Shown here: piece by piece, positions 1 through 44,695 of the stretch
Layout: the number at the start of each line of letters is the position of its first letter
How positions within the stretch are numbered: the first letter of the stretch is position 1
From: Chloroflexota bacterium
GTDB lineage: Bacteria; Chloroflexota; Anaerolineae; B4-G1; SLSP01
DNA length: 44,695 bases
Reading direction: 5' to 3'
Assembly (NCBI GenBank): GCA_019873725.1
Contig: JAIOAS010000007.1
Span: forward strand, 1-44,695
Position numbers and translations under genes: made by a program
The notes under the pieces: generated by a model
Told to the model about the DNA's origin: nothing
The model's database searches: none
Seen by the model: the letters and a program-made list of their open reading frames with translations, nothing else

Positions 1-1
1 A

Positions 2-262
2 CTGTGTCAGTCTGAGATCTCCGACCTGAATATCCTGTACGCCAAGATCGGTGAAGCATACGAAATCGCCGCCCGCCGCCTGACCACCTCCGAAGCCGCC
101 GCCGCCCTGGGCGTCACCCGCCGCACCATCCAGCGCGCGATCCGCGTCGGCACGTTGCCCGCCACGAGGCAGGGCCGGGACTGGTTCGTGTCCAGCGCGG
201 CCATTGAGGGCTACCGCGCCAACCACCTGCGGCGCTACGGACGCAAAAGCAAGGCGAGATAG
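2..262 (+). CDS. Excisionase-like HTH protein, 5'-truncated by the window edge
   Basis: The open frame runs from base 2 to the TAG at 260-262 and has no start inside the window. It encodes the last 86 residues of a homologue of the gene at 43830-44396. The core is a MerR/excisionase-type winged HTH (helix_turn_helix_17 style): an LTTSEAAAALGVTRRT-like helix pair, a VGTLPA turn and an arginine-rich tail ending GRKSKAR. Such proteins bind DNA as recombination directionality factors or regulators; the role here is inferred. The first 37 codons are identical to the other copy and later codons diverge, with substitutions such as QGRDWF for RGRGWF. It is best read as a strain allele or a paralogue. 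Confidence 0.8.
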   Translation: MCQSEISDLNILYAKIGEAYEIAARRLTTSEAAAALGVTRRTIQRAIRVGTLPATRQGRDWFVSSAAIEGYRANHLRRYGRKSKAR

Positions 263-282
263 CGCTGCCTCGCCATTACAAG

Positions 283-306
283 GCCCGGTTCATCGCCGGG
301 CTTTTT
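283..306 (+). terminator. Rho-independent terminator after the HTH gene
   Basis: The stem GCCCGG / CCGGGC closes a TTCATCG loop and is followed by TTTTT. It lies 20 bases after the HTH stop codon and 16 bases from the end of the convergent minus-strand gene. The same structure is at 44416-44440. Confidence 0.85.
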
Positions 307-321
307 GTTGCCCGCCGCCTG

Positions 322-1284
322 CTACGGCTCCTCAAACAGCAGTATGTCGAGAATATTCATCATGTACTCCGCAGACACGATGATCCCCGCCATCTTTTGT
401 CGCCAGCGAACCAGCTCGGCGCGGGAGAAGATGATCGGGTCGGGAATGGGCGTCGGCTCTTCCGGTTCGGTCGGTTCCACATTCGGGATCGGCGCGGGAT
501 CGGCCAGGGTCGCCGCCTTGAGCGCGGTCAGGAAGGCTCCCGCGTCGGACACGTCGAAGTCTTGCCACACGTCGCCGCGCCCCCAGGCGTAGATGCACGC
601 GGCGCGCACGCCTGCCGGGGCGTAGACCTCGTTCCACCCCTTGACCAGCGCCGCCGCGTAGGCTTCGTCGAGCAGGCCCCTCTCGCGCTGGCTGCCCTTC
701 CATCCCGGCAGGTCGTAGCCGTACTCGCCAAGAATGATCTGCGGGCGGGCGATCCCCGCCGCGTCCGCCGCCGCATTCGCGTTGCGGACCTGGCCGATGC
801 ACCATTCCTGCCCGTGTTCAAGGAAGTACTCATGCAGCAGCAGGTAGTGCCGACTGCCCGCCAGTTTGCGCAGCACAGGCAGCAGCGGCCCGTACCAGTC
901 GCCCGCGTCCGGGTGACAGACGGAGAAGCCCAGCACGGCGACGGTTGCACCCACCTCGTTTGCCACGTCGAGGGCGGCCAGCGTTTGTTCCGCCAACTTC
1001 TCGACAAACTCCGTCGGTTCGTTACCCAACTGGTACACGAGGCGCAAGTCACCGCCCGCCGCGTCAAACGCCTTACGGAAGTAGGCCGCCAGGGGCGTAC
1101 CGTAATCAGCGTGCAGGTTGCCGCCGTCCGGCATGTGGCGGTAGATGACCAGCGCTTCCGGGAAGGTGTCCTTCAGCCAGCGCGCCCGGCCCGCGTCGAA
1201 GGCGACGAAGGCCGAGGGTCGGTAACTTTGCAGCAGCGGCGTCAAGTCGCCGCCCAAATCGTTGAAGCCGAAGCGAGTAGCCAT
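322..1284 (-). CDS. Glycoside-hydrolase-like TIM-barrel protein, candidate lysin
   Basis: A 320-residue protein. Residues 1-250 look like a clan-A glycoside hydrolase barrel. NEP at 88-90 (candidate acid/base Glu89) and LGEYG around Glu187 (candidate nucleophile) sit at the ends of strands, as in GH5-like folds. A proline/glutamate linker (about 265-285) leads to a C-terminal helical segment of about 45 residues. There is no signal peptide. The RBS AGGGGGC lies 5 bases before the ATG. It is the last gene of the late operon, after the holin-like gene and the lipoprotein, where phages often keep the endolysin, and no classical lysozyme or amidase is visible elsewhere. It could instead be a virion-associated depolymerase. 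The fold assignment rests on motifs, and the exact GH family is not recognised. Confidence 0.6.
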   Translation of the reverse strand: MATRFGFNDLGGDLTPLLQSYRPSAFVAFDAGRARWLKDTFPEALVIYRHMPDGGNLHADYGTPLAAYFRKAFDAAGGDLRLVYQLGNEPTEFVEKLAEQTLAALDVANEVGATVAVLGFSVCHPDAGDWYGPLLPVLRKLAGSRHYLLLHEYFLEHGQEWCIGQVRNANAAADAAGIARPQIILGEYGYDLPGWKGSQRERGLLDEAYAAALVKGWNEVYAPAGVRAACIYAWGRGDVWQDFDVSDAGAFLTALKAATLADPAPIPNVEPTEPEEPTPIPDPIIFSRAELVRWRQKMAGIIVSAEYMMNILDILLFEEP

Positions 1285-1293
1285 ACTTGCCCC

Positions 1294-2484
1294 CTATTCT
1301 ATGGTGTAGAAGTCGTCACGGTTGACCTGAACTACGCGCAGCCGCTCCAACGGCAGGTTGGAGAGCGCGTAGAAGTCCAACACGCCGCGCCAGCGTCCGG
1401 CGTCGATTCCGCCGCTGGCGTTCAAAAACTCCTGGGCGTTGATCCCGAACTGCGATCCGGTGTCACCAATCCAAATGCCGAACTCCTGCATAGCGTGGGC
1501 CACGACCGCGCCGCCCGTGCCCAGCGGTAGTGCGTCGATTTCTGCGTCGGTCATGTCCAACACGAGGCGGCTACCCATCGGCAGGCAGCCTGACGCGCAG
1601 TAGCCATCACTCGCCCGTGCAGGCCACGTCGCAGTACTGCTGACCACCTGACCGGGTAGGATTCCGGCAATGCTATGTTCAATGCGCCCGGCGCGTACTT
1701 CGTCAAATAGGATCAACCCTGGCAGGTAGTGCCAGCTAGAGGCCCGGCCTGCCCATTGCCCGCCGTCGTATAAAGTCAGCCCATCGCCCGTCGCGCTGAT
1801 GGGTGTCCAAGCAAACGCGCCATATCCGGCGGTGCAAGACGTGGTACTCTGGCAGATCAGCCGCCAGAACGACCACGACAGTTGATTGCCCGCGTCGATG
1901 AAGACCGCCTTCCCGTCGCCGTCTGGGGACGCGCCGCGCCAGTCTGCCGGGAACGGCACGTTCTCACAGTAGCCGCCCTCGTCGCCGCATACCCGCCGTG
2001 TTACGCTGTTCGGGCCAATCTCGTAGATCGGGACGCTCCACGCACTGTCCACACCGTCAATCACGATGTCGATGTACGGTTCGTTGACCACCCGCGCCAT
2101 CCACGCCGCGCTGTTCTGGTGTGTCACCGCGCCAGCGGCGGGCGCATTCCAGATGCTTTGTGGATGGAAGTAACGCGGCGTCGGCTCGCCTCCCGTCGCA
2201 GTTGCGCTCGGCGTGCGCGTCACCGTTGCCGTCGCCGTCGCGCTGGGCGTGCGAGACGGCGTGCGGGTGTTCGTCGCCGTCCGGGTCGGTGACGGCGTGC
2301 GGGTTGCTGTCGCCGTGTGTGTTGCCGTCGCGCTGGCGGTCGGGCTGGCCGTCGCCGTGTCACTGGCCGTCGCGGTCAGCGTTGCCGACGCGGTAGCCGT
2401 CGCCGTGTCGGTTGCAGGCGGCAGGGAGGGCGTGGCGGTGACGGGCACGCACGCGGTCAGCAGCAGCAGGACAAGGTAGCGCAT
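1294..2484 (-). CDS. Phage-encoded lipoprotein with Thr/Ala-rich stalk
   Basis: A 396-residue protein. The first 12 residues form a short lipoprotein signal ending in a lipobox (LTAC, Cys12). Residues 13-100 are a low-complexity TAT/TPSAT stalk that should hold the rest away from the membrane. The remaining 295 residues are a cysteine-containing domain with an SIWNAP motif near its start, a VFIDAG strand, and FDEVRAGRIEHS. I recall this pattern from secreted proteins of unknown function in Actinobacteria and Chloroflexota (WNTP ... GLIxxDEVxAGxIxHA). Such stalks are a habit of Chloroflexota exoproteins and suggest the gene came from, or acts at, the host surface. Possible roles are superinfection exclusion, late lysis (spanin-like), or glycan binding. 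The function is unproven. Confidence 0.7.
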   Translation of the reverse strand: MRYLVLLLLTACVPVTATPSLPPATDTATATASATLTATASDTATASPTASATATHTATATRTPSPTRTATNTRTPSRTPSATATATVTRTPSATATGGEPTPRYFHPQSIWNAPAAGAVTHQNSAAWMARVVNEPYIDIVIDGVDSAWSVPIYEIGPNSVTRRVCGDEGGYCENVPFPADWRGASPDGDGKAVFIDAGNQLSWSFWRLICQSTTSCTAGYGAFAWTPISATGDGLTLYDGGQWAGRASSWHYLPGLILFDEVRAGRIEHSIAGILPGQVVSSTATWPARASDGYCASGCLPMGSRLVLDMTDAEIDALPLGTGGAVVAHAMQEFGIWIGDTGSQFGINAQEFLNASGGIDAGRWRGVLDFYALSNLPLERLRVVQVNRDDFYTIE

Positions 2485-2519
2485 AGGTGTTCGTCGCCTT
2501 TCACGCGCCCGCGTGAGTA

Positions 2520-2557
2520 CCCGGCGGCGGGCACAGGGAGGGGGAACCGCCGCCGGG
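2520..2557. other. GC-rich 11-bp inverted repeat between holin-like and lipoprotein genes
   Basis: CCCGGCGGCGG (2520-2530) pairs perfectly with CCGCCGCCGGG (2547-2557) around a 16-base loop. There is no T-run after it on the minus strand, so it is more likely an RNA-processing or translation-tuning hairpin than an intrinsic terminator. Confidence 0.6.
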
Positions 2558-2568
2558 TCGAGGTGTGT

Positions 2569-2901
2569 CTAATTCTTGACGACGCCCTTGTCACTGCCGG
2601 GCCAGTTCGTCACGAGGTGCGCGCCGTAGTTTGTGATGGTTGCCAGCACGCCGAGGCCGAGGCTGTACCAAAGGTCGAACGAAATCGGCTCGCTCGGTGC
2701 CGTCAGCAAATGGTTGATGATGATGGCGATGGCGCCTGCCGCAAAACTGGCGACGATCATCACCATACGCTTTTGAGCGGGCTTCAAGGCAGCAGCACCA
2801 CTCTGGAACGCTGGCAAGCATTCACCGAGGAAACTTGCCAGGAACGCCAGCGCCGCTGCGATGAATTCGGGCGTGATCACGGTCTGTGCAAAGTCGGTCA
2901 T
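2569..2901 (-). CDS. Holin-like three-helix membrane protein
   Basis: A 110-residue protein starting at the ATG at 2901, chosen because AAGGAG lies 9 bases upstream. A longer frame to 2976 has no such site. There are three hydrophobic segments: about residues 12-32, 45-67 and 78-98. The N-terminus is short and the C-terminus ends with lysines. This is the size and topology of a class I-type phage holin, which forms inner-membrane lesions that let the lysin out. It sits next to a coiled-coil membrane protein and two genes before the candidate lysin. The evidence is topology and position only; no family motif is recognised. Confidence 0.6.
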   Translation of the reverse strand: MTDFAQTVITPEFIAAALAFLASFLGECLPAFQSGAAALKPAQKRMVMIVASFAAGAIAIIINHLLTAPSEPISFDLWYSLGLGVLATITNYGAHLVTNWPGSDKGVVKN

Positions 2902-3031
2902 GTTCCTGCTCCTTGTGCTGAAGTGCACTCTGTGATTGGTCTTGCAGAACTTTTCTCCTGTCGATGTCAGTGGCATTAACCCAGCGGCTAAGCCACCAGC
3001 GTGCCAGAGACTTCTCTCGAAGTGAGACCAT
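2822..3031 (-). CDS. Possible small basic protein overlapping the holin-like gene
   Basis: A 69-residue frame starting at the ATG at 3031 behind a very good ribosome site (AAGGAG, 6 bases). Its 3' third overlaps the first 80 bases of the holin-like gene in another frame. It is rich in Arg, His and Gln, has a tryptophan pair (residues 13-14) and no membrane segment. The strong site suggests ribosomes do load here. It may be a translational regulator of the holin-like gene or an accessory lysis protein, or the site may serve only as a leader. I do not recognise the product. Confidence 0.4.
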   Translation of the reverse strand: MVSLREKSLARWWLSRWVNATDIDRRKVLQDQSQSALQHKEQEHDRLCTDRDHARIHRSGAGVPGKFPR

Positions 3032-3105
3032 TGTCCTCTCCTTACGCCTGTTTGGACCTGTCCGGGCCGCCGGGGGCACCGAGCGGTCCAGACAGGCGCA
3101 AGAAG

Positions 3106-3699
3106 TCAGACTCCCGCTGCTGGCGCGGACAGCAGCGCCTCGATGGTCTCCAAAACAGTGCGCGCGCGTGCTTGCGCGTCCTCATCATGTTTGGTCAACA
3201 ACGCCGCCAGATTTTCATAGACCTGATCCATACGCTCCTGGATCGCGGCATCTGCCGCTGCTGATGCGGTGAAATGTGCACGCACATCTGCCCGGAGCGC
3301 ATCTTGCCCGGCGGCGACTTCGTTCAACTTGGACGTCATTGCAGCAGCGGCCACCTGCATCGCGCGTCGGCTTTCTATGCTTGCAGTCACGCTTTCGCGG
3401 ATGACATCCGCCAGTGCATCGCTGCTGGCGGTGTTCTTGTTGATCGTGTCTGCCAGCACGCCAAGCACCTGCTCAGCGGTCTGCGCCGCGTTCCGGCGCG
3501 CCTCATCCCGGTCGCGCGCCAGGCGCTTCAACTCTTCGCGCAACTCGTCGTTCGCCTCACGCAGCGAGTCAATGGCACTGTTTGTGGCTGCAATGCGGCT
3601 ATCTTGGTCCTGTCGTTTGCGTGTGGTCAGCCAGCCCCACACTGCCGTGAACGCAGTGCCAAGCAGACCGACAATCGCAACAGCTACCGTTCCTTCCAT
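3106..3699 (-). CDS. Membrane-anchored coiled-coil protein, spanin- or Rz-like
   Basis: A 197-residue protein. One hydrophobic helix (about residues 4-23) is followed by a basic RKRQ stop-transfer. A long Ala/Glu/Arg/Asp-rich coiled coil covers most of residues 30-190, with REANDELREELKRL as a clear heptad stretch. A single N-terminal anchor plus a coiled coil is the plan of inner-membrane spanins, and the gene sits beside the holin-like gene. It is longer than most i-spanins, so a structural or host-envelope role is also possible. Confidence 0.55.
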   Translation of the reverse strand: MEGTVAVAIVGLLGTAFTAVWGWLTTRKRQDQDSRIAATNSAIDSLREANDELREELKRLARDRDEARRNAAQTAEQVLGVLADTINKNTASSDALADVIRESVTASIESRRAMQVAAAAMTSKLNEVAAGQDALRADVRAHFTASAAADAAIQERMDQVYENLAALLTKHDEDAQARARTVLETIEALLSAPAAGV

Positions 3700-3735
3700 C
3701 GTGTGCCCCCTTAATTTATTGCTACCTTTTATACT

Positions 3736-3849
3736 CTAAAACAGCGCAGGTTGCCAACTATACACCAGCACTGTCAACAACAGCGATACAATGACGAACA
3801 AAGCTAAGATGACGAACTGACGGTAGAATTCCGTTTGCTTCTGCATCAT
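3736..3849 (-). CDS. 37-residue single-pass membrane peptide
   Basis: A small gene. It starts with two tandem ATG codons; the first overlaps the stop of the upstream gene as ATGA (3846-3849), which implies translational coupling. GGGGAG lies just upstream. Residues 1-10 are polar (KQTEFYR), residues 11-30 form one strongly hydrophobic helix, and the tail is SWQPALF. It lies between a tail gene and the membrane coiled-coil gene, so it is probably part of the lysis cluster, for example a pinholin or antiholin-like peptide. That role is inferred from topology and place. Confidence 0.6.
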   Translation of the reverse strand: MMQKQTEFYRQFVILALFVIVSLLLTVLVYSWQPALF

Positions 3850-4310
3850 CTGCTCCCCTGGTTTCCCTGCAATCGCGGAAAGGCATAATTGCGTAGCGCA
3901 ATAACCATACGTATCAGTGCCCGTAACTCTGTGTTCATGGCCGCCAACACCGAATTGGCTTGAGCAAGATTAGCCACAGGTAGCAAGGACCCGATGTTGG
4001 TGTCATGCCAGGACAAGGCCTGTGCCTCAGTCCAAGACGCCCACTGAGGAATATTGGCTGCCTGTGCAGCAGCACCATTCATCACCTGACTGGCGTAGTC
4101 TACTGGATCATGTTGCGCCAACAGTGTTGCCACCGTGTCTAGCTGTTGCGACGTCGGCTGCTCCACAAAGTCCACTGCAACCTGTCCTTGCCCGGTGCTT
4201 ACCATGTCCACAACGCCCTCGATGTTCAACCCTGCACCAAGAAGTTGCAGGTGGAACTTGACCGCGTTGAATGCTGGCAGTGAGGTCTGGAAAACTTGTC
4301 GCACGCTCAT
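3846..4310 (-). CDS. Small tail-associated protein with C-terminal ALRNYAFPRLQ motif
   Basis: A 154-residue protein translationally coupled to the fibre gene before it (ATGA at 4307-4310). The C-terminal half has a WTEAQALSW segment followed by a helix ending MVIALRNYAFPRLQ. I recall similar short C-terminal segments on many phage proteins encoded just after the tail fibre. It may be a fibre chaperone or a baseplate component. No catalytic motif is seen. Confidence 0.5.
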   Translation of the reverse strand: MSVRQVFQTSLPAFNAVKFHLQLLGAGLNIEGVVDMVSTGQGQVAVDFVEQPTSQQLDTVATLLAQHDPVDYASQVMNGAAAQAANIPQWASWTEAQALSWHDTNIGSLLPVANLAQANSVLAAMNTELRALIRMVIALRNYAFPRLQGNQGSR

Positions 4311-6271
4311 CCCAGGACGAACCCTTTCAGCTGATACTGGTTGAAGTATGACCCCGCCGGACCGCCTGCCTCGGTGACTGCCAGGAAGTGATAGCCCGCT
4401 GCCATCGTTACCGCGCCGCTGCCGCCCCCGGCGGTGTACTGCGTGTTAAAGTTCATGCCCCAGCCGAACTGGCTTTCGATCAGTGTACCCTTGTCCATGC
4501 TGATCCCGATTGTCATACTTTGTCCCGCCGCGCCCGCGTATCCTGTGCACGCGATTGAACCATAGACCGCCGCATCGAGCGCCTGCACAAAGTCGATATA
4601 ATGCGTCGTGGAGTTATTCCACCAGCGATATGTGGTGCCGGTGTAAGTATGTCCAGTTGCGTCGTTGCGGTAAAATGGCCGCATCTCTCGGTTCCAGATG
4701 TTTGTACAGAAACGGTGCAGCAGGCTGTCTTCACACTGCCCGCTGCTCCCCGTCGTGCGGATCGCCCCCCACAATCTGCGCCCCGCAGCGCCAGATTGAA
4801 CCCAAATCCCATCTTGAAGCACCGGAAGCACAGAGCGTGCGTTGAGATACCCTGTATTCGCCGTGTACGTCCCGTTACCTGTGCTACCAACAAGCTCGAA
4901 CGTGTTCGTCGTAACATTTGCCACGACCCACGTCCCATTCGCCGCCGTGTTCCCCCGGGCCCCCTGGATGTACACCGTGTCGCCATTGCTCAAACCGTGC
5001 CCGGCGGCGGTAATAACAATCGGTGTAGCGTTTGTCGCTCCGGTGATCGCCAGCCCGCTGTTCCGCCAAGCCACCAAGTCAAACGCCAGCGAGCCGCCAG
5101 AGTCGTAGATGTACACATCGTAGTTCGTGTTCGTGGTGGCCGGGATCGCCACGCTCGCTTCGGCGTAGGCCGCATCTTGCCAGGCCGAACCATCGTAGAA
5201 ACTGACGCGATTGCCTCGATACGGCGTCCAGTAGAGCGTGGTTGCTCCGGTTATGTCCAGGCTCGGTAGCGCATTGCCGGATTGTAGCGTCAGTCGTCCA
5301 CACGAAAGCACCCCCGCCGAGCCGCCGACCGCACCTGCCAAAAAGTTGGCGCGCGTTTGCTTGCGCGTGGCGGATGCAGAAACGTCGTAGATCGCAATGT
5401 AGTCCGCATCGTCGGCAGTGCTTTCAGCCGTCAGGTCGTTTACATCCAGGTTGAACGTGCGATCCGCCGACAAGTCGCCGCCGCCGCTCAGCCCCTCACC
5501 CGCTGTCAATGTGCGGCTCGTCGGTACACCGCCACCGACAGTAGCGTTAATCATCTGTCGCGCGTCGAGGAAGCTATCCGCGTCGGTGATACGAGTCTGC
5601 GCATCCGCCAGCCGCCAGAACCACACCGGGAGCGCGCCGCTCGTTGCCCCATCGACGCATTCCTGTACGTCTTCCTCAATCGTTAGAGGGTCGGCAATCG
5701 CCTTCGGCGTCGAGGCGCTGATTTCAATACTCTCAGTTGACGTGTTGAGGAACAGCCCCGCCAGGCAGTGCAGCCCCGCCGCTGGGATGTATGCAGCCAA
5801 GCTGACACGCTCGCCGGGGAAAAGATGCGCCACGCCGTCGGTATCGACCCAGAAATATGAGAGCACCCACACGTCTGTGCTATCCGTCTCTGGCGTACTG
5901 ACAGCGCCAGAGAGCAATGTCACGATGCGCGACTGACTGGTGTAGCCATGCAAGCGTGCATCGGCAGCGTTTGCCAGCAGTGGATTACGACCCTGCTCCA
6001 CCTGCGCTGCGAAGTCGATGCTGACAACGGCAAGTACGCCATCATCATCATAGCCGACTTTGACCGCCAAGCCAGGCTCGACTGGCGTGTTCGTTCGCAT
6101 CCGCGCCAAGACTGGCGCGCTGTACTCGCCAGGCGAAACTGGGTAGCGCACACGCACATAACCAAGTCTGCCGGGCTCGTAGATGATGCCATTGGCGTCA
6201 CCCAGCACGGCGCTTCGCCAGTCTTGCCCGGTCACGCGCAGAAAGCGTCGGCGTAACTGCTCGAAACTCAT
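4307..6271 (-). CDS. Tail fibre / receptor-binding protein
   Basis: A 654-residue protein. The first 110 residues, with alternating hydrophobic strands, probably attach to the tail tip. The middle has a TLTAGEGLSGGGDLSADRT segment of the kind common in phage fibres, then β-rich repeats with VITAAGHGLSNGDTVYIQG, which resembles the ubiquitin-activating-E1-like fold seen in tail proteins. The C-terminal 150 residues are aromatic- and glycine-rich and likely hold the receptor-binding part. It overlaps both neighbours by ATGA. The role is inferred from composition, size and position. Confidence 0.7.
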   Translation of the reverse strand: MSFEQLRRRFLRVTGQDWRSAVLGDANGIIYEPGRLGYVRVRYPVSPGEYSAPVLARMRTNTPVEPGLAVKVGYDDDGVLAVVSIDFAAQVEQGRNPLLANAADARLHGYTSQSRIVTLLSGAVSTPETDSTDVWVLSYFWVDTDGVAHLFPGERVSLAAYIPAAGLHCLAGLFLNTSTESIEISASTPKAIADPLTIEEDVQECVDGATSGALPVWFWRLADAQTRITDADSFLDARQMINATVGGGVPTSRTLTAGEGLSGGGDLSADRTFNLDVNDLTAESTADDADYIAIYDVSASATRKQTRANFLAGAVGGSAGVLSCGRLTLQSGNALPSLDITGATTLYWTPYRGNRVSFYDGSAWQDAAYAEASVAIPATTNTNYDVYIYDSGGSLAFDLVAWRNSGLAITGATNATPIVITAAGHGLSNGDTVYIQGARGNTAANGTWVVANVTTNTFELVGSTGNGTYTANTGYLNARSVLPVLQDGIWVQSGAAGRRLWGAIRTTGSSGQCEDSLLHRFCTNIWNREMRPFYRNDATGHTYTGTTYRWWNNSTTHYIDFVQALDAAVYGSIACTGYAGAAGQSMTIGISMDKGTLIESQFGWGMNFNTQYTAGGGSGAVTMAAGYHFLAVTEAGGPAGSYFNQYQLKGFVLG

Positions 6272-9200
6272 CCGTACACCTCACACCCAATCACCGGGTC
6301 CGACGACGGCCAGGGCTTGTGAATGATGGTAGCCCCGAAGTTTGGACTGTACGCCGGGCCGTCAGCCCCGTCCGCAATGAATAGTTGCAGCGCGGCGCGG
6401 TCTGAACGGCGCATCCGTACCGACCATGCATCATTTGCCAGGGCGCCCCTGTCTGTCCAGGATGATCCACCATTGGCCGTCGTGAGCAGGTGCACCACTC
6501 CTGAAACCGTCGCCAGCAGCGCAATTTTGCTACTGTTAGCATAAGGTATCGCAGCTGCCTCAGGTCCAACCGGAAGTGCATCTACACCGCTGATGGTCGG
6601 CGTGATGGCCGTCTTCCCGGCGTCCGTCACGCGATACAACGTTTCCCCGCTGCCATCTATGTCTGATGTGCCTAGCAGGTATTCCGGCGTCGCTTCGCTC
6701 GTGTTCTTGGTTGCCGCGCCGAAGTCGCGCAGCGGGATTAGCAGCAACGCCGGGTCTGCGCCACTCAAGTCTCCATTCGTCTCGTCACTGTACGCTCCGC
6801 CTATCGCTGCCGTGCGAACTTGCTCCGATGCGGCAGCCAGGATAACATCCCCGACCCGGATCGTATCGGCTGCCCCTGGCGCTGTCGGTGATGTCCCGAC
6901 CACAACCTCTGCACCCCACGTTGTCCCAAAGTCCGTCGAGGTCCGTGTACGTGCTTCGCCCGCAAACGGGTCGGACCCAGTACCTTCAACCACAACGCGG
7001 TTAATGTATGAGTAGTTGCTGCCGTACTCAGGCGCGTCCACTTCAACGCCGATACGTGTGGTCGTGTCGTCATAGCTCACATCCGCGTAACCCTCAAGCG
7101 GATCATATCCAGGCGACGTGCGGGTGCAATTAACCAGGTCTACATACGCATTGCGGAACACGAGGTAAAAGCGGATAGAGGTCAGACCGCCGTAAACATA
7201 GATGCGCGTGATTGTAGACCCCGGCGACAGCGTAAATGCGCGCTCGATGATAGTCACTTGCTCCCTTTCTACATGAACGTCGGTCCACCGGTTCCCGGAC
7301 CAGACGGCGCACTCCCCCCAAACGGGGCGTACCTGTGGTTCCCAGCCCTGCTGCCCATACGCAAAGTCGAACTCTTGCGACCAGTTCCCGGTATACACTT
7401 CGCTGCTCCGGTAGATGGTTAACTCCCCCTCTGACGAGGAAAGGCGCAACAGATCGTACTCGCCAATGGCAGCAGCCCCCGCTGTCCACTCCGGCGGGTT
7501 AGCAAACACGTTGTCTGTGCGGTAGACGACACTCTCATCTGCAGCAGCGTCATAGACAAGGCAGTACGCCCGCGTCATGTTTACATCCGTCGGATCAAAC
7601 TGCGCGCTCTTTATCTCCACTCCGGTTGCCGGAGTAATATCCCTGTAGGTCGGCGCAGCAGACAGGAAGTTCAGCGATAACCACAGCGCGCTGTCCGTCC
7701 AAACCAAGACGGTGTTGCCGTTGCGACTCGCAACCGTCACCGACGCGGTAGGTTGACTGTCCCCAATCGCTGGAACCGTCGGCAACGTGATCTCAGGCAA
7801 CTCTGGAAACGCCGGAAAGGGAGCAAATGGCGGAATGGCAGAAAGTTGATCAGAAATCTCTACCGGGTCTGGATATGTGACCGTTTGACCCGACGGCGCG
7901 GCAGCAGGCAGGTGCTCGAATACACCCTGCACTTCCTTTGTCCCCGCGTCGTTGTCATGCCAATGACGGATGCTGGTCAGCAGCCACAACCGTGTGTCAT
8001 CTAGCGTGATGTCACGCACGTTCGTGTCCCCGGTCAGCGTCCAGGTGTGCACTGCCGCACGCGATGGGATCAGGATGTGATAACCCGCCGGGAATTGGAT
8101 GGTCAGGCGGTCATGCGGATTCTCAGCGTCGAGTGCCTGTCCGCAACGGAAGTTTAACTCAGCTTGCGCGTCTGCATCGGTCTGGTTGCGTCTGAGTACC
8201 TGACTACGCAGCGCACTCTTAGCTTCTGCGCTGCCTACCTGCACCCCCGGCGCTAACGAGAGGAACGGCGTTACTGCGTCGGTCAGTGTGTTGTAGCAGC
8301 CGCCGTCTGCCTCTACCGCCCCGATCAATTGCGCATGGCCGTGTTCCAGTTCTAAGTCAATCAGGTCGCTTTCCTGCCAGTCCGCAATGACGGTGGCTGC
8401 CGCTCGCGCAGCGTCCGAGCCGAAACGCAAGTTGCGTGCCAGCAGGCTACGTCCATCCGGCGCGAATTCTAGGCTCGCATTAATATGCGCCCCCAACGCA
8501 TTGACCGCTCCCAGCAGCGAGCCATCCTCGGTGCCCAGCAATGGCTGTTGGAAGTCGTCAGTTACATCATCTGAACTCAGGCTGTGGACGGTCAGAAACG
8601 TAGAATGCGTGTCCAGCAAGTGCGCGACAGCGCGCCAAATAGTCAATGTTTCAAGCTCATCCCAAACAGCCGGAGACGATGTGTTGCGCAATGCCAGCGG
8701 TGCAGCGTCTAGCCGCGCCAACTGCGCCGTCGGTCCCTCGATCTCGAAGCTCACTTGAGCGGTGTAGGCCAGTTCTGAGTCGCTACGCCCCTGATTGACT
8801 TCTTTACGCAAGCGACCGACGAACTCAATCGCCCACGTCTCAAGTAGCCCACCCGCATTCCCCGCCTCGATGTCGCCATAGAACTCCCGCGACCAGATAA
8901 CACAGAGCGTTTGATCCAGAACTTCCTCAACGCCCGTGAAAGCCTCGACCGATGCCGACCATCCCGCATCTACATCGCCGACGATCTCAGCTCCGGTAAA
9001 TCCGAGCGCGGGCGGATGCGCCTCATCATGCGCAGCTACAAAGAAGTGGAAGGTTTGCGCCGTACCTACGCTGTCTGTGACTGTCAGGTGGACCCAGCGT
9101 TGCTCGTCTGTCGCCGGAAATGTCACCGTGATGTTTTGTGTGTTTGTCCCACCAACTATGATCGTGCCGTCAGCCACATCCCAGGCCCAGGTGAAGGTCG

Positions 9201-9732
9201 CACTGGCATCCGGGTTCGTGGCCTGCGCCGACGGCGCAAGAGAGAGCGTCAGGACATTCGTGGTCGGATCAACCCATCCGGCATAAGCGGTTTTCAAGTT
9301 ATAAATCAGCGGGCGCGGCGCGTGATACGCTTCATCCCAGTCCTTGTAATAACCCGCGTCAGTATCGCGCGCGGCCTTTACATGGACCGCATAATCGTCT
9401 AGCACCCAAACATAATCGCCAACTTCGATGCCTGCACTCGTCGCATTGATATAGAGTGTGTTACCAGACGGTTGTGCACGGACATACCCGCGAAAGAACG
9501 CAGCGCGCTCGTTATCCTCATGTGCAATCAGCACAGTTTGTCCGACGCGCACACCAGTCCACGTGCTCTCTGCACACGTGATTTGTGCAAACGACGCCGT
9601 TGACGGAACCGCCGTGACGGTGGTCTCAACCAGGCGAACATTGGGGCACAGCGATAAGTATTGCTCCCCGGCGTAGTTGCTGCGCAGGCTTGCCAAGTTG
9701 CCCACCGTCAACGCAGACATAAGCCCAGTCAT
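6268..9732 (-). CDS. Large tail-tip protein with a PKD-like domain
   Basis: A 1154-residue protein, the largest in the window, third gene after the tape measure. That is the place of the central tip / tail-associated protein of siphoviruses. Residues about 165-240 form a PKD-like immunoglobulin fold (TFTWAWDVADG ... WVHLTVTDSVG), often used for glycan contact. Residues 240-650 look like a phage-tail-protein module (hub-like), and the C-terminal 450 residues are β-rich with short Ser/Thr-Asp repeats resembling exo-sialidase-type propellers (SSEGELTIYRSS). It is coupled by ATGA to genes on both sides. Confidence 0.65.
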   Translation of the reverse strand: MTGLMSALTVGNLASLRSNYAGEQYLSLCPNVRLVETTVTAVPSTASFAQITCAESTWTGVRVGQTVLIAHEDNERAAFFRGYVRAQPSGNTLYINATSAGIEVGDYVWVLDDYAVHVKAARDTDAGYYKDWDEAYHAPRPLIYNLKTAYAGWVDPTTNVLTLSLAPSAQATNPDASATFTWAWDVADGTIIVGGTNTQNITVTFPATDEQRWVHLTVTDSVGTAQTFHFFVAAHDEAHPPALGFTGAEIVGDVDAGWSASVEAFTGVEEVLDQTLCVIWSREFYGDIEAGNAGGLLETWAIEFVGRLRKEVNQGRSDSELAYTAQVSFEIEGPTAQLARLDAAPLALRNTSSPAVWDELETLTIWRAVAHLLDTHSTFLTVHSLSSDDVTDDFQQPLLGTEDGSLLGAVNALGAHINASLEFAPDGRSLLARNLRFGSDAARAAATVIADWQESDLIDLELEHGHAQLIGAVEADGGCYNTLTDAVTPFLSLAPGVQVGSAEAKSALRSQVLRRNQTDADAQAELNFRCGQALDAENPHDRLTIQFPAGYHILIPSRAAVHTWTLTGDTNVRDITLDDTRLWLLTSIRHWHDNDAGTKEVQGVFEHLPAAAPSGQTVTYPDPVEISDQLSAIPPFAPFPAFPELPEITLPTVPAIGDSQPTASVTVASRNGNTVLVWTDSALWLSLNFLSAAPTYRDITPATGVEIKSAQFDPTDVNMTRAYCLVYDAAADESVVYRTDNVFANPPEWTAGAAAIGEYDLLRLSSSEGELTIYRSSEVYTGNWSQEFDFAYGQQGWEPQVRPVWGECAVWSGNRWTDVHVEREQVTIIERAFTLSPGSTITRIYVYGGLTSIRFYLVFRNAYVDLVNCTRTSPGYDPLEGYADVSYDDTTTRIGVEVDAPEYGSNYSYINRVVVEGTGSDPFAGEARTRTSTDFGTTWGAEVVVGTSPTAPGAADTIRVGDVILAAASEQVRTAAIGGAYSDETNGDLSGADPALLLIPLRDFGAATKNTSEATPEYLLGTSDIDGSGETLYRVTDAGKTAITPTISGVDALPVGPEAAAIPYANSSKIALLATVSGVVHLLTTANGGSSWTDRGALANDAWSVRMRRSDRAALQLFIADGADGPAYSPNFGATIIHKPWPSSDPVIGCEVYG

Positions 9733-10157
9733 GAGATAGCCACCATCCGAATGAAGCGTACCCGATAGTTCTCAATGCGTCCCAACTGTTCATCGCCATC
9801 TGATGGTTGTGGTAATACCATCGTGGCGTTGTAGTTGCTATAACTTCCCCCCGCCGTCAACCGCGTCCGCACCGTCACTTGTCCTGTCCATCCGCCTGCG
9901 CAGTACGTATTGCGCAGGTACTCACGCTGCGCGAACGTCAGCCAAGAGAAGGTCCAGATAAGCGTCGGAAAGCCAACAAAGGTACAGGTGCCATCGGCTC
10001 GGACGATCATTTGCCCTTGTGTGAACCCCGCCCGGATGGTCGGCGCAACGAACGGACGTGTGTCCGTTGTAGGTAGTACCCCTTCGATGGAAACCAGACC
10101 TGCTGCATTGTTATGGCCTACGGCCAGTTGGTAGTCTGGATAGAACGTAGCAACCAT
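9729..10157 (-). CDS. Distal tail-like protein
   Basis: A 142-residue protein starting at the ATG at 10157, which overlaps the tape-measure stop as TGATG; a GTG three bases earlier is possible. GGGGGA lies 5 bases upstream. It is a compact β-rich protein with a WTFSWLTFAQREYLRNTYC core. Its size and its place between tape measure and tip protein fit a distal-tail (Dit-like) or tail-tip adaptor protein. No family signature is certain. Confidence 0.5.
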   Translation of the reverse strand: MVATFYPDYQLAVGHNNAAGLVSIEGVLPTTDTRPFVAPTIRAGFTQGQMIVRADGTCTFVGFPTLIWTFSWLTFAQREYLRNTYCAGGWTGQVTVRTRLTAGGSYSNYNATMVLPQPSDGDEQLGRIENYRVRFIRMVAIS

Positions 10158-12151
10158 CACTTCCCCCGTCCCATCACCTGCTGCAAGCGGTAGGCAATCC
10201 GCTGGTCAACCACTTTCGCCACCGTGCTTGCGGACGCCCCGGACTGAATGTTGAACGTGTTGTTCATCACAGCTGAACGGCTGTTTGTGATCGCGCTTGA
10301 CAGAGTGGGTGCTTTCCCTACTGCTGCTCCTATTCCGCTAATAAGTTGGTTAGCCAGCGCTAGATATTGCGCATTGGCTTGCGCCTGGATTGCCAGGCGC
10401 TGCTGCTCGGTCTGGTTGAGCAGTGTCAGTTCAGCGATGGCTTCTGCGCGGCGAGCCTCTAACTGCGCTTGCAGCGCAGCCTTCTGCTCTGCAAGCTCTT
10501 GCTGATGCGCTGCGCGCGCCTGAGCCAGCGCAGTGCTCTGCTGCCGCTGCGCTTCCATTATCTGCTGGCGATATGCCGACCGCGCGTCGGCCAGGCTCTG
10601 CTGATATTGCGCAAGGCGTTCCTGACGTTCGGCAACGAAGGCGGCCTGTCGGTCTGTTTTGGCTTCTTGGAAACTGATCAAACGCTCGTTGCGTTCCGCA
10701 AGGTACGACTTCTCGGCCTCGTTGATTTGACGATTCCGGTCCCGGCGCAAGAGGTAAAGCCCCCGGAAATCTGAAGCCAACAGCAACTCGTGTTCACGGT
10801 CTGCGCTTTCACGCTGGATACGGAGCAGATCATCTGCGTGCGCGCGCGCCGCGCGCGCCTCTTCGCGCTGGAAGTCAATTTGTGCCTGCAATTCTTCCTG
10901 TCGCGCTTTTTGCTCTGCCTTCGCCACGTCGCGCTGCAATGAGGTTGCCAGTTCGCTCTCTTGCTGCTGCAGTCGTTGCAGCGCACGCGCCGCCTCATCA
11001 GCCGCCTGCTGTGCGATTTGCGCTTGCTGGTCGGCATAGCGTTTCTCGATCTCAGCCAGGCGTTCGTATCCGGTTGATCTTATGCGCCTCTCATCTTCCG
11101 TGTATCGCCGCGCTACTTCGATGATCGCTTCCTTCCGCTCACTGTCGGCCTCTTGCGCATCACGCAGCGCCGCACTGGTTTCACGCAGTTCATCGTTGAG
11201 CTTCTGCACATCTGGACTGACACGCCCAAGCCGATTCGCTAGATCATCTAGGTGCCTATTGAGGTCATCCTGTGCGGCAGCAGCTTCCTCTGCCGTTTTT
11301 GCGGCATCCGCTTCCGCCGTTTCCCCGGCCATCACCGCCTGCCCATACGCGCTGAACATCTGCAACGCTTCAGCTTGTGCGCGCGCATTCCGTTCCACAG
11401 CTGCGGCGTACTCTAGCGCCTGTGGCGCGGCAACGTAGGTGATCGCGCTCATGTCTTGCACGGCGCTTGCAAGCTGTGTGATAGGGGCCGTCGCTACGTC
11501 TAGGCCCATAAAAACGTCGCCAAAGACACGTTGTAATTCGCTTCTGAGCAGACTGCCCTGCTGCTCAATGTTCATCGCGGCTTCGGCGGCGTCGCGCCGG
11601 GCTTGCTCCATGCGCTGCCTGGCATCCGCGCTGGTTCCACCTTGCGCTAGAAACTCATTGACCGCTTCCATGCGCGCAATGTACTCGCGTGCAGCTTGCG
11701 CCTGTTTCTGTAGCTCGGAGCTGACAACCGCTATTGCGGCGGCGGCGGCACCCGCTGCGAGCGCAACCGGACCTAGTGTTGCCAATAGCCCGGCAGCGCC
11801 CGCATCCATGCCCGCCAGGGCGGGGATCAATGCCTGCGCTTGTGCGCCAACGCCCGCCAGCTTGGGCGCTAAATCCTCAGCTACGTCGGCAAAGTCAGCC
11901 GCGAAACCAAGCGCCTCGGCAGCAGGCCCCACACCAAGCGCCCCGGCCAACTGAGCCAGGCGTCCGGTCGTTCGCCCCAGACTTTCATACTGGTCCGTCG
12001 CCGCGCGCGCAGCAGACGCAGCTTGCGCTGTTGCCCGCTGCGCGTCCACAAGGCTATTCTCGACCGTCTGCGCGCTCTGCACAGCGCGGCGCACGCTGGC
12101 CTCGTTAACGTCGTATTGCAGTTCAACTTTGATTTCGCGGCTACGCCCCAT
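10157..12151 (-). CDS. Tape measure protein
   Basis: A 664-residue protein that sets tail length and is packed inside the tail tube. The N-terminal 20 residues (VELQYDVNEASVRRAV) match the usual start of phage tape measures. Alanine-rich helices follow, a hydrophobic stretch lies at about 120-145 (ATLGPVALAAGAAAAAIAV), and a very long Gln/Ala/Arg/Glu coiled coil covers about 290-620. It comes directly after the two tail chaperone genes, as in lambda. With about 1.5 Å per residue for an extended helix, the tail would be near 100 nm (inference from known scaling). Confidence 0.9.
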   Translation of the reverse strand: MGRSREIKVELQYDVNEASVRRAVQSAQTVENSLVDAQRATAQAASAARAATDQYESLGRTTGRLAQLAGALGVGPAAEALGFAADFADVAEDLAPKLAGVGAQAQALIPALAGMDAGAAGLLATLGPVALAAGAAAAAIAVVSSELQKQAQAAREYIARMEAVNEFLAQGGTSADARQRMEQARRDAAEAAMNIEQQGSLLRSELQRVFGDVFMGLDVATAPITQLASAVQDMSAITYVAAPQALEYAAAVERNARAQAEALQMFSAYGQAVMAGETAEADAAKTAEEAAAAQDDLNRHLDDLANRLGRVSPDVQKLNDELRETSAALRDAQEADSERKEAIIEVARRYTEDERRIRSTGYERLAEIEKRYADQQAQIAQQAADEAARALQRLQQQESELATSLQRDVAKAEQKARQEELQAQIDFQREEARAARAHADDLLRIQRESADREHELLLASDFRGLYLLRRDRNRQINEAEKSYLAERNERLISFQEAKTDRQAAFVAERQERLAQYQQSLADARSAYRQQIMEAQRQQSTALAQARAAHQQELAEQKAALQAQLEARRAEAIAELTLLNQTEQQRLAIQAQANAQYLALANQLISGIGAAVGKAPTLSSAITNSRSAVMNNTFNIQSGASASTVAKVVDQRIAYRLQQVMGRGK

Positions 12152-12158
12152 TGTCGCC

Positions 12159-12440
12159 TCAACCCTCTGGGTCCGATGCGGTCGCCGGATGATGTTCTAA
12201 CCAGGCCTCTAGGTATAGCCGATCCATCGTCAGCAGATCACGCCGCCAGTGTTCATCTTGATCTAGCCACCCGCCCGCCCCCGGCAGCGTCCCATGTTCA
12301 CGCCACACATCCCAGACTTCCAACACGAGCGTCCAGTCGTGGTAGAACCCAAAGTCCCCGGTAGACGCAGGCGGGGGAGCAGCACCGCCATGTGCGATCA
12401 CGGCGCGATTGACCAGCGTTTTCCAGACCGCCGTCTGCAT
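12159..12440 (-). CDS. Tail assembly chaperone, second frame (gpT-like)
   Basis: The frame from the ATG at 12440 encodes 93 residues rich in Trp and His (WDVWREHG, WRRDLL). It is in the -1 frame relative to the upstream gene and connects to it without a stop through the heptamer at 12449-12455, so the real product is probably a G-T fusion. In lambda and relatives such fusions bind the tape measure and recruit tail tube subunits. It lies 8 bases before the tape measure gene. Whether the internal ATG is also used is unknown. Confidence 0.75.
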   Translation of the reverse strand: MQTAVWKTLVNRAVIAHGGAAPPPASTGDFGFYHDWTLVLEVWDVWREHGTLPGAGGWLDQDEHWRRDLLTMDRLYLEAWLEHHPATASDPEG

Positions 12441-12442
12441 CG

Positions 12443-12835
12443 CTACTCTTTTGGGTCCGTGACCGCAACTCCCTCTGGCGTCAACTCCGGCGCGGCATCT
12501 GGCGCATTGACCTCGCTGACAGCTTCAAGCCAGGCAGCGATTGCATCGATGCTGCCAACTTCATTCAGCCAGTGCTCAAAGCTCGCGCGCGCCGCCTCTG
12601 TATCCACGAACATCCCCGGCGGTTCCCAGTTCATGCCTTCGACCTTCACAGTCTGCGGTACGCAGAGCGTGAAGTAGCGCCAGTACTCCGCAACCGTCGG
12701 CCCGACCTTCTCGGATGTGAAGTCGTTGCCGAACCGCTCGACCAGCGCCCGTGCGTAGACATACTGCCGGGCGCTGGCGCGCGATACTGTGACCGTGATC
12801 CCCGGCGCAATTTGCTTCGTCAGGGTCGCAGTCAT
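12443..12835 (-). CDS. Tail assembly chaperone, first frame (gpG-like)
   Basis: A 130-residue protein with an N-terminal β part (ITVTVSRASARQYVY), then helices, and an acidic Pro/Ala tail ending TDPKE. It is coupled by ATGA (12832-12835) to the tail tube gene. Two codons before its TAG stop the mRNA reads C CCA AAA in the zero frame, a correct -1 slippery heptamer. Gene order (tube, this gene, the -1-frame gene, tape measure) is the classical one for this family. Confidence 0.8.
   Translation of the reverse strand: MTATLTKQIAPGITVTVSRASARQYVYARALVERFGNDFTSEKVGPTVAEYWRYFTLCVPQTVKVEGMNWEPPGMFVDTEAARASFEHWLNEVGSIDAIAAWLEAVSEVNAPDAAPELTPEGVAVTDPKE
12449..12455 (-). promoter_or_regulatory. -1 programmed ribosomal frameshift site CCCAAAA
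   Basis: On the minus strand the reading is GAC CCA AAA GAG TAG, and the heptamer C CCA AAA has the X XXY YYZ pattern. A -1 shift continues as AGA GTA GCG ATG, which enters the downstream chaperone frame. Frameshifting between these two genes is a conserved feature of long-tailed phages. Confidence 0.8.
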
Positions 12836-13695
12836 GACAACTCGCTCCGGTCGAACTGATAGATGACCTCAACACGCTCGTTCAGCGCCGGGATAGAGCC
12901 ACCTGCAAACGTGATCACCTTCCCGGCAACGGTGTAGTCCACACCATACGTCTGCGGAACGCCCTCGACGGTGACATAGATACCGCCTGTCGCCGGGCTG
13001 ATCGGCGTGTAGGCGCAGTTGAACGTCGCCTGCGCGCCATCGCCTCTGAACGAGTGCAGGTGCATGGCGTTCGGACTGGTGAACTCGACGATGCTGGCTT
13101 CCAACTTGCCGTCTGTTGCTTCTTGCAGCGTTTCGCCCCAGATGTGCCGACTCGCCTTGCTGGTGTTGATGTACCAGTTATATGGTTGAAAACTGCGCTG
13201 CTCATATGGACTGCCGACTGGCGTCAGGTTCACGTTCAGCGCATACAGTCCGCTGCGTTGCTTGACGCCTTTGTATCCCGCAGCCCAAGACTTGCTCCGG
13301 CGTTGGAAGATCATCACCAGATTAGGTGCCTCATTGCCGCTCGTGTCACGCACAACCTGCAAGCCCCCAGCGACCGTGCGCGTCGGCATTCCCGTCGCAT
13401 ACGAGAGCGCGAGAATATCCTTGCTCGCAACCGCCAGAGCACCAGCAGGCAGTTCGGTGCCTTCAAACCGCTCAGTCACCATCGGTATATCATCTCCAAG
13501 CGCCGTCAGCACTTCGGGCTGCGGCGAAGACAGGTCCACTGTCTGCGCGCCATCCAGGCGCAGCGCCGGAGAACCATCCTCGTCCCCGGCCACACACACT
13601 CCGGTGCCGCCGACGGCGTAGCCATCCTCGTCCAACTGCGAGAAGAAGATCAGGTCGAACCCGCTTTCGATGCTAACATCCCTCACGTCAGCCAT
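12832..13695 (-). CDS. Major tail tube protein
   Basis: A 287-residue protein with a good ribosome site (AAAAGGAG, 7 bases). The mostly β, mildly acidic sequence and the position directly before the tail chaperones identify it as the tube subunit. The C-terminal 80 residues (about 205-287) contain a separate small domain ending VEVIYQFDRSELS, with VTVEGVPQTYGVDYTV, typical of a phage add-on β-sandwich of the 'y-V-D-y-t' type. Tube proteins of the lambda gpV type often carry such C-terminal Ig-like domains. Confidence 0.75.
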   Translation of the reverse strand: MADVRDVSIESGFDLIFFSQLDEDGYAVGGTGVCVAGDEDGSPALRLDGAQTVDLSSPQPEVLTALGDDIPMVTERFEGTELPAGALAVASKDILALSYATGMPTRTVAGGLQVVRDTSGNEAPNLVMIFQRRSKSWAAGYKGVKQRSGLYALNVNLTPVGSPYEQRSFQPYNWYINTSKASRHIWGETLQEATDGKLEASIVEFTSPNAMHLHSFRGDGAQATFNCAYTPISPATGGIYVTVEGVPQTYGVDYTVAGKVITFAGGSIPALNERVEVIYQFDRSELS

Positions 13696-13718
13696 GCCGT
13701 TCTCCTTTTAGCTCGACC

Positions 13719-13742
13719 ACTTGTCACTTCAAAGTGACAAGT
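13719..13742. other. 11-bp perfect palindrome upstream of the tail tube gene
   Basis: ACTTGTCACTT (13719-13729) and AAGTGACAAGT (13732-13742) are exact reverse complements with a 2-base spacer. They lie in the 54-base gap between the tail terminator-like gene and the tube gene. There is no T-run. It could be an RNA hairpin that protects the tube mRNA or a protein-binding site. Confidence 0.7.
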
Positions 13743-13749
13743 AGCATTC

Positions 13750-14223
13750 TCACGTTCCATTGCTTTCGATTTGGACGCCGACAGTGAGCGTCCATTGCTT
13801 ACCGATCATGCGCCCGCCCACGCCGGACTGGTCGAACGTTGTTCGTCCACCATCGGCGGTCAGCGTCGGCAAATCCTCGGTCAAGTAGGTTGGTATCGTT
13901 GTGTACCCGACGGTGGTCAGACCACGCACGATTGCGGTCATGATGGCGCTCTCGACGTATGGCGTGATCGTGTTCAGTGTCCCCTCGATCTCACCGTCGT
14001 AGCCCTCGGTTGCGTGTCCGGCAACAGCCAGGATGTTGATCACCTGCCGTTTTGTAAACCATTCCTCGGCTTGGTCATAAACATACTGGCCGCCGCCATC
14101 GTAGACGCAGAAGTACTTTCCTTCGGCGCGTTCGTCCAGATACGGCAGGGCATCCCATCCCGCAACACCCGCCCTCAGGATTGCCGCCAAACGCGCGCAG
14201 AGGTCGTTGAGATAGTCAGCCAT
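13750..14223 (-). CDS. Tail terminator / neck protein
   Basis: A 157-residue protein. I chose the ATG at 14223 because GGAG lies 6 bases upstream and just follows the stop of the previous gene; a start at 14238 would overlap that gene. The α/β sequence (LNDLCARLAAILR, then VINILAVAGHATEGYDGEIEG, then a C-terminal WTLTVGVQIES strand) matches the plan of small tail-completion proteins. It lies between the connector genes and the tube gene, which is where those proteins are encoded. Confidence 0.6.
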   Translation of the reverse strand: MADYLNDLCARLAAILRAGVAGWDALPYLDERAEGKYFCVYDGGGQYVYDQAEEWFTKRQVINILAVAGHATEGYDGEIEGTLNTITPYVESAIMTAIVRGLTTVGYTTIPTYLTEDLPTLTADGGRTTFDQSGVGGRMIGKQWTLTVGVQIESNGT

Positions 14224-14225
14224 GT

Positions 14226-15077
14226 CTAGCTCCACCACCTGTCGTACACCGACAGCACGTTGCGCAACGAGGTCAAAAGGTCGGGCGGGTAAGTGTACAC
14301 GCCGTCGTTCAAGATGGAAATGGCCTCAAACGCGCCGCGTCGCGCATAGAGCAGCGCCGCCTGCCGCGCTACTTCCATGCGTACATCGTATGCCCAGTAC
14401 CACGCCGATACTGCTGTCGTTGCCGCGTGCGCAGCTGCTGCTGTACCATTCTCGCCGCGCCGTACAGCTAGCGTGTTCGCCGTCGTGTTGACCGCCAAGA
14501 CGCGCATGAATTCGTCATCCACCACGATCAGGTTCCCCGGCGAAAAGCGCGGCGTCTCGCCCTCTGCGCCCGCCCCGTCCACGTCCATGACCGTCAGTGA
14601 TGTGGCTGAGGCGTTAACATCGGCAGCCAAAATATCAACCGCTGCCCACGCGCCGCTGTAGTCAGGGTGCATTCCCCAATATCCGGTCACGTTGCATTGC
14701 ATGACGAGATCGTCTGTGCAGGCTACGGTGTACCAAGATGCGCACTGATCTGCCAGACGTAAGCGATTGCAAGGCGCAGTACTGGGCGGCCACAGCGTTA
14801 CGTCGGCTGTGGGGCTTAAGGAAACCCCATTCACAGATACCGCCGTCAACTCTAGAAGGGGGGCCGGGAGCAGCAAAGTGCGATCCGCACTGCTAACGAA
14901 CCAGGGTTCGATCAAAATCACCTTCGTGGCTAACACTGGCTCGAAGGGAAACAGCAGACGATCTACGCGCAAAGAAACTTGGCGCACATAGTTGAGCAGC
15001 ACGCTATCGTTTGCAGTGCTTGCCATCTCGCTCTTGAGTGCGTTCCGCGCGTCATGCAGTGTCGCATAGCTTCTCAT
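14226..15077 (-). CDS. Head-tail connector protein
   Basis: A 283-residue protein. The N-terminal helices (LNYVRQVSLRVDRLLFPFEP) and C-terminal helices (VRMEVARQAALLYARRG) frame an inserted β domain (about residues 60-230). Helical ends of this kind are typical of gp6-like / adaptor proteins that bind the portal. It overlaps the preceding gene by ATGA (15074-15077). The fold is inferred from pattern and gene order. Confidence 0.55.
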   Translation of the reverse strand: MRSYATLHDARNALKSEMASTANDSVLLNYVRQVSLRVDRLLFPFEPVLATKVILIEPWFVSSADRTLLLPAPLLELTAVSVNGVSLSPTADVTLWPPSTAPCNRLRLADQCASWYTVACTDDLVMQCNVTGYWGMHPDYSGAWAAVDILAADVNASATSLTVMDVDGAGAEGETPRFSPGNLIVVDDEFMRVLAVNTTANTLAVRRGENGTAAAAHAATTAVSAWYWAYDVRMEVARQAALLYARRGAFEAISILNDGVYTYPPDLLTSLRNVLSVYDRWWS

Positions 15078-15580
15078 GCGAATCGCCTTCCCTTCACCGC
15101 CGGGTCAACGATGGAGTACCATCCGTCGATCAAGTTCGATTCCGCGTGCGCCAGCGCGTCGAGCAATATCCTGTCCGGGTCCGGCCAGCGTCCTGCGTGG
15201 AACGGCTGCTGGTGTGGCGCATAGACAAATGGCGCTGCGCGCGCATCATTCTCGGCAGAGATTGCGCCGCTTTTGGTCGTTAGATTGACCACAACTTTCC
15301 ACTTCGCCGCGATCCCCGGCGACTTGCGGCGGTAGGGGATGCCCCCACCAAAGCCGTTCGTCGCAAAGAACGCGCGCCGCTGGCGCTCCGTCTTCCAGGG
15401 GAACTGGCCGCGCGGGAAATGCGGCGGGGGCGGCGTATAGCGCAGCGCGTCCAGGTCGCGTTCTAAATCCCCCTTGACGGTTCGTTCGACAAACAGCCGC
15501 ACTGTGCGCGGCGCATCCTGCGCTGCGTCGCGCAGCGCCGCCAGGATATCCGCGTCAACTGCCAGACTTGCGCGGTACAT
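15074..15580 (-). CDS. Head-tail joining protein, HK97-gp10-like
   Basis: A 168-residue basic protein with an N-terminal helix pair, an RYTPPPP turn and a conserved-looking WKTERQRRAFFATNGFGGGIPYRR segment. I recall this 'WxTxKQRRaFFA' pattern from phage minor head-tail proteins. Its 5' end overlaps the nucleotidyltransferase gene by 26 bases, which shows how tightly the glycan cassette is spliced into the structural operon. Confidence 0.6.
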   Translation of the reverse strand: MYRASLAVDADILAALRDAAQDAPRTVRLFVERTVKGDLERDLDALRYTPPPPHFPRGQFPWKTERQRRAFFATNGFGGGIPYRRKSPGIAAKWKVVVNLTTKSGAISAENDARAAPFVYAPHQQPFHAGRWPDPDRILLDALAHAESNLIDGWYSIVDPAVKGRRFA

Positions 15581-16247
15581 TGCGCTGCCCCTTCTGCGTT
15601 CGGCGCGGCTCAGGCTCCTCAGGCAACTCTCCGGCGTCGTATTTTGCCTTCAATGCCTGGTAGCCATCCCAATCGTCGATGTCTCCAGTGCCGTCTTCGA
15701 TGTATGTGAAGTATGGGTCGCCAGTGTGACGCAGCTCAAAATGCTGGTTGTTCGGCATACCATAAAGGCTGCGATATAGCGACCATAGCCGTCCGGCTGT
15801 TGGATCGTCTGGGTGCGCCCCGGCATAACCGTATGGCACATACAGCGCATACATGTCTCCGGGGACAAAGCGGACAGCGAATATTTCAGATGCCGTGCCG
15901 TACAGATGCGGTGTGACGGCAACATCCTGGAAGATCATATCCAGGGCAGCGCCAGTGAAGCACACATCTCCCAGCAGCGCAGCCATTGGTCCATCCCAAA
16001 GGTCGCGCGTTTGATGGACGGTCTCCATGAGCCAGCGAGCGTATGTTGGCGCGAAGATTTGAGCCTTGTCTTGAACCGCCTCTTTGATCTCCGGGTGATT
16101 CGTCACGACGATAGGCGTGTGACCGCGCCGGACAACCTGACGAATCGTCCGCGCCAGCAATGGTTCACCGCCAAAGTCCGCCAGTTGTTTGGGAAGCTCT
16201 CCCGTCCAGCGCGTTTGCTGCCCCGCGCAGAGGATCAGTACTTTCAT
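15555..16247 (-). CDS. Nucleotidyltransferase-like protein (sugar-nucleotide type)
   Basis: A 230-residue protein from the ATG at 16247; a longer frame to 16403 overlaps the next gene without benefit. The start KVLILCAGQQTRW is the nucleotide-binding loop of the GT-A fold NTP-transferases (GlmU/RfbA/MobA group). LPKQL follows with the usual Lys, and LLGDVCF carries the metal-binding Asp. The family joins sugar-1-phosphates to NTPs to make activated sugars. It is shorter than RfbA, so the sugar cannot be named. It presumably feeds the glycosyltransferases upstream in the operon. Confidence 0.75.
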   Translation of the reverse strand: MKVLILCAGQQTRWTGELPKQLADFGGEPLLARTIRQVVRRGHTPIVVTNHPEIKEAVQDKAQIFAPTYARWLMETVHQTRDLWDGPMAALLGDVCFTGAALDMIFQDVAVTPHLYGTASEIFAVRFVPGDMYALYVPYGYAGAHPDDPTAGRLWSLYRSLYGMPNNQHFELRHTGDPYFTYIEDGTGDIDDWDGYQALKAKYDAGELPEEPEPRRTQKGQRNVPRKSGS

Positions 16248-16540
16248 TTTTGGTTCCCTTCTACGTACACCATCAGGCCTGTCCAGCTTGCCAGCATCAG
16301 CGCGGCGGCGCTGAGGGCCAGCACTGCGACAAGGACGGCAAGTGGCGTGTACCATAACAGCAGGCATGTCCCAGCCGTCCAAACCGACAGGCAAAAGATG
16401 CATGATGTTAAACCGCCCAGAGGAAGCCGTGCACGCAAGGTCTCGAAAACGCCGAATGGCCCGCGCTCATGGCTGATCATGAATGCCAAGCGCCAGGCAG
16501 CCAGGGCAATCACCAGGAAGTCGAAGCCTAAAATCGTCAC
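16244..16540 (-). CDS. DUF1360-like small membrane protein
   Basis: A 98-residue protein, GTG start. Hydrophobic segments lie at about residues 5-22, 45-65 and 66-92. The motif CIFCLSVWTA between the first two is the CxxC(x)SxW signature I associate with DUF1360 proteins, which occur in Bacillus and in phages. Its role is unknown. The four-base overlap with the nucleotidyltransferase and its place between sugar genes suggest a membrane-side function in the same glycan pathway. Confidence 0.6.
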   Translation of the reverse strand: MTILGFDFLVIALAAWRLAFMISHERGPFGVFETLRARLPLGGLTSCIFCLSVWTAGTCLLLWYTPLAVLVAVLALSAAALMLASWTGLMVYVEGNQK

Positions 16541-16554
16541 TCTTTTCTACTCTC

Positions 16555-17229
16555 TCATGACCAGGGCACAGACCGATCTGGCTCCCAGCGGTGTTGGACG
16601 AACCCTGCCCGCCTGTGAACGAAGATCATGTCCGACTGCCGCAAGCTACCATCTGCCCGCCTGTCCATGTCCACGATGTCGTAGATGTAGTACCCCCGAC
16701 CACACAGGAATTCTACGATTTCGTGCACCAGCGGTGTGCCACGCTGAAATTCGATATAGGACACTTCCGTTTGGATCACAGGCGTGTCTGCCAAGACTTG
16801 TACGGCTCCTTGCAATGCGGCTAACTCGCCGCCCTGAATGTCCAGCTTCAATAGGCGCGGCGCGGGCAACTCAAGCTCGCGCACAAGGCGGTTCAAGCTG
16901 GTAACGCTGATGCTCTCAGCGGTTCCCCACTCTGCACCCTCAAAGTTACCCAGAAGCGAACTCTGTGGACCGTGCGCATTGAAATGCACATGCTCCTGTG
17001 GTTGCAACCCCAAACCGACAGGCATGAAGCGCCAGCCCGCGCTTGTCGCCAGTGCTTCAAGCTCGGCGCGCACAGATAAGAGTGGGTCAAGTAGAAGCAC
17101 CGGGATGCCCGGAAAGAGCCGTGTTACGCTCTTAGCCCATTGCCCCACGTGAGCGCCGCCGTCAATGATGGAGGCCGGGTAAAAGCCATCTCGCCGCAAG
17201 CGACCGAGCGCGTCCATGTAGCTAGCCAT
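16555..17229 (-). CDS. FkbM-family methyltransferase
   Basis: A 224-residue SAM-dependent methyltransferase. The start at 17229 follows GGAG by 7 bases and overlaps the previous stop by 8. Motif I is IIDGGAHVGQWAKSV (about residue 22-36), the acidic post-loop is LLLDPLLSV, and the family signature LLKLDIQGGELAALQGA lies around 128-144. FkbM enzymes O-methylate sugars or small hydroxyls and often sit in glycan clusters. Here it is the second methyltransferase module of the cassette. Confidence 0.85.
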   Translation of the reverse strand: MASYMDALGRLRRDGFYPASIIDGGAHVGQWAKSVTRLFPGIPVLLLDPLLSVRAELEALATSAGWRFMPVGLGLQPQEHVHFNAHGPQSSLLGNFEGAEWGTAESISVTSLNRLVRELELPAPRLLKLDIQGGELAALQGAVQVLADTPVIQTEVSYIEFQRGTPLVHEIVEFLCGRGYYIYDIVDMDRRADGSLRQSDMIFVHRRAGFVQHRWEPDRSVPWS

Positions 17230-19795
17230 GTTCGCTCTCCAGATTTGGTAGCATTTCAAAGATCAACTGCCTGACACGTTCGTCAAAACTATGCTTCTCC
17301 AAGATATGCGCCTGTGCCGCCTTCGCAATCTTGCGCCGCGCATCCTCGCGCAGTGGATCAAGCCAGAACTCAATCAGGCCGGGGAGTTCTTCAATGTCAT
17401 CCCATCCGATGAAGTGGACGCCATCGATAAGTCCAAGACGCTCCTGCATCCCTTTGAAGCGGCGATGTAGGCACAGCGCGCCGCCCGCAACCAGGAGATT
17501 GAAAGTCCGATTGCTGCAAAAGCCGTCCAGTTCCGGCCACTCTTGGTCTGCAATAGCCAACTTTGCCGCGCGGTAGAGTTGCCCCTGGCGCTTGAAATCC
17601 TGGTAACACACGCCGTCGGGGGTATATTCTGCTGACCATATTCCATAGAGTCCGACGTTTACATTCCGCAGACCGCGCAACACTCTTCCCAGTTTCTCTC
17701 GATGCGCGTTGTTGCCGCTGCCCAAGAACACTACGTCATGGTGCGGCATAGCATCATCGGGATCGGCGGTCAGCATGTCAGGCTCATAGCCGATCTGCCA
17801 GTAGGCTGCCCTCAGTCCGTGCGCCACGTAATTACGCAGCACTTCTGCGTTGACAACTCCGGTCATGTCCATCACGCGCGCCAGCGACAGCGCGGATGGC
17901 GAGAGCATCATGTCTGGATATACATCGCCGATCCAGTTGACGAAGTATGCTGTTGGTACGACCTGCCGAAGGGCTTGAACGAACTCGGCGTCGATGCCCC
18001 CCATCGGACCATGCAGCTGGAAAAGAATCAGATGCGGAACGAAGGCCGCGATGGTGTCGAGAAGATGTTGGCGCATACCGGATACGCCACGTCGCTCGGC
18101 CTCGTGCAAGTAGTCGTAGACAAGCAAGCGCCCGATCCGAGCCAAAGCCTCATTCATGCCACGCATCTGGGTCTGCTGGTTAAGGTACGCATTGGGATCG
18201 GCCTGAATAGGAGCACGGATCGGCAAATGCATCACGCGGAGCTTGGGGGAAGGCGGCGCGAAAGGGAAAAGGGGCGCGTCGGCAACATGCACCCCGTGTG
18301 GACGCCACTTGAGGAACATATCCCCATCCGGGTGCCATGATATAGCTTTCTCTCCACTGCGCATGTTAATGCGGCGCAGGTTGTCCGAATATTGCTTATC
18401 GAAGATGCGCGCTTGCGGCGTCTTGGCAACCCTGAAGCCCATCTCGGCCAAACGGCAGCCCAGAGCGAAGTCGCCGCCATAGGTCAGCGCGCCGGGCAGT
18501 TTCCACCACTGTGCTCTGTCGCCCAACTCGCGCGGCACCATGCACACCTGCGGCATGATAACGTGTACGTTGGGGTCACGCGCCGTGTGGTAGGTTGACA
18601 CCCGCCAGTCGGTATTCGTTCTCTTCTCCTCGAACGCGATAGCGCCAATACCCGGTGTGTCTTCCAGGGCGGCAAAGGCTGCTGCGATGCTGCCTGGCTG
18701 AAACACAATATCGTCATTGGCAAGCACGACGTAACGCCCGCGTGCGGCATATGCGCCATCGTTGAACGCTAAAATCGCGCCATGCAGCCGGGTGTGCTGG
18801 ATCAGACGAATGTCCGACTGCGTAGCGATCCAAGCCTGTGTGCCGTCCGTGCTGCCGCCATCAACGAGCACAAACTCAACCTTGAGATCGGCCAGGGCTT
18901 CGCGCCGCGCCGAGGCAACCATCTCTTGCAATAGCGGCAGGCGATTGTATGTGCCGCTCACAACGCTTATATCAGGACGCGACTCAGCGTCGGTGTACTC
19001 CCATCCGCAGCGGCTGCCGCGCAGAACGTCTAACCCAGTGAGTTTGCCGACGGTCTCAGTTGAAAGTGCCGACGCGCCGCGCAATACGACGATCATGCCG
19101 TACACGCAGCGCATGTCGAAGAGCGTTTCGTCCAGTAAAGCCCGATCCGTCGGTAGGTTAGCCATGTCCATGACCACGATGTAGTCCAGTGCGGCATCCA
19201 GAATGAACGCTTGCTTATACCCCAGATCGCGCAGCGTATAGATGGACTGCAACGTGCGCGCACGGTATTCGTCCGACCACACGCCTGTCGCGGCGGCGCG
19301 ATTCGGCATGCCGCCATACTCGAAGGCAAGCACAGACGGGAGTAGCTCAGGTGGAAGGTTCGGTAAGGTTGCAATTACATCCGGCTCACTACCTTCAATG
19401 TCCAACTTCAAGCATGACAGGTGACGCACATCCTGCTGTTCCAGTAACTTGCACAGGGTTCGCACCTGTACCATCTGTTCGCCGTGTGTGCGCGCGAACC
19501 AATCCTGGCGCAGGCTCGCATAGTTGGCGTCCCGCCCCAGGTAAAGAGCGCCTTCGCCTTCCTGTGAGCCAAGCGCGACTTGAATCAGCTGGATGTTATG
19601 TTCCGCGCAAACAGCGCTTGCGCGGTCCATAGGTAACGGCTCGATCATCCATGCTGAGTATCCCCATGTGCGAAAGTACTGCGCATAGAAATTGTCTGTC
19701 CCGGCCCCAGCCTCTATGCACAAACCCGCGCACTTGGGGTCTACCAGCTTGAGCGCCTCTTGGACGATCACCTTCGTCGTCTGTTCGCAGTCCAT
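17222..19795 (-). CDS. Three-module FkbM methyltransferase - GT2 - CgeB-like glycosyltransferase fusion
   Basis: An 857-residue protein from the ATG at 19795; the frame is open to 20125 but that part shadows the upstream gene. Residues 1-230 are an FkbM methyltransferase (CIEAGAGTDNFYAQYF, then LSCLKLDIEGSEPDVI). Residues about 270-500 are a GT-A family 2 glycosyltransferase (DISVVSGTYNRLPLL, VLVDGGSTDGTQ, ANDDIVF as the acidic metal motif). Residues about 520-857 are a GT-B-like module ending with the Glyco_trans_1_2/CgeB pattern (FCSNRTFNLLVAGGALCL, HILEKHSFDERV). One chain could therefore add two sugars and methylate one. It lacks a signal or membrane segment, so it acts in the cytoplasm. 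Confidence 0.85.
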   Translation of the reverse strand: MDCEQTTKVIVQEALKLVDPKCAGLCIEAGAGTDNFYAQYFRTWGYSAWMIEPLPMDRASAVCAEHNIQLIQVALGSQEGEGALYLGRDANYASLRQDWFARTHGEQMVQVRTLCKLLEQQDVRHLSCLKLDIEGSEPDVIATLPNLPPELLPSVLAFEYGGMPNRAAATGVWSDEYRARTLQSIYTLRDLGYKQAFILDAALDYIVVMDMANLPTDRALLDETLFDMRCVYGMIVVLRGASALSTETVGKLTGLDVLRGSRCGWEYTDAESRPDISVVSGTYNRLPLLQEMVASARREALADLKVEFVLVDGGSTDGTQAWIATQSDIRLIQHTRLHGAILAFNDGAYAARGRYVVLANDDIVFQPGSIAAAFAALEDTPGIGAIAFEEKRTNTDWRVSTYHTARDPNVHVIMPQVCMVPRELGDRAQWWKLPGALTYGGDFALGCRLAEMGFRVAKTPQARIFDKQYSDNLRRINMRSGEKAISWHPDGDMFLKWRPHGVHVADAPLFPFAPPSPKLRVMHLPIRAPIQADPNAYLNQQTQMRGMNEALARIGRLLVYDYLHEAERRGVSGMRQHLLDTIAAFVPHLILFQLHGPMGGIDAEFVQALRQVVPTAYFVNWIGDVYPDMMLSPSALSLARVMDMTGVVNAEVLRNYVAHGLRAAYWQIGYEPDMLTADPDDAMPHHDVVFLGSGNNAHREKLGRVLRGLRNVNVGLYGIWSAEYTPDGVCYQDFKRQGQLYRAAKLAIADQEWPELDGFCSNRTFNLLVAGGALCLHRRFKGMQERLGLIDGVHFIGWDDIEELPGLIEFWLDPLREDARRKIAKAAQAHILEKHSFDERVRQLIFEMLPNLESEHG

Positions 19796-20136
19796 TTGTT
19801 TTTGGGTTTTTCCTTTTCCGTATGCGCTTGCATCCACGCTGCTTGGGCACGCGCCAGAATTTGGTCGCGCGGCAAGGCTATGCGCGGCATGTCTGGCATT
19901 TGGATTTCCGCCTGGGAGCCAATGACCTGGCGGCGCGCCAGCACCTTCTGTCCCAAGACGGCAGCGGCGCCCTCTTGATCCGATACAATCCGCCAATTTT
20001 TCTGGTCGGCTTCCACATCTTGCTGGTCCAGACGCACGAGCATTCCGCCGCCAATACGACCGTAGAAACGGCCACTTTTGCGCCCCACGTAGCGATGTGT
20101 TCCGCGTGCAATGTAGACAGCCCACACGTCAGCCAT
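19768..20136 (-). CDS. Small basic protein sharing a domain with the neighbouring glycosyltransferase
   Basis: A 122-residue protein with GGAG 11 bases before the ATG. Residues about 18-52 (SGRFY ... LDQQDVEA ... NWRI) match the last 35 residues of the glycosyltransferase encoded just upstream (SGRVY ... VDPRDVEA ... KWRRI). The rest is polar and basic, ending in RRRR. It overlaps the GT2 stop by 8 bases and the fusion gene start by 28. The shared β-module may bind a virion protein or the glycan acceptor. The function is unknown. Confidence 0.6.
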   Translation of the reverse strand: MADVWAVYIARGTHRYVGRKSGRFYGRIGGGMLVRLDQQDVEADQKNWRIVSDQEGAAAVLGQKVLARRQVIGSQAEIQMPDMPRIALPRDQILARAQAAWMQAHTEKEKPKNKWTANRRRR

Positions 20137-20968
20137 CGATACGTCTCCATTTGTCCGGCGACGCTTCCACGTCGCGGGGATCTACCCACATCGGACGATA
20201 GTTTCCGCCTCGGTAGACACGCCCGGACACGCGCCCAACCACACGCCCTACGCCCATCCAGAGCGCCTGGGCCAATACGTCGGTTTCCAAGCGTGTACCC
20301 GGCGGCACGACAGTCTTGTCAGACCTGCTAATACAACATCCTGGCATAGTAGCTCCTTTGTAACGCTCTATGATGGACCTACGAGTCCGTTCCGCCTCGG
20401 CGGTCAACGCAATGGCACCGCCACTGCGCTTGAAGATCGCGCGCGTGCTGCGTTGCCCATCGGCACTGTAGTGCAGCAGGTGTCGCCGCACATGCAATCC
20501 CAAGTGGCCGCCTACGTATCTGAGTTTCAGCCACAGGTCCGTGTCCTCAAAGTACGGCAAGCTCTCGTCGAAACCGCCTATCGCGCGCAGCCAGTCCGTG
20601 CGCACAAGCGCCGTGATAGTGTGGCCGCGATACTCCGGCAGGCAGTAACAGCAGTCAGAGGCCGTAACCGGGCCGCGCGCAGCGTACCAATCCGGGTACA
20701 CGTACATGTCCGGGACTGCGCGCGCGGCTTCCAGCAGCGTTGCTACCGCGTCCGGCTCAAGCCAGTCGTCAGCGTCTAGGAACAGCGTGAAAGGCGTCGT
20801 CACCTGCGCGAGACCTCTGTTCCGCGCCCATCCCGCGCCGCGTCCGGCGTCATCATGCAGCACGATTGGCGTGCTCGGCTCTGTCTGCGCTTGCACGCTT
20901 TGCACCGCACGAGCCGCTAAGTGCCGATGGTATGGCCCGACCGGGATAACTACCGACACGTCTGGCAT
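20129..20968 (-). CDS. Family 2 glycosyltransferase with C-terminal add-on domain
   Basis: A 279-residue protein with a strong ribosome site (GGAGG, 7 bases). The GT-A fold is clear: VSVVIPVGPYHRHL at the start, LFLDADDWLEPD as the metal-binding motif near residue 65-76, FDESLPYFEDTDLWLKL as the catalytic-loop ED. After residue 205 come a CCISR segment and a last 40 residues shared with the next gene. It is the first gene after the major capsid gene. Inverting or retaining chemistry and the sugar cannot be read from sequence. Confidence 0.85.
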   Translation of the reverse strand: MPDVSVVIPVGPYHRHLAARAVQSVQAQTEPSTPIVLHDDAGRGAGWARNRGLAQVTTPFTLFLDADDWLEPDAVATLLEAARAVPDMYVYPDWYAARGPVTASDCCYCLPEYRGHTITALVRTDWLRAIGGFDESLPYFEDTDLWLKLRYVGGHLGLHVRRHLLHYSADGQRSTRAIFKRSGGAIALTAEAERTRRSIIERYKGATMPGCCISRSDKTVVPPGTRLETDVLAQALWMGVGRVVGRVSGRVYRGGNYRPMWVDPRDVEASPDKWRRIDG

Positions 20969-20983
20969 GATTTTGCCTCCGCC

Positions 20984-21009
20984 GGGGCGGGGACGATCAT
21001 CCCCGCCCC
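20984..21009. terminator. Strong GC hairpin after the major capsid gene
   Basis: GGGGCGGGGA (20984-20993) pairs with TCCCCGCCCC (21000-21009) around a 6-base loop, 20 bases after the capsid stop on the minus strand. There is no T-run, so it probably acts as a partial terminator or an mRNA-stabilising structure. It would let capsid mRNA exceed the glycan cassette mRNA. Confidence 0.6.
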
Positions 21010-21028
21010 GCTCTACACTCCATTAGTG

Positions 21029-22546
21029 TCAGCGCGCAGCTTCCCAGGCCGATAGGTCGCTGTACGAGTCGCCGCCATTCACATAACCGCTCTCGCCCGG
21101 ATACGGGCTACGGATGCGTGCGTGCGTGGTGTAGCTGATATTGTCGATGCGTCCCGCCAGGAACGGCGTCTCCAAGATCAGCCTCATGCGCGCGGCGAGG
21201 TGGTATTCGCTGCACATCGGCACATGCGCGTTGTCGATCAGGTACATACCGTTGTTGATGACCGCCATGTCGTTCCCCTGGAACCCCGTCCATTCCTTGA
21301 TGTACGGGTTGTCCATCGGGAAGTATTGCAGGCGGAGCAGCCGCCATCCGTTCCATGACACCGGAACAACGAAGATGCTGGAGGTGAAGGTGTCGGGACC
21401 AGTAGGGGTACGCGCGATGCCGTCAGAGAAGTACACCGGGATCTGACGGTTATCCACCAGCAGGTACTGCCCGCTCATCATCGCCAGCTGCTCGCGGCGC
21501 TGCGTTTCAGCAGCCTGCATGTTCGCAGTGTTCTGACAACGCATGGTCGCGTAGTTGCAAGCGACCTGGTATGTCAGCATACGGAACAGGTCAGCGCGCA
21601 TGATGAGCGCCCGCTGATACCCCTGCATCCCCGTCTTCCACGCAAGGTCGTCATGAGCATACACCATATCCATGATGACCTCATCGATAGTACGGCCATC
21701 TCCGCCGCCCATCGTGTCGCCGATATCGGCACCGAAGTCTTCCACGATGCTATCGACGGCCTCGCAAGGCGTGTCCGAACCCTCGGAGATGTAGCCCTCT
21801 TTGATCAGGAGTTCCAGACCGTCGAACTCGCTAATCCAACCCCACTCGCGGTTTGCTCCCGTCACGGCGTGGTTGCCCTGGATAGCAACGCGCTCCAATG
21901 ACAGCCGGAATTGGTTGCCGAAGCGATAGAACTCGTACTGCAAAGGGCTGAGCGTGTCAGTCATGCGGAACATGATGTCAGGGACGAACGGGTGATTACT
22001 TGGACCCTCGTTCAACACCTGGCGAACAACATCCGCATAGTCATCAACCTGCCCGATCTCTGGAATCGCCTGTAGACCCGTGCGCCCCTTGAAGTTGCCG
22101 AACGGCACCGTGATATTGCACCGCTTCAAGTAGCCCGGCATCGGCCCCGGCTCACACCATCCGTCGGCATTTTCATATGCGTCCGGCGCAGTCTGTCCGG
22201 TGACGATTGCCAGGCGTTCGTTGACGCGGTTGCTCTTCTCAGCGGTCAGCAGGTCCAGAAACGTGCGAGGCTGCGGCAGCGTTGAGAACATCTGGGGCCG
22301 CACGCCGGGATCAGCAAAGATACCGTGATGGCCGGAGCCATCCTGAAGCGGCCCGTGCAGTTGGCTTGGCGTCGGGGTAGTGCTCACCGGATCGTTTTTG
22401 GTGATGATGTACCCCAGACTCTTCAGTCGTTCCAGCAGCGTGATCGCATCGTCCGTCGCGCGCGCGTCGCTTCCCGGCGTGGTGTCCGCGTCGGGCATAC
22501 CGCGCTTCGCTTTCAAGATACGAACTTTCTCCTGCATGTTGCGCAT
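21029..22546 (-). CDS. Major capsid protein
   Basis: A 505-residue protein with AAGGAG 8 bases before the ATG. It follows the protease-like and scaffold-like genes. The order and the α/β character with a late PVSWNGWRLLRLQYFPMDNPYIKEW segment and a C-terminal β strand (FLAGRIDNISYTTHARI) fit an HK97-fold subunit. The first 55 residues are charged and helical, as in cleaved N-terminal scaffolding arms. It is longer than the 300-400 residues of simple HK97 subunits. It is the best acceptor candidate for the downstream glycan cassette. Confidence 0.75.
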   Translation of the reverse strand: MRNMQEKVRILKAKRGMPDADTTPGSDARATDDAITLLERLKSLGYIITKNDPVSTTPTPSQLHGPLQDGSGHHGIFADPGVRPQMFSTLPQPRTFLDLLTAEKSNRVNERLAIVTGQTAPDAYENADGWCEPGPMPGYLKRCNITVPFGNFKGRTGLQAIPEIGQVDDYADVVRQVLNEGPSNHPFVPDIMFRMTDTLSPLQYEFYRFGNQFRLSLERVAIQGNHAVTGANREWGWISEFDGLELLIKEGYISEGSDTPCEAVDSIVEDFGADIGDTMGGGDGRTIDEVIMDMVYAHDDLAWKTGMQGYQRALIMRADLFRMLTYQVACNYATMRCQNTANMQAAETQRREQLAMMSGQYLLVDNRQIPVYFSDGIARTPTGPDTFTSSIFVVPVSWNGWRLLRLQYFPMDNPYIKEWTGFQGNDMAVINNGMYLIDNAHVPMCSEYHLAARMRLILETPFLAGRIDNISYTTHARIRSPYPGESGYVNGGDSYSDLSAWEAAR

Positions 22547-22579
22547 GGTGAATTCTCCTTGCTCATAACGTGGCGTTGG

Positions 22580-23311
22580 TTACTTCCGTACAGGGATACC
22601 CGCCACAACAGTGTAGTCGTCAGCTTGCAGTTTCTTGATCGCGGCCTCAAGCGCCTGCGCGTCTGGCACGCGCGTTTCGGCGGCGTCACTTGCCCGTCGC
22701 GCTGGCCCCTCGATGATTCCAGCGAGGCGCTCGACGGTTGCAGTCAATGCCTTCATTTGTCCGGGCAGGTCAGCCTTTTCGAGTTCGACAACCATCTCCA
22801 TCGTGTTGATAAGTGCGTCTGTCATGTCCGCCTGGTCATCCACCAGTCGGTCGAGGAGATCGGTTAGGCGCTTGTCCGTCTTGGTTTTCTCCTCTTCTCT
22901 TTTCTCATCTGGACGCTCTTCTGCCGTTTCTTCCTCGTCGCTGCCAAAGAGCGCCATCTCAATCTCAGCTGTGTCATCCGCCATCAGGTCGGAGATGAAC
23001 TGCACGACCGTCTCGCGAGCATTCTCCGGCGGCACATCAGCAAGCGCCTCATGCATCGCCAGGATGATGTCAACCAGGTCATCCTGCGTCAACGTCGCTT
23101 GCTTCTGCACGCGGTCGGCGCGCACAGTCTGGATCGCCGATGCCAGGAGCGCCTCTAGCTCCGACGCAGTGAGTGCCTTGTGCTGGATCCCAGCAGCATC
23201 CAGTTCTTTTTCGGCTTCAGAAACTTGCGCGCGGATTTCGTCCGCCGCTCCGATGCGCCCCAGCAGCCGATCCAAGACGCTGTTGCGCCGCTCAGTCTTC
23301 TTGTCCGTCAT
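22580..23311 (-). CDS. Scaffold-like acidic helical protein
   Basis: A 243-residue protein rich in Glu, Asp, Lys and Ala with long predicted helices. A highly charged stretch at about 122-150 (EEETAEERPDEKREEEKTK) separates two helical halves. It lies between the protease-like gene and the capsid gene, the usual place of a scaffolding protein that guides procapsid assembly and is then cleaved. No sequence family is recognised. Confidence 0.6.
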   Translation of the reverse strand: MTDKKTERRNSVLDRLLGRIGAADEIRAQVSEAEKELDAAGIQHKALTASELEALLASAIQTVRADRVQKQATLTQDDLVDIILAMHEALADVPPENARETVVQFISDLMADDTAEIEMALFGSDEEETAEERPDEKREEEKTKTDKRLTDLLDRLVDDQADMTDALINTMEMVVELEKADLPGQMKALTATVERLAGIIEGPARRASDAAETRVPDAQALEAAIKKLQADDYTVVAGIPVRK

Positions 23312-23921
23312 TGATCACCTCGCTTGAAGTCAAGACATTCGCCGCGAAACAGCGCGGCAAAACGGATGTTTCAAACTTCTCGATTCGGGTAAACGTGTCC
23401 TTATGCATATCGCCCGGCCCGGCGCGAAAGCCGTGACTCGCGCCGTAATAACCGGGGTTCTGACGGACCCGTTCCCAAATGCGGTCGATAACCTTCTGAA
23501 AAGCCGGCACCCCGCTGAGGCGCTTCGCAGCAACTTCGACCAGGAATGGGCCGACCATATCAGCCCACACGATGTACCCGATAGGAATGCCGCTATGAAA
23601 ATACAGCAAGTAGTTATTCCCCCGGAACGTGTCGCCGTCCCACTGGCTTTCGACGTAGTTGCGCAGCGCCTCGGTTGTGATGTATTCGCCCTCGCGGTCG
23701 CGGTAGCTGTTACTGGTCACGATCCGCATGTACTCCATGCCGCCGCTCTTCACAAACGCAACCGCGTTCAGTTCGGAGCTGCCTTTGCCCTGGTTGTGGT
23801 AAGCTCCGTAGCAACGCCGGGCGGCCTCACGCTCGCTAAGGCCCTGGCGACGGTAACGCCGGATGCACCTTTCAACCCAGGCAGGTTTAGTGTGAACTGT
23901 CACGCCACATGTTTCACACAT
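23292..23921 (-). CDS. Prohead-protease-like protein with N-terminal zinc-knuckle segment
   Basis: A 209-residue protein. CETCG at residues 2-6 could bind zinc and is followed by a WVERCIRRYRRQGLSEREAARRCYGAY segment, a helical module seen near the front of other phage morphogenesis proteins. Residues 60-90 (RIVTSNSYRDREGEYI) and the C-terminal FETSVLP (candidate Ser) with ASHGF (candidate His) resemble S78/U35 prohead proteases, which mature the capsid. The catalytic assignment is tentative. Its 3' end overlaps the scaffold-like gene by 20 bases. Confidence 0.55.
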   Translation of the reverse strand: MCETCGVTVHTKPAWVERCIRRYRRQGLSEREAARRCYGAYHNQGKGSSELNAVAFVKSGGMEYMRIVTSNSYRDREGEYITTEALRNYVESQWDGDTFRGNNYLLYFHSGIPIGYIVWADMVGPFLVEVAAKRLSGVPAFQKVIDRIWERVRQNPGYYGASHGFRAGPGDMHKDTFTRIEKFETSVLPRCFAANVLTSSEVINDGQED

Positions 23922-23926
23922 GTCCT

Positions 23927-25927
23927 TCAGAACCTCCCAGTCGCACGCTCACCCAGAGCTAGGGTAAGCGTACAGAGGCAACGGAACCCCTTGCAGGTCA
24001 GTGCGTCCGACCCCGGCGTCAAGCGACGCTTGCGCCAGTCACGCAAGCGGTGTACTTGACCATTGAGGTTCAGACACCCGACCGTTTTTCCCTGGCTGCG
24101 GCAATGCTCCTCGGTCGGGCCAAGATTCCAGCGGTGAGGAGCATTCCAGGCAGCTGAGGCCTGCCCCAGATTGAAAAAGCCGCGCAGAGACTTGTTGGCC
24201 CACAGGGACGCCCGATGCGTGATTGATTCCGGTCTGATCTTGCCCGTGTACACCTCGTCCGCAAATTGCGCGATATACTTGCTCTGTTCGGCCAGATATT
24301 CCTGGACGGCTGCCAAGTCCCGCTCGTCAAAATCTAACCTGCTAACGCCCCCGGCCTCAAGACCGTCTCGGAAGGCGTCCAGTCCAAGTCGGTGCAGGTG
24401 TGCACGCATGACAATGTTGAAGCGCCGCTTCTGTATCTCGTTGCTGATACCGCCGCGTACCAGGTCCGCGACATTGGCAATGAACTGCGCCCGCGTGGTC
24501 GCCCACGCCTTGCTGCGCAGCACAGATTGACCGCGCGGTTCCGACTGTGCATACGCGCCGCCCTCTGGGGCGCGCTCCGCTGGCGTGGATACTGCCTGTG
24601 ACGCCTGCGCCCCGCCGCCAACGAGGGGAGTATCGTCCGACGCGACCTGCTCGGTAGAGCGCGGATCAGCATCGTCCAAGCGCATGATGCGCCCGCGCTC
24701 GTCCGTCAAAATGTCCTTGAGCACATCGTCTACGGTAGCCAAGTACCGCCTGATCTCCTGAGTGCTCATGTGCCCTGCCGCCATTTGGATCGCTTGCATA
24801 TTCGAGAGCCGCGTCGCGGCCTGCTGCGCGTCCTGTTCGTCGTCGCGGAATTTGAATTTGAACTCGAAGTCCTCTGGCAGCAGATCGTTTATCGCGCGCG
24901 TAAGCATGGCCCGAATGTCGGCCATGCCGTTGCCGCGTCCTTTCGCAGCCATGACCTCGCTCTGTGTCCCTGTCCCCATCTGCCCGCCCGTCAGCGGGTA
25001 TACATCTTGGGGGTCAACGCCGAGCGCAAGCGCGATCACACGCGCGTCCAACTCGGTGTATTTCTGGAAGTCGAATTTGTCCGGCGGCTGCGAGTACGGG
25101 ATCATCTTCACATCCGCGTCCTGCGACCCTTCGGCGGGGTGCAGGAAGACGGTCCGACCATACATGTTCGGCGTGTCAAAGCGCATCCGCTCACGCAGCT
25201 TGCGCGCCTCGGCCATAACGTCCTGTTCAAGGATGTTCTTCAGCACCGCGATGCCCGGCGGCGGTTCGTCGTCCAGGACAACGTCAACATAGCGCCCCAT
25301 CCGCAGTTCCCGCGTGCTCACCGCAATCGCGCGTGAGAGCGCGCAAAGGCCAAGCGCGGGGTGCTCTTCGTCGCTATCAGGCGCATCGACAAAGCGCACT
25401 ACACGGCTGTGGTGCAACAGATGTAACTCACCGGCTGCGTTGAAGTAGAGCACGGGGTAGGTCGGATCGCCCGTCGGGAAACAGCGTAATGGGTCGAGCA
25501 AGGCAATAGCAAGTGGACCGCCGATACACGGAGCTAGGGGATGTCCATAACCGACAACTTCCCAAAATGCGCCACGATCATGGCGGCAAAAATCGCGCAC
25601 GGTTGCCTTCACGAGTTGGTCCCATCCGCGACCAAACCAGGCGTTGCGCAACACGGACTGGTAGTGCGTTGCGTCCTTCCCAAGTGGCGCGCGTATCTCC
25701 CAGGGCGTCGCTGCGATGCGCCGCGCTAAACCTGCAACCGCGCCCTGCCAGAGCGAGTTGTACTCATAGCGGTCATACCGCCTGAGAACCCGCTCGCGTT
25801 CCTGGCTCCCCCACGACGGCAGGATTGGACCGCGCCAGTATTCACCGAAGATCATCGTGACGCCAGTGCCAGCGCGGGCATCAGGCACTTTCTGGACAGA
25901 TTGCGCGGTAGCGGCTGATACGGTCAT
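23927..25927 (-). CDS. Portal protein fused to a Mu-F-like minor head domain
   Basis: A 666-residue protein coupled to the terminase gene by ATGA (25924-25927). Residues 1-420 are portal-like: a RYDRYEYNSLWQGAVAGLARRIAATPW start, a LHHSRVVRFVDAPD segment, then LGVDPQDVYPL and a long helix. After a Pro/Ala/Gly/Gln linker (about 420-465) the rest is a minor head protein of the Mu gpF / SPP1 gp7 type: THRASLWANKSLRGFFNLG, WNLGPTEEHCRSQG, and Cys pairs near the C-terminus (TCKGFRCLCTL). These are usually two genes. The portal is the DNA gate of the capsid. Confidence 0.8.
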   Translation of the reverse strand: MTVSAATAQSVQKVPDARAGTGVTMIFGEYWRGPILPSWGSQERERVLRRYDRYEYNSLWQGAVAGLARRIAATPWEIRAPLGKDATHYQSVLRNAWFGRGWDQLVKATVRDFCRHDRGAFWEVVGYGHPLAPCIGGPLAIALLDPLRCFPTGDPTYPVLYFNAAGELHLLHHSRVVRFVDAPDSDEEHPALGLCALSRAIAVSTRELRMGRYVDVVLDDEPPPGIAVLKNILEQDVMAEARKLRERMRFDTPNMYGRTVFLHPAEGSQDADVKMIPYSQPPDKFDFQKYTELDARVIALALGVDPQDVYPLTGGQMGTGTQSEVMAAKGRGNGMADIRAMLTRAINDLLPEDFEFKFKFRDDEQDAQQAATRLSNMQAIQMAAGHMSTQEIRRYLATVDDVLKDILTDERGRIMRLDDADPRSTEQVASDDTPLVGGGAQASQAVSTPAERAPEGGAYAQSEPRGQSVLRSKAWATTRAQFIANVADLVRGGISNEIQKRRFNIVMRAHLHRLGLDAFRDGLEAGGVSRLDFDERDLAAVQEYLAEQSKYIAQFADEVYTGKIRPESITHRASLWANKSLRGFFNLGQASAAWNAPHRWNLGPTEEHCRSQGKTVGCLNLNGQVHRLRDWRKRRLTPGSDALTCKGFRCLCTLTLALGERATGRF

Positions 25928-27345
25928 GACGCTCTCCGGGGTCGCAAACCAGCGGTCAAGTAGCGCAGGGCATCCGGCGCATGGTCGTCAACTTTTGCTG
26001 GCACCATCTCTCCGAACCTCGCGTGGGCTTGCTTATCATAATGGTACGCTGACAACTCGCGGATGGTATGTGTACAGCGTGGATGGATTTTCAATAGGCG
26101 CACGCCGTTGCCATCGCAGACGAGGCGGCGCAGGTTTTTGATTGTCTCGGCAACTTGTGCATTCGTGGTCAGCGTACCAATCCCGGCGGCGTGTAGCGCC
26201 CCGCCGAACATAGCCATGCCAGGTCCCAAGAACGCACGCAAAGGACGCGGGTATGGCAGGGCGAGTACATTGGCGATAGAAGCGGCATAGTCTGGCACTC
26301 CGGCGCGGACATACTCGTCAAACACGTTGACCCCGCCTTGCGGCGTGAACTGCGCCACGAGAATAACGCGCGGATGATAATTCTCATGACCCGGCCCGTC
26401 GCCGTAAGCATAGCCGTCATCACAAGCCCAGTAAACGGGGCCAAGTTCGGGCTGATAATCGGCTTCGGGCGTGACATTCGCCGCAAGGTCGAAATTGTCG
26501 TAGACGAGGAAGGCGTAGGCCTGAGCGAGGGCCTCGGCGTCCGTCGCCGGATATTGCTCATGCAGTACATCCAGCGCCCCTTGTCCCCCGCCGGAGCGTG
26601 ACGCGATCTCACTGCGTTGCGCCTCGTACCAGGCCGCATCACGGCCCGGATGCGCCGACCAGGGCAGAAAGATGGGCGTCCATCCATTAAGACCTTGCTT
26701 GGCCGCGCGGTAGATGGCTTTGAACGGAGTGTTGGGACGCGACTTGTCGGGCCGTGAGACCAAAAGCATCCGACCACCGTTATCGATAGTCGGCTTGACG
26801 GCGGCAAGCAACCTGTCTTGGTTGTCCACGAGGTCGAACTCGTCGCCGATCACGAGGGTCGCCGTATACGAGTCCCCCGCTGTCGTGGGGAAGGCAATTG
26901 CGCGTGATCCGTTGCTGAGCGCCCACTCATGCGCACTGTTCACCGTGACCAGGCGCGCCTGCATCCAGGTCGGCAAATGCTGATAGATGCCCTTCAGTCG
27001 AAAGTCCAGCAAGTCGATAGCCTCGTCATCCCGGCGGCTGAACAGCAAGATCGTTGCGGCAGGGTAGAACAGCATCAGCCACAAAGCGAAGGATAACGCC
27101 AGCCACGTCACACCCAACTGCCGCGCTTTGAGGATACACACAAGACGACGCTCATGCATGATTTTGAGCGTCCGGGCCTGAGCAGGCCACAAATGGAACG
27201 GTATCCACACGCCAGACAACGCATCATACACACGGCAGTAGTGGTCTACAAAGTACAGCGGCGAATAACGACATATGAGCCACTCACGCCGTTGTTCCTC
27301 GTGCACCCCACGCCCTACCGTGTTACTGCTCGCCGCCATGACCAC
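25924..27345 (-). CDS. terL: Terminase large subunit
   Basis: A 473-residue packaging motor. The ATPase half has an adenine-region Gln-like start, a Walker A-like LKARQLGVTWLAL (about 72-84) and Walker B IGDEFD (about 166-171). The nuclease half has an acidic WACDDGYAYG strand (about 305) and the C-terminal VDDHAPDALRY. I kept the GTG at 27345 because AGGAAA lies 6 bases upstream; an ATG at 27339 is possible. It overlaps the small subunit gene by 23 bases. Confidence 0.92.
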   Translation of the reverse strand: MVMAASSNTVGRGVHEEQRREWLICRYSPLYFVDHYCRVYDALSGVWIPFHLWPAQARTLKIMHERRLVCILKARQLGVTWLALSFALWLMLFYPAATILLFSRRDDEAIDLLDFRLKGIYQHLPTWMQARLVTVNSAHEWALSNGSRAIAFPTTAGDSYTATLVIGDEFDLVDNQDRLLAAVKPTIDNGGRMLLVSRPDKSRPNTPFKAIYRAAKQGLNGWTPIFLPWSAHPGRDAAWYEAQRSEIASRSGGGQGALDVLHEQYPATDAEALAQAYAFLVYDNFDLAANVTPEADYQPELGPVYWACDDGYAYGDGPGHENYHPRVILVAQFTPQGGVNVFDEYVRAGVPDYAASIANVLALPYPRPLRAFLGPGMAMFGGALHAAGIGTLTTNAQVAETIKNLRRLVCDGNGVRLLKIHPRCTHTIRELSAYHYDKQAHARFGEMVPAKVDDHAPDALRYLTAGLRPRRAS

Positions 27346-27799
27346 TTAACTTTTCCTGTTCAAACCGCACTGCATCGGCTACTGCTCGCGCAAAGTCATC
27401 GGCAGTAAACGGCTGCCACATACGTTCACCAGCCGGATCAGTTGGTGCGACCTTCGTTGGCGCGTCAAGACCGAGCAGCTTCGCGCGGCGTTCCATGATG
27501 CGCAGCACGCGGTCTATCGCGCCCTGGTTGCCCTGCCGCGCTTGCGGCCACAGCGCCAGCAGCAGCGTGTCCAGACGTTCCAGTTCCAGGTTACGCACTT
27601 CATCAGCAGGCGCTTGCAACGTCTTGCGTAACGCGGTTTGTACCGCCTTGAATGCACCGGAGACGCTGGCATAACCAAGCTGTTCCGCGATCATGGCAAA
27701 CGACGCCCCGGCCTTTCGTAACTCGACGGCCTGACGCTGTTTATTTACCGCTTCGATACGACGCGGGCTGGTCAGTGATTCACTCGCATGCTTCGCCAT
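27323..27799 (-). CDS. terS: Terminase small subunit
   Basis: A 158-residue DNA-recognition subunit. The N-terminal HTH (RRIEAVNKQRQAVELRKAG, then FAMIAEQLGYASVSGAFKAV) is followed by an oligomerisation helix region (LELERLDTLLLALWPQARQG) and an acidic C-terminal tail that would contact the large subunit. I placed the start at the ATG at 27799; a longer frame starts at 27844, only about 12 bases after the predicted transcription start. It is the first gene of the late operon. Confidence 0.85.
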   Translation of the reverse strand: MAKHASESLTSPRRIEAVNKQRQAVELRKAGASFAMIAEQLGYASVSGAFKAVQTALRKTLQAPADEVRNLELERLDTLLLALWPQARQGNQGAIDRVLRIMERRAKLLGLDAPTKVAPTDPAGERMWQPFTADDFARAVADAVRFEQEKLSGHGGEQ

Positions 27800-27862
27800 T
27801 CTGCGCGACAACCCCAAAAACACAACCCCTAACACTGCATCCATACATGCAGTGCTATTCTA

Positions 27863-27891
27863 AGAATAAAATATTTCAGAACAAATGTCAA
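27863..27891 (-). promoter_or_regulatory. Sigma-70-type late promoter before the terminase genes
   Basis: On the minus strand TTGACA (27886-27891) and TATTCT (27863-27868) are separated by exactly 17 bases. Transcription would begin near 27856. It is the only consensus promoter I see before the whole packaging-head-tail-lysis block. Confidence 0.8.
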
Positions 27892-27927
27892 GCTGTCGCC
27901 GATTAGTAGAAACCAATCGGCAACAGC
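27892..27927. promoter_or_regulatory. 13-bp inverted repeat next to the late promoter
   Basis: GCTGTCGCCGATT (27892-27904) and AATCGGCAACAGC (27915-27927) pair over 13 positions with one G-T wobble and a 10-base loop. It directly abuts the -35 box. It could be an operator, or the end hairpin of the PP-loop gene transcript (that gene stops at 27946). There is no long T-run. Confidence 0.65.
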
Positions 27928-27945
27928 TAATAGAAACTTTAGCGA

Positions 27946-28833
27946 TTACACATCACACAGCCCTGACATGCACGACAGTCCTTCGGCGTCGGCATCGAAC
28001 AGGGGCAGTTGATCGGGGATGTCCCCCCGCGCTATCGCCTGAAGCGTCGCCAGACTGCGCTCTGCCTTCCACGTGTGACCGATCTCCTGCTCTATCTCGA
28101 TGTAGGGATCAAGCAGGCCAGGATGGGCGCGCTCGTGGCCGATCACCTCGCGGTCGCCGGAAAAGAAACACACCGCGCAGTTGGCCCGTCCCGCACGGTT
28201 GTAGACCGGGTTAAGCGGAATGCCCCATTTCCGCAAGTAGCTGAGCACGTCCTCGGTAGACCAGTCCACGACAGGATACCAAACCGGAACACCCAGATCG
28301 TAATTGAACTCGAATGCGGGCGTATCCGCGCGCGCGGCGCTCTCCTGGCGGCGGATACCGACAACCATCAGGCAGCGCCGCCGCAGTACCGGGTCGGTCG
28401 CATCGCGCACATACTTGTCGAGCACCTGCTTTTTCAGCGCCCGCGTGCAGTAGCGGCTCACCGGCGACGGCCAGCCCGCCGTGTCGGGGCGGCGCTGCGC
28501 CCGCAGCCGGATTTCGTCCAGCAGAGTGATCGCCCCACGCGCGCCGATAGGCTCATCCCAGGACAGTTCGACGTTTTCCAGGATGCGCCCCTGCCCGTTC
28601 TCGCCAATCGCCCGCCGCGCCAGCCGTCGGACCGGGAAGATGACCCGGTTGAACAGGCGCAGGTACTCGTAGGTTTCCGGCACTTCGGCTCCGGTATCGG
28701 CAAAGATGGCCGTCACCTGGGCGGGGTGGAACAGCCGCAGGCAGCGCACGAGGCAGGCGGTCGAGTCCTTGCCGCCGCTGAAGGAAACGAAAACCCGCGC
28801 GATCTGGCGCGGATCGAAGGGCAGTTCGCTCAT
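27946..28833 (-). CDS. PAPS-reductase-family PP-loop ATPase
   Basis: A 295-residue protein. FVSFSGGKDSTACLV (about residues 15-29) is the PP-loop that binds ATP. GIRRQESAARA and WYPVVDWSTEDVLSYL follow as in the PAPS reductase / DndC group. Cysteines at SRYCTRALKK and NCAVCFF could hold a metal or Fe-S cluster, and the C-terminus has CMSGLC. In phages this family may reduce sulfate donors or take part in nucleic-acid sulfur modification. Its neighbours (a DNA methyltransferase and a wHTH-like protein) favour a DNA-modification role, but this is inference. Confidence 0.8.
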   Translation of the reverse strand: MSELPFDPRQIARVFVSFSGGKDSTACLVRCLRLFHPAQVTAIFADTGAEVPETYEYLRLFNRVIFPVRRLARRAIGENGQGRILENVELSWDEPIGARGAITLLDEIRLRAQRRPDTAGWPSPVSRYCTRALKKQVLDKYVRDATDPVLRRRCLMVVGIRRQESAARADTPAFEFNYDLGVPVWYPVVDWSTEDVLSYLRKWGIPLNPVYNRAGRANCAVCFFSGDREVIGHERAHPGLLDPYIEIEQEIGHTWKAERSLATLQAIARGDIPDQLPLFDADAEGLSCMSGLCDV

Positions 28834-28851
28834 ATCGAGTCCTATCTATCG

Positions 28852-29106
28852 CTATTGCGCCCGCAAGGAGAGCACCTTCGCTAGGCCGTTAGGGCCGAGA
28901 CAGTAGTAGCGGTCAAACTCATCCTCACTGCACACAAGGTAGTAATGAGCGACCAGGTCATTCACAACACTCATGACTTCCGGCAGCCGACTCAATTCGT
29001 CACTCACAGTGAACCAGGCACTCGCCTTGTCACGACTGTTGATCCAGATGTTATAGGCATATTGTAGCAGATCGCGGGCAACCGGACCCAAGACATAAGA
29101 CGCCAT
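28852..29106 (-). CDS. Small winged-helix-like protein
   Basis: An 84-residue protein with AAAGGA 9 bases before the ATG. The pattern is helix (GPVARDLLQYAYNIWINS), helix (FTVSDELSRLPEVMSVVNDLVAHYYLV), then a β-like CSEDEFDRYYCLGPNGLAKVL. This looks like a compact winged-helix fold, such as those in archaeal-type regulators, but there is no clear family match. It lies between the PP-loop gene and the methyltransferase. Confidence 0.5.
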   Translation of the reverse strand: MASYVLGPVARDLLQYAYNIWINSRDKASAWFTVSDELSRLPEVMSVVNDLVAHYYLVCSEDEFDRYYCLGPNGLAKVLSLRAQ

Positions 29107-29238
29107 TCTGATTATCCTTTCCTCATCTTCACCGAAAACCGAACACGAGAACCACCAGAACCACCGGGAGACCCTTCCTGTTGACCTCCTTTCTCAGGCG
29201 GGGGCAGCCCGCGCCGCCCCCGCTTCGCCACACGCTGT

Positions 29239-30576
29239 TCATTTCACCGCGACCGCGACGACCTCTTGCGTCCGGTCCAGATCCACGACCGCCTCGGCAG
29301 CTTCCGCCTCGGAGAACGTTGCGCACACGGAACGGCCCGCTTCCGCGAGCGTGAACCCCGATGGCGCGAGGCCCAGGGCGAGCGGCGCGAACAGCGGCCC
29401 CATCGCCTGGGCAATCCGTCCCCGCGCTAGGCACAAATAGGCCGGGTTCGGCTCGATCAACACCGCCTTCAGGCCCAGTTCGTGCGCCACCGCCCCTGTC
29501 GTCCCGCTACCGCCAAAAGCGTCCAGGATGACGGGTCGCGCGACCGGCAGGCCCACCCAATGAGCCAGCAGGTCCAGCCGCATTGCCCGGACCACCTCAC
29601 ACTGCCGCGCGTAGTCCGCCACCGGCTCGCCCTTCCAACGCGGGAAGTCGGGCAGATTCGGTGTGCCATAGCAGCGGCAGGTGGGCCGCCAGCCCGCCGT
29701 GCCCAATATCTCCCAGCGTGGCCCTTGCCCTCGGCTGTCCTCGTGGACCTCTCCCGTCTTGTGTGTTTCAGCCGGGCGCTTGTCGAGCACCCGCGCCCAG
29801 GGCGCGCCGCAATCTGGGCACACGCCGCGCTCACTTGTGCCCGCCTTCAGGCAGCGGCGCGGCAGTTCCTCCGGAAAGGCCGCGAAGTGCGCGCCCCGGT
29901 ACGGCTGGGTCGGGATGGTCCAGACAGTGCGCGGGTTCCGCCCATCCGGAAGCATGTTGTCGACTATCCGCTCGCCGTGCGGGATCGCGTAGCGGTCGTA
30001 AAAGTAGTGCGGCGACCTGGTGAGCAGGAAGACGTACTCGTGATCGCGCGAAGGTCTGTCCGCGACACTCTCTGGCAAGGAGTTGGGCTTGTGCCAGATG
30101 TTCTCCGTGCGCAAATACCAGCCGTCCGCCTGCAACGCGAACGCAATCAGCCAAGGAACACCCACCAGGTCCTTGTCCTTCCGCCCACTGATGCGCCGAC
30201 GGCGTGGCATGGCGAGCTGCCCGCGTGACTTCTGTCCCGACTGCCCGCCCCACTTGGAGTCCTGAGCGTAGCTATCCCCCAGGTTGAGCCACCAGGTCCC
30301 GTCCGAGCGCAACACGCGCCGGTGCTCCCGCCCCACCAGGACCATATGACCGACGTAGGCTTCGACCGTTTCCTCGTTGCCGAGGCAGCAGACCATCGCC
30401 GGGACGTGGATCGGCGGCAGGCCCGGCAGCGGCGCATAGTCCACCGCCGGCCAGAAGGTCGGCGACAGGTTGTACTCCCGCAGCCCCCAATATGGCGGCG
30501 ATTCGACCGCGCAGTGGACCGTCCGGTCCGCCAGCGGGACGTGCAGCGCGTTACCCTGGATCAGCATCCTCGCCAT
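29239..30576 (-). CDS. DNA methyltransferase, N4-cytosine / N6-adenine type
   Basis: A 445-residue enzyme. SPPYWG near residue 27 is the catalytic motif IV of amino-methyltransferases, and DAFGGSGTTGAVA (about residue 345) is the SAM-binding motif I, so the order is the β class. A zinc-ribbon-like insert CPDCGAPW plus CRCYG sits between them. The PWLIAFALQADGWYLRTENIWHKPN segment is typical of this group. No restriction enzyme gene is adjacent, so it probably protects phage DNA from host restriction or acts in regulation. Confidence 0.88.
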   Translation of the reverse strand: MARMLIQGNALHVPLADRTVHCAVESPPYWGLREYNLSPTFWPAVDYAPLPGLPPIHVPAMVCCLGNEETVEAYVGHMVLVGREHRRVLRSDGTWWLNLGDSYAQDSKWGGQSGQKSRGQLAMPRRRRISGRKDKDLVGVPWLIAFALQADGWYLRTENIWHKPNSLPESVADRPSRDHEYVFLLTRSPHYFYDRYAIPHGERIVDNMLPDGRNPRTVWTIPTQPYRGAHFAAFPEELPRRCLKAGTSERGVCPDCGAPWARVLDKRPAETHKTGEVHEDSRGQGPRWEILGTAGWRPTCRCYGTPNLPDFPRWKGEPVADYARQCEVVRAMRLDLLAHWVGLPVARPVILDAFGGSGTTGAVAHELGLKAVLIEPNPAYLCLARGRIAQAMGPLFAPLALGLAPSGFTLAEAGRSVCATFSEAEAAEAVVDLDRTQEVVAVAVK

Positions 30577-30636
30577 CCCTACCTATACATGCAATTCGTG
30601 CCTCACAAACAACGAACCGGTCTCGAACGTTTTAGG

Positions 30637-30843
30637 TTATTTTCGTTCCAAGCCACTTCTAGCACGCCTCTCAGCTATCTGACGTGCATCAAAATTTGCT
30701 TTCCGGCAGCGGTCGGAACAAAACTCTCTCGCCCGCCCTCGCCCAGTATGTTGCTCAAGCTCCTTGCCACACGTCCGACAGGTAGCTCGCTTCTCTATCA
30801 CTCCCACCGCACGCGATTGACTGGTAGCAACGGCTTGCCGCAC
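30637..30843 (-). CDS. Small zinc-ribbon protein
   Basis: A 68-residue protein, GTG start. CRTCGKEL and FCSDRCRKANFDARQ form a four-cysteine knuckle with basic flanks. Short proteins of this type bind nucleic acid or protein and are common in phages. The ribosome site is weak, so the start is uncertain. It sits between the membrane protein and methyltransferase genes. Confidence 0.6.
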   Translation of the reverse strand: MRQAVATSQSRAVGVIEKRATCRTCGKELEQHTGRGRAREFCSDRCRKANFDARQIAERRARSGLERK

Positions 30844-30878
30844 AGCATCCGTGATTGCGTCTACCGCAGGTGCGCTTG

Positions 30879-31868
30879 TTAATCTGGCATGATAGAGACG
30901 TTCAAAGAGGGCGTCTGCGAGGTCACTAAAGGGACTGCAACGGGCGTGATCTCTCCTTTTGCCATTGGAGCCACCAACAGATATGGCGTACCGGCATCAA
31001 GCGGCAGATCGTTCTTGCGGCGGTAGGCATTCGCTAAGGCTTCCGCTTCCCGCTGCGCCCGATACTGCTCATAAGCCGCGATCATCTCCTGTTCCCACTT
31101 TGCACGCTCATCTGCCAAGAAATCTCGCTCATAACGCTGGCGCGTCTCATAAGCTACTCGCGCCAGTTCACCGCCGGAAACCAATAATGCCAGCGGCGCA
31201 ACACAACCCAAAAAGATTTTGAAAAACACCGGCGCAGCCTCAACAAAAGGCAGTTCGCCAAGTCGAGCAAAAAAACCGGTGATGGTTTCGGTCTGCGCAA
31301 TCGACAACTGAGCCGCGTCAGAATAAGCCACACCATATACATTACCCGCCAGCGCCAGCAGAAACAAAACAATAGTCAGTGTCCCGCGCTGTGTCTCCGG
31401 CATTTCGGAATACGGCAGCGGCGCTTTCACGCCGACACGAACCAGCACACCACGCAATAACCCCAGCAACGTGACAACACGTCGCCGATCTCCCCGGCTC
31501 AGGCGGTCAGCACGACTGGAAAATTCCAGATATACCAAACCCACCTCCGCCATGCAAACGCCGGCCCAACCCACCGCGCCGGCCCACGAGCCGTGCGCAG
31601 CAGCATCCTGAAATGCCTTCAGTGTTTTGTCAGCACTGATCACCCCGGCGGCCACAACGATAATCAGCACCCAAAACGGCACACTACTGAGCAATGCCGA
31701 CAGGCCGGAAAACATCGCTCGCATAAACTTCCTGGTCCACTGGCCAGGAATAACGCGCGTCGGTTCAGGAGACAACAAGCTATACTCACGTGCAAAAGCC
31801 TGCTGTGCCTGCGCCTTTGCCATTGCCTCTTCGTTCGGCGTCAACGGTAATTGATTCTCACGAGTCAT
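30879..31868 (-). CDS. Membrane protein with C-terminal coiled coil
   Basis: A 329-residue protein with AAAGGA 9 bases before the ATG. Hydrophobic segments are at about 58-80, 96-114, 163-185 and 208-230. A charged coiled coil follows (about 235-285, YETRQRYERDFLADERAKWEQEM), then a proline-rich tail. The proportion of cytoplasmic helix suggests a scaffold at the membrane. It is the last gene of the replication operon. I do not recognise a family. Confidence 0.55.
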   Translation of the reverse strand: MTRENQLPLTPNEEAMAKAQAQQAFAREYSLLSPEPTRVIPGQWTRKFMRAMFSGLSALLSSVPFWVLIIVVAAGVISADKTLKAFQDAAAHGSWAGAVGWAGVCMAEVGLVYLEFSSRADRLSRGDRRRVVTLLGLLRGVLVRVGVKAPLPYSEMPETQRGTLTIVLFLLALAGNVYGVAYSDAAQLSIAQTETITGFFARLGELPFVEAAPVFFKIFLGCVAPLALLVSGGELARVAYETRQRYERDFLADERAKWEQEMIAAYEQYRAQREAEALANAYRRKNDLPLDAGTPYLLVAPMAKGEITPVAVPLVTSQTPSLNVSIMPD

Positions 31869-31886
31869 GATTGTTCATCCTTTCAC

Positions 31887-34238
31887 TCAAAACGGAGTCA
31901 ATACCTTACCTGCCAATCGCTCCGCCAACAGCGTCCAGCGTACATCTTCCCGGTCATTGTGTACAGCCATACCGACAGCTTTTGTTTCACCGACCAGTAC
32001 ACACAGCCGCCTGGCGCGTGTTACAGCAGTATAGAGCAAACGGCGTCTCAGCATAATGTAAAAACTGCTCAATATCGGAATGACCACACATGGATATTCG
32101 CTACCTTGACTCTTGTGAACGCTCAAGGCGTAGCCATGTGTCAAGCACGACAAATCACTCAACTCAAACTCGACCACACGATCTTCATCAAACCGGACAG
32201 ACATCTTTTTCCCTACCCGGTCAATTTTGGTAATAAACCCCGTGTCGCCATTAAACACCCCCTTCTCGGCACTGTTCTTTGTCGTCAAAACCTTATCACC
32301 TTCACGGAATACACGTCCTTTGCCTGCACTGTACTCCTGTTTACCCCAGTTGGCCGGATTGAGCGCTGTTTGCAACAGGCCATTGAGTACATCCACTCCG
32401 CAAGCCCCCCGATACATCGGAGCCAACACCTGTATATCATGCAGCGGATCAAAACCAAATTTCTGCGGAATGCGCTTCGTCACAATGTCCACCACCAACG
32501 CGGCAGCAGCCGCAGGATCATCTTCGGTAAAGAAAAAGAAATCGTCGCTGTCGTTATTCAGATTCGGCATCTCACCATGATTGATCCGGTGTGCACTGAC
32601 AACAATCTGGCTCTTATCCGACTGCCGAAAAATGGTATTCAACCGCGTCACCGGAATCACACCACTGACAATAACATCACTGAGCACATTCCCTGCCCCA
32701 ACCGCAGGCAATTGATCTACGTCGCCAACTAACACCAGATGCACACTGTGCGGCAGCGCCTTGAGCAATTGATGAAAGAGCCATAGATCACACATTGACA
32801 CTTCATCAACAATGATCATGTCAACATCAAGAGGATTCTTCTCGTTATACCAAAACACACCATCACTATCATCCCTGCCAGGCTTATAACCAAGCGTGCG
32901 ATGAATCGTCGCCGCCGGGCGACCCGTACTTTCGCTCATCCGTTTACCAGCACGCCCCGTCGGCGCACACAAGATGAACGTTCGGCGAGCGCGTTCCAGA
33001 CAGGCAATCAGCATCCGAATGGTCGCCGTCTTGCCTGTGCCTGGTCCACCCGTGATGACAGAAACGTTATGCGTCAACGCTGTCAGCACTGCACTGCGCT
33101 GCTGATGAGTCAACCGAAAGTTGCTTTCGCTTTGCACACCGTCAAGAATATGATCCCACACAACACCCGGTTCATCATCATCCGGGCTAATCTCGTCGGT
33201 ATTACGCCGTTCGTTGACTGCGCTTCGATTACTCGTTGCCAGCGCCAACAATCGTTTAGCGCTATCCACTTCATTGTGGTACATACCCGGTAGATATACT
33301 GGTTCGATGCTGATTGTTTCCAACACCACACGTTTTGCAGCAATCAGCCGCGTTACCGCTTCACCAACCGGCACCAGGTCGGATACCTTCAGTAAATCCG
33401 CTGCACGCCGGACCAGTTCCAAACGCGGCAGATAACAGTGTCCGTCACTACCACACGCATCCTTCAACGTGTGTATGCACGCCGCTTCATACCGGAACGG
33501 ACTATCGAACGGCACACCTATCTTACGTGCAATCTCATCAGCCTTGTAAAAGCCAATACCGTCTACATCTTCAGCCAACCGGTAAGGGTTTTCCTTAACT
33601 CGCGTCAGCGTTGCCCGGCCATAAGTACGCCAGATACGCATAGCGATTCGTACCGAAATACCATAACCGGTCAAATAAGCAATAGCTTCTCGGCTTTCTC
33701 GATGATCTTTCCAAATCCTGCCGATCTCCGCCGCCATATCCGATGTAATACCCGACACGTCAGCCAGTTTTTCTGGCGTCTCCTCAATAACCTGTGCAGT
33801 CAATTCTCCGAAGTGCGTAACAATACTGCTCGCCCGCGCTTCCCCAACACCCGGAAACATACCGCTGGCAAGATATGCCGTTAATGCTGCCGGATCACCC
33901 GGACCACTTGTCTTAATTTCGACTCGTTCGGCCCGGAACTGCCAGCCGTATTTCGGATCGTTAACCCATTTGCCATCAAAGCTGACCTCCTCACCGTCGG
34001 AAATGTAAGGCATTTCCCCAACTACTTTCACCGTCGAAGAACCGTTTTTACCTTTGGCTCGACCAGAAAGTTGAAGCGAGAGCACTGTCCATCCACCATC
34101 AAGCGCAGCACGATAGGATACCCGCACCACCTTTCCGATCAGATGCTCAAAAAATTCGCTATCATCAAAAAGCGATTGCTGTTGAATACCGGAAGATATT
34201 TCGTTGGACTGATCGTTGATTGAGAAAAATGTGGTCAT
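31887..34238 (-). CDS. recD2: RecD2-like helicase
   Basis: A 783-residue SF1 helicase. I used the ATG at 34238 because it overlaps the previous stop as ATGA. The first 100 residues form an OB-like domain, then HhH motifs (ASGMFPGVGEARASSIV and GYGISVRIAMRIWRTYG), then Walker A GGPGTGKTA, Walker B IIVDEVSMCD, GDVDQLPAVGAG, and the UvrD_C_2 ending with YALSVHKSQGSEYP. RecD2 is a 5'-3' helicase and is carried by some phages for replication or recombination. Confidence 0.9.
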   Translation of the reverse strand: MTTFFSINDQSNEISSGIQQQSLFDDSEFFEHLIGKVVRVSYRAALDGGWTVLSLQLSGRAKGKNGSSTVKVVGEMPYISDGEEVSFDGKWVNDPKYGWQFRAERVEIKTSGPGDPAALTAYLASGMFPGVGEARASSIVTHFGELTAQVIEETPEKLADVSGITSDMAAEIGRIWKDHRESREAIAYLTGYGISVRIAMRIWRTYGRATLTRVKENPYRLAEDVDGIGFYKADEIARKIGVPFDSPFRYEAACIHTLKDACGSDGHCYLPRLELVRRAADLLKVSDLVPVGEAVTRLIAAKRVVLETISIEPVYLPGMYHNEVDSAKRLLALATSNRSAVNERRNTDEISPDDDEPGVVWDHILDGVQSESNFRLTHQQRSAVLTALTHNVSVITGGPGTGKTATIRMLIACLERARRTFILCAPTGRAGKRMSESTGRPAATIHRTLGYKPGRDDSDGVFWYNEKNPLDVDMIIVDEVSMCDLWLFHQLLKALPHSVHLVLVGDVDQLPAVGAGNVLSDVIVSGVIPVTRLNTIFRQSDKSQIVVSAHRINHGEMPNLNNDSDDFFFFTEDDPAAAAALVVDIVTKRIPQKFGFDPLHDIQVLAPMYRGACGVDVLNGLLQTALNPANWGKQEYSAGKGRVFREGDKVLTTKNSAEKGVFNGDTGFITKIDRVGKKMSVRFDEDRVVEFELSDLSCLTHGYALSVHKSQGSEYPCVVIPILSSFYIMLRRRLLYTAVTRARRLCVLVGETKAVGMAVHNDREDVRWTLLAERLAGKVLTPF

Positions 34239-35743
34239 TTGGCGTCTCCCCATACCAACTTGTTTAGATTGTAAGTTGTTAACCCGATTTCAGTCAGTCG
34301 AAATGTCGGCGCTTCCACACGCATATCTACACTACCGAGTTCTCCCTGCCGGTTTTTACGAACCAACAAATTGAGCACACCTGGCGTTTGACTGGTTTCG
34401 TTGTAGTAATCATCTCGATAAAGCATCAAGACAACATCAGCATCTTCCTCAGTTGCCCCAGTATCCCGAAAATCAGACAACAGCGGTCGCTTGTCATTAC
34501 GATCTTCGACAGCGCGGCCCAACTGAACCGCCCACACAAACGGTAGTGAAGTCAGGTTATTTATTTCTTTCATCTGCCGCGTAACATATGTCGCTCGCGC
34601 GTAATCGTTCCGATCCACGTGCGCATCACCGGAACGCATCAGGTTTTGATGATCACCGAGCACCAACGCAATAGATTCGCGCCGTGTCAATGCATCAAGT
34701 TCAGTACGTAATTTGTCCGGCGTGCGAGCTGTTTCAGACCAATAAATCGGCAGATTACGCACCCATGCCATCGCTTCATAGATCTCGGCACGGCGCGGAC
34801 CTTCCCCGGTAACATGAGTTACTTCAATTTCCTTGAGCGGAATACCCGTCTTCATTGCCAGCAGACGGTAAATATGATCGCGCGGCTTCATTTCAAGTGT
34901 GATAAACGCCACACCCTGACCCCGCTCAGCAACCTGCATTGCCATGTGTAACAATAAATGCGACTTGCGCATCCCAGGCCGACCACCGACATACATTAAT
35001 TGACCGCCTTGCAGCCCGCCACCGAGCAACATATCCAGACCCTTGATCCCCAACGAAACCTTCGAGTCCACACCCAAACCAAAAGAATCCATCAACCGAT
35101 CACCTTCAACCGAAGATGCTTCAAAACCGCCGTCAGCTCGATGTTGGCTACAAACTTTATCGAGTGTCTGCCGCGCTTCAGTAATTACACCGTCCAGGTC
35201 CATATCTTCATTGTGCGCCAGCCGTGCAATTTCACCTGCCGCATCAAGTAACAACCGTCGAACCGCCGCACGCTGCACGATTGCCGCATACACATCTGCA
35301 TAGAGCGCTGTAGGAGTGTTGCTGATAAGATGTGCCAGGTACGCTGGCCCACCAATATCCTCTAGTTGTCCACGTGCCTTGAGCGCTTCTGCCACCGTGC
35401 GTTCATCAATTACACCATCACTGTCAGCCACACGCCGCATGGCGTCCCATATCCAGCCGTGTCGCACAATAAAAAAAGCATCCGACGTAAGCCATGCTAT
35501 CCGCCGGAAAACACCCACACCTTCCATCAGGACCGCGCCGAGCACTGCCTCTTCCATTTCAACGCTATGTGGCGTGAGAACCGGTGGAGCAGCATCCGGT
35601 TTCGCAACAGGCGTACTCGCTTTCTTGCCGTTACCATTTCGAGGAATAACCGGTAGATGTTCCGCCGAAGCTGTCTGAATCTCAAGCGATGGCCGCTTGC
35701 TCGTTTCCGGCATCCCGAAAAGCTGTTGGGTGGTCGGCGTCAT
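34235..35743 (-). CDS. dnaB: DnaB-like replicative helicase with altered Walker A
   Basis: A 502-residue protein. A DnaB_N domain is at about 62-195 (EEAVLGAVLMEGVGVFRRI), and a RecA-fold C-terminal domain begins near 230. Motif H1 reads VGGRPGMRKS: residue 259 is Arg (codon at 34967-34969) where the P-loop Gly before Lys260 is nearly invariant. Later motifs (FITLEM, VLGDHQNLMRS, FVWAVQLGR, DADVVLMLYRDDYYNE) are present. It should load at the phage origin and unwind the fork. The Gly-to-Arg change may be real or a sequencing variant. Confidence 0.88.
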   Translation of the reverse strand: MTPTTQQLFGMPETSKRPSLEIQTASAEHLPVIPRNGNGKKASTPVAKPDAAPPVLTPHSVEMEEAVLGAVLMEGVGVFRRIAWLTSDAFFIVRHGWIWDAMRRVADSDGVIDERTVAEALKARGQLEDIGGPAYLAHLISNTPTALYADVYAAIVQRAAVRRLLLDAAGEIARLAHNEDMDLDGVITEARQTLDKVCSQHRADGGFEASSVEGDRLMDSFGLGVDSKVSLGIKGLDMLLGGGLQGGQLMYVGGRPGMRKSHLLLHMAMQVAERGQGVAFITLEMKPRDHIYRLLAMKTGIPLKEIEVTHVTGEGPRRAEIYEAMAWVRNLPIYWSETARTPDKLRTELDALTRRESIALVLGDHQNLMRSGDAHVDRNDYARATYVTRQMKEINNLTSLPFVWAVQLGRAVEDRNDKRPLLSDFRDTGATEEDADVVLMLYRDDYYNETSQTPGVLNLLVRKNRQGELGSVDMRVEAPTFRLTEIGLTTYNLNKLVWGDAK

Positions 35744-36875
35744 GGAATAAAAACTCCTTGTCCTGAGTTTCCTCTTTTACGTTATAACCAGCCTGCCGCA
35801 AACGCAGATATTCATGACGCGGCATCGTCACTACTGTTGACCCGGCCACGTTAAAGATGCGCACGTTAAGCTCAGTATTGAGTTCATCATGAGAATATGG
35901 CGCAAAGAGAGCCTCGAAAGGATGAGCAGCGGAATGAGCAATGGACTGAACGGGCCGCAATTCAATAACCCATCGGGCAATCTTGACCGGATCGCGGGGT
36001 AGCGCCGCATCAGGAAATTGTTCCTTATAACGCGCCTGAAACCCATCCAAATCTTCCGGCGTGACAGGCGCGTCCTCTGGTTCACGCGCACGAATTTCTG
36101 CGATAATATCTCTGATCCGTTGCTCTGTTTTGCGTGTCATCTTCTCCCATGCCACGCCTTCAATATGTTGTGCGACAGCAGCAGTCATCGGATCGTAGAC
36201 ACGCAGTAGCGGCTGAGCAGGATTGCGTGATACGCGACGACGATGACGAGAGGCGGTAGGCGCGGCGGCGGAAGGGGCAGCGGGGGGGGATTGGTTTTTC
36301 TTTTGAACATCCCGAAGGGGAAGCGCGGCGGCGGGGGGGGATTGGTTTTCTTCTGAACCACACCCCGAAGGGGAATGCTCAGAAGCGCCGCCAGGCGCTT
36401 TATATGACGGTTCTTGACGGTTTAATGACGGTTCATGTTGCACCGGTGCAACTTCTGAAGTTGCATTTTGCAACTTCTGATGTTGCATTTTGCAACTTCT
36501 GATGTTGCATTTTGCAACTTCTGATGTTGCATTTTGATACGTATCATTTTGATACTTTTGGATTTGTTCGTCAGTCCAATGCAATGCATATCGCATTTGT
36601 TGGTACACATGTTCCGGGCTAAATCCCACCGTCACCAGGTACCGGTTTCCCCGGCGGCGATTGCGGTGGACGATCAATTCGCCGGAAGTTTCCAGTTGTC
36701 GGATGAGACGAATGACCGTCACGCGGTTCTGGCGCGTTTTCTCTGCCAGCACGTCAAGGCCCGGCCAGCAGTAACCGTTATCGTTTGCGTTGTCGGCGAT
36801 TGCCAACAGCGTAAGGAGTGCGCTGCCTTTGTGGGCCGAGTGTTTCCACACAGCTGCCATAACACTGATACTCAT
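35682..36875 (-). CDS. Replication initiator with N-terminal HTH and internal iterons
   Basis: A 397-residue protein. Residues 1-100 are a helix_turn_helix_36 initiator domain (MAAVWKHSAHKGSALLTLLAIADNAND, then VLAEKTRQNRVTVIRLI). Residues 110-245 are low-complexity with Gln, Asn, Pro, Ser, encoded by the 22-bp repeats at 36447-36534. The C-terminal part is α-helical (TPEDLDGFQARYKEQFPD). The order initiator - DnaB and the iterons inside the gene match the lambda O - P arrangement. The 3' end overlaps the dnaB-like start by 62 bases. No clear ribosome site precedes the ATG; an IS-end-like hairpin lies there. Confidence 0.75.
   Translation of the reverse strand: MSISVMAAVWKHSAHKGSALLTLLAIADNANDNGYCWPGLDVLAEKTRQNRVTVIRLIRQLETSGELIVHRNRRRGNRYLVTVGFSPEHVYQQMRYALHWTDEQIQKYQNDTYQNATSEVAKCNIRSCKMQHQKLQNATSEVAPVQHEPSLNRQEPSYKAPGGASEHSPSGCGSEENQSPPAAALPLRDVQKKNQSPPAAPSAAAPTASRHRRRVSRNPAQPLLRVYDPMTAAVAQHIEGVAWEKMTRKTEQRIRDIIAEIRAREPEDAPVTPEDLDGFQARYKEQFPDAALPRDPVKIARWVIELRPVQSIAHSAAHPFEALFAPYSHDELNTELNVRIFNVAGSTVVTMPRHEYLRLRQAGYNVKEETQDKEFLFHDADHPTAFRDAGNEQAAIA
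36437..36555. repeat. Iteron array: four 22-bp repeats plus two palindromes, candidate replication origin
   Basis: Units are at 36447-36468, 36469-36490, 36491-36512 and 36513-36534. Each is TGCAAC, 7 bases, GTTGCA, then TTT; only the first differs (one base). A perfect 16-bp palindrome GTTGCACCGGTGCAAC (36437-36452) precedes them, and TGATACGTATCA (36535-36546) plus another TGATAC (36550-36555) follows. The period of 22 is not a multiple of 3, so the reading frame rotates through the repeats. That points to selection for DNA sites rather than for protein. Confidence 0.85.
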
Positions 36876-37309
36876 AAGAATCGGCGCAGGAGACTGCCGC
36901 CTTTAGGCGGTAGAGGAATGCGCCTTACTCCTTTCTTGCTTACTAGACAAATGTGCGATATACTCCTGGTTAAGGTCAAGGCACTCCGTTCGCGGAGCAA
37001 CGGTTTCCAGTACCTTACCAACTGAAGATAGCAGGTTGCAGGCGAGAAAGCGTTGCCTGTGTAAAATCTTCAACGTCGGATGAACCTCCGTAAACGCGCC
37101 GCCTTTGGCGGCGGGCTGCGGTCAACCAGCCAGCCGTTCGCTCGGATAGGTTGGGTTAGCTATCGTCCCGACTGAACGGGTCCGCCGATGCTGCGAGGCC
37201 CAAGCTGTCGCCTGAAGGCGACAGTCGTTGACGAGGAATACTCCTGGTTAGCAAATGACGACATTGAGGATTCTGGCTCAAGCGCATAGTGATTGCAAAT
37301 ATCTGTTCG
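36876..37309. other. 434-base non-coding block with hairpins and 13-bp direct repeats
   Basis: I find no convincing ORF here. The piece 36960-37250 is bounded by ATACTCCTGGTTA at 36960-36972 and 37238-37250. Between them are stable hairpins: CTCCG-TTCG-CGGAG, GCCGCC-TTT-GGCGGC, CCCG-ACTGAA-CGGG and CTGTCGCC-TGAA-GGCGACAG. The last is followed by GTTGAC; GTCAA lies just after the left repeat. The hairpin CCGCC-TTTA-GGCGG near 36900 also resembles an IS200/IS605-type end. This could be a small non-autonomous element or a structured RNA such as an omega-RNA without TnpB. The assignment is tentative. Confidence 0.5.
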
Positions 37310-37597
37310 TTACATCAATCTGCGTATTACCATATCAATCACATTGAGTGCATCAACATCATCATAGACAATCGCCACCTGCCCGCGCCAGTTTTTATGC
37401 CAGATGGCTTCATCAGGTGTCAGCCTGTGTGACGGATCAGTTTTAATTTCCATAAGTACATTGACGCCATGCCCGCCAACCAGGAGATCGGGTACACCTT
37501 TTTCGGAAAGACGTTGTACGGTATATCCGGCGGCGCGCAGGGTATTCACAATCTGCGCCTCATTGGTATCACGTTTTCCCCGACGAGGAATACGCAT
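37310..37597 (-). CDS. VRR-NUC-type nuclease
   Basis: A 95-residue protein with AAAGGAG 9 bases upstream. EAQIVNTLRAAGYTV, GVPDLLVGG and NVLMEIKTD form the PD-(D/E)xK core of VRR-NUC domains (candidate Glu/Asp/Lys metal site). Phage members are thought to act as junction resolvases or replication nucleases. It stands between the non-coding block and a terminator. Confidence 0.85.
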   Translation of the reverse strand: MRIPRRGKRDTNEAQIVNTLRAAGYTVQRLSEKGVPDLLVGGHGVNVLMEIKTDPSHRLTPDEAIWHKNWRGQVAIVYDDVDALNVIDMVIRRLM

Positions 37598-37645
37598 CAG
37601 GTATGCTCCTTTACCTTGAAGTTAAAAAAAGTTAAAAGAGAAAAA

Positions 37646-37671
37646 CAAAAAACCCGCACTAACCCGGCGGG
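37646..37671 (-). terminator. Intrinsic terminator between HTH and nuclease genes
   Basis: Read on the minus strand, CCCGC and GCGGG close a 9-base loop and are followed by TTTTTTG. It would end or attenuate the early transcript before the nuclease gene. Confidence 0.7.
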
Positions 37672-37711
37672 GAGGGCCTCTTTCTTTTCTTTTTTGGGGG
37701 GCAAAAGTGAA

Positions 37712-38290
37712 TTATTTAGCAGCAGGGTAAGTACCTACTGCACGCACGTTTAACCCGGTCAAGCCGGGCCGCGCATCACGTAATGCTCGCGCTAGCATAG
37801 TGAGCAAGCGTTCAATTGCTTGCTCTTCAATTGGTTCGCCTGGTGTGCCTACAAGGTTCATGTGAAATAGTTCCAGGCGCATCGGCGGATTCGAGTTACC
37901 TCGAACATATTCTCGTAACTGACGTGGCGACCAGGCGTTGGCTAAGGCCAGTTGAATAACTGCCGTCGGGTTTTCTGCCCGAAGCGCTTCGTAGAACAGT
38001 GTCAAAGGCCGATCTTCAGCGCGCAGGTCTGGCGCATAGGTCATTCCGGTCTGGATATAACGCCGCACTGTCTGACTGCTCACTCCGAGCGTTGAGGCTA
38101 ACGTTTTGACCAATGCCCGGTCATGCGGCGCATGTGCTCGTGCCCATGCACATAGATCGCAGATGATCCATGTGGCTTTGCGTTCAGCTTGAATTCCCTG
38201 CGCCAGAAAGCCGAGCAATTCTTCCAAATTTGCAAATGAAAAGTCGGCCAGCCAGGGGGGAAGAGGGTCGATATTGGATTGTGTCATCAT
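37712..38290 (-). CDS. HTH protein, ParB/KorB-like helical architecture
   Basis: A 192-residue mostly helical protein. The middle part (LVKTLASTLGVSSQTVRRYIQTG) is a clear HTH. It is followed by PLTLFYEALRAENPTAVIQLALANAWSPRQLREYVRG, the paired-helix pattern that follows the HTH in ParB-like and actinobacterial phage regulators. It may regulate replication or segregation. There is no catalytic motif. Confidence 0.55.
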   Translation of the reverse strand: MMTQSNIDPLPPWLADFSFANLEELLGFLAQGIQAERKATWIICDLCAWARAHAPHDRALVKTLASTLGVSSQTVRRYIQTGMTYAPDLRAEDRPLTLFYEALRAENPTAVIQLALANAWSPRQLREYVRGNSNPPMRLELFHMNLVGTPGEPIEEQAIERLLTMLARALRDARPGLTGLNVRAVGTYPAAK

Positions 38291-38350
38291 TTGATCCGAT
38301 CAGGGGCGGTAGCAGTCCCGCCCCACGATGATAAAGGCAAACCCGGTCTA

Positions 38351-39649
38351 CTAAAACGGTACTGTCTTTGTTGGCGCGCTGCCAGGGCCGTTAGGCCGAC
38401 CAGGAGCTTTCATGCCGACCCGCACCTCGGTGCTGTCATTATTGCCGACGAATGCGTCGTCGGCAGGTGTATTGGCGTTGTCCCAGGCATTGATTGCTTC
38501 GACCTGGGCCGCGAGCGGTTCGGTTGCCAGTCGAGATAGCTCATCCCAGTATGTGCTACATAGCGTCAACATATCGTCACTGAGCATCAGCAGAGACAGC
38601 GCATCTGCCGGGTTTTCTGGCAAACCGGTCAGGTCAACTTCTGGGGGGGTAATAATGCTCTGTTTGCCCTCTTTGCCAACAGTCGTTGGCTCGCCAGGAC
38701 GGATTGGCAAGTAAAAGGCATAGTCAGGTGGACGGGCGCCGATCAGTTTTTCGGCTTCATTAAGCATCCGTGTGCGCGTTTTGTCAAGAATGTCTTTGAA
38801 TCGCCACATGGCGCTGCCGTAAACTGATAGCATCATTGGCCCGTGTTTGGCATGCCAGGCTTCTGCGCCTTTGAAAACAAGCCAGAAGCGTCCCCATGCC
38901 TTTACTTCACGTCCTTTGACATAATCAAGGCTTGGGACAAGTCGCCCCGTCGCCTCATCCTTGTACTTCCAGTCATGTCGCCATGCGATCACGCTGACGT
39001 AGACTGTGCCGCCCTGGTTGATGTCGTACAGGAATTCATCTTCCTGCGCACCTTGAAAACGGTATTGAACGATCTTGCCCAACGGAAAATCGCTGCCAGA
39101 CGCTTGCTTGAATGCAAATCCGCCGAACACCTCCAGATACGTGATGTTGGCGGCACCGCTGTTGAATCCTTCAGGCGGCATATTACGATAGCGAGCCGTC
39201 TGCATGTCCTTTTTACCGTTGAGCCACTGAATCACCGGAAAGCGCACACTCGATGGCAAATTTTGTCCGGTGAAGCGGGCCAGTTTTGCCAGATTTGCCA
39301 ACGCTGGCGTGTTTGATCCTGTTGGAGCCATCGATGCGACGGTTTGTCGCGCAGATGAAGTCACTGGCGTGTTTTTGATAGTAATTTGTTGGTCAGTTCC
39401 CGTTTCCATCTCGGCGGCGGCCTCGGCGGCGGCAGCCAGAGCCGCCAGTTCGGTTTCGACAAAAGCTGTTACAATGGCGTTCACTTCAGCGTCAGTTGTT
39501 GCCTGATCTACGCCGGGAATAGTCTTGATTGCTGCGTCCACTTCTGCGGCACTCAGATCAGCGTATGCTTCCAGACGGCGCATGATTGCACGGTTTTTCT
39601 TCATCCATGCCTCAGGTGTGAGTGGTGGCATTGCTGTTTTTGTAGTCAT
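38351..39649 (-). CDS. Unknown 432-residue replication-region protein
   Basis: A strong ribosome site (AGAGGA, 8 bases). Residues 1-90 are helical and alanine-rich (ETELAALAAAAEAAAEME), 90-130 are a Ser/Thr linker, and 130-340 form an α/β domain with many aromatics (YRNMPPEGFNSGAANITYLEVFGGFAF, SVIAWRHDWKY). The C-terminal 100 residues are acidic to a TKTVPF end. The acidic, aromatic tip is reminiscent of phage ssDNA-binding proteins, and the gene lies in the replication operon, but no family is recognised. Confidence 0.4.
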   Translation of the reverse strand: MTTKTAMPPLTPEAWMKKNRAIMRRLEAYADLSAAEVDAAIKTIPGVDQATTDAEVNAIVTAFVETELAALAAAAEAAAEMETGTDQQITIKNTPVTSSARQTVASMAPTGSNTPALANLAKLARFTGQNLPSSVRFPVIQWLNGKKDMQTARYRNMPPEGFNSGAANITYLEVFGGFAFKQASGSDFPLGKIVQYRFQGAQEDEFLYDINQGGTVYVSVIAWRHDWKYKDEATGRLVPSLDYVKGREVKAWGRFWLVFKGAEAWHAKHGPMMLSVYGSAMWRFKDILDKTRTRMLNEAEKLIGARPPDYAFYLPIRPGEPTTVGKEGKQSIITPPEVDLTGLPENPADALSLLMLSDDMLTLCSTYWDELSRLATEPLAAQVEAINAWDNANTPADDAFVGNNDSTEVRVGMKAPGRPNGPGSAPTKTVPF

Positions 39650-39701
39650 GTCAGGTTATCCTCTTATCCTTTGTTTTTTGTTGTGATAGAGCAAAATCGG
39701 A

Positions 39702-39890
39702 TCAGGCTGCTGGCGGTAAGGTATCAGCATACTCGGCCAGAAAGACGGTTTCAGTCAGAGCATTGACGAGGGTGGCATCCGGATCGGGAATGTATTGTTC
39801 GGCGTCCTTCGCGGACCAAAGCGTTTCATCTGCGGTTAAATCGTCGATGTCAATAGTGTCAGGTTCCAGATAGATCGTGATGTTGGTCAT
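39702..39890 (-). CDS. Small acidic protein
   Basis: A 62-residue protein starting at the ATG at 39890, with AAGGA 10 bases upstream; a longer frame to 39929 runs into an IS-end-like hairpin. It is strongly acidic (LEPDTIDIDDLTADE) with no cysteine and no membrane segment. Such phage peptides sometimes mimic DNA or bind a host protein. The function is not known. Confidence 0.5.
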   Translation of the reverse strand: MTNITIYLEPDTIDIDDLTADETLWSAKDAEQYIPDPDATLVNALTETVFLAEYADTLPPAA

Positions 39891-39915
39891 AGATTCTTGT
39901 CCTTCCATGAATCGG

Positions 39916-40063
39916 GTGACACTCCCCACGCCTAAAGGCGGGGGCTTCTGACGGACGCTTGCCCTTGCCTGTCCGTTGAACGGGCAGGTAGCGGGGCTGC
40001 GTTATCCGGCACGGGTGTGTCCCACCCTCAGTGACTGCTCCCCACGGCTAAAGCCGGGGGCTT
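39916..40063 (-). mobile_element. Two IS200/IS605-type right-end hairpins (omega-RNA-like), no TnpB
   Basis: On the plus strand CTCCCCACGCCTAAAGGCGG with GGGCTTCT (about 39922-39949) and CTCCCCACGGCTAAAGCCGG with GGGCTTCT (about 40038-40065) are two related hairpins, in the same orientation, 116 bases apart. On the minus strand they read GAAGCCCCC ... TTTAG ... GTGGGGAG then TGTCAC or CAGTCAC. I know this form from IS1341/IS605 ends, where TnpB guide RNAs terminate. No TnpB frame is present beside them. Another hairpin, CCTGtCCGT/ACGGgCAGG, lies between. They are best read as remnants or a minimal non-autonomous element. Confidence 0.6.
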
Positions 40064-40497
40064 CTAGGACCGGAGTCCAGGCTCGCCAGCCCGCGAGCCA
40101 AAATGTTTTATAAAGAAGTTTCGCAGGAAGTCCGCCCCGCCGTTCGCTTAGAGGTGGCCGGGGACATCCTCGCCACTGGCTACGGATGTATGGTCTATCG
40201 CCCCGGTACGCTCAGTCATTCCCGATGAACCTGGTCCGCCAGCCGAATTGCGGCGGTGTCGTTCTATGCCCCAGGTGGATCACAACGGGTCGCGTCGAAC
40301 GTTCCGCACACGAAGCTCACTGAAAATTCAGCGTATTCTATCTTCATTCTTGCTTCGGTAAGCATAAGAATGAGTAGAATGTTCGTGTTTCAATTTTTAA
40401 GGTTCAGATTATGCGTTGAACCGATAAAATTTGCAGGTTCAGCTTATGCACAGCATAAACCGCGATGTTATACTTGTCTATTGTTTCTCATCATTTT
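40064..40497. other. Non-coding region with several dyads, probable regulatory region
   Basis: This region follows the IS-end hairpins and has no credible ORF (only a 41-codon frame at about 40101). Its right half is AT-rich and carries ATTCTTGCTT-CGGT-AAGCATAAGAAT (about 40346-40371), GGTTCA ... TGAACC (40401-40422), a 14-base direct repeat AGGTTCAG(A/C)TTATGC (40400-40413 and 40435-40448) and TTATGC-ACA-GCATAA (40444-40458). These look like operator half-sites just downstream of the regulator gene, ahead of the leftward replication operon. I see no certain promoter. Confidence 0.55.
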
Positions 40498-40791
40498 CTA
40501 ATGTTCTTGCCGTCGAGCGCGAACAACGCGAGCCATGTGGCTCAGGTCGGCAGCATTTGTGCCAGCGACGTCCTCGATTACCAAGAGATCTTTCACTTCG
40601 CATGACAACCATTCGCACAAAGCCAGAATTGCTTTGCTCTTGTAACCCTCAACGCTGTTATTCATCCAATGGCCAACTGTGTTGATTCCCAGCCCGGTTT
40701 CCCTGGCAATAACAGCGTTAGTGATCTTGCGACCTTCTCGACGCTCTTTTTGTGCAACCAGTTCGGACAAACGGTTGTTCAAAACTCTCAT
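40498..40791 (-). CDS. Cro/CI-type (XRE) transcription regulator
   Basis: A 97-residue protein with AGGAGA 8 bases before the ATG. Residues 1-70 form the five-helix XRE fold: RLSELVAQKERREGRKIT, then the HTH VIARETGLGINTVGHWMNN, then KAILALCEWLSCEVKDLLVI. The C-terminal 25 residues are basic and short, so there is no CI-type cleavage domain. It faces away from the plus-strand early operon and likely controls the region between them. Confidence 0.85.
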   Translation of the reverse strand: MRVLNNRLSELVAQKERREGRKITNAVIARETGLGINTVGHWMNNSVEGYKSKAILALCEWLSCEVKDLLVIEDVAGTNAADLSHMARVVRARRQEH

Positions 40792-40982
40792 GGTTCATTC
40801 TCCTGAAATATGATAGGGTATATGATCAAGGGTAGCTGATGAGCAATTATTTGTCAATACCCTGGATCGCATTATTTATACTATCAACCGTGATTTTTTC
40901 ATCTTAAATGCTTGACACAAAACGAGACTGCCTGTATAGTATAAAGTAAGTCAGCGAGCTAAACAGGTTCAAGAGGAAAACC
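40792..40982. promoter_or_regulatory. Divergent switch region between regulator and rightward operon
   Basis: Rightward: TTGACA (40912-40917), 17 bases, TATAGT (40935-40940). Leftward: TTGACA (40852-40857 on the minus strand) with a weak TACCCT 17 bases on. TTATACTAT (40876-40884) and ATAGTATAA (40936-40944) are perfect reverse complements 60 bases apart, and the second covers the rightward -10 box. A repressor on both could loop or block the promoter. Confidence 0.75.
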
Positions 40983-41420
40983 ATGTGCGATTCCTTGAGG
41001 GACGAAAGCGCTTCTAGTGGTGGGCACTGCCGGACTTGTGGTGGGCGTGGTGTCATTACTGTCTACACGGAAGTTCGCATGGATTCTTTTGGCGCCTTTG
41101 GCGTCGGAGCACATCAGGTTAACTGCCCCGATTGCAGCAGCTTCGAAACAGGGATGGTCTACAATCGCCCCATGACCCGTGAAGACGAAAACACTCTCAC
41201 CACCCCGCATAACTGCCGGACTTGTGGTGGGCGTGGTGTCATTACTGTCTACACAGAAGTTCGCATGGATTCTTTTGGCGCTTTTGGTGTCGGAGCACAT
41301 CAGGTTAACTGCCCCGATTGCAGCAGCTTCGAAACAGGGATGGTCTACAATCGCCCCATGACCCGCGCGGACGCGGAGCGGTATGATGCTTGGGTACTCA
41401 ACTTTGAACTGCTTGTGTAG
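40983..41420 (+). CDS. Tandemly duplicated zinc-ribbon protein
   Basis: A 145-residue protein with AAGAGGAAAACC before the ATG. It consists of two 62-residue copies (residues about 16-77 and 78-139), each with CRTCGGRGVITVY and VNCPDC, a DnaJ-like four-cysteine zinc site. The copies differ only by silent changes over 150 bases (ACG/ACA, GCC/GCT, GGC/GGT), so the protein repeats are identical. The last 6 residues form an LNFELLV tail. It is the first gene of the rightward operon; the function is unknown. Confidence 0.75.
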   Translation: MCDSLRDESASSGGHCRTCGGRGVITVYTEVRMDSFGAFGVGAHQVNCPDCSSFETGMVYNRPMTREDENTLTTPHNCRTCGGRGVITVYTEVRMDSFGAFGVGAHQVNCPDCSSFETGMVYNRPMTRADAERYDAWVLNFELLV

Positions 41421-41431
41421 GGAGACGGTCT

Positions 41432-41581
41432 ATGTTCCTGAATCCGTTTCTTACGCCGCATGGCGGTCTGTTGTTTCTGATCATCTGCTGTCTTTTCGCT
41501 TATCACAGGCGCTTGACGACAGTGTGGTCTGCGCCGGGGCCGAAGTGTAAGCGTAGCCGTCGTGAAGTCAGAGGGTGGTGA
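41432..41581 (+). CDS. 49-residue membrane protein
   Basis: GGAG is 7 bases before the ATG. Residues 10-24 (GGLLFLIICCLFAY) are one transmembrane helix; the C-terminal half is very basic (KCKRSRR). Its TGA overlaps the helicase ATG as TGATG (41579-41583), so the two are translationally coupled. Function unknown. Confidence 0.6.
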   Translation: MFLNPFLTPHGGLLFLIICCLFAYHRRLTTVWSAPGPKCKRSRREVRGW

Positions 41582-42303
41582 TGAACATCGAACCCCGCCC
41601 CTGGCAAAGCGAGTTTGTTCGCGCCTTCAAAGCTTTCTTGCAGGTGAGACACGGCGAACGGGGGAACACCTATTCTGCGATGGTCTGTCCGGGCGCTGGC
41701 AAGACCATCGCGGCCTATCTCGCCGCCGACGATCTGCTGCGCGCAGGGGTGATCAAGCACGTGATCGTCGTCGGCCATACCTCGCGCATCCGGGCGCAGT
41801 GGTGCGAAACCGGCGCGCTGATGGGCCTGGGCACGACGACGGACATCCCCACGACGAACAAGGACTGGCCCTACAACACTCCGGTGCTCGTGGTGACGTA
41901 CCAGCAGGTTATCAGCCGTATCGATTGGTTCGCCGGGCTGTGCACGCAGAGTACCCCGACGCTGGTGATCTTCGACGAAATCCATCACTGCGCCGACGAC
42001 AATTCCTGGGGGAGCAGTATCCAGACCGCCTTCAAGGGAGCGCGGGCGCGGCTGCTGCTGACCGGGACCGCTTTCCGGCGCACCGGCGAGATCGCCTACA
42101 TCCGCTACGACAGCCGGACCGGGCGAGTCCGGCCCGATTTCACGCTGGACTACGAAAAAGCCCTGCGCTGGAATTACCGAAAACTCGGCGCGAAAGCCCC
42201 CAGCTTTAGCTGTGGGGAGTGTCGCACTGATAGAGGTAATGCCCGTCCGATTGCAAAAGTTTGGGACCGAGATTCTCCGGCAGACGTCTCAAAACAGTAC
42301 TAA
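41581..42303 (+). CDS. SF2 DEAD/DEAH-type helicase, truncated
   Basis: The frame from the ATG at 41581 encodes 240 residues. Residues 1-200 form one RecA-like helicase domain: RPWQSEFVRAFKAF (Q-motif-like), PGAGKT (Walker A), VVTYQQV, IFDEIHH (DEIH box) and LLTGTAFRR (motif III). The second RecA domain with motifs IV-VI is missing. After about residue 202 (LRWNYRKLG) the sequence changes to an IS200/IS605-end-like hairpin and then 25 unrelated codons. The normal family length is above 450 residues. The domain alone could bind ATP but should not unwind DNA. Confidence 0.75.
   Translation: MNIEPRPWQSEFVRAFKAFLQVRHGERGNTYSAMVCPGAGKTIAAYLAADDLLRAGVIKHVIVVGHTSRIRAQWCETGALMGLGTTTDIPTTNKDWPYNTPVLVVTYQQVISRIDWFAGLCTQSTPTLVIFDEIHHCADDNSWGSSIQTAFKGARARLLLTGTAFRRTGEIAYIRYDSRTGRVRPDFTLDYEKALRWNYRKLGAKAPSFSCGECRTDRGNARPIAKVWDRDSPADVSKQY
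42192..42226. mobile_element. IS200/IS605-type end hairpin inside the helicase frame
   Basis: GAAAGCCCCCAGCTTTAGCT then GTGGGGAGTGTCGC (42192-42225) is the inverted counterpart of the two hairpins near 39.9-40.1 kb. The inner stem here is AGC/GCT, where the others have GCC/GGC and GGC/GCC. The GTGGGGAGTGTC shoulder is identical to one of them. Only one end is seen; the body of the element is missing. Confidence 0.65.
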
Positions 42304-42324
42304 AGTACTATGTTTATTTTCTTG

Positions 42325-42339
42325 ATCACGTGATACAAT
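42325..42339 (+). promoter_or_regulatory. Weak promoter and 10-bp palindrome before the 72-residue gene
   Basis: ATCACGTGAT (42325-42334) is a perfect palindrome touching TACAAT (42334-42339), a good -10 box. No clear -35 box lies 17 bases upstream. An AGTACT-AA-AGTACT repeat is just before it. Confidence 0.35.
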
Positions 42340-42379
42340 GTGTTCATAAATCTGAACCAGAAAAAAAAAGGAGGCAGAA

Positions 42380-42598
42380 ATGTTGGAAGTGAACGTGAGC
42401 CGCACCGTGTTCAAGCCGGAATTCCAGGTTTTCACTTCTGTTGTCCGTGTGTCCGGTTTCGACCGCCTTACTCCGCGCGCGGCCCGCGCCGCACTTGAAA
42501 TCGCCTTCGGGCAGCCATACGGCGGGACCGTGTGGGGGCCGGGCGGGTACGGATATCGCGTTTATCCCAAGTCCGCCCGCAAGGTTCACGGGGATTAA
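42380..42598 (+). CDS. Unknown 72-residue protein
   Basis: A very strong ribosome site (AAAGGAGG, 6 bases). An N-terminal β-like part (VSRTVFKPEFQVFTSVVRVSG) is followed by a helix (ARAALEIAF) and a glycine-rich WGPGGYGYRVYP tail. There is no cysteine cluster. A terminator follows, so it is expressed from its own unit. I do not recognise it. Confidence 0.6.
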   Translation: MLEVNVSRTVFKPEFQVFTSVVRVSGFDRLTPRAARAALEIAFGQPYGGTVWGPGGYGYRVYPKSARKVHGD

Positions 42599-42618
42599 CA
42601 CGGCTGACCTAGCGGTTA

Positions 42619-42655
42619 AGACCCCGACTTCCGGACGGAAGTCGGGGTCTTTTTT
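42619..42655 (+). terminator. Strong intrinsic terminator
   Basis: A perfect 14-bp stem AGACCCCGACTTCC / GGAAGTCGGGGTCT with loop GGAC, followed by six T, 20 bases after the stop. Confidence 0.95.
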
Positions 42656-42688
42656 GTTGTGATCTGAAAGGGGAAACAAACCGGGATC

Positions 42689-42961
42689 ATGCCGGGCGCT
42701 GAAGCGCCCGGATCGCCTCACCCAACAGTTCGGCCAGGCGGGTATCGCCTGCCGCGCCGCCGCCTGCGCCCCCGCCAACCCGCGCCGCCGAGCCGAAAGC
42801 CGCGCCCACGCCGGACGACCCCGCGCCGGACGACCCCACGCCGGACGACCCCGCGCCGGACGACCCCACGCCGGACGACCCCGCGCCGGACGACCCCGCG
42901 CCGGACGACCCCGCGCCGGACGACCCCACGCCGGACGACCCCGCCGCCGGACGCCGCGTGA
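42689..42961 (+). CDS. Possible 90-residue Arg/Thr/Pro-repeat protein
   Basis: The plus frame from the ATG at 42689 encodes an Arg/Pro-rich N-terminus followed by RRTTP units and stops at 42961; a terminator follows at 42983-43006. The ribosome site is weak (AGGGGA, 15 bases). The same DNA is open in other frames: the PDDP frame has no start, and a GSSGV frame on the minus strand has no good start. The coding frame, if any, is therefore uncertain. Confidence 0.3.
   Translation: MPGAEAPGSPHPTVRPGGYRLPRRRLRPRQPAPPSRKPRPRRTTPRRTTPRRTTPRRTTPRRTTPRRTTPRRTTPRRTTPRRTTPPPDAA
42811..42945. repeat. 15-bp tandem repeat, nine units
   Basis: The unit is CCGGACGACCCC followed by GCG, ACG or GCC. The nine units run without interruption from 42811 to 42945; only the last three bases vary (GCG, ACG, GCG, ACG, GCG, GCG, GCG, ACG, GCC). 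The period equals five codons, so any frame repeats cleanly. Confidence 0.95.
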
Positions 42962-42982
42962 CGGGCGGCGCAACGCGCGACA

Positions 42983-43006
42983 CGCCCCGGCCCGCAACCG
43001 GGGCTT
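42983..43006 (+). terminator. Intrinsic terminator after the repeat region
   Basis: The stem GCCCCGG / CCGGGGC is closed by a short CCCGCAA loop and followed by TTTTT. Confidence 0.8.
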
Positions 43007-43046
43007 TTTGCTGCCTAGAACGCAATAGAACACTACATGAGAGTTT

Positions 43047-43106
43047 ACGCCAAAGCGCAGCAAAGTCACTCAGGAGTATTGACAAAGCCGCGCTTTGGCG
43101 TATAAT
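43047..43106 (+). promoter_or_regulatory. Promoter with flanking 12-bp operator-like inverted repeat
   Basis: TTGACA (43079-43084) and TATAAT (43101-43106) are 16 bases apart, giving transcription from about 43113 into the 194-residue gene. ACGCCAAAGCGC (43047-43058) and GCGCTTTGGCGT (43090-43101) are perfect reverse complements; the second covers the promoter spacer and first -10 base. Confidence 0.85.
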
Positions 43107-43148
43107 TAGATCATAGAACGAAAGCAAACGTGAGCGAGGAGAAGGCAG

Positions 43149-43733
43149 ATGGACAGCAGCAAGGCACAGAAAGAAATCAACCGGATCATCAGCGAGCTCC
43201 ACGAACGGATCGGCGCGAAAGCCGCCCGTAAGCAGTATCCCGTCGGCAAGGCGCAGCGCGCGGAACTTGAACGGCTGGGCCTGTTGGACCTGATGCCCGC
43301 CGGGTTCGGTCACAGTGACGCGGCGGCGGTTCTGGCGGAAGCCGCGCAGGGTTGGACCGCCGTGTTCAACGCCGAGGGCGAGGGCGAGGAAATCCCGGCG
43401 ACAGAACTGCACGCCCTGGTCAGCAAGGCGACGGAGAAACCTCAAGGCCCTACGACTGAAACCCGCCCGCAGGGGCAACGCCGCCTGAGCATGAAGCAGG
43501 AACATGCGATCATGGCAGCGCGGGACGCCGGAGAACGCGCAGCGAAGATATTCACGACTTACAACGTCCAGCAGGGCAGTAGCAACATGATCCGCTTCCA
43601 GGACGAGGCAGCTTGGTACGTGGTCAAGGAAGTCTCAGACGGTACGGGGCGCACACTCAACATCACTGGTGTAAGCCAGCACGCTGATTTCGAGAGCGCG
43701 GACGCGGCTTGTAAGGAATTGCGCAACAGCTAA
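43149..43733 (+). CDS. Unknown 194-residue phage protein
   Basis: Good ribosome site (GAGGAGAA, 7 bases). Residues 1-55 are helical and basic (KEINRIISELHERIGAKAARKQ), the middle is low-complexity (EGEGEEI, TTETRPQGQRR), and residues 140-194 form an α/β fold (NMIRFQDEAAWYVVKEV) ending CKELRNS. It lacks a known motif. It is expressed from its own operator-controlled promoter and lies before the HTH gene. Confidence 0.6.
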   Translation: MDSSKAQKEINRIISELHERIGAKAARKQYPVGKAQRAELERLGLLDLMPAGFGHSDAAAVLAEAAQGWTAVFNAEGEGEEIPATELHALVSKATEKPQGPTTETRPQGQRRLSMKQEHAIMAARDAGERAAKIFTTYNVQQGSSNMIRFQDEAAWYVVKEVSDGTGRTLNITGVSQHADFESADAACKELRNS

Positions 43734-43829
43734 CAGCCGAAACCGGGCGGCCTCCCCGCTGCCCGGTCCGCCGCGAATGGCCGCGCGGCGCTGACGATGG
43801 CAGGCCAATGAGAGGAATGGAGAAGGATA

Positions 43830-44396
43830 ATGAACAGTCAGTACAATCACCCGAACAATTGGGAAAAGGGCGAACTCGAAACTGAGATCGCATCGGCTGT
43901 AAGGCTGGCGGCGTTGGACGCTGCTGAAACGGGCGATACTCGAATCGGCCAGCGCGTTTGGATTAGCAGGGATGAAGTGGTCGTCCTGGTTCGTGCCAGC
44001 CGTAACCCCAGCCGAAACGCAAACGGCGGAGATTATGATGAATACGTGTGCTTCACCCCTGTCAACTGCGGTATCCTGGCTTATGGCGACTGGTCGGCAG
44101 ATTGGGATTATGCCGACTGGGGCGGGCATTCAGTACTGTGTCAGTCTGAGATCTCCGACCTGAATATCCTGTACGCCAAGATCGGTGAAGCATACGAAAT
44201 CGCCGCCCGCCGCCTGACCACCTCCGAAGCCGCCGCCGCCCTGGGTGTTACCCGCCGCACGGTGCAGCGCGCGATTCGCGTCGGCACGCTGCTCGCCACG
44301 CGCCGGGGCCGGGGCTGGTTCGTCACCAGCGCCGCCATCGAAGACTACCGCACCAACCACTTGCGCCGCTACGGGCGCAAAAGCAAGGCGGGATAG
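43830..44396 (+). CDS. Excisionase-like HTH protein with N-terminal extension
   Basis: A 188-residue protein with GGAGAAGG before the ATG. Residues 1-110 form an acidic α/β segment (WISRDEVVVLVRASRN, VCFTPVNCGILAYGDW). Residues 125-185 are a MerR/excisionase-type HTH: LTTSEAAAALGVTRRTVQRAIRVG, then LATRRGRGWFVTSAAIEDYR. Family members bind DNA to direct recombination or regulate. No integrase is present in the window, so regulation is more likely. The same C-terminal half is at bases 2-262. Confidence 0.75.
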   Translation: MNSQYNHPNNWEKGELETEIASAVRLAALDAAETGDTRIGQRVWISRDEVVVLVRASRNPSRNANGGDYDEYVCFTPVNCGILAYGDWSADWDYADWGGHSVLCQSEISDLNILYAKIGEAYEIAARRLTTSEAAAALGVTRRTVQRAIRVGTLLATRRGRGWFVTSAAIEDYRTNHLRRYGRKSKAG

Positions 44397-44463
44397 CGCC
44401 GCCTCGCCATTACAAAGCCCGGTTCATCGCCGGGCTTTTTGTTGCCTGCCGCCCGCTACGGCT
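44135..44463. repeat. Right copy of the contig-end duplication
   Basis: It aligns with 1-329 without gaps; the first 111 bases are identical. The HTH gene here is complete, and downstream are a promoter and a small RNA instead of the glycoside-hydrolase-like gene. Confidence 0.95.
44416..44440 (+). terminator. Intrinsic terminator after the HTH gene
   Basis: AGCCCGG / CCGGGCT stem with TTCATCG loop and TTTTT. Identical stem to the one at 283-306. Confidence 0.85.
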
Positions 44464-44492
44464 TGACACGCAAATCGTTGTTGTGGTATAGT
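44463..44492 (+). promoter_or_regulatory. Consensus promoter for a small RNA
   Basis: TTGACA (44463-44468), 18 bases, TATAGT (44487-44492). Transcription would begin near 44499, directly before the first hairpin of the RNA. Confidence 0.8.
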
Positions 44493-44498
44493 GTTTAC

Positions 44499-44591
44499 AT
44501 ACGCGCGCGCCGCGCGTAAAAATCGGCGCTGCGATCCCCGGTGGTGTGCAGGTCGGCTAGGACTTGTAAGCACACTGTCGGGGATTTTCAT
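44499..44591 (+). ncRNA. Candidate structured small RNA of about 90 nucleotides
   Basis: A 5' hairpin TACGCGCG-CGC-CGCGCGTA (44500-44518) is followed by a single-stranded AAAATCGGCGCTGCG linker. A 16-bp stem follows: ATCCCCGGTGGTGTGC (44534-44549) with GCACACTGTCGGGGAT (44570-44585), including three G-U pairs, with a 20-base loop. TTTTCATTTT ends it. There is no ORF of meaningful size, and the next gene runs in the opposite direction. Its placement right after a consensus promoter makes an independent RNA gene likely. The family is not recognised. Confidence 0.65.
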
Positions 44592-44602
44592 TTTAGCTTC
44601 TG

Positions 44603-44695
44603 CTACACCTCTTTGCTGCCCGCCAGCACCCAGTCAACCATGCCGACGACTTCCTGCACGTTCGCCGCCAGTTCCACCAACGAGGCACGCAAATT
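44603..44695 (-). CDS. C-terminal end of a minus-strand protein, cut by the window edge
   Basis: Thirty codons plus the stop at 44603-44605. The segment RASLVELAANVQEVVGMVDWVL is a helix resembling the C-terminal helix of the glycoside-hydrolase-like protein at 322-1284 (RAELVRWRQKMAGIIVSAEY). It lies at the equivalent place relative to the HTH gene, so it may be the allele of that gene in another strain. Confidence 0.5.
   Translation of the reverse strand, partial: NLRASLVELAANVQEVVGMVDWVLAGSKEV

What the first reader, a model, noticed from the sequence alone, without database searches (positions are those of the whole stretch)
15555..20968. Glycan cassette spliced into the head-tail operon
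Seen: two glycosyltransferase genes (three GT modules in total), two FkbM methyltransferase modules, an NTP-transferase-like protein, a DUF1360-like membrane protein and an unknown basic protein, all tightly overlapping and placed between the capsid gene and the connector genes. Established: some actinobacteriophages glycosylate capsid or tail proteins. Here the set seems able to make, transfer and methylate a short sugar chain. Inference: it decorates virions, possibly the capsid encoded next door, or changes host surface glycans.
Basis: partly seen in the sequence, partly recalled or inferred. Interest (0 to 1): 0.75.

Follow-up and report, generated by a model that had tools for sequence, protein, structure and literature searches.

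The report
Sugar-building gene island beside phage capsid
A virus found in the genome bin of an uncultured Chloroflexota bacterium carries a block of sugar-attaching genes next to its shell-protein gene, and its relatives keep such a block in the same place with different sugar enzymes, which suggests that these viruses coat their own particles with variable sugars; no chemistry was tested.

Summary
At 15555-20968 (minus strand), between the capsid-position gene and the connectors, lie a GT2 glycosyltransferase, a small basic protein, a fused FkbM methyltransferase-GT2-GT-B protein, a second FkbM methyltransferase, a DUF1360 membrane protein and a nucleotidyltransferase-like protein, packed as one translational unit. 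It is not a one-off insertion. Of 15 phage loci with a homologous capsid-position protein and readable downstream sequence, 12 have glycosyltransferases there by profile or BLAST, two have sugar-nucleotide/methyl enzymes plus GT-like ORFs, and one has neither. In the larger groups the GT nearest the capsid gene ends in the same ~70-residue Cys-Cys beta tail; a search with that tail alone returned four further contigs, all next to the capsid gene. The "basic protein" is a duplicate of that tail. The other enzymes are exchanged: heptose isomerase and kinase, sugar-nucleotide dehydratases, C- and O-methyltransferases, GT17, probably a sulfotransferase. Host class is Anaerolineae; the lineage is absent from 50,697 phage records. 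Best explanation: a capsid-linked virion-glycosylation island with interchangeable sugars. The target (capsid, other virion protein or host glycan) is unproven, and the capsid assignment rests on gene order alone. Kind: new variant of known virion glycosylation.

The parts
21029..22546 (-). Major capsid protein by position (505 aa), anchor gene of the island
   Evidence: Order TerL (25924-27345), portal (23927-25927), protease-like and scaffold-like ORFs, then this gene. Homologs hold the same place in 14 other loci; profile-profile match between subgroups 99.8%, E 9e-29. No PHROG, Pfam or PDB match and the structure model failed.
20969..21028 (-). G+C-rich hairpin between the capsid-position stop codon and the first island gene
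   Evidence: -35.2 kcal/mol, z -4.5. The 75 bases after the stop fold at z <= -2 in 11 of 14 loci. Not listed by the terminator scan; the sequence shows no T-run after it.
20129..20968 (-). GT2 glycosyltransferase (279 aa) with C-terminal Cys-Cys beta tail (about residues 208-279)
   Evidence: PF00535 8.7e-11; DADD and ED invariant and tail Cys211-Cys212 invariant in 7 aligned GTs; AF2 pLDDT 71.6 with a GT-A core, Foldseek best PDB 6p61 3e-11; viral match Che8 gp108 9e-9.
19768..20136 (-). Small basic protein (122 aa); its N-terminal ~50 residues duplicate the GT tail domain
   Evidence: Local score 75 against 26 +/- 4.5 for shuffles, none of 500 as high. A tail-like 77-aa gene stands alone right after a GT in L061, HMM E 1e-4.
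17222..19795 (-). Fusion protein (857 aa): FkbM methyltransferase, GT2, GT-B (PF13524)
   Evidence: relative of the GT2-GT-B part in L037 (39%, E 2e-94) at the same place after its capsid-position gene.
16555..17229 (-). Second FkbM-type sugar O-methyltransferase (about 224 aa)
   Evidence: PF05050 8.6e-11; TIGR01444 2.6e-14, above its cut-off.
16244..16540 (-). DUF1360 small membrane protein (98 aa), last gene before the connectors in most relatives; perhaps a head-operon gene rather than a glycan gene
   Evidence: three TM-like segments; homologs close the island in L019, L020, L021, L037, L040, L041, L049, L057-L059, L071; also in Gordonia phage Sixama without a GT nearby.
15555..16247 (-). 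MobA-like nucleotidyltransferase (230 aa), presumed sugar-1-phosphate activating enzyme
   Evidence: PF12804 1.8e-8, phrog_33187 1.7e-9. Homologs in nine Streptomyces phages, in the two read lying between a GT and a methyltransferase; in Lizz these are PF13524 and FkbM.
14226..15580 (-). Next structural genes (168 and 283 aa, probable connector/neck proteins) that bound the island downstream
   Evidence: Position and overlap; the 168-aa protein has a homolog directly after DUF1360 in L037.

Best explanation
A virion-glycosylation island tied to the capsid gene. Shown: in a phage lineage of Anaerolineae (Chloroflexota) the block between the capsid-position gene and the neck genes carries soluble glycosyltransferases, usually with sugar methyltransferases and in several members sugar-nucleotide enzymes; in the larger groups the GT nearest the capsid gene has a Cys-Cys beta tail. 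Inferred: this GT puts the first sugar on a virion protein, most likely the capsid protein made just upstream; the tail, doubled in this phage as a separate small protein, helps it dock on the head or its precursor; the other GT modules extend the chain, the FkbM enzymes methylate it, and the NTase (or, in relatives, heptose isomerase/kinase or dehydratases) supplies activated sugars that the host may lack. A hairpin after the capsid gene would keep island expression below that of the capsid protein. Because enzymes are exchanged while the place is kept, related phages should carry different virion sugar coats.
For: Position: of 15 loci with a capsid-position homolog and at least 1.5 kb downstream, 12 have GTs by Pfam or BLAST, 2 have dehydratases/methyltransferases plus GT-like ORFs, 1 has none. 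A reverse test with the tail only returned 4 contigs with upstream sequence, all next to a capsid-position homolog. A fresh locus met the prediction, tail HMM 6.9e-19. Enzymes. Soluble GTs and no flippase. Che8 parallel: and PMC12363180. No thymidylate-synthase family hit on the contig, which is against DNA glycosylation. The GmhA profile finds only sub-threshold hits in the host genome.
Against: No glycan or acceptor was observed. Capsid identity rests on gene order; no profile, PDB or fold support. The loci were gathered through capsid or tail homology, so they are one lineage and not independent events; L020/L021 and L040/L041/L049 are close to each other. L050 has no GT in 7.5 kb after its capsid-position gene. 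The docking role of the tail is a guess from linkage. DUF1360 also occurs without a GT nearby.
Confidence: 0.6

Rival explanations
1. The island glycosylates another virion part, such as a tail fibre or head fibre, to tune receptor binding, and its place by the capsid gene only reflects late co-expression.
For: Streptomyces phages keep a GT-NTase-methyltransferase trio after the tail genes. Mycobacteriophages are reported to glycosylate capsid and tail-tube proteins. L020 has a LamG protein beside the island.
Against: The lock is to the head operon, not the tail genes, in all members read.
Confidence: 0.2
2. The enzymes change host surface glycans during infection or lysogeny, to block superinfection or alter the host coat.
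For: Phage GTs often do this; the GT2 part of the fusion weakly matches a GtrB-like PHROG. Island contents resemble polysaccharide loci, with Polysacc_synt_2, CmcI and NDP-sugar C-methyltransferase.
Against: No flippase, no polytopic GT, and the GTs have no TM-like segments. Placed in the head operon. No tyrosine integrase on the contig.
Confidence: 0.12
3. The GTs decorate phage DNA bases against restriction.
For: Phage GTs can modify DNA (Pyle et al. 2024, cited in PMC12619734); the window has a DNA methyltransferase and a PAPS-reductase-like gene.
Against: No thymidylate-synthase/hydroxymethylase homolog on the contig. The genes lie among head genes, not with replication. FkbM, GT17, heptose and C-methyl enzymes have no DNA role that I know of.
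Confidence: 0.04
4. The island is a variable cargo slot: a permissive gap after the capsid gene that collects genes without a shared function.
For: L050 carries glycoside-hydrolase-like genes there instead; L015 has an HNH-like ORF and L051 an amidase-like ORF there, both by eye.
Against: Conserved GT with the same tail in most groups, conserved DUF1360 boundary, and a strong bias to sugar chemistry.
Confidence: 0.04

Closest known systems
Virion glycosylation by mycobacteriophages Che8, Corndog and Myrna (Freeman et al. 2023, cited in PMC12363180 and PMC11256854)
   Same: Phage-encoded GT cluster (Che8 gp108-110); the GT2 here matches Che8 gp108 by fold (9e-9) and weakly by sequence (26%).
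   Different: The Che8 cluster lies at the far right end of the genome, not by the capsid gene. The Cys-Cys tail, the FkbM fusion and the NTase were not looked for in Che8. Glycan not shown here.
GT-NTase-FkbM trio of Streptomyces phages (Yara, Lizz and relatives)
   Same: Homologous NTase (25-29% identity), a GT and a methyltransferase in adjacent genes after structural genes; in Lizz the GT is PF13524 and the methyltransferase FkbM.
   Different: Sits after the tail genes; only three genes, without a GT2 plus Cys-Cys tail, a second FkbM or the fusion; no virion analysis of these phages was looked up.
GtrABC-type O-antigen seroconversion cassettes of temperate phages
   Same: GT2 fold; weak PHROG match of the fusion's GT2 part.
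   Different: No flippase, no membrane GT, head-operon position.
GDP-heptose pathway (GmhA, HddA) of bacterial surface glycans
   Same: L020 encodes homologs: kinase 5e-28, isomerase 3e-18; L021 carries matching ORFs at the same place; L038 encodes a kinase in its island.
   Different: Not in the window itself; no dedicated phosphatase or guanylyltransferase identified in those loci; scores are below NCBIfam cut-offs.

Membership tests
Phage virion glycosylation (Che8/Corndog type) | Phage genome encodes glycosyltransferases | tested here: met
   Three GT modules.
Phage virion glycosylation (Che8/Corndog type) | Glycan covalently bound to purified virion proteins | not testable with these tools
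   Needs virions and mass spectrometry.
Phage virion glycosylation (Che8/Corndog type) | GT homologous to those required for capsid glycosylation | tested here: inconclusive
   Fold match to Che8 gp108 9e-9 and BLASTP 26% E 4e-8 for a single comparison; GT-A folds match broadly, and the GT named as essential is gp110, which was not compared.
Streptomyces-phage GT-NTase-FkbM trio | Homologous NTase near a PF13524 GT and an FkbM methyltransferase | tested here: met
   here the GT is a domain of a larger protein and DUF1360 lies between.
Streptomyces-phage GT-NTase-FkbM trio | Located after the tail genes | tested here: not met
   Here it lies between capsid-position and connector genes.
GtrABC seroconversion cassette | GtrA flippase and membrane-embedded GTs | tested here: not met
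   No TM-like segment in the GTs; only DUF1360 has several and it does not match GtrA.
DNA base glycosylation | Pyrimidine hydroxymethylase of the thymidylate-synthase family | tested here: not met
   No PF00303 hit on the contig or in the MAG.
HK97-fold major capsid protein (anchor gene) | Sequence or fold match to known capsid proteins | tested here: inconclusive
   No match; model pLDDT 35.8; assigned by order after terminase, portal and protease-like genes.

The most novel reading that the evidence does not exclude
A capsid-locked glycosylation locus that works like a capsule locus: a conserved GT with a new Cys-Cys docking tail starts a glycan on the capsid, while exchangeable enzymes in between give each phage its own virion sugar type, including heptose, C-methyl and possibly sulfated sugars not, to my knowledge, reported on phage particles.
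Probability: 0.35. Interest if true: 0.82.

Novelty: new variant of a known kind. Interest (0 to 1): 0.62.

Why it matters
Virion glycosylation is reported for a few mycobacteriophages, and its natural purpose is unclear, since phages do not normally meet antibodies. An uncultured lineage that keeps a glycan locus beside its capsid gene, with a dedicated GT tail and exchanged sugar enzymes, points to selection on virion sugars in nature, for example for stability, sticking to biofilm or evading defences. The fixed position and the tail give a simple handle to find such loci and to test what the sugars do.

Tried and rejected
Megablast and tblastn of the region and of the capsid-position protein against 50,697 phage records: no relatives. 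Single-protein scans with the capsid-position protein and the fusion in IMG/VR and GTDB contigs found nothing; alignments and a terminase query were needed. AF2 of the capsid-position protein failed, pLDDT 35.8, so no fold search was run on it. PDB and PHROG searches with capsid-position proteins: nothing. The idea that the window makes GDP-heptose was dropped: no GmhA or HddA in the window, and GmhA only sub-threshold in the host. DUF1360 as a glycan gene was weakened by Sixama. Direct terminal repeats: not found, so the contig is not shown to be a complete genome. The tail as a free-standing protein in phage records: no match. The paper searches found no description of this locus. Freeman et al. 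2023 was not held and is known only through papers citing it.

Full report
What is there. The window is contig C7 of a 5.27 Mb metagenome-assembled genome. Nearly all genes run on the minus strand: replication genes, terminase, portal, protease- and scaffold-like ORFs, the capsid-position gene (21029-22546), the island (15555-20968), connectors, tape measure and tail genes. Base composition by codon position is that of real genes and like the neighbours. No thymidylate-synthase or tyrosine-integrase homolog lies on the contig.

Host. Relatives of the capsid-position protein in named genomes are a Chloroflexi and an Anaerolineae MAG, and these are in the same class as the window's genome. Binning can be wrong, but the relatives support Anaerolineae. 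Three tblastn searches found no capsid-position relative among 50,697 phage records.

The island is conserved in place. A terminase relative in IMG/VR (L015/L019) has the same layout: capsid-position gene 27.7% identical, then GT2, second GT-like ORF, methyltransferase, DUF1360, connectors. Capsid profiles then gave L020, L021, L037, L038, L040, L041, L042 and L043 with L039, L049-L052 and L071. L039 and L043 overlap by exactly 127 bases within the capsid-position gene. Counting loci with at least 1.5 kb after that gene: 15 including the window. Twelve have GTs by Pfam or BLAST. L038 and L043 have Polysacc_synt_2 dehydratases (1.6e-63, 2.5e-75) and other sugar enzymes, with GT-like ORFs that have no Pfam hit. 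L050 has none in 7.5 kb, but a glycoside-hydrolase gene. In some loci one or more genes, such as a head-tail adaptor (phrog_442), lie between the capsid-position gene and the GT. Profile-profile comparison joins the two main capsid subgroups, 99.8%, E 9e-29.

The tail. The GT nearest the capsid gene ends in a ~70-residue tail with an invariant Cys-Cys and a small beta unit. It is absent from L038 and L043 and was not seen in the short L042 ORF; L051 is cut before it. A scan of IMG/VR with the tail alone brought L057-L060; all four carry it on a GT2-GT2 protein directly after a capsid-position homolog, and three of three with sequence have DUF1360 next. L061 has a GT4-GT2-GT2 protein followed by a stand-alone 77-aa tail-like gene (HMM 1e-4) and smaller paralogs. 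In the window the basic protein 19768-20136 is a second copy of the tail. The tail HMM built without it does not recover it, so this duplication rests on the pairwise score.

Exchanged contents. L020 and L021: GHMP kinase (HddA 5e-28 in L020) and phosphoheptose isomerase (GmhA 3e-18 in L020), with PDB matches to both. L038: dehydratase, GHMP kinase, and a GmhA-like gene upstream of the portal. L043: dehydratase, CmcI/rhamnosyl O-methyltransferase 3e-56, NDP-sugar C-methyltransferase. L037: GT17 1.4e-30 and a methyltransferase. L041 and L049: methyltransferase and phosphodiesterase. L071: a sulfotransferase-like ORF, named by eye only.

Structure. The GT2 model (pLDDT 71.6) has a GT-A core; best PDB match is a Leptospira GT (3e-11), and viral matches include Che8 gp108 (9e-9) (that Q855A2 is gp108 is inferred from its length of 391 aa). 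Che8 has a three-gene GT cluster gp108-110 and is reported to glycosylate its capsid, gp110 being named as essential (PMC12363180). Sequence similarity to gp108 is 26% and GT-A folds match widely, so this is a parallel, not membership. The capsid model failed.

Regulation. A strong hairpin follows the capsid-position stop (z -4.5); the same place folds at z <= -2 in 11 of 14 loci with different sequences. I read it as a step-down or RNA-end element; this is inference.

Mechanism and limits. Virion glycosylation is favoured because of the head-operon lock, soluble GTs, missing flippase and missing DNA-base enzyme. The acceptor, the sugar and the docking role of the tail are inferred. The loci form one lineage, so the tally shows conservation and not repeated origin. 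No background rate of GTs beside capsid genes in other phages was measured. The capsid assignment rests on gene order. DUF1360 also occurs in a head operon without a GT nearby and a relative of it belongs to phrog_781, function unknown, so it may be a boundary gene only.

Noticed in passing
window 1-329 and 44135-44463: A 329-base direct repeat, 92% identical with the first 111 bases identical, near both contig ends; the right copy lies in an ORF with an excisionase-like helix-turn-helix domain.
   Followed up: partly
window 14226-15077: The connector-position protein has a segment (residues 141-224) matching domains of phage tail and tail-fibre proteins (phrog_1101, 1.4e-10).
   Followed up: no
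window 27323-30576: Beside the terminase: a small protein matching an RNase E PHROG (1e-31), a PAPS-reductase-like gene and a DNA methyltransferase; a possible DNA-modification set.
   Followed up: no
L061 4228-4461, 5062-5259, 6597-6764: Small tail-like genes stand alone in a GT-bearing IMG/VR contig (HMM E 1e-4 to 2e-3); neighbouring ORFs look transposase-like by eye.
   Followed up: partly
L050 11435-16009: Exception in the lineage: glycoside-hydrolase catalytic core (5e-34) and large ORFs in place of GTs.
   Followed up: partly
L071 12986-13549 and 17300-18169: Sulfotransferase-like ORF inside the island and a subtilisin-like protease ORF downstream, both by eye only.
   Followed up: no
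L020 16329-17390: Laminin-G-like protein (5e-10) between DUF1360 and the connectors, a possible head or neck decoration.
   Followed up: no
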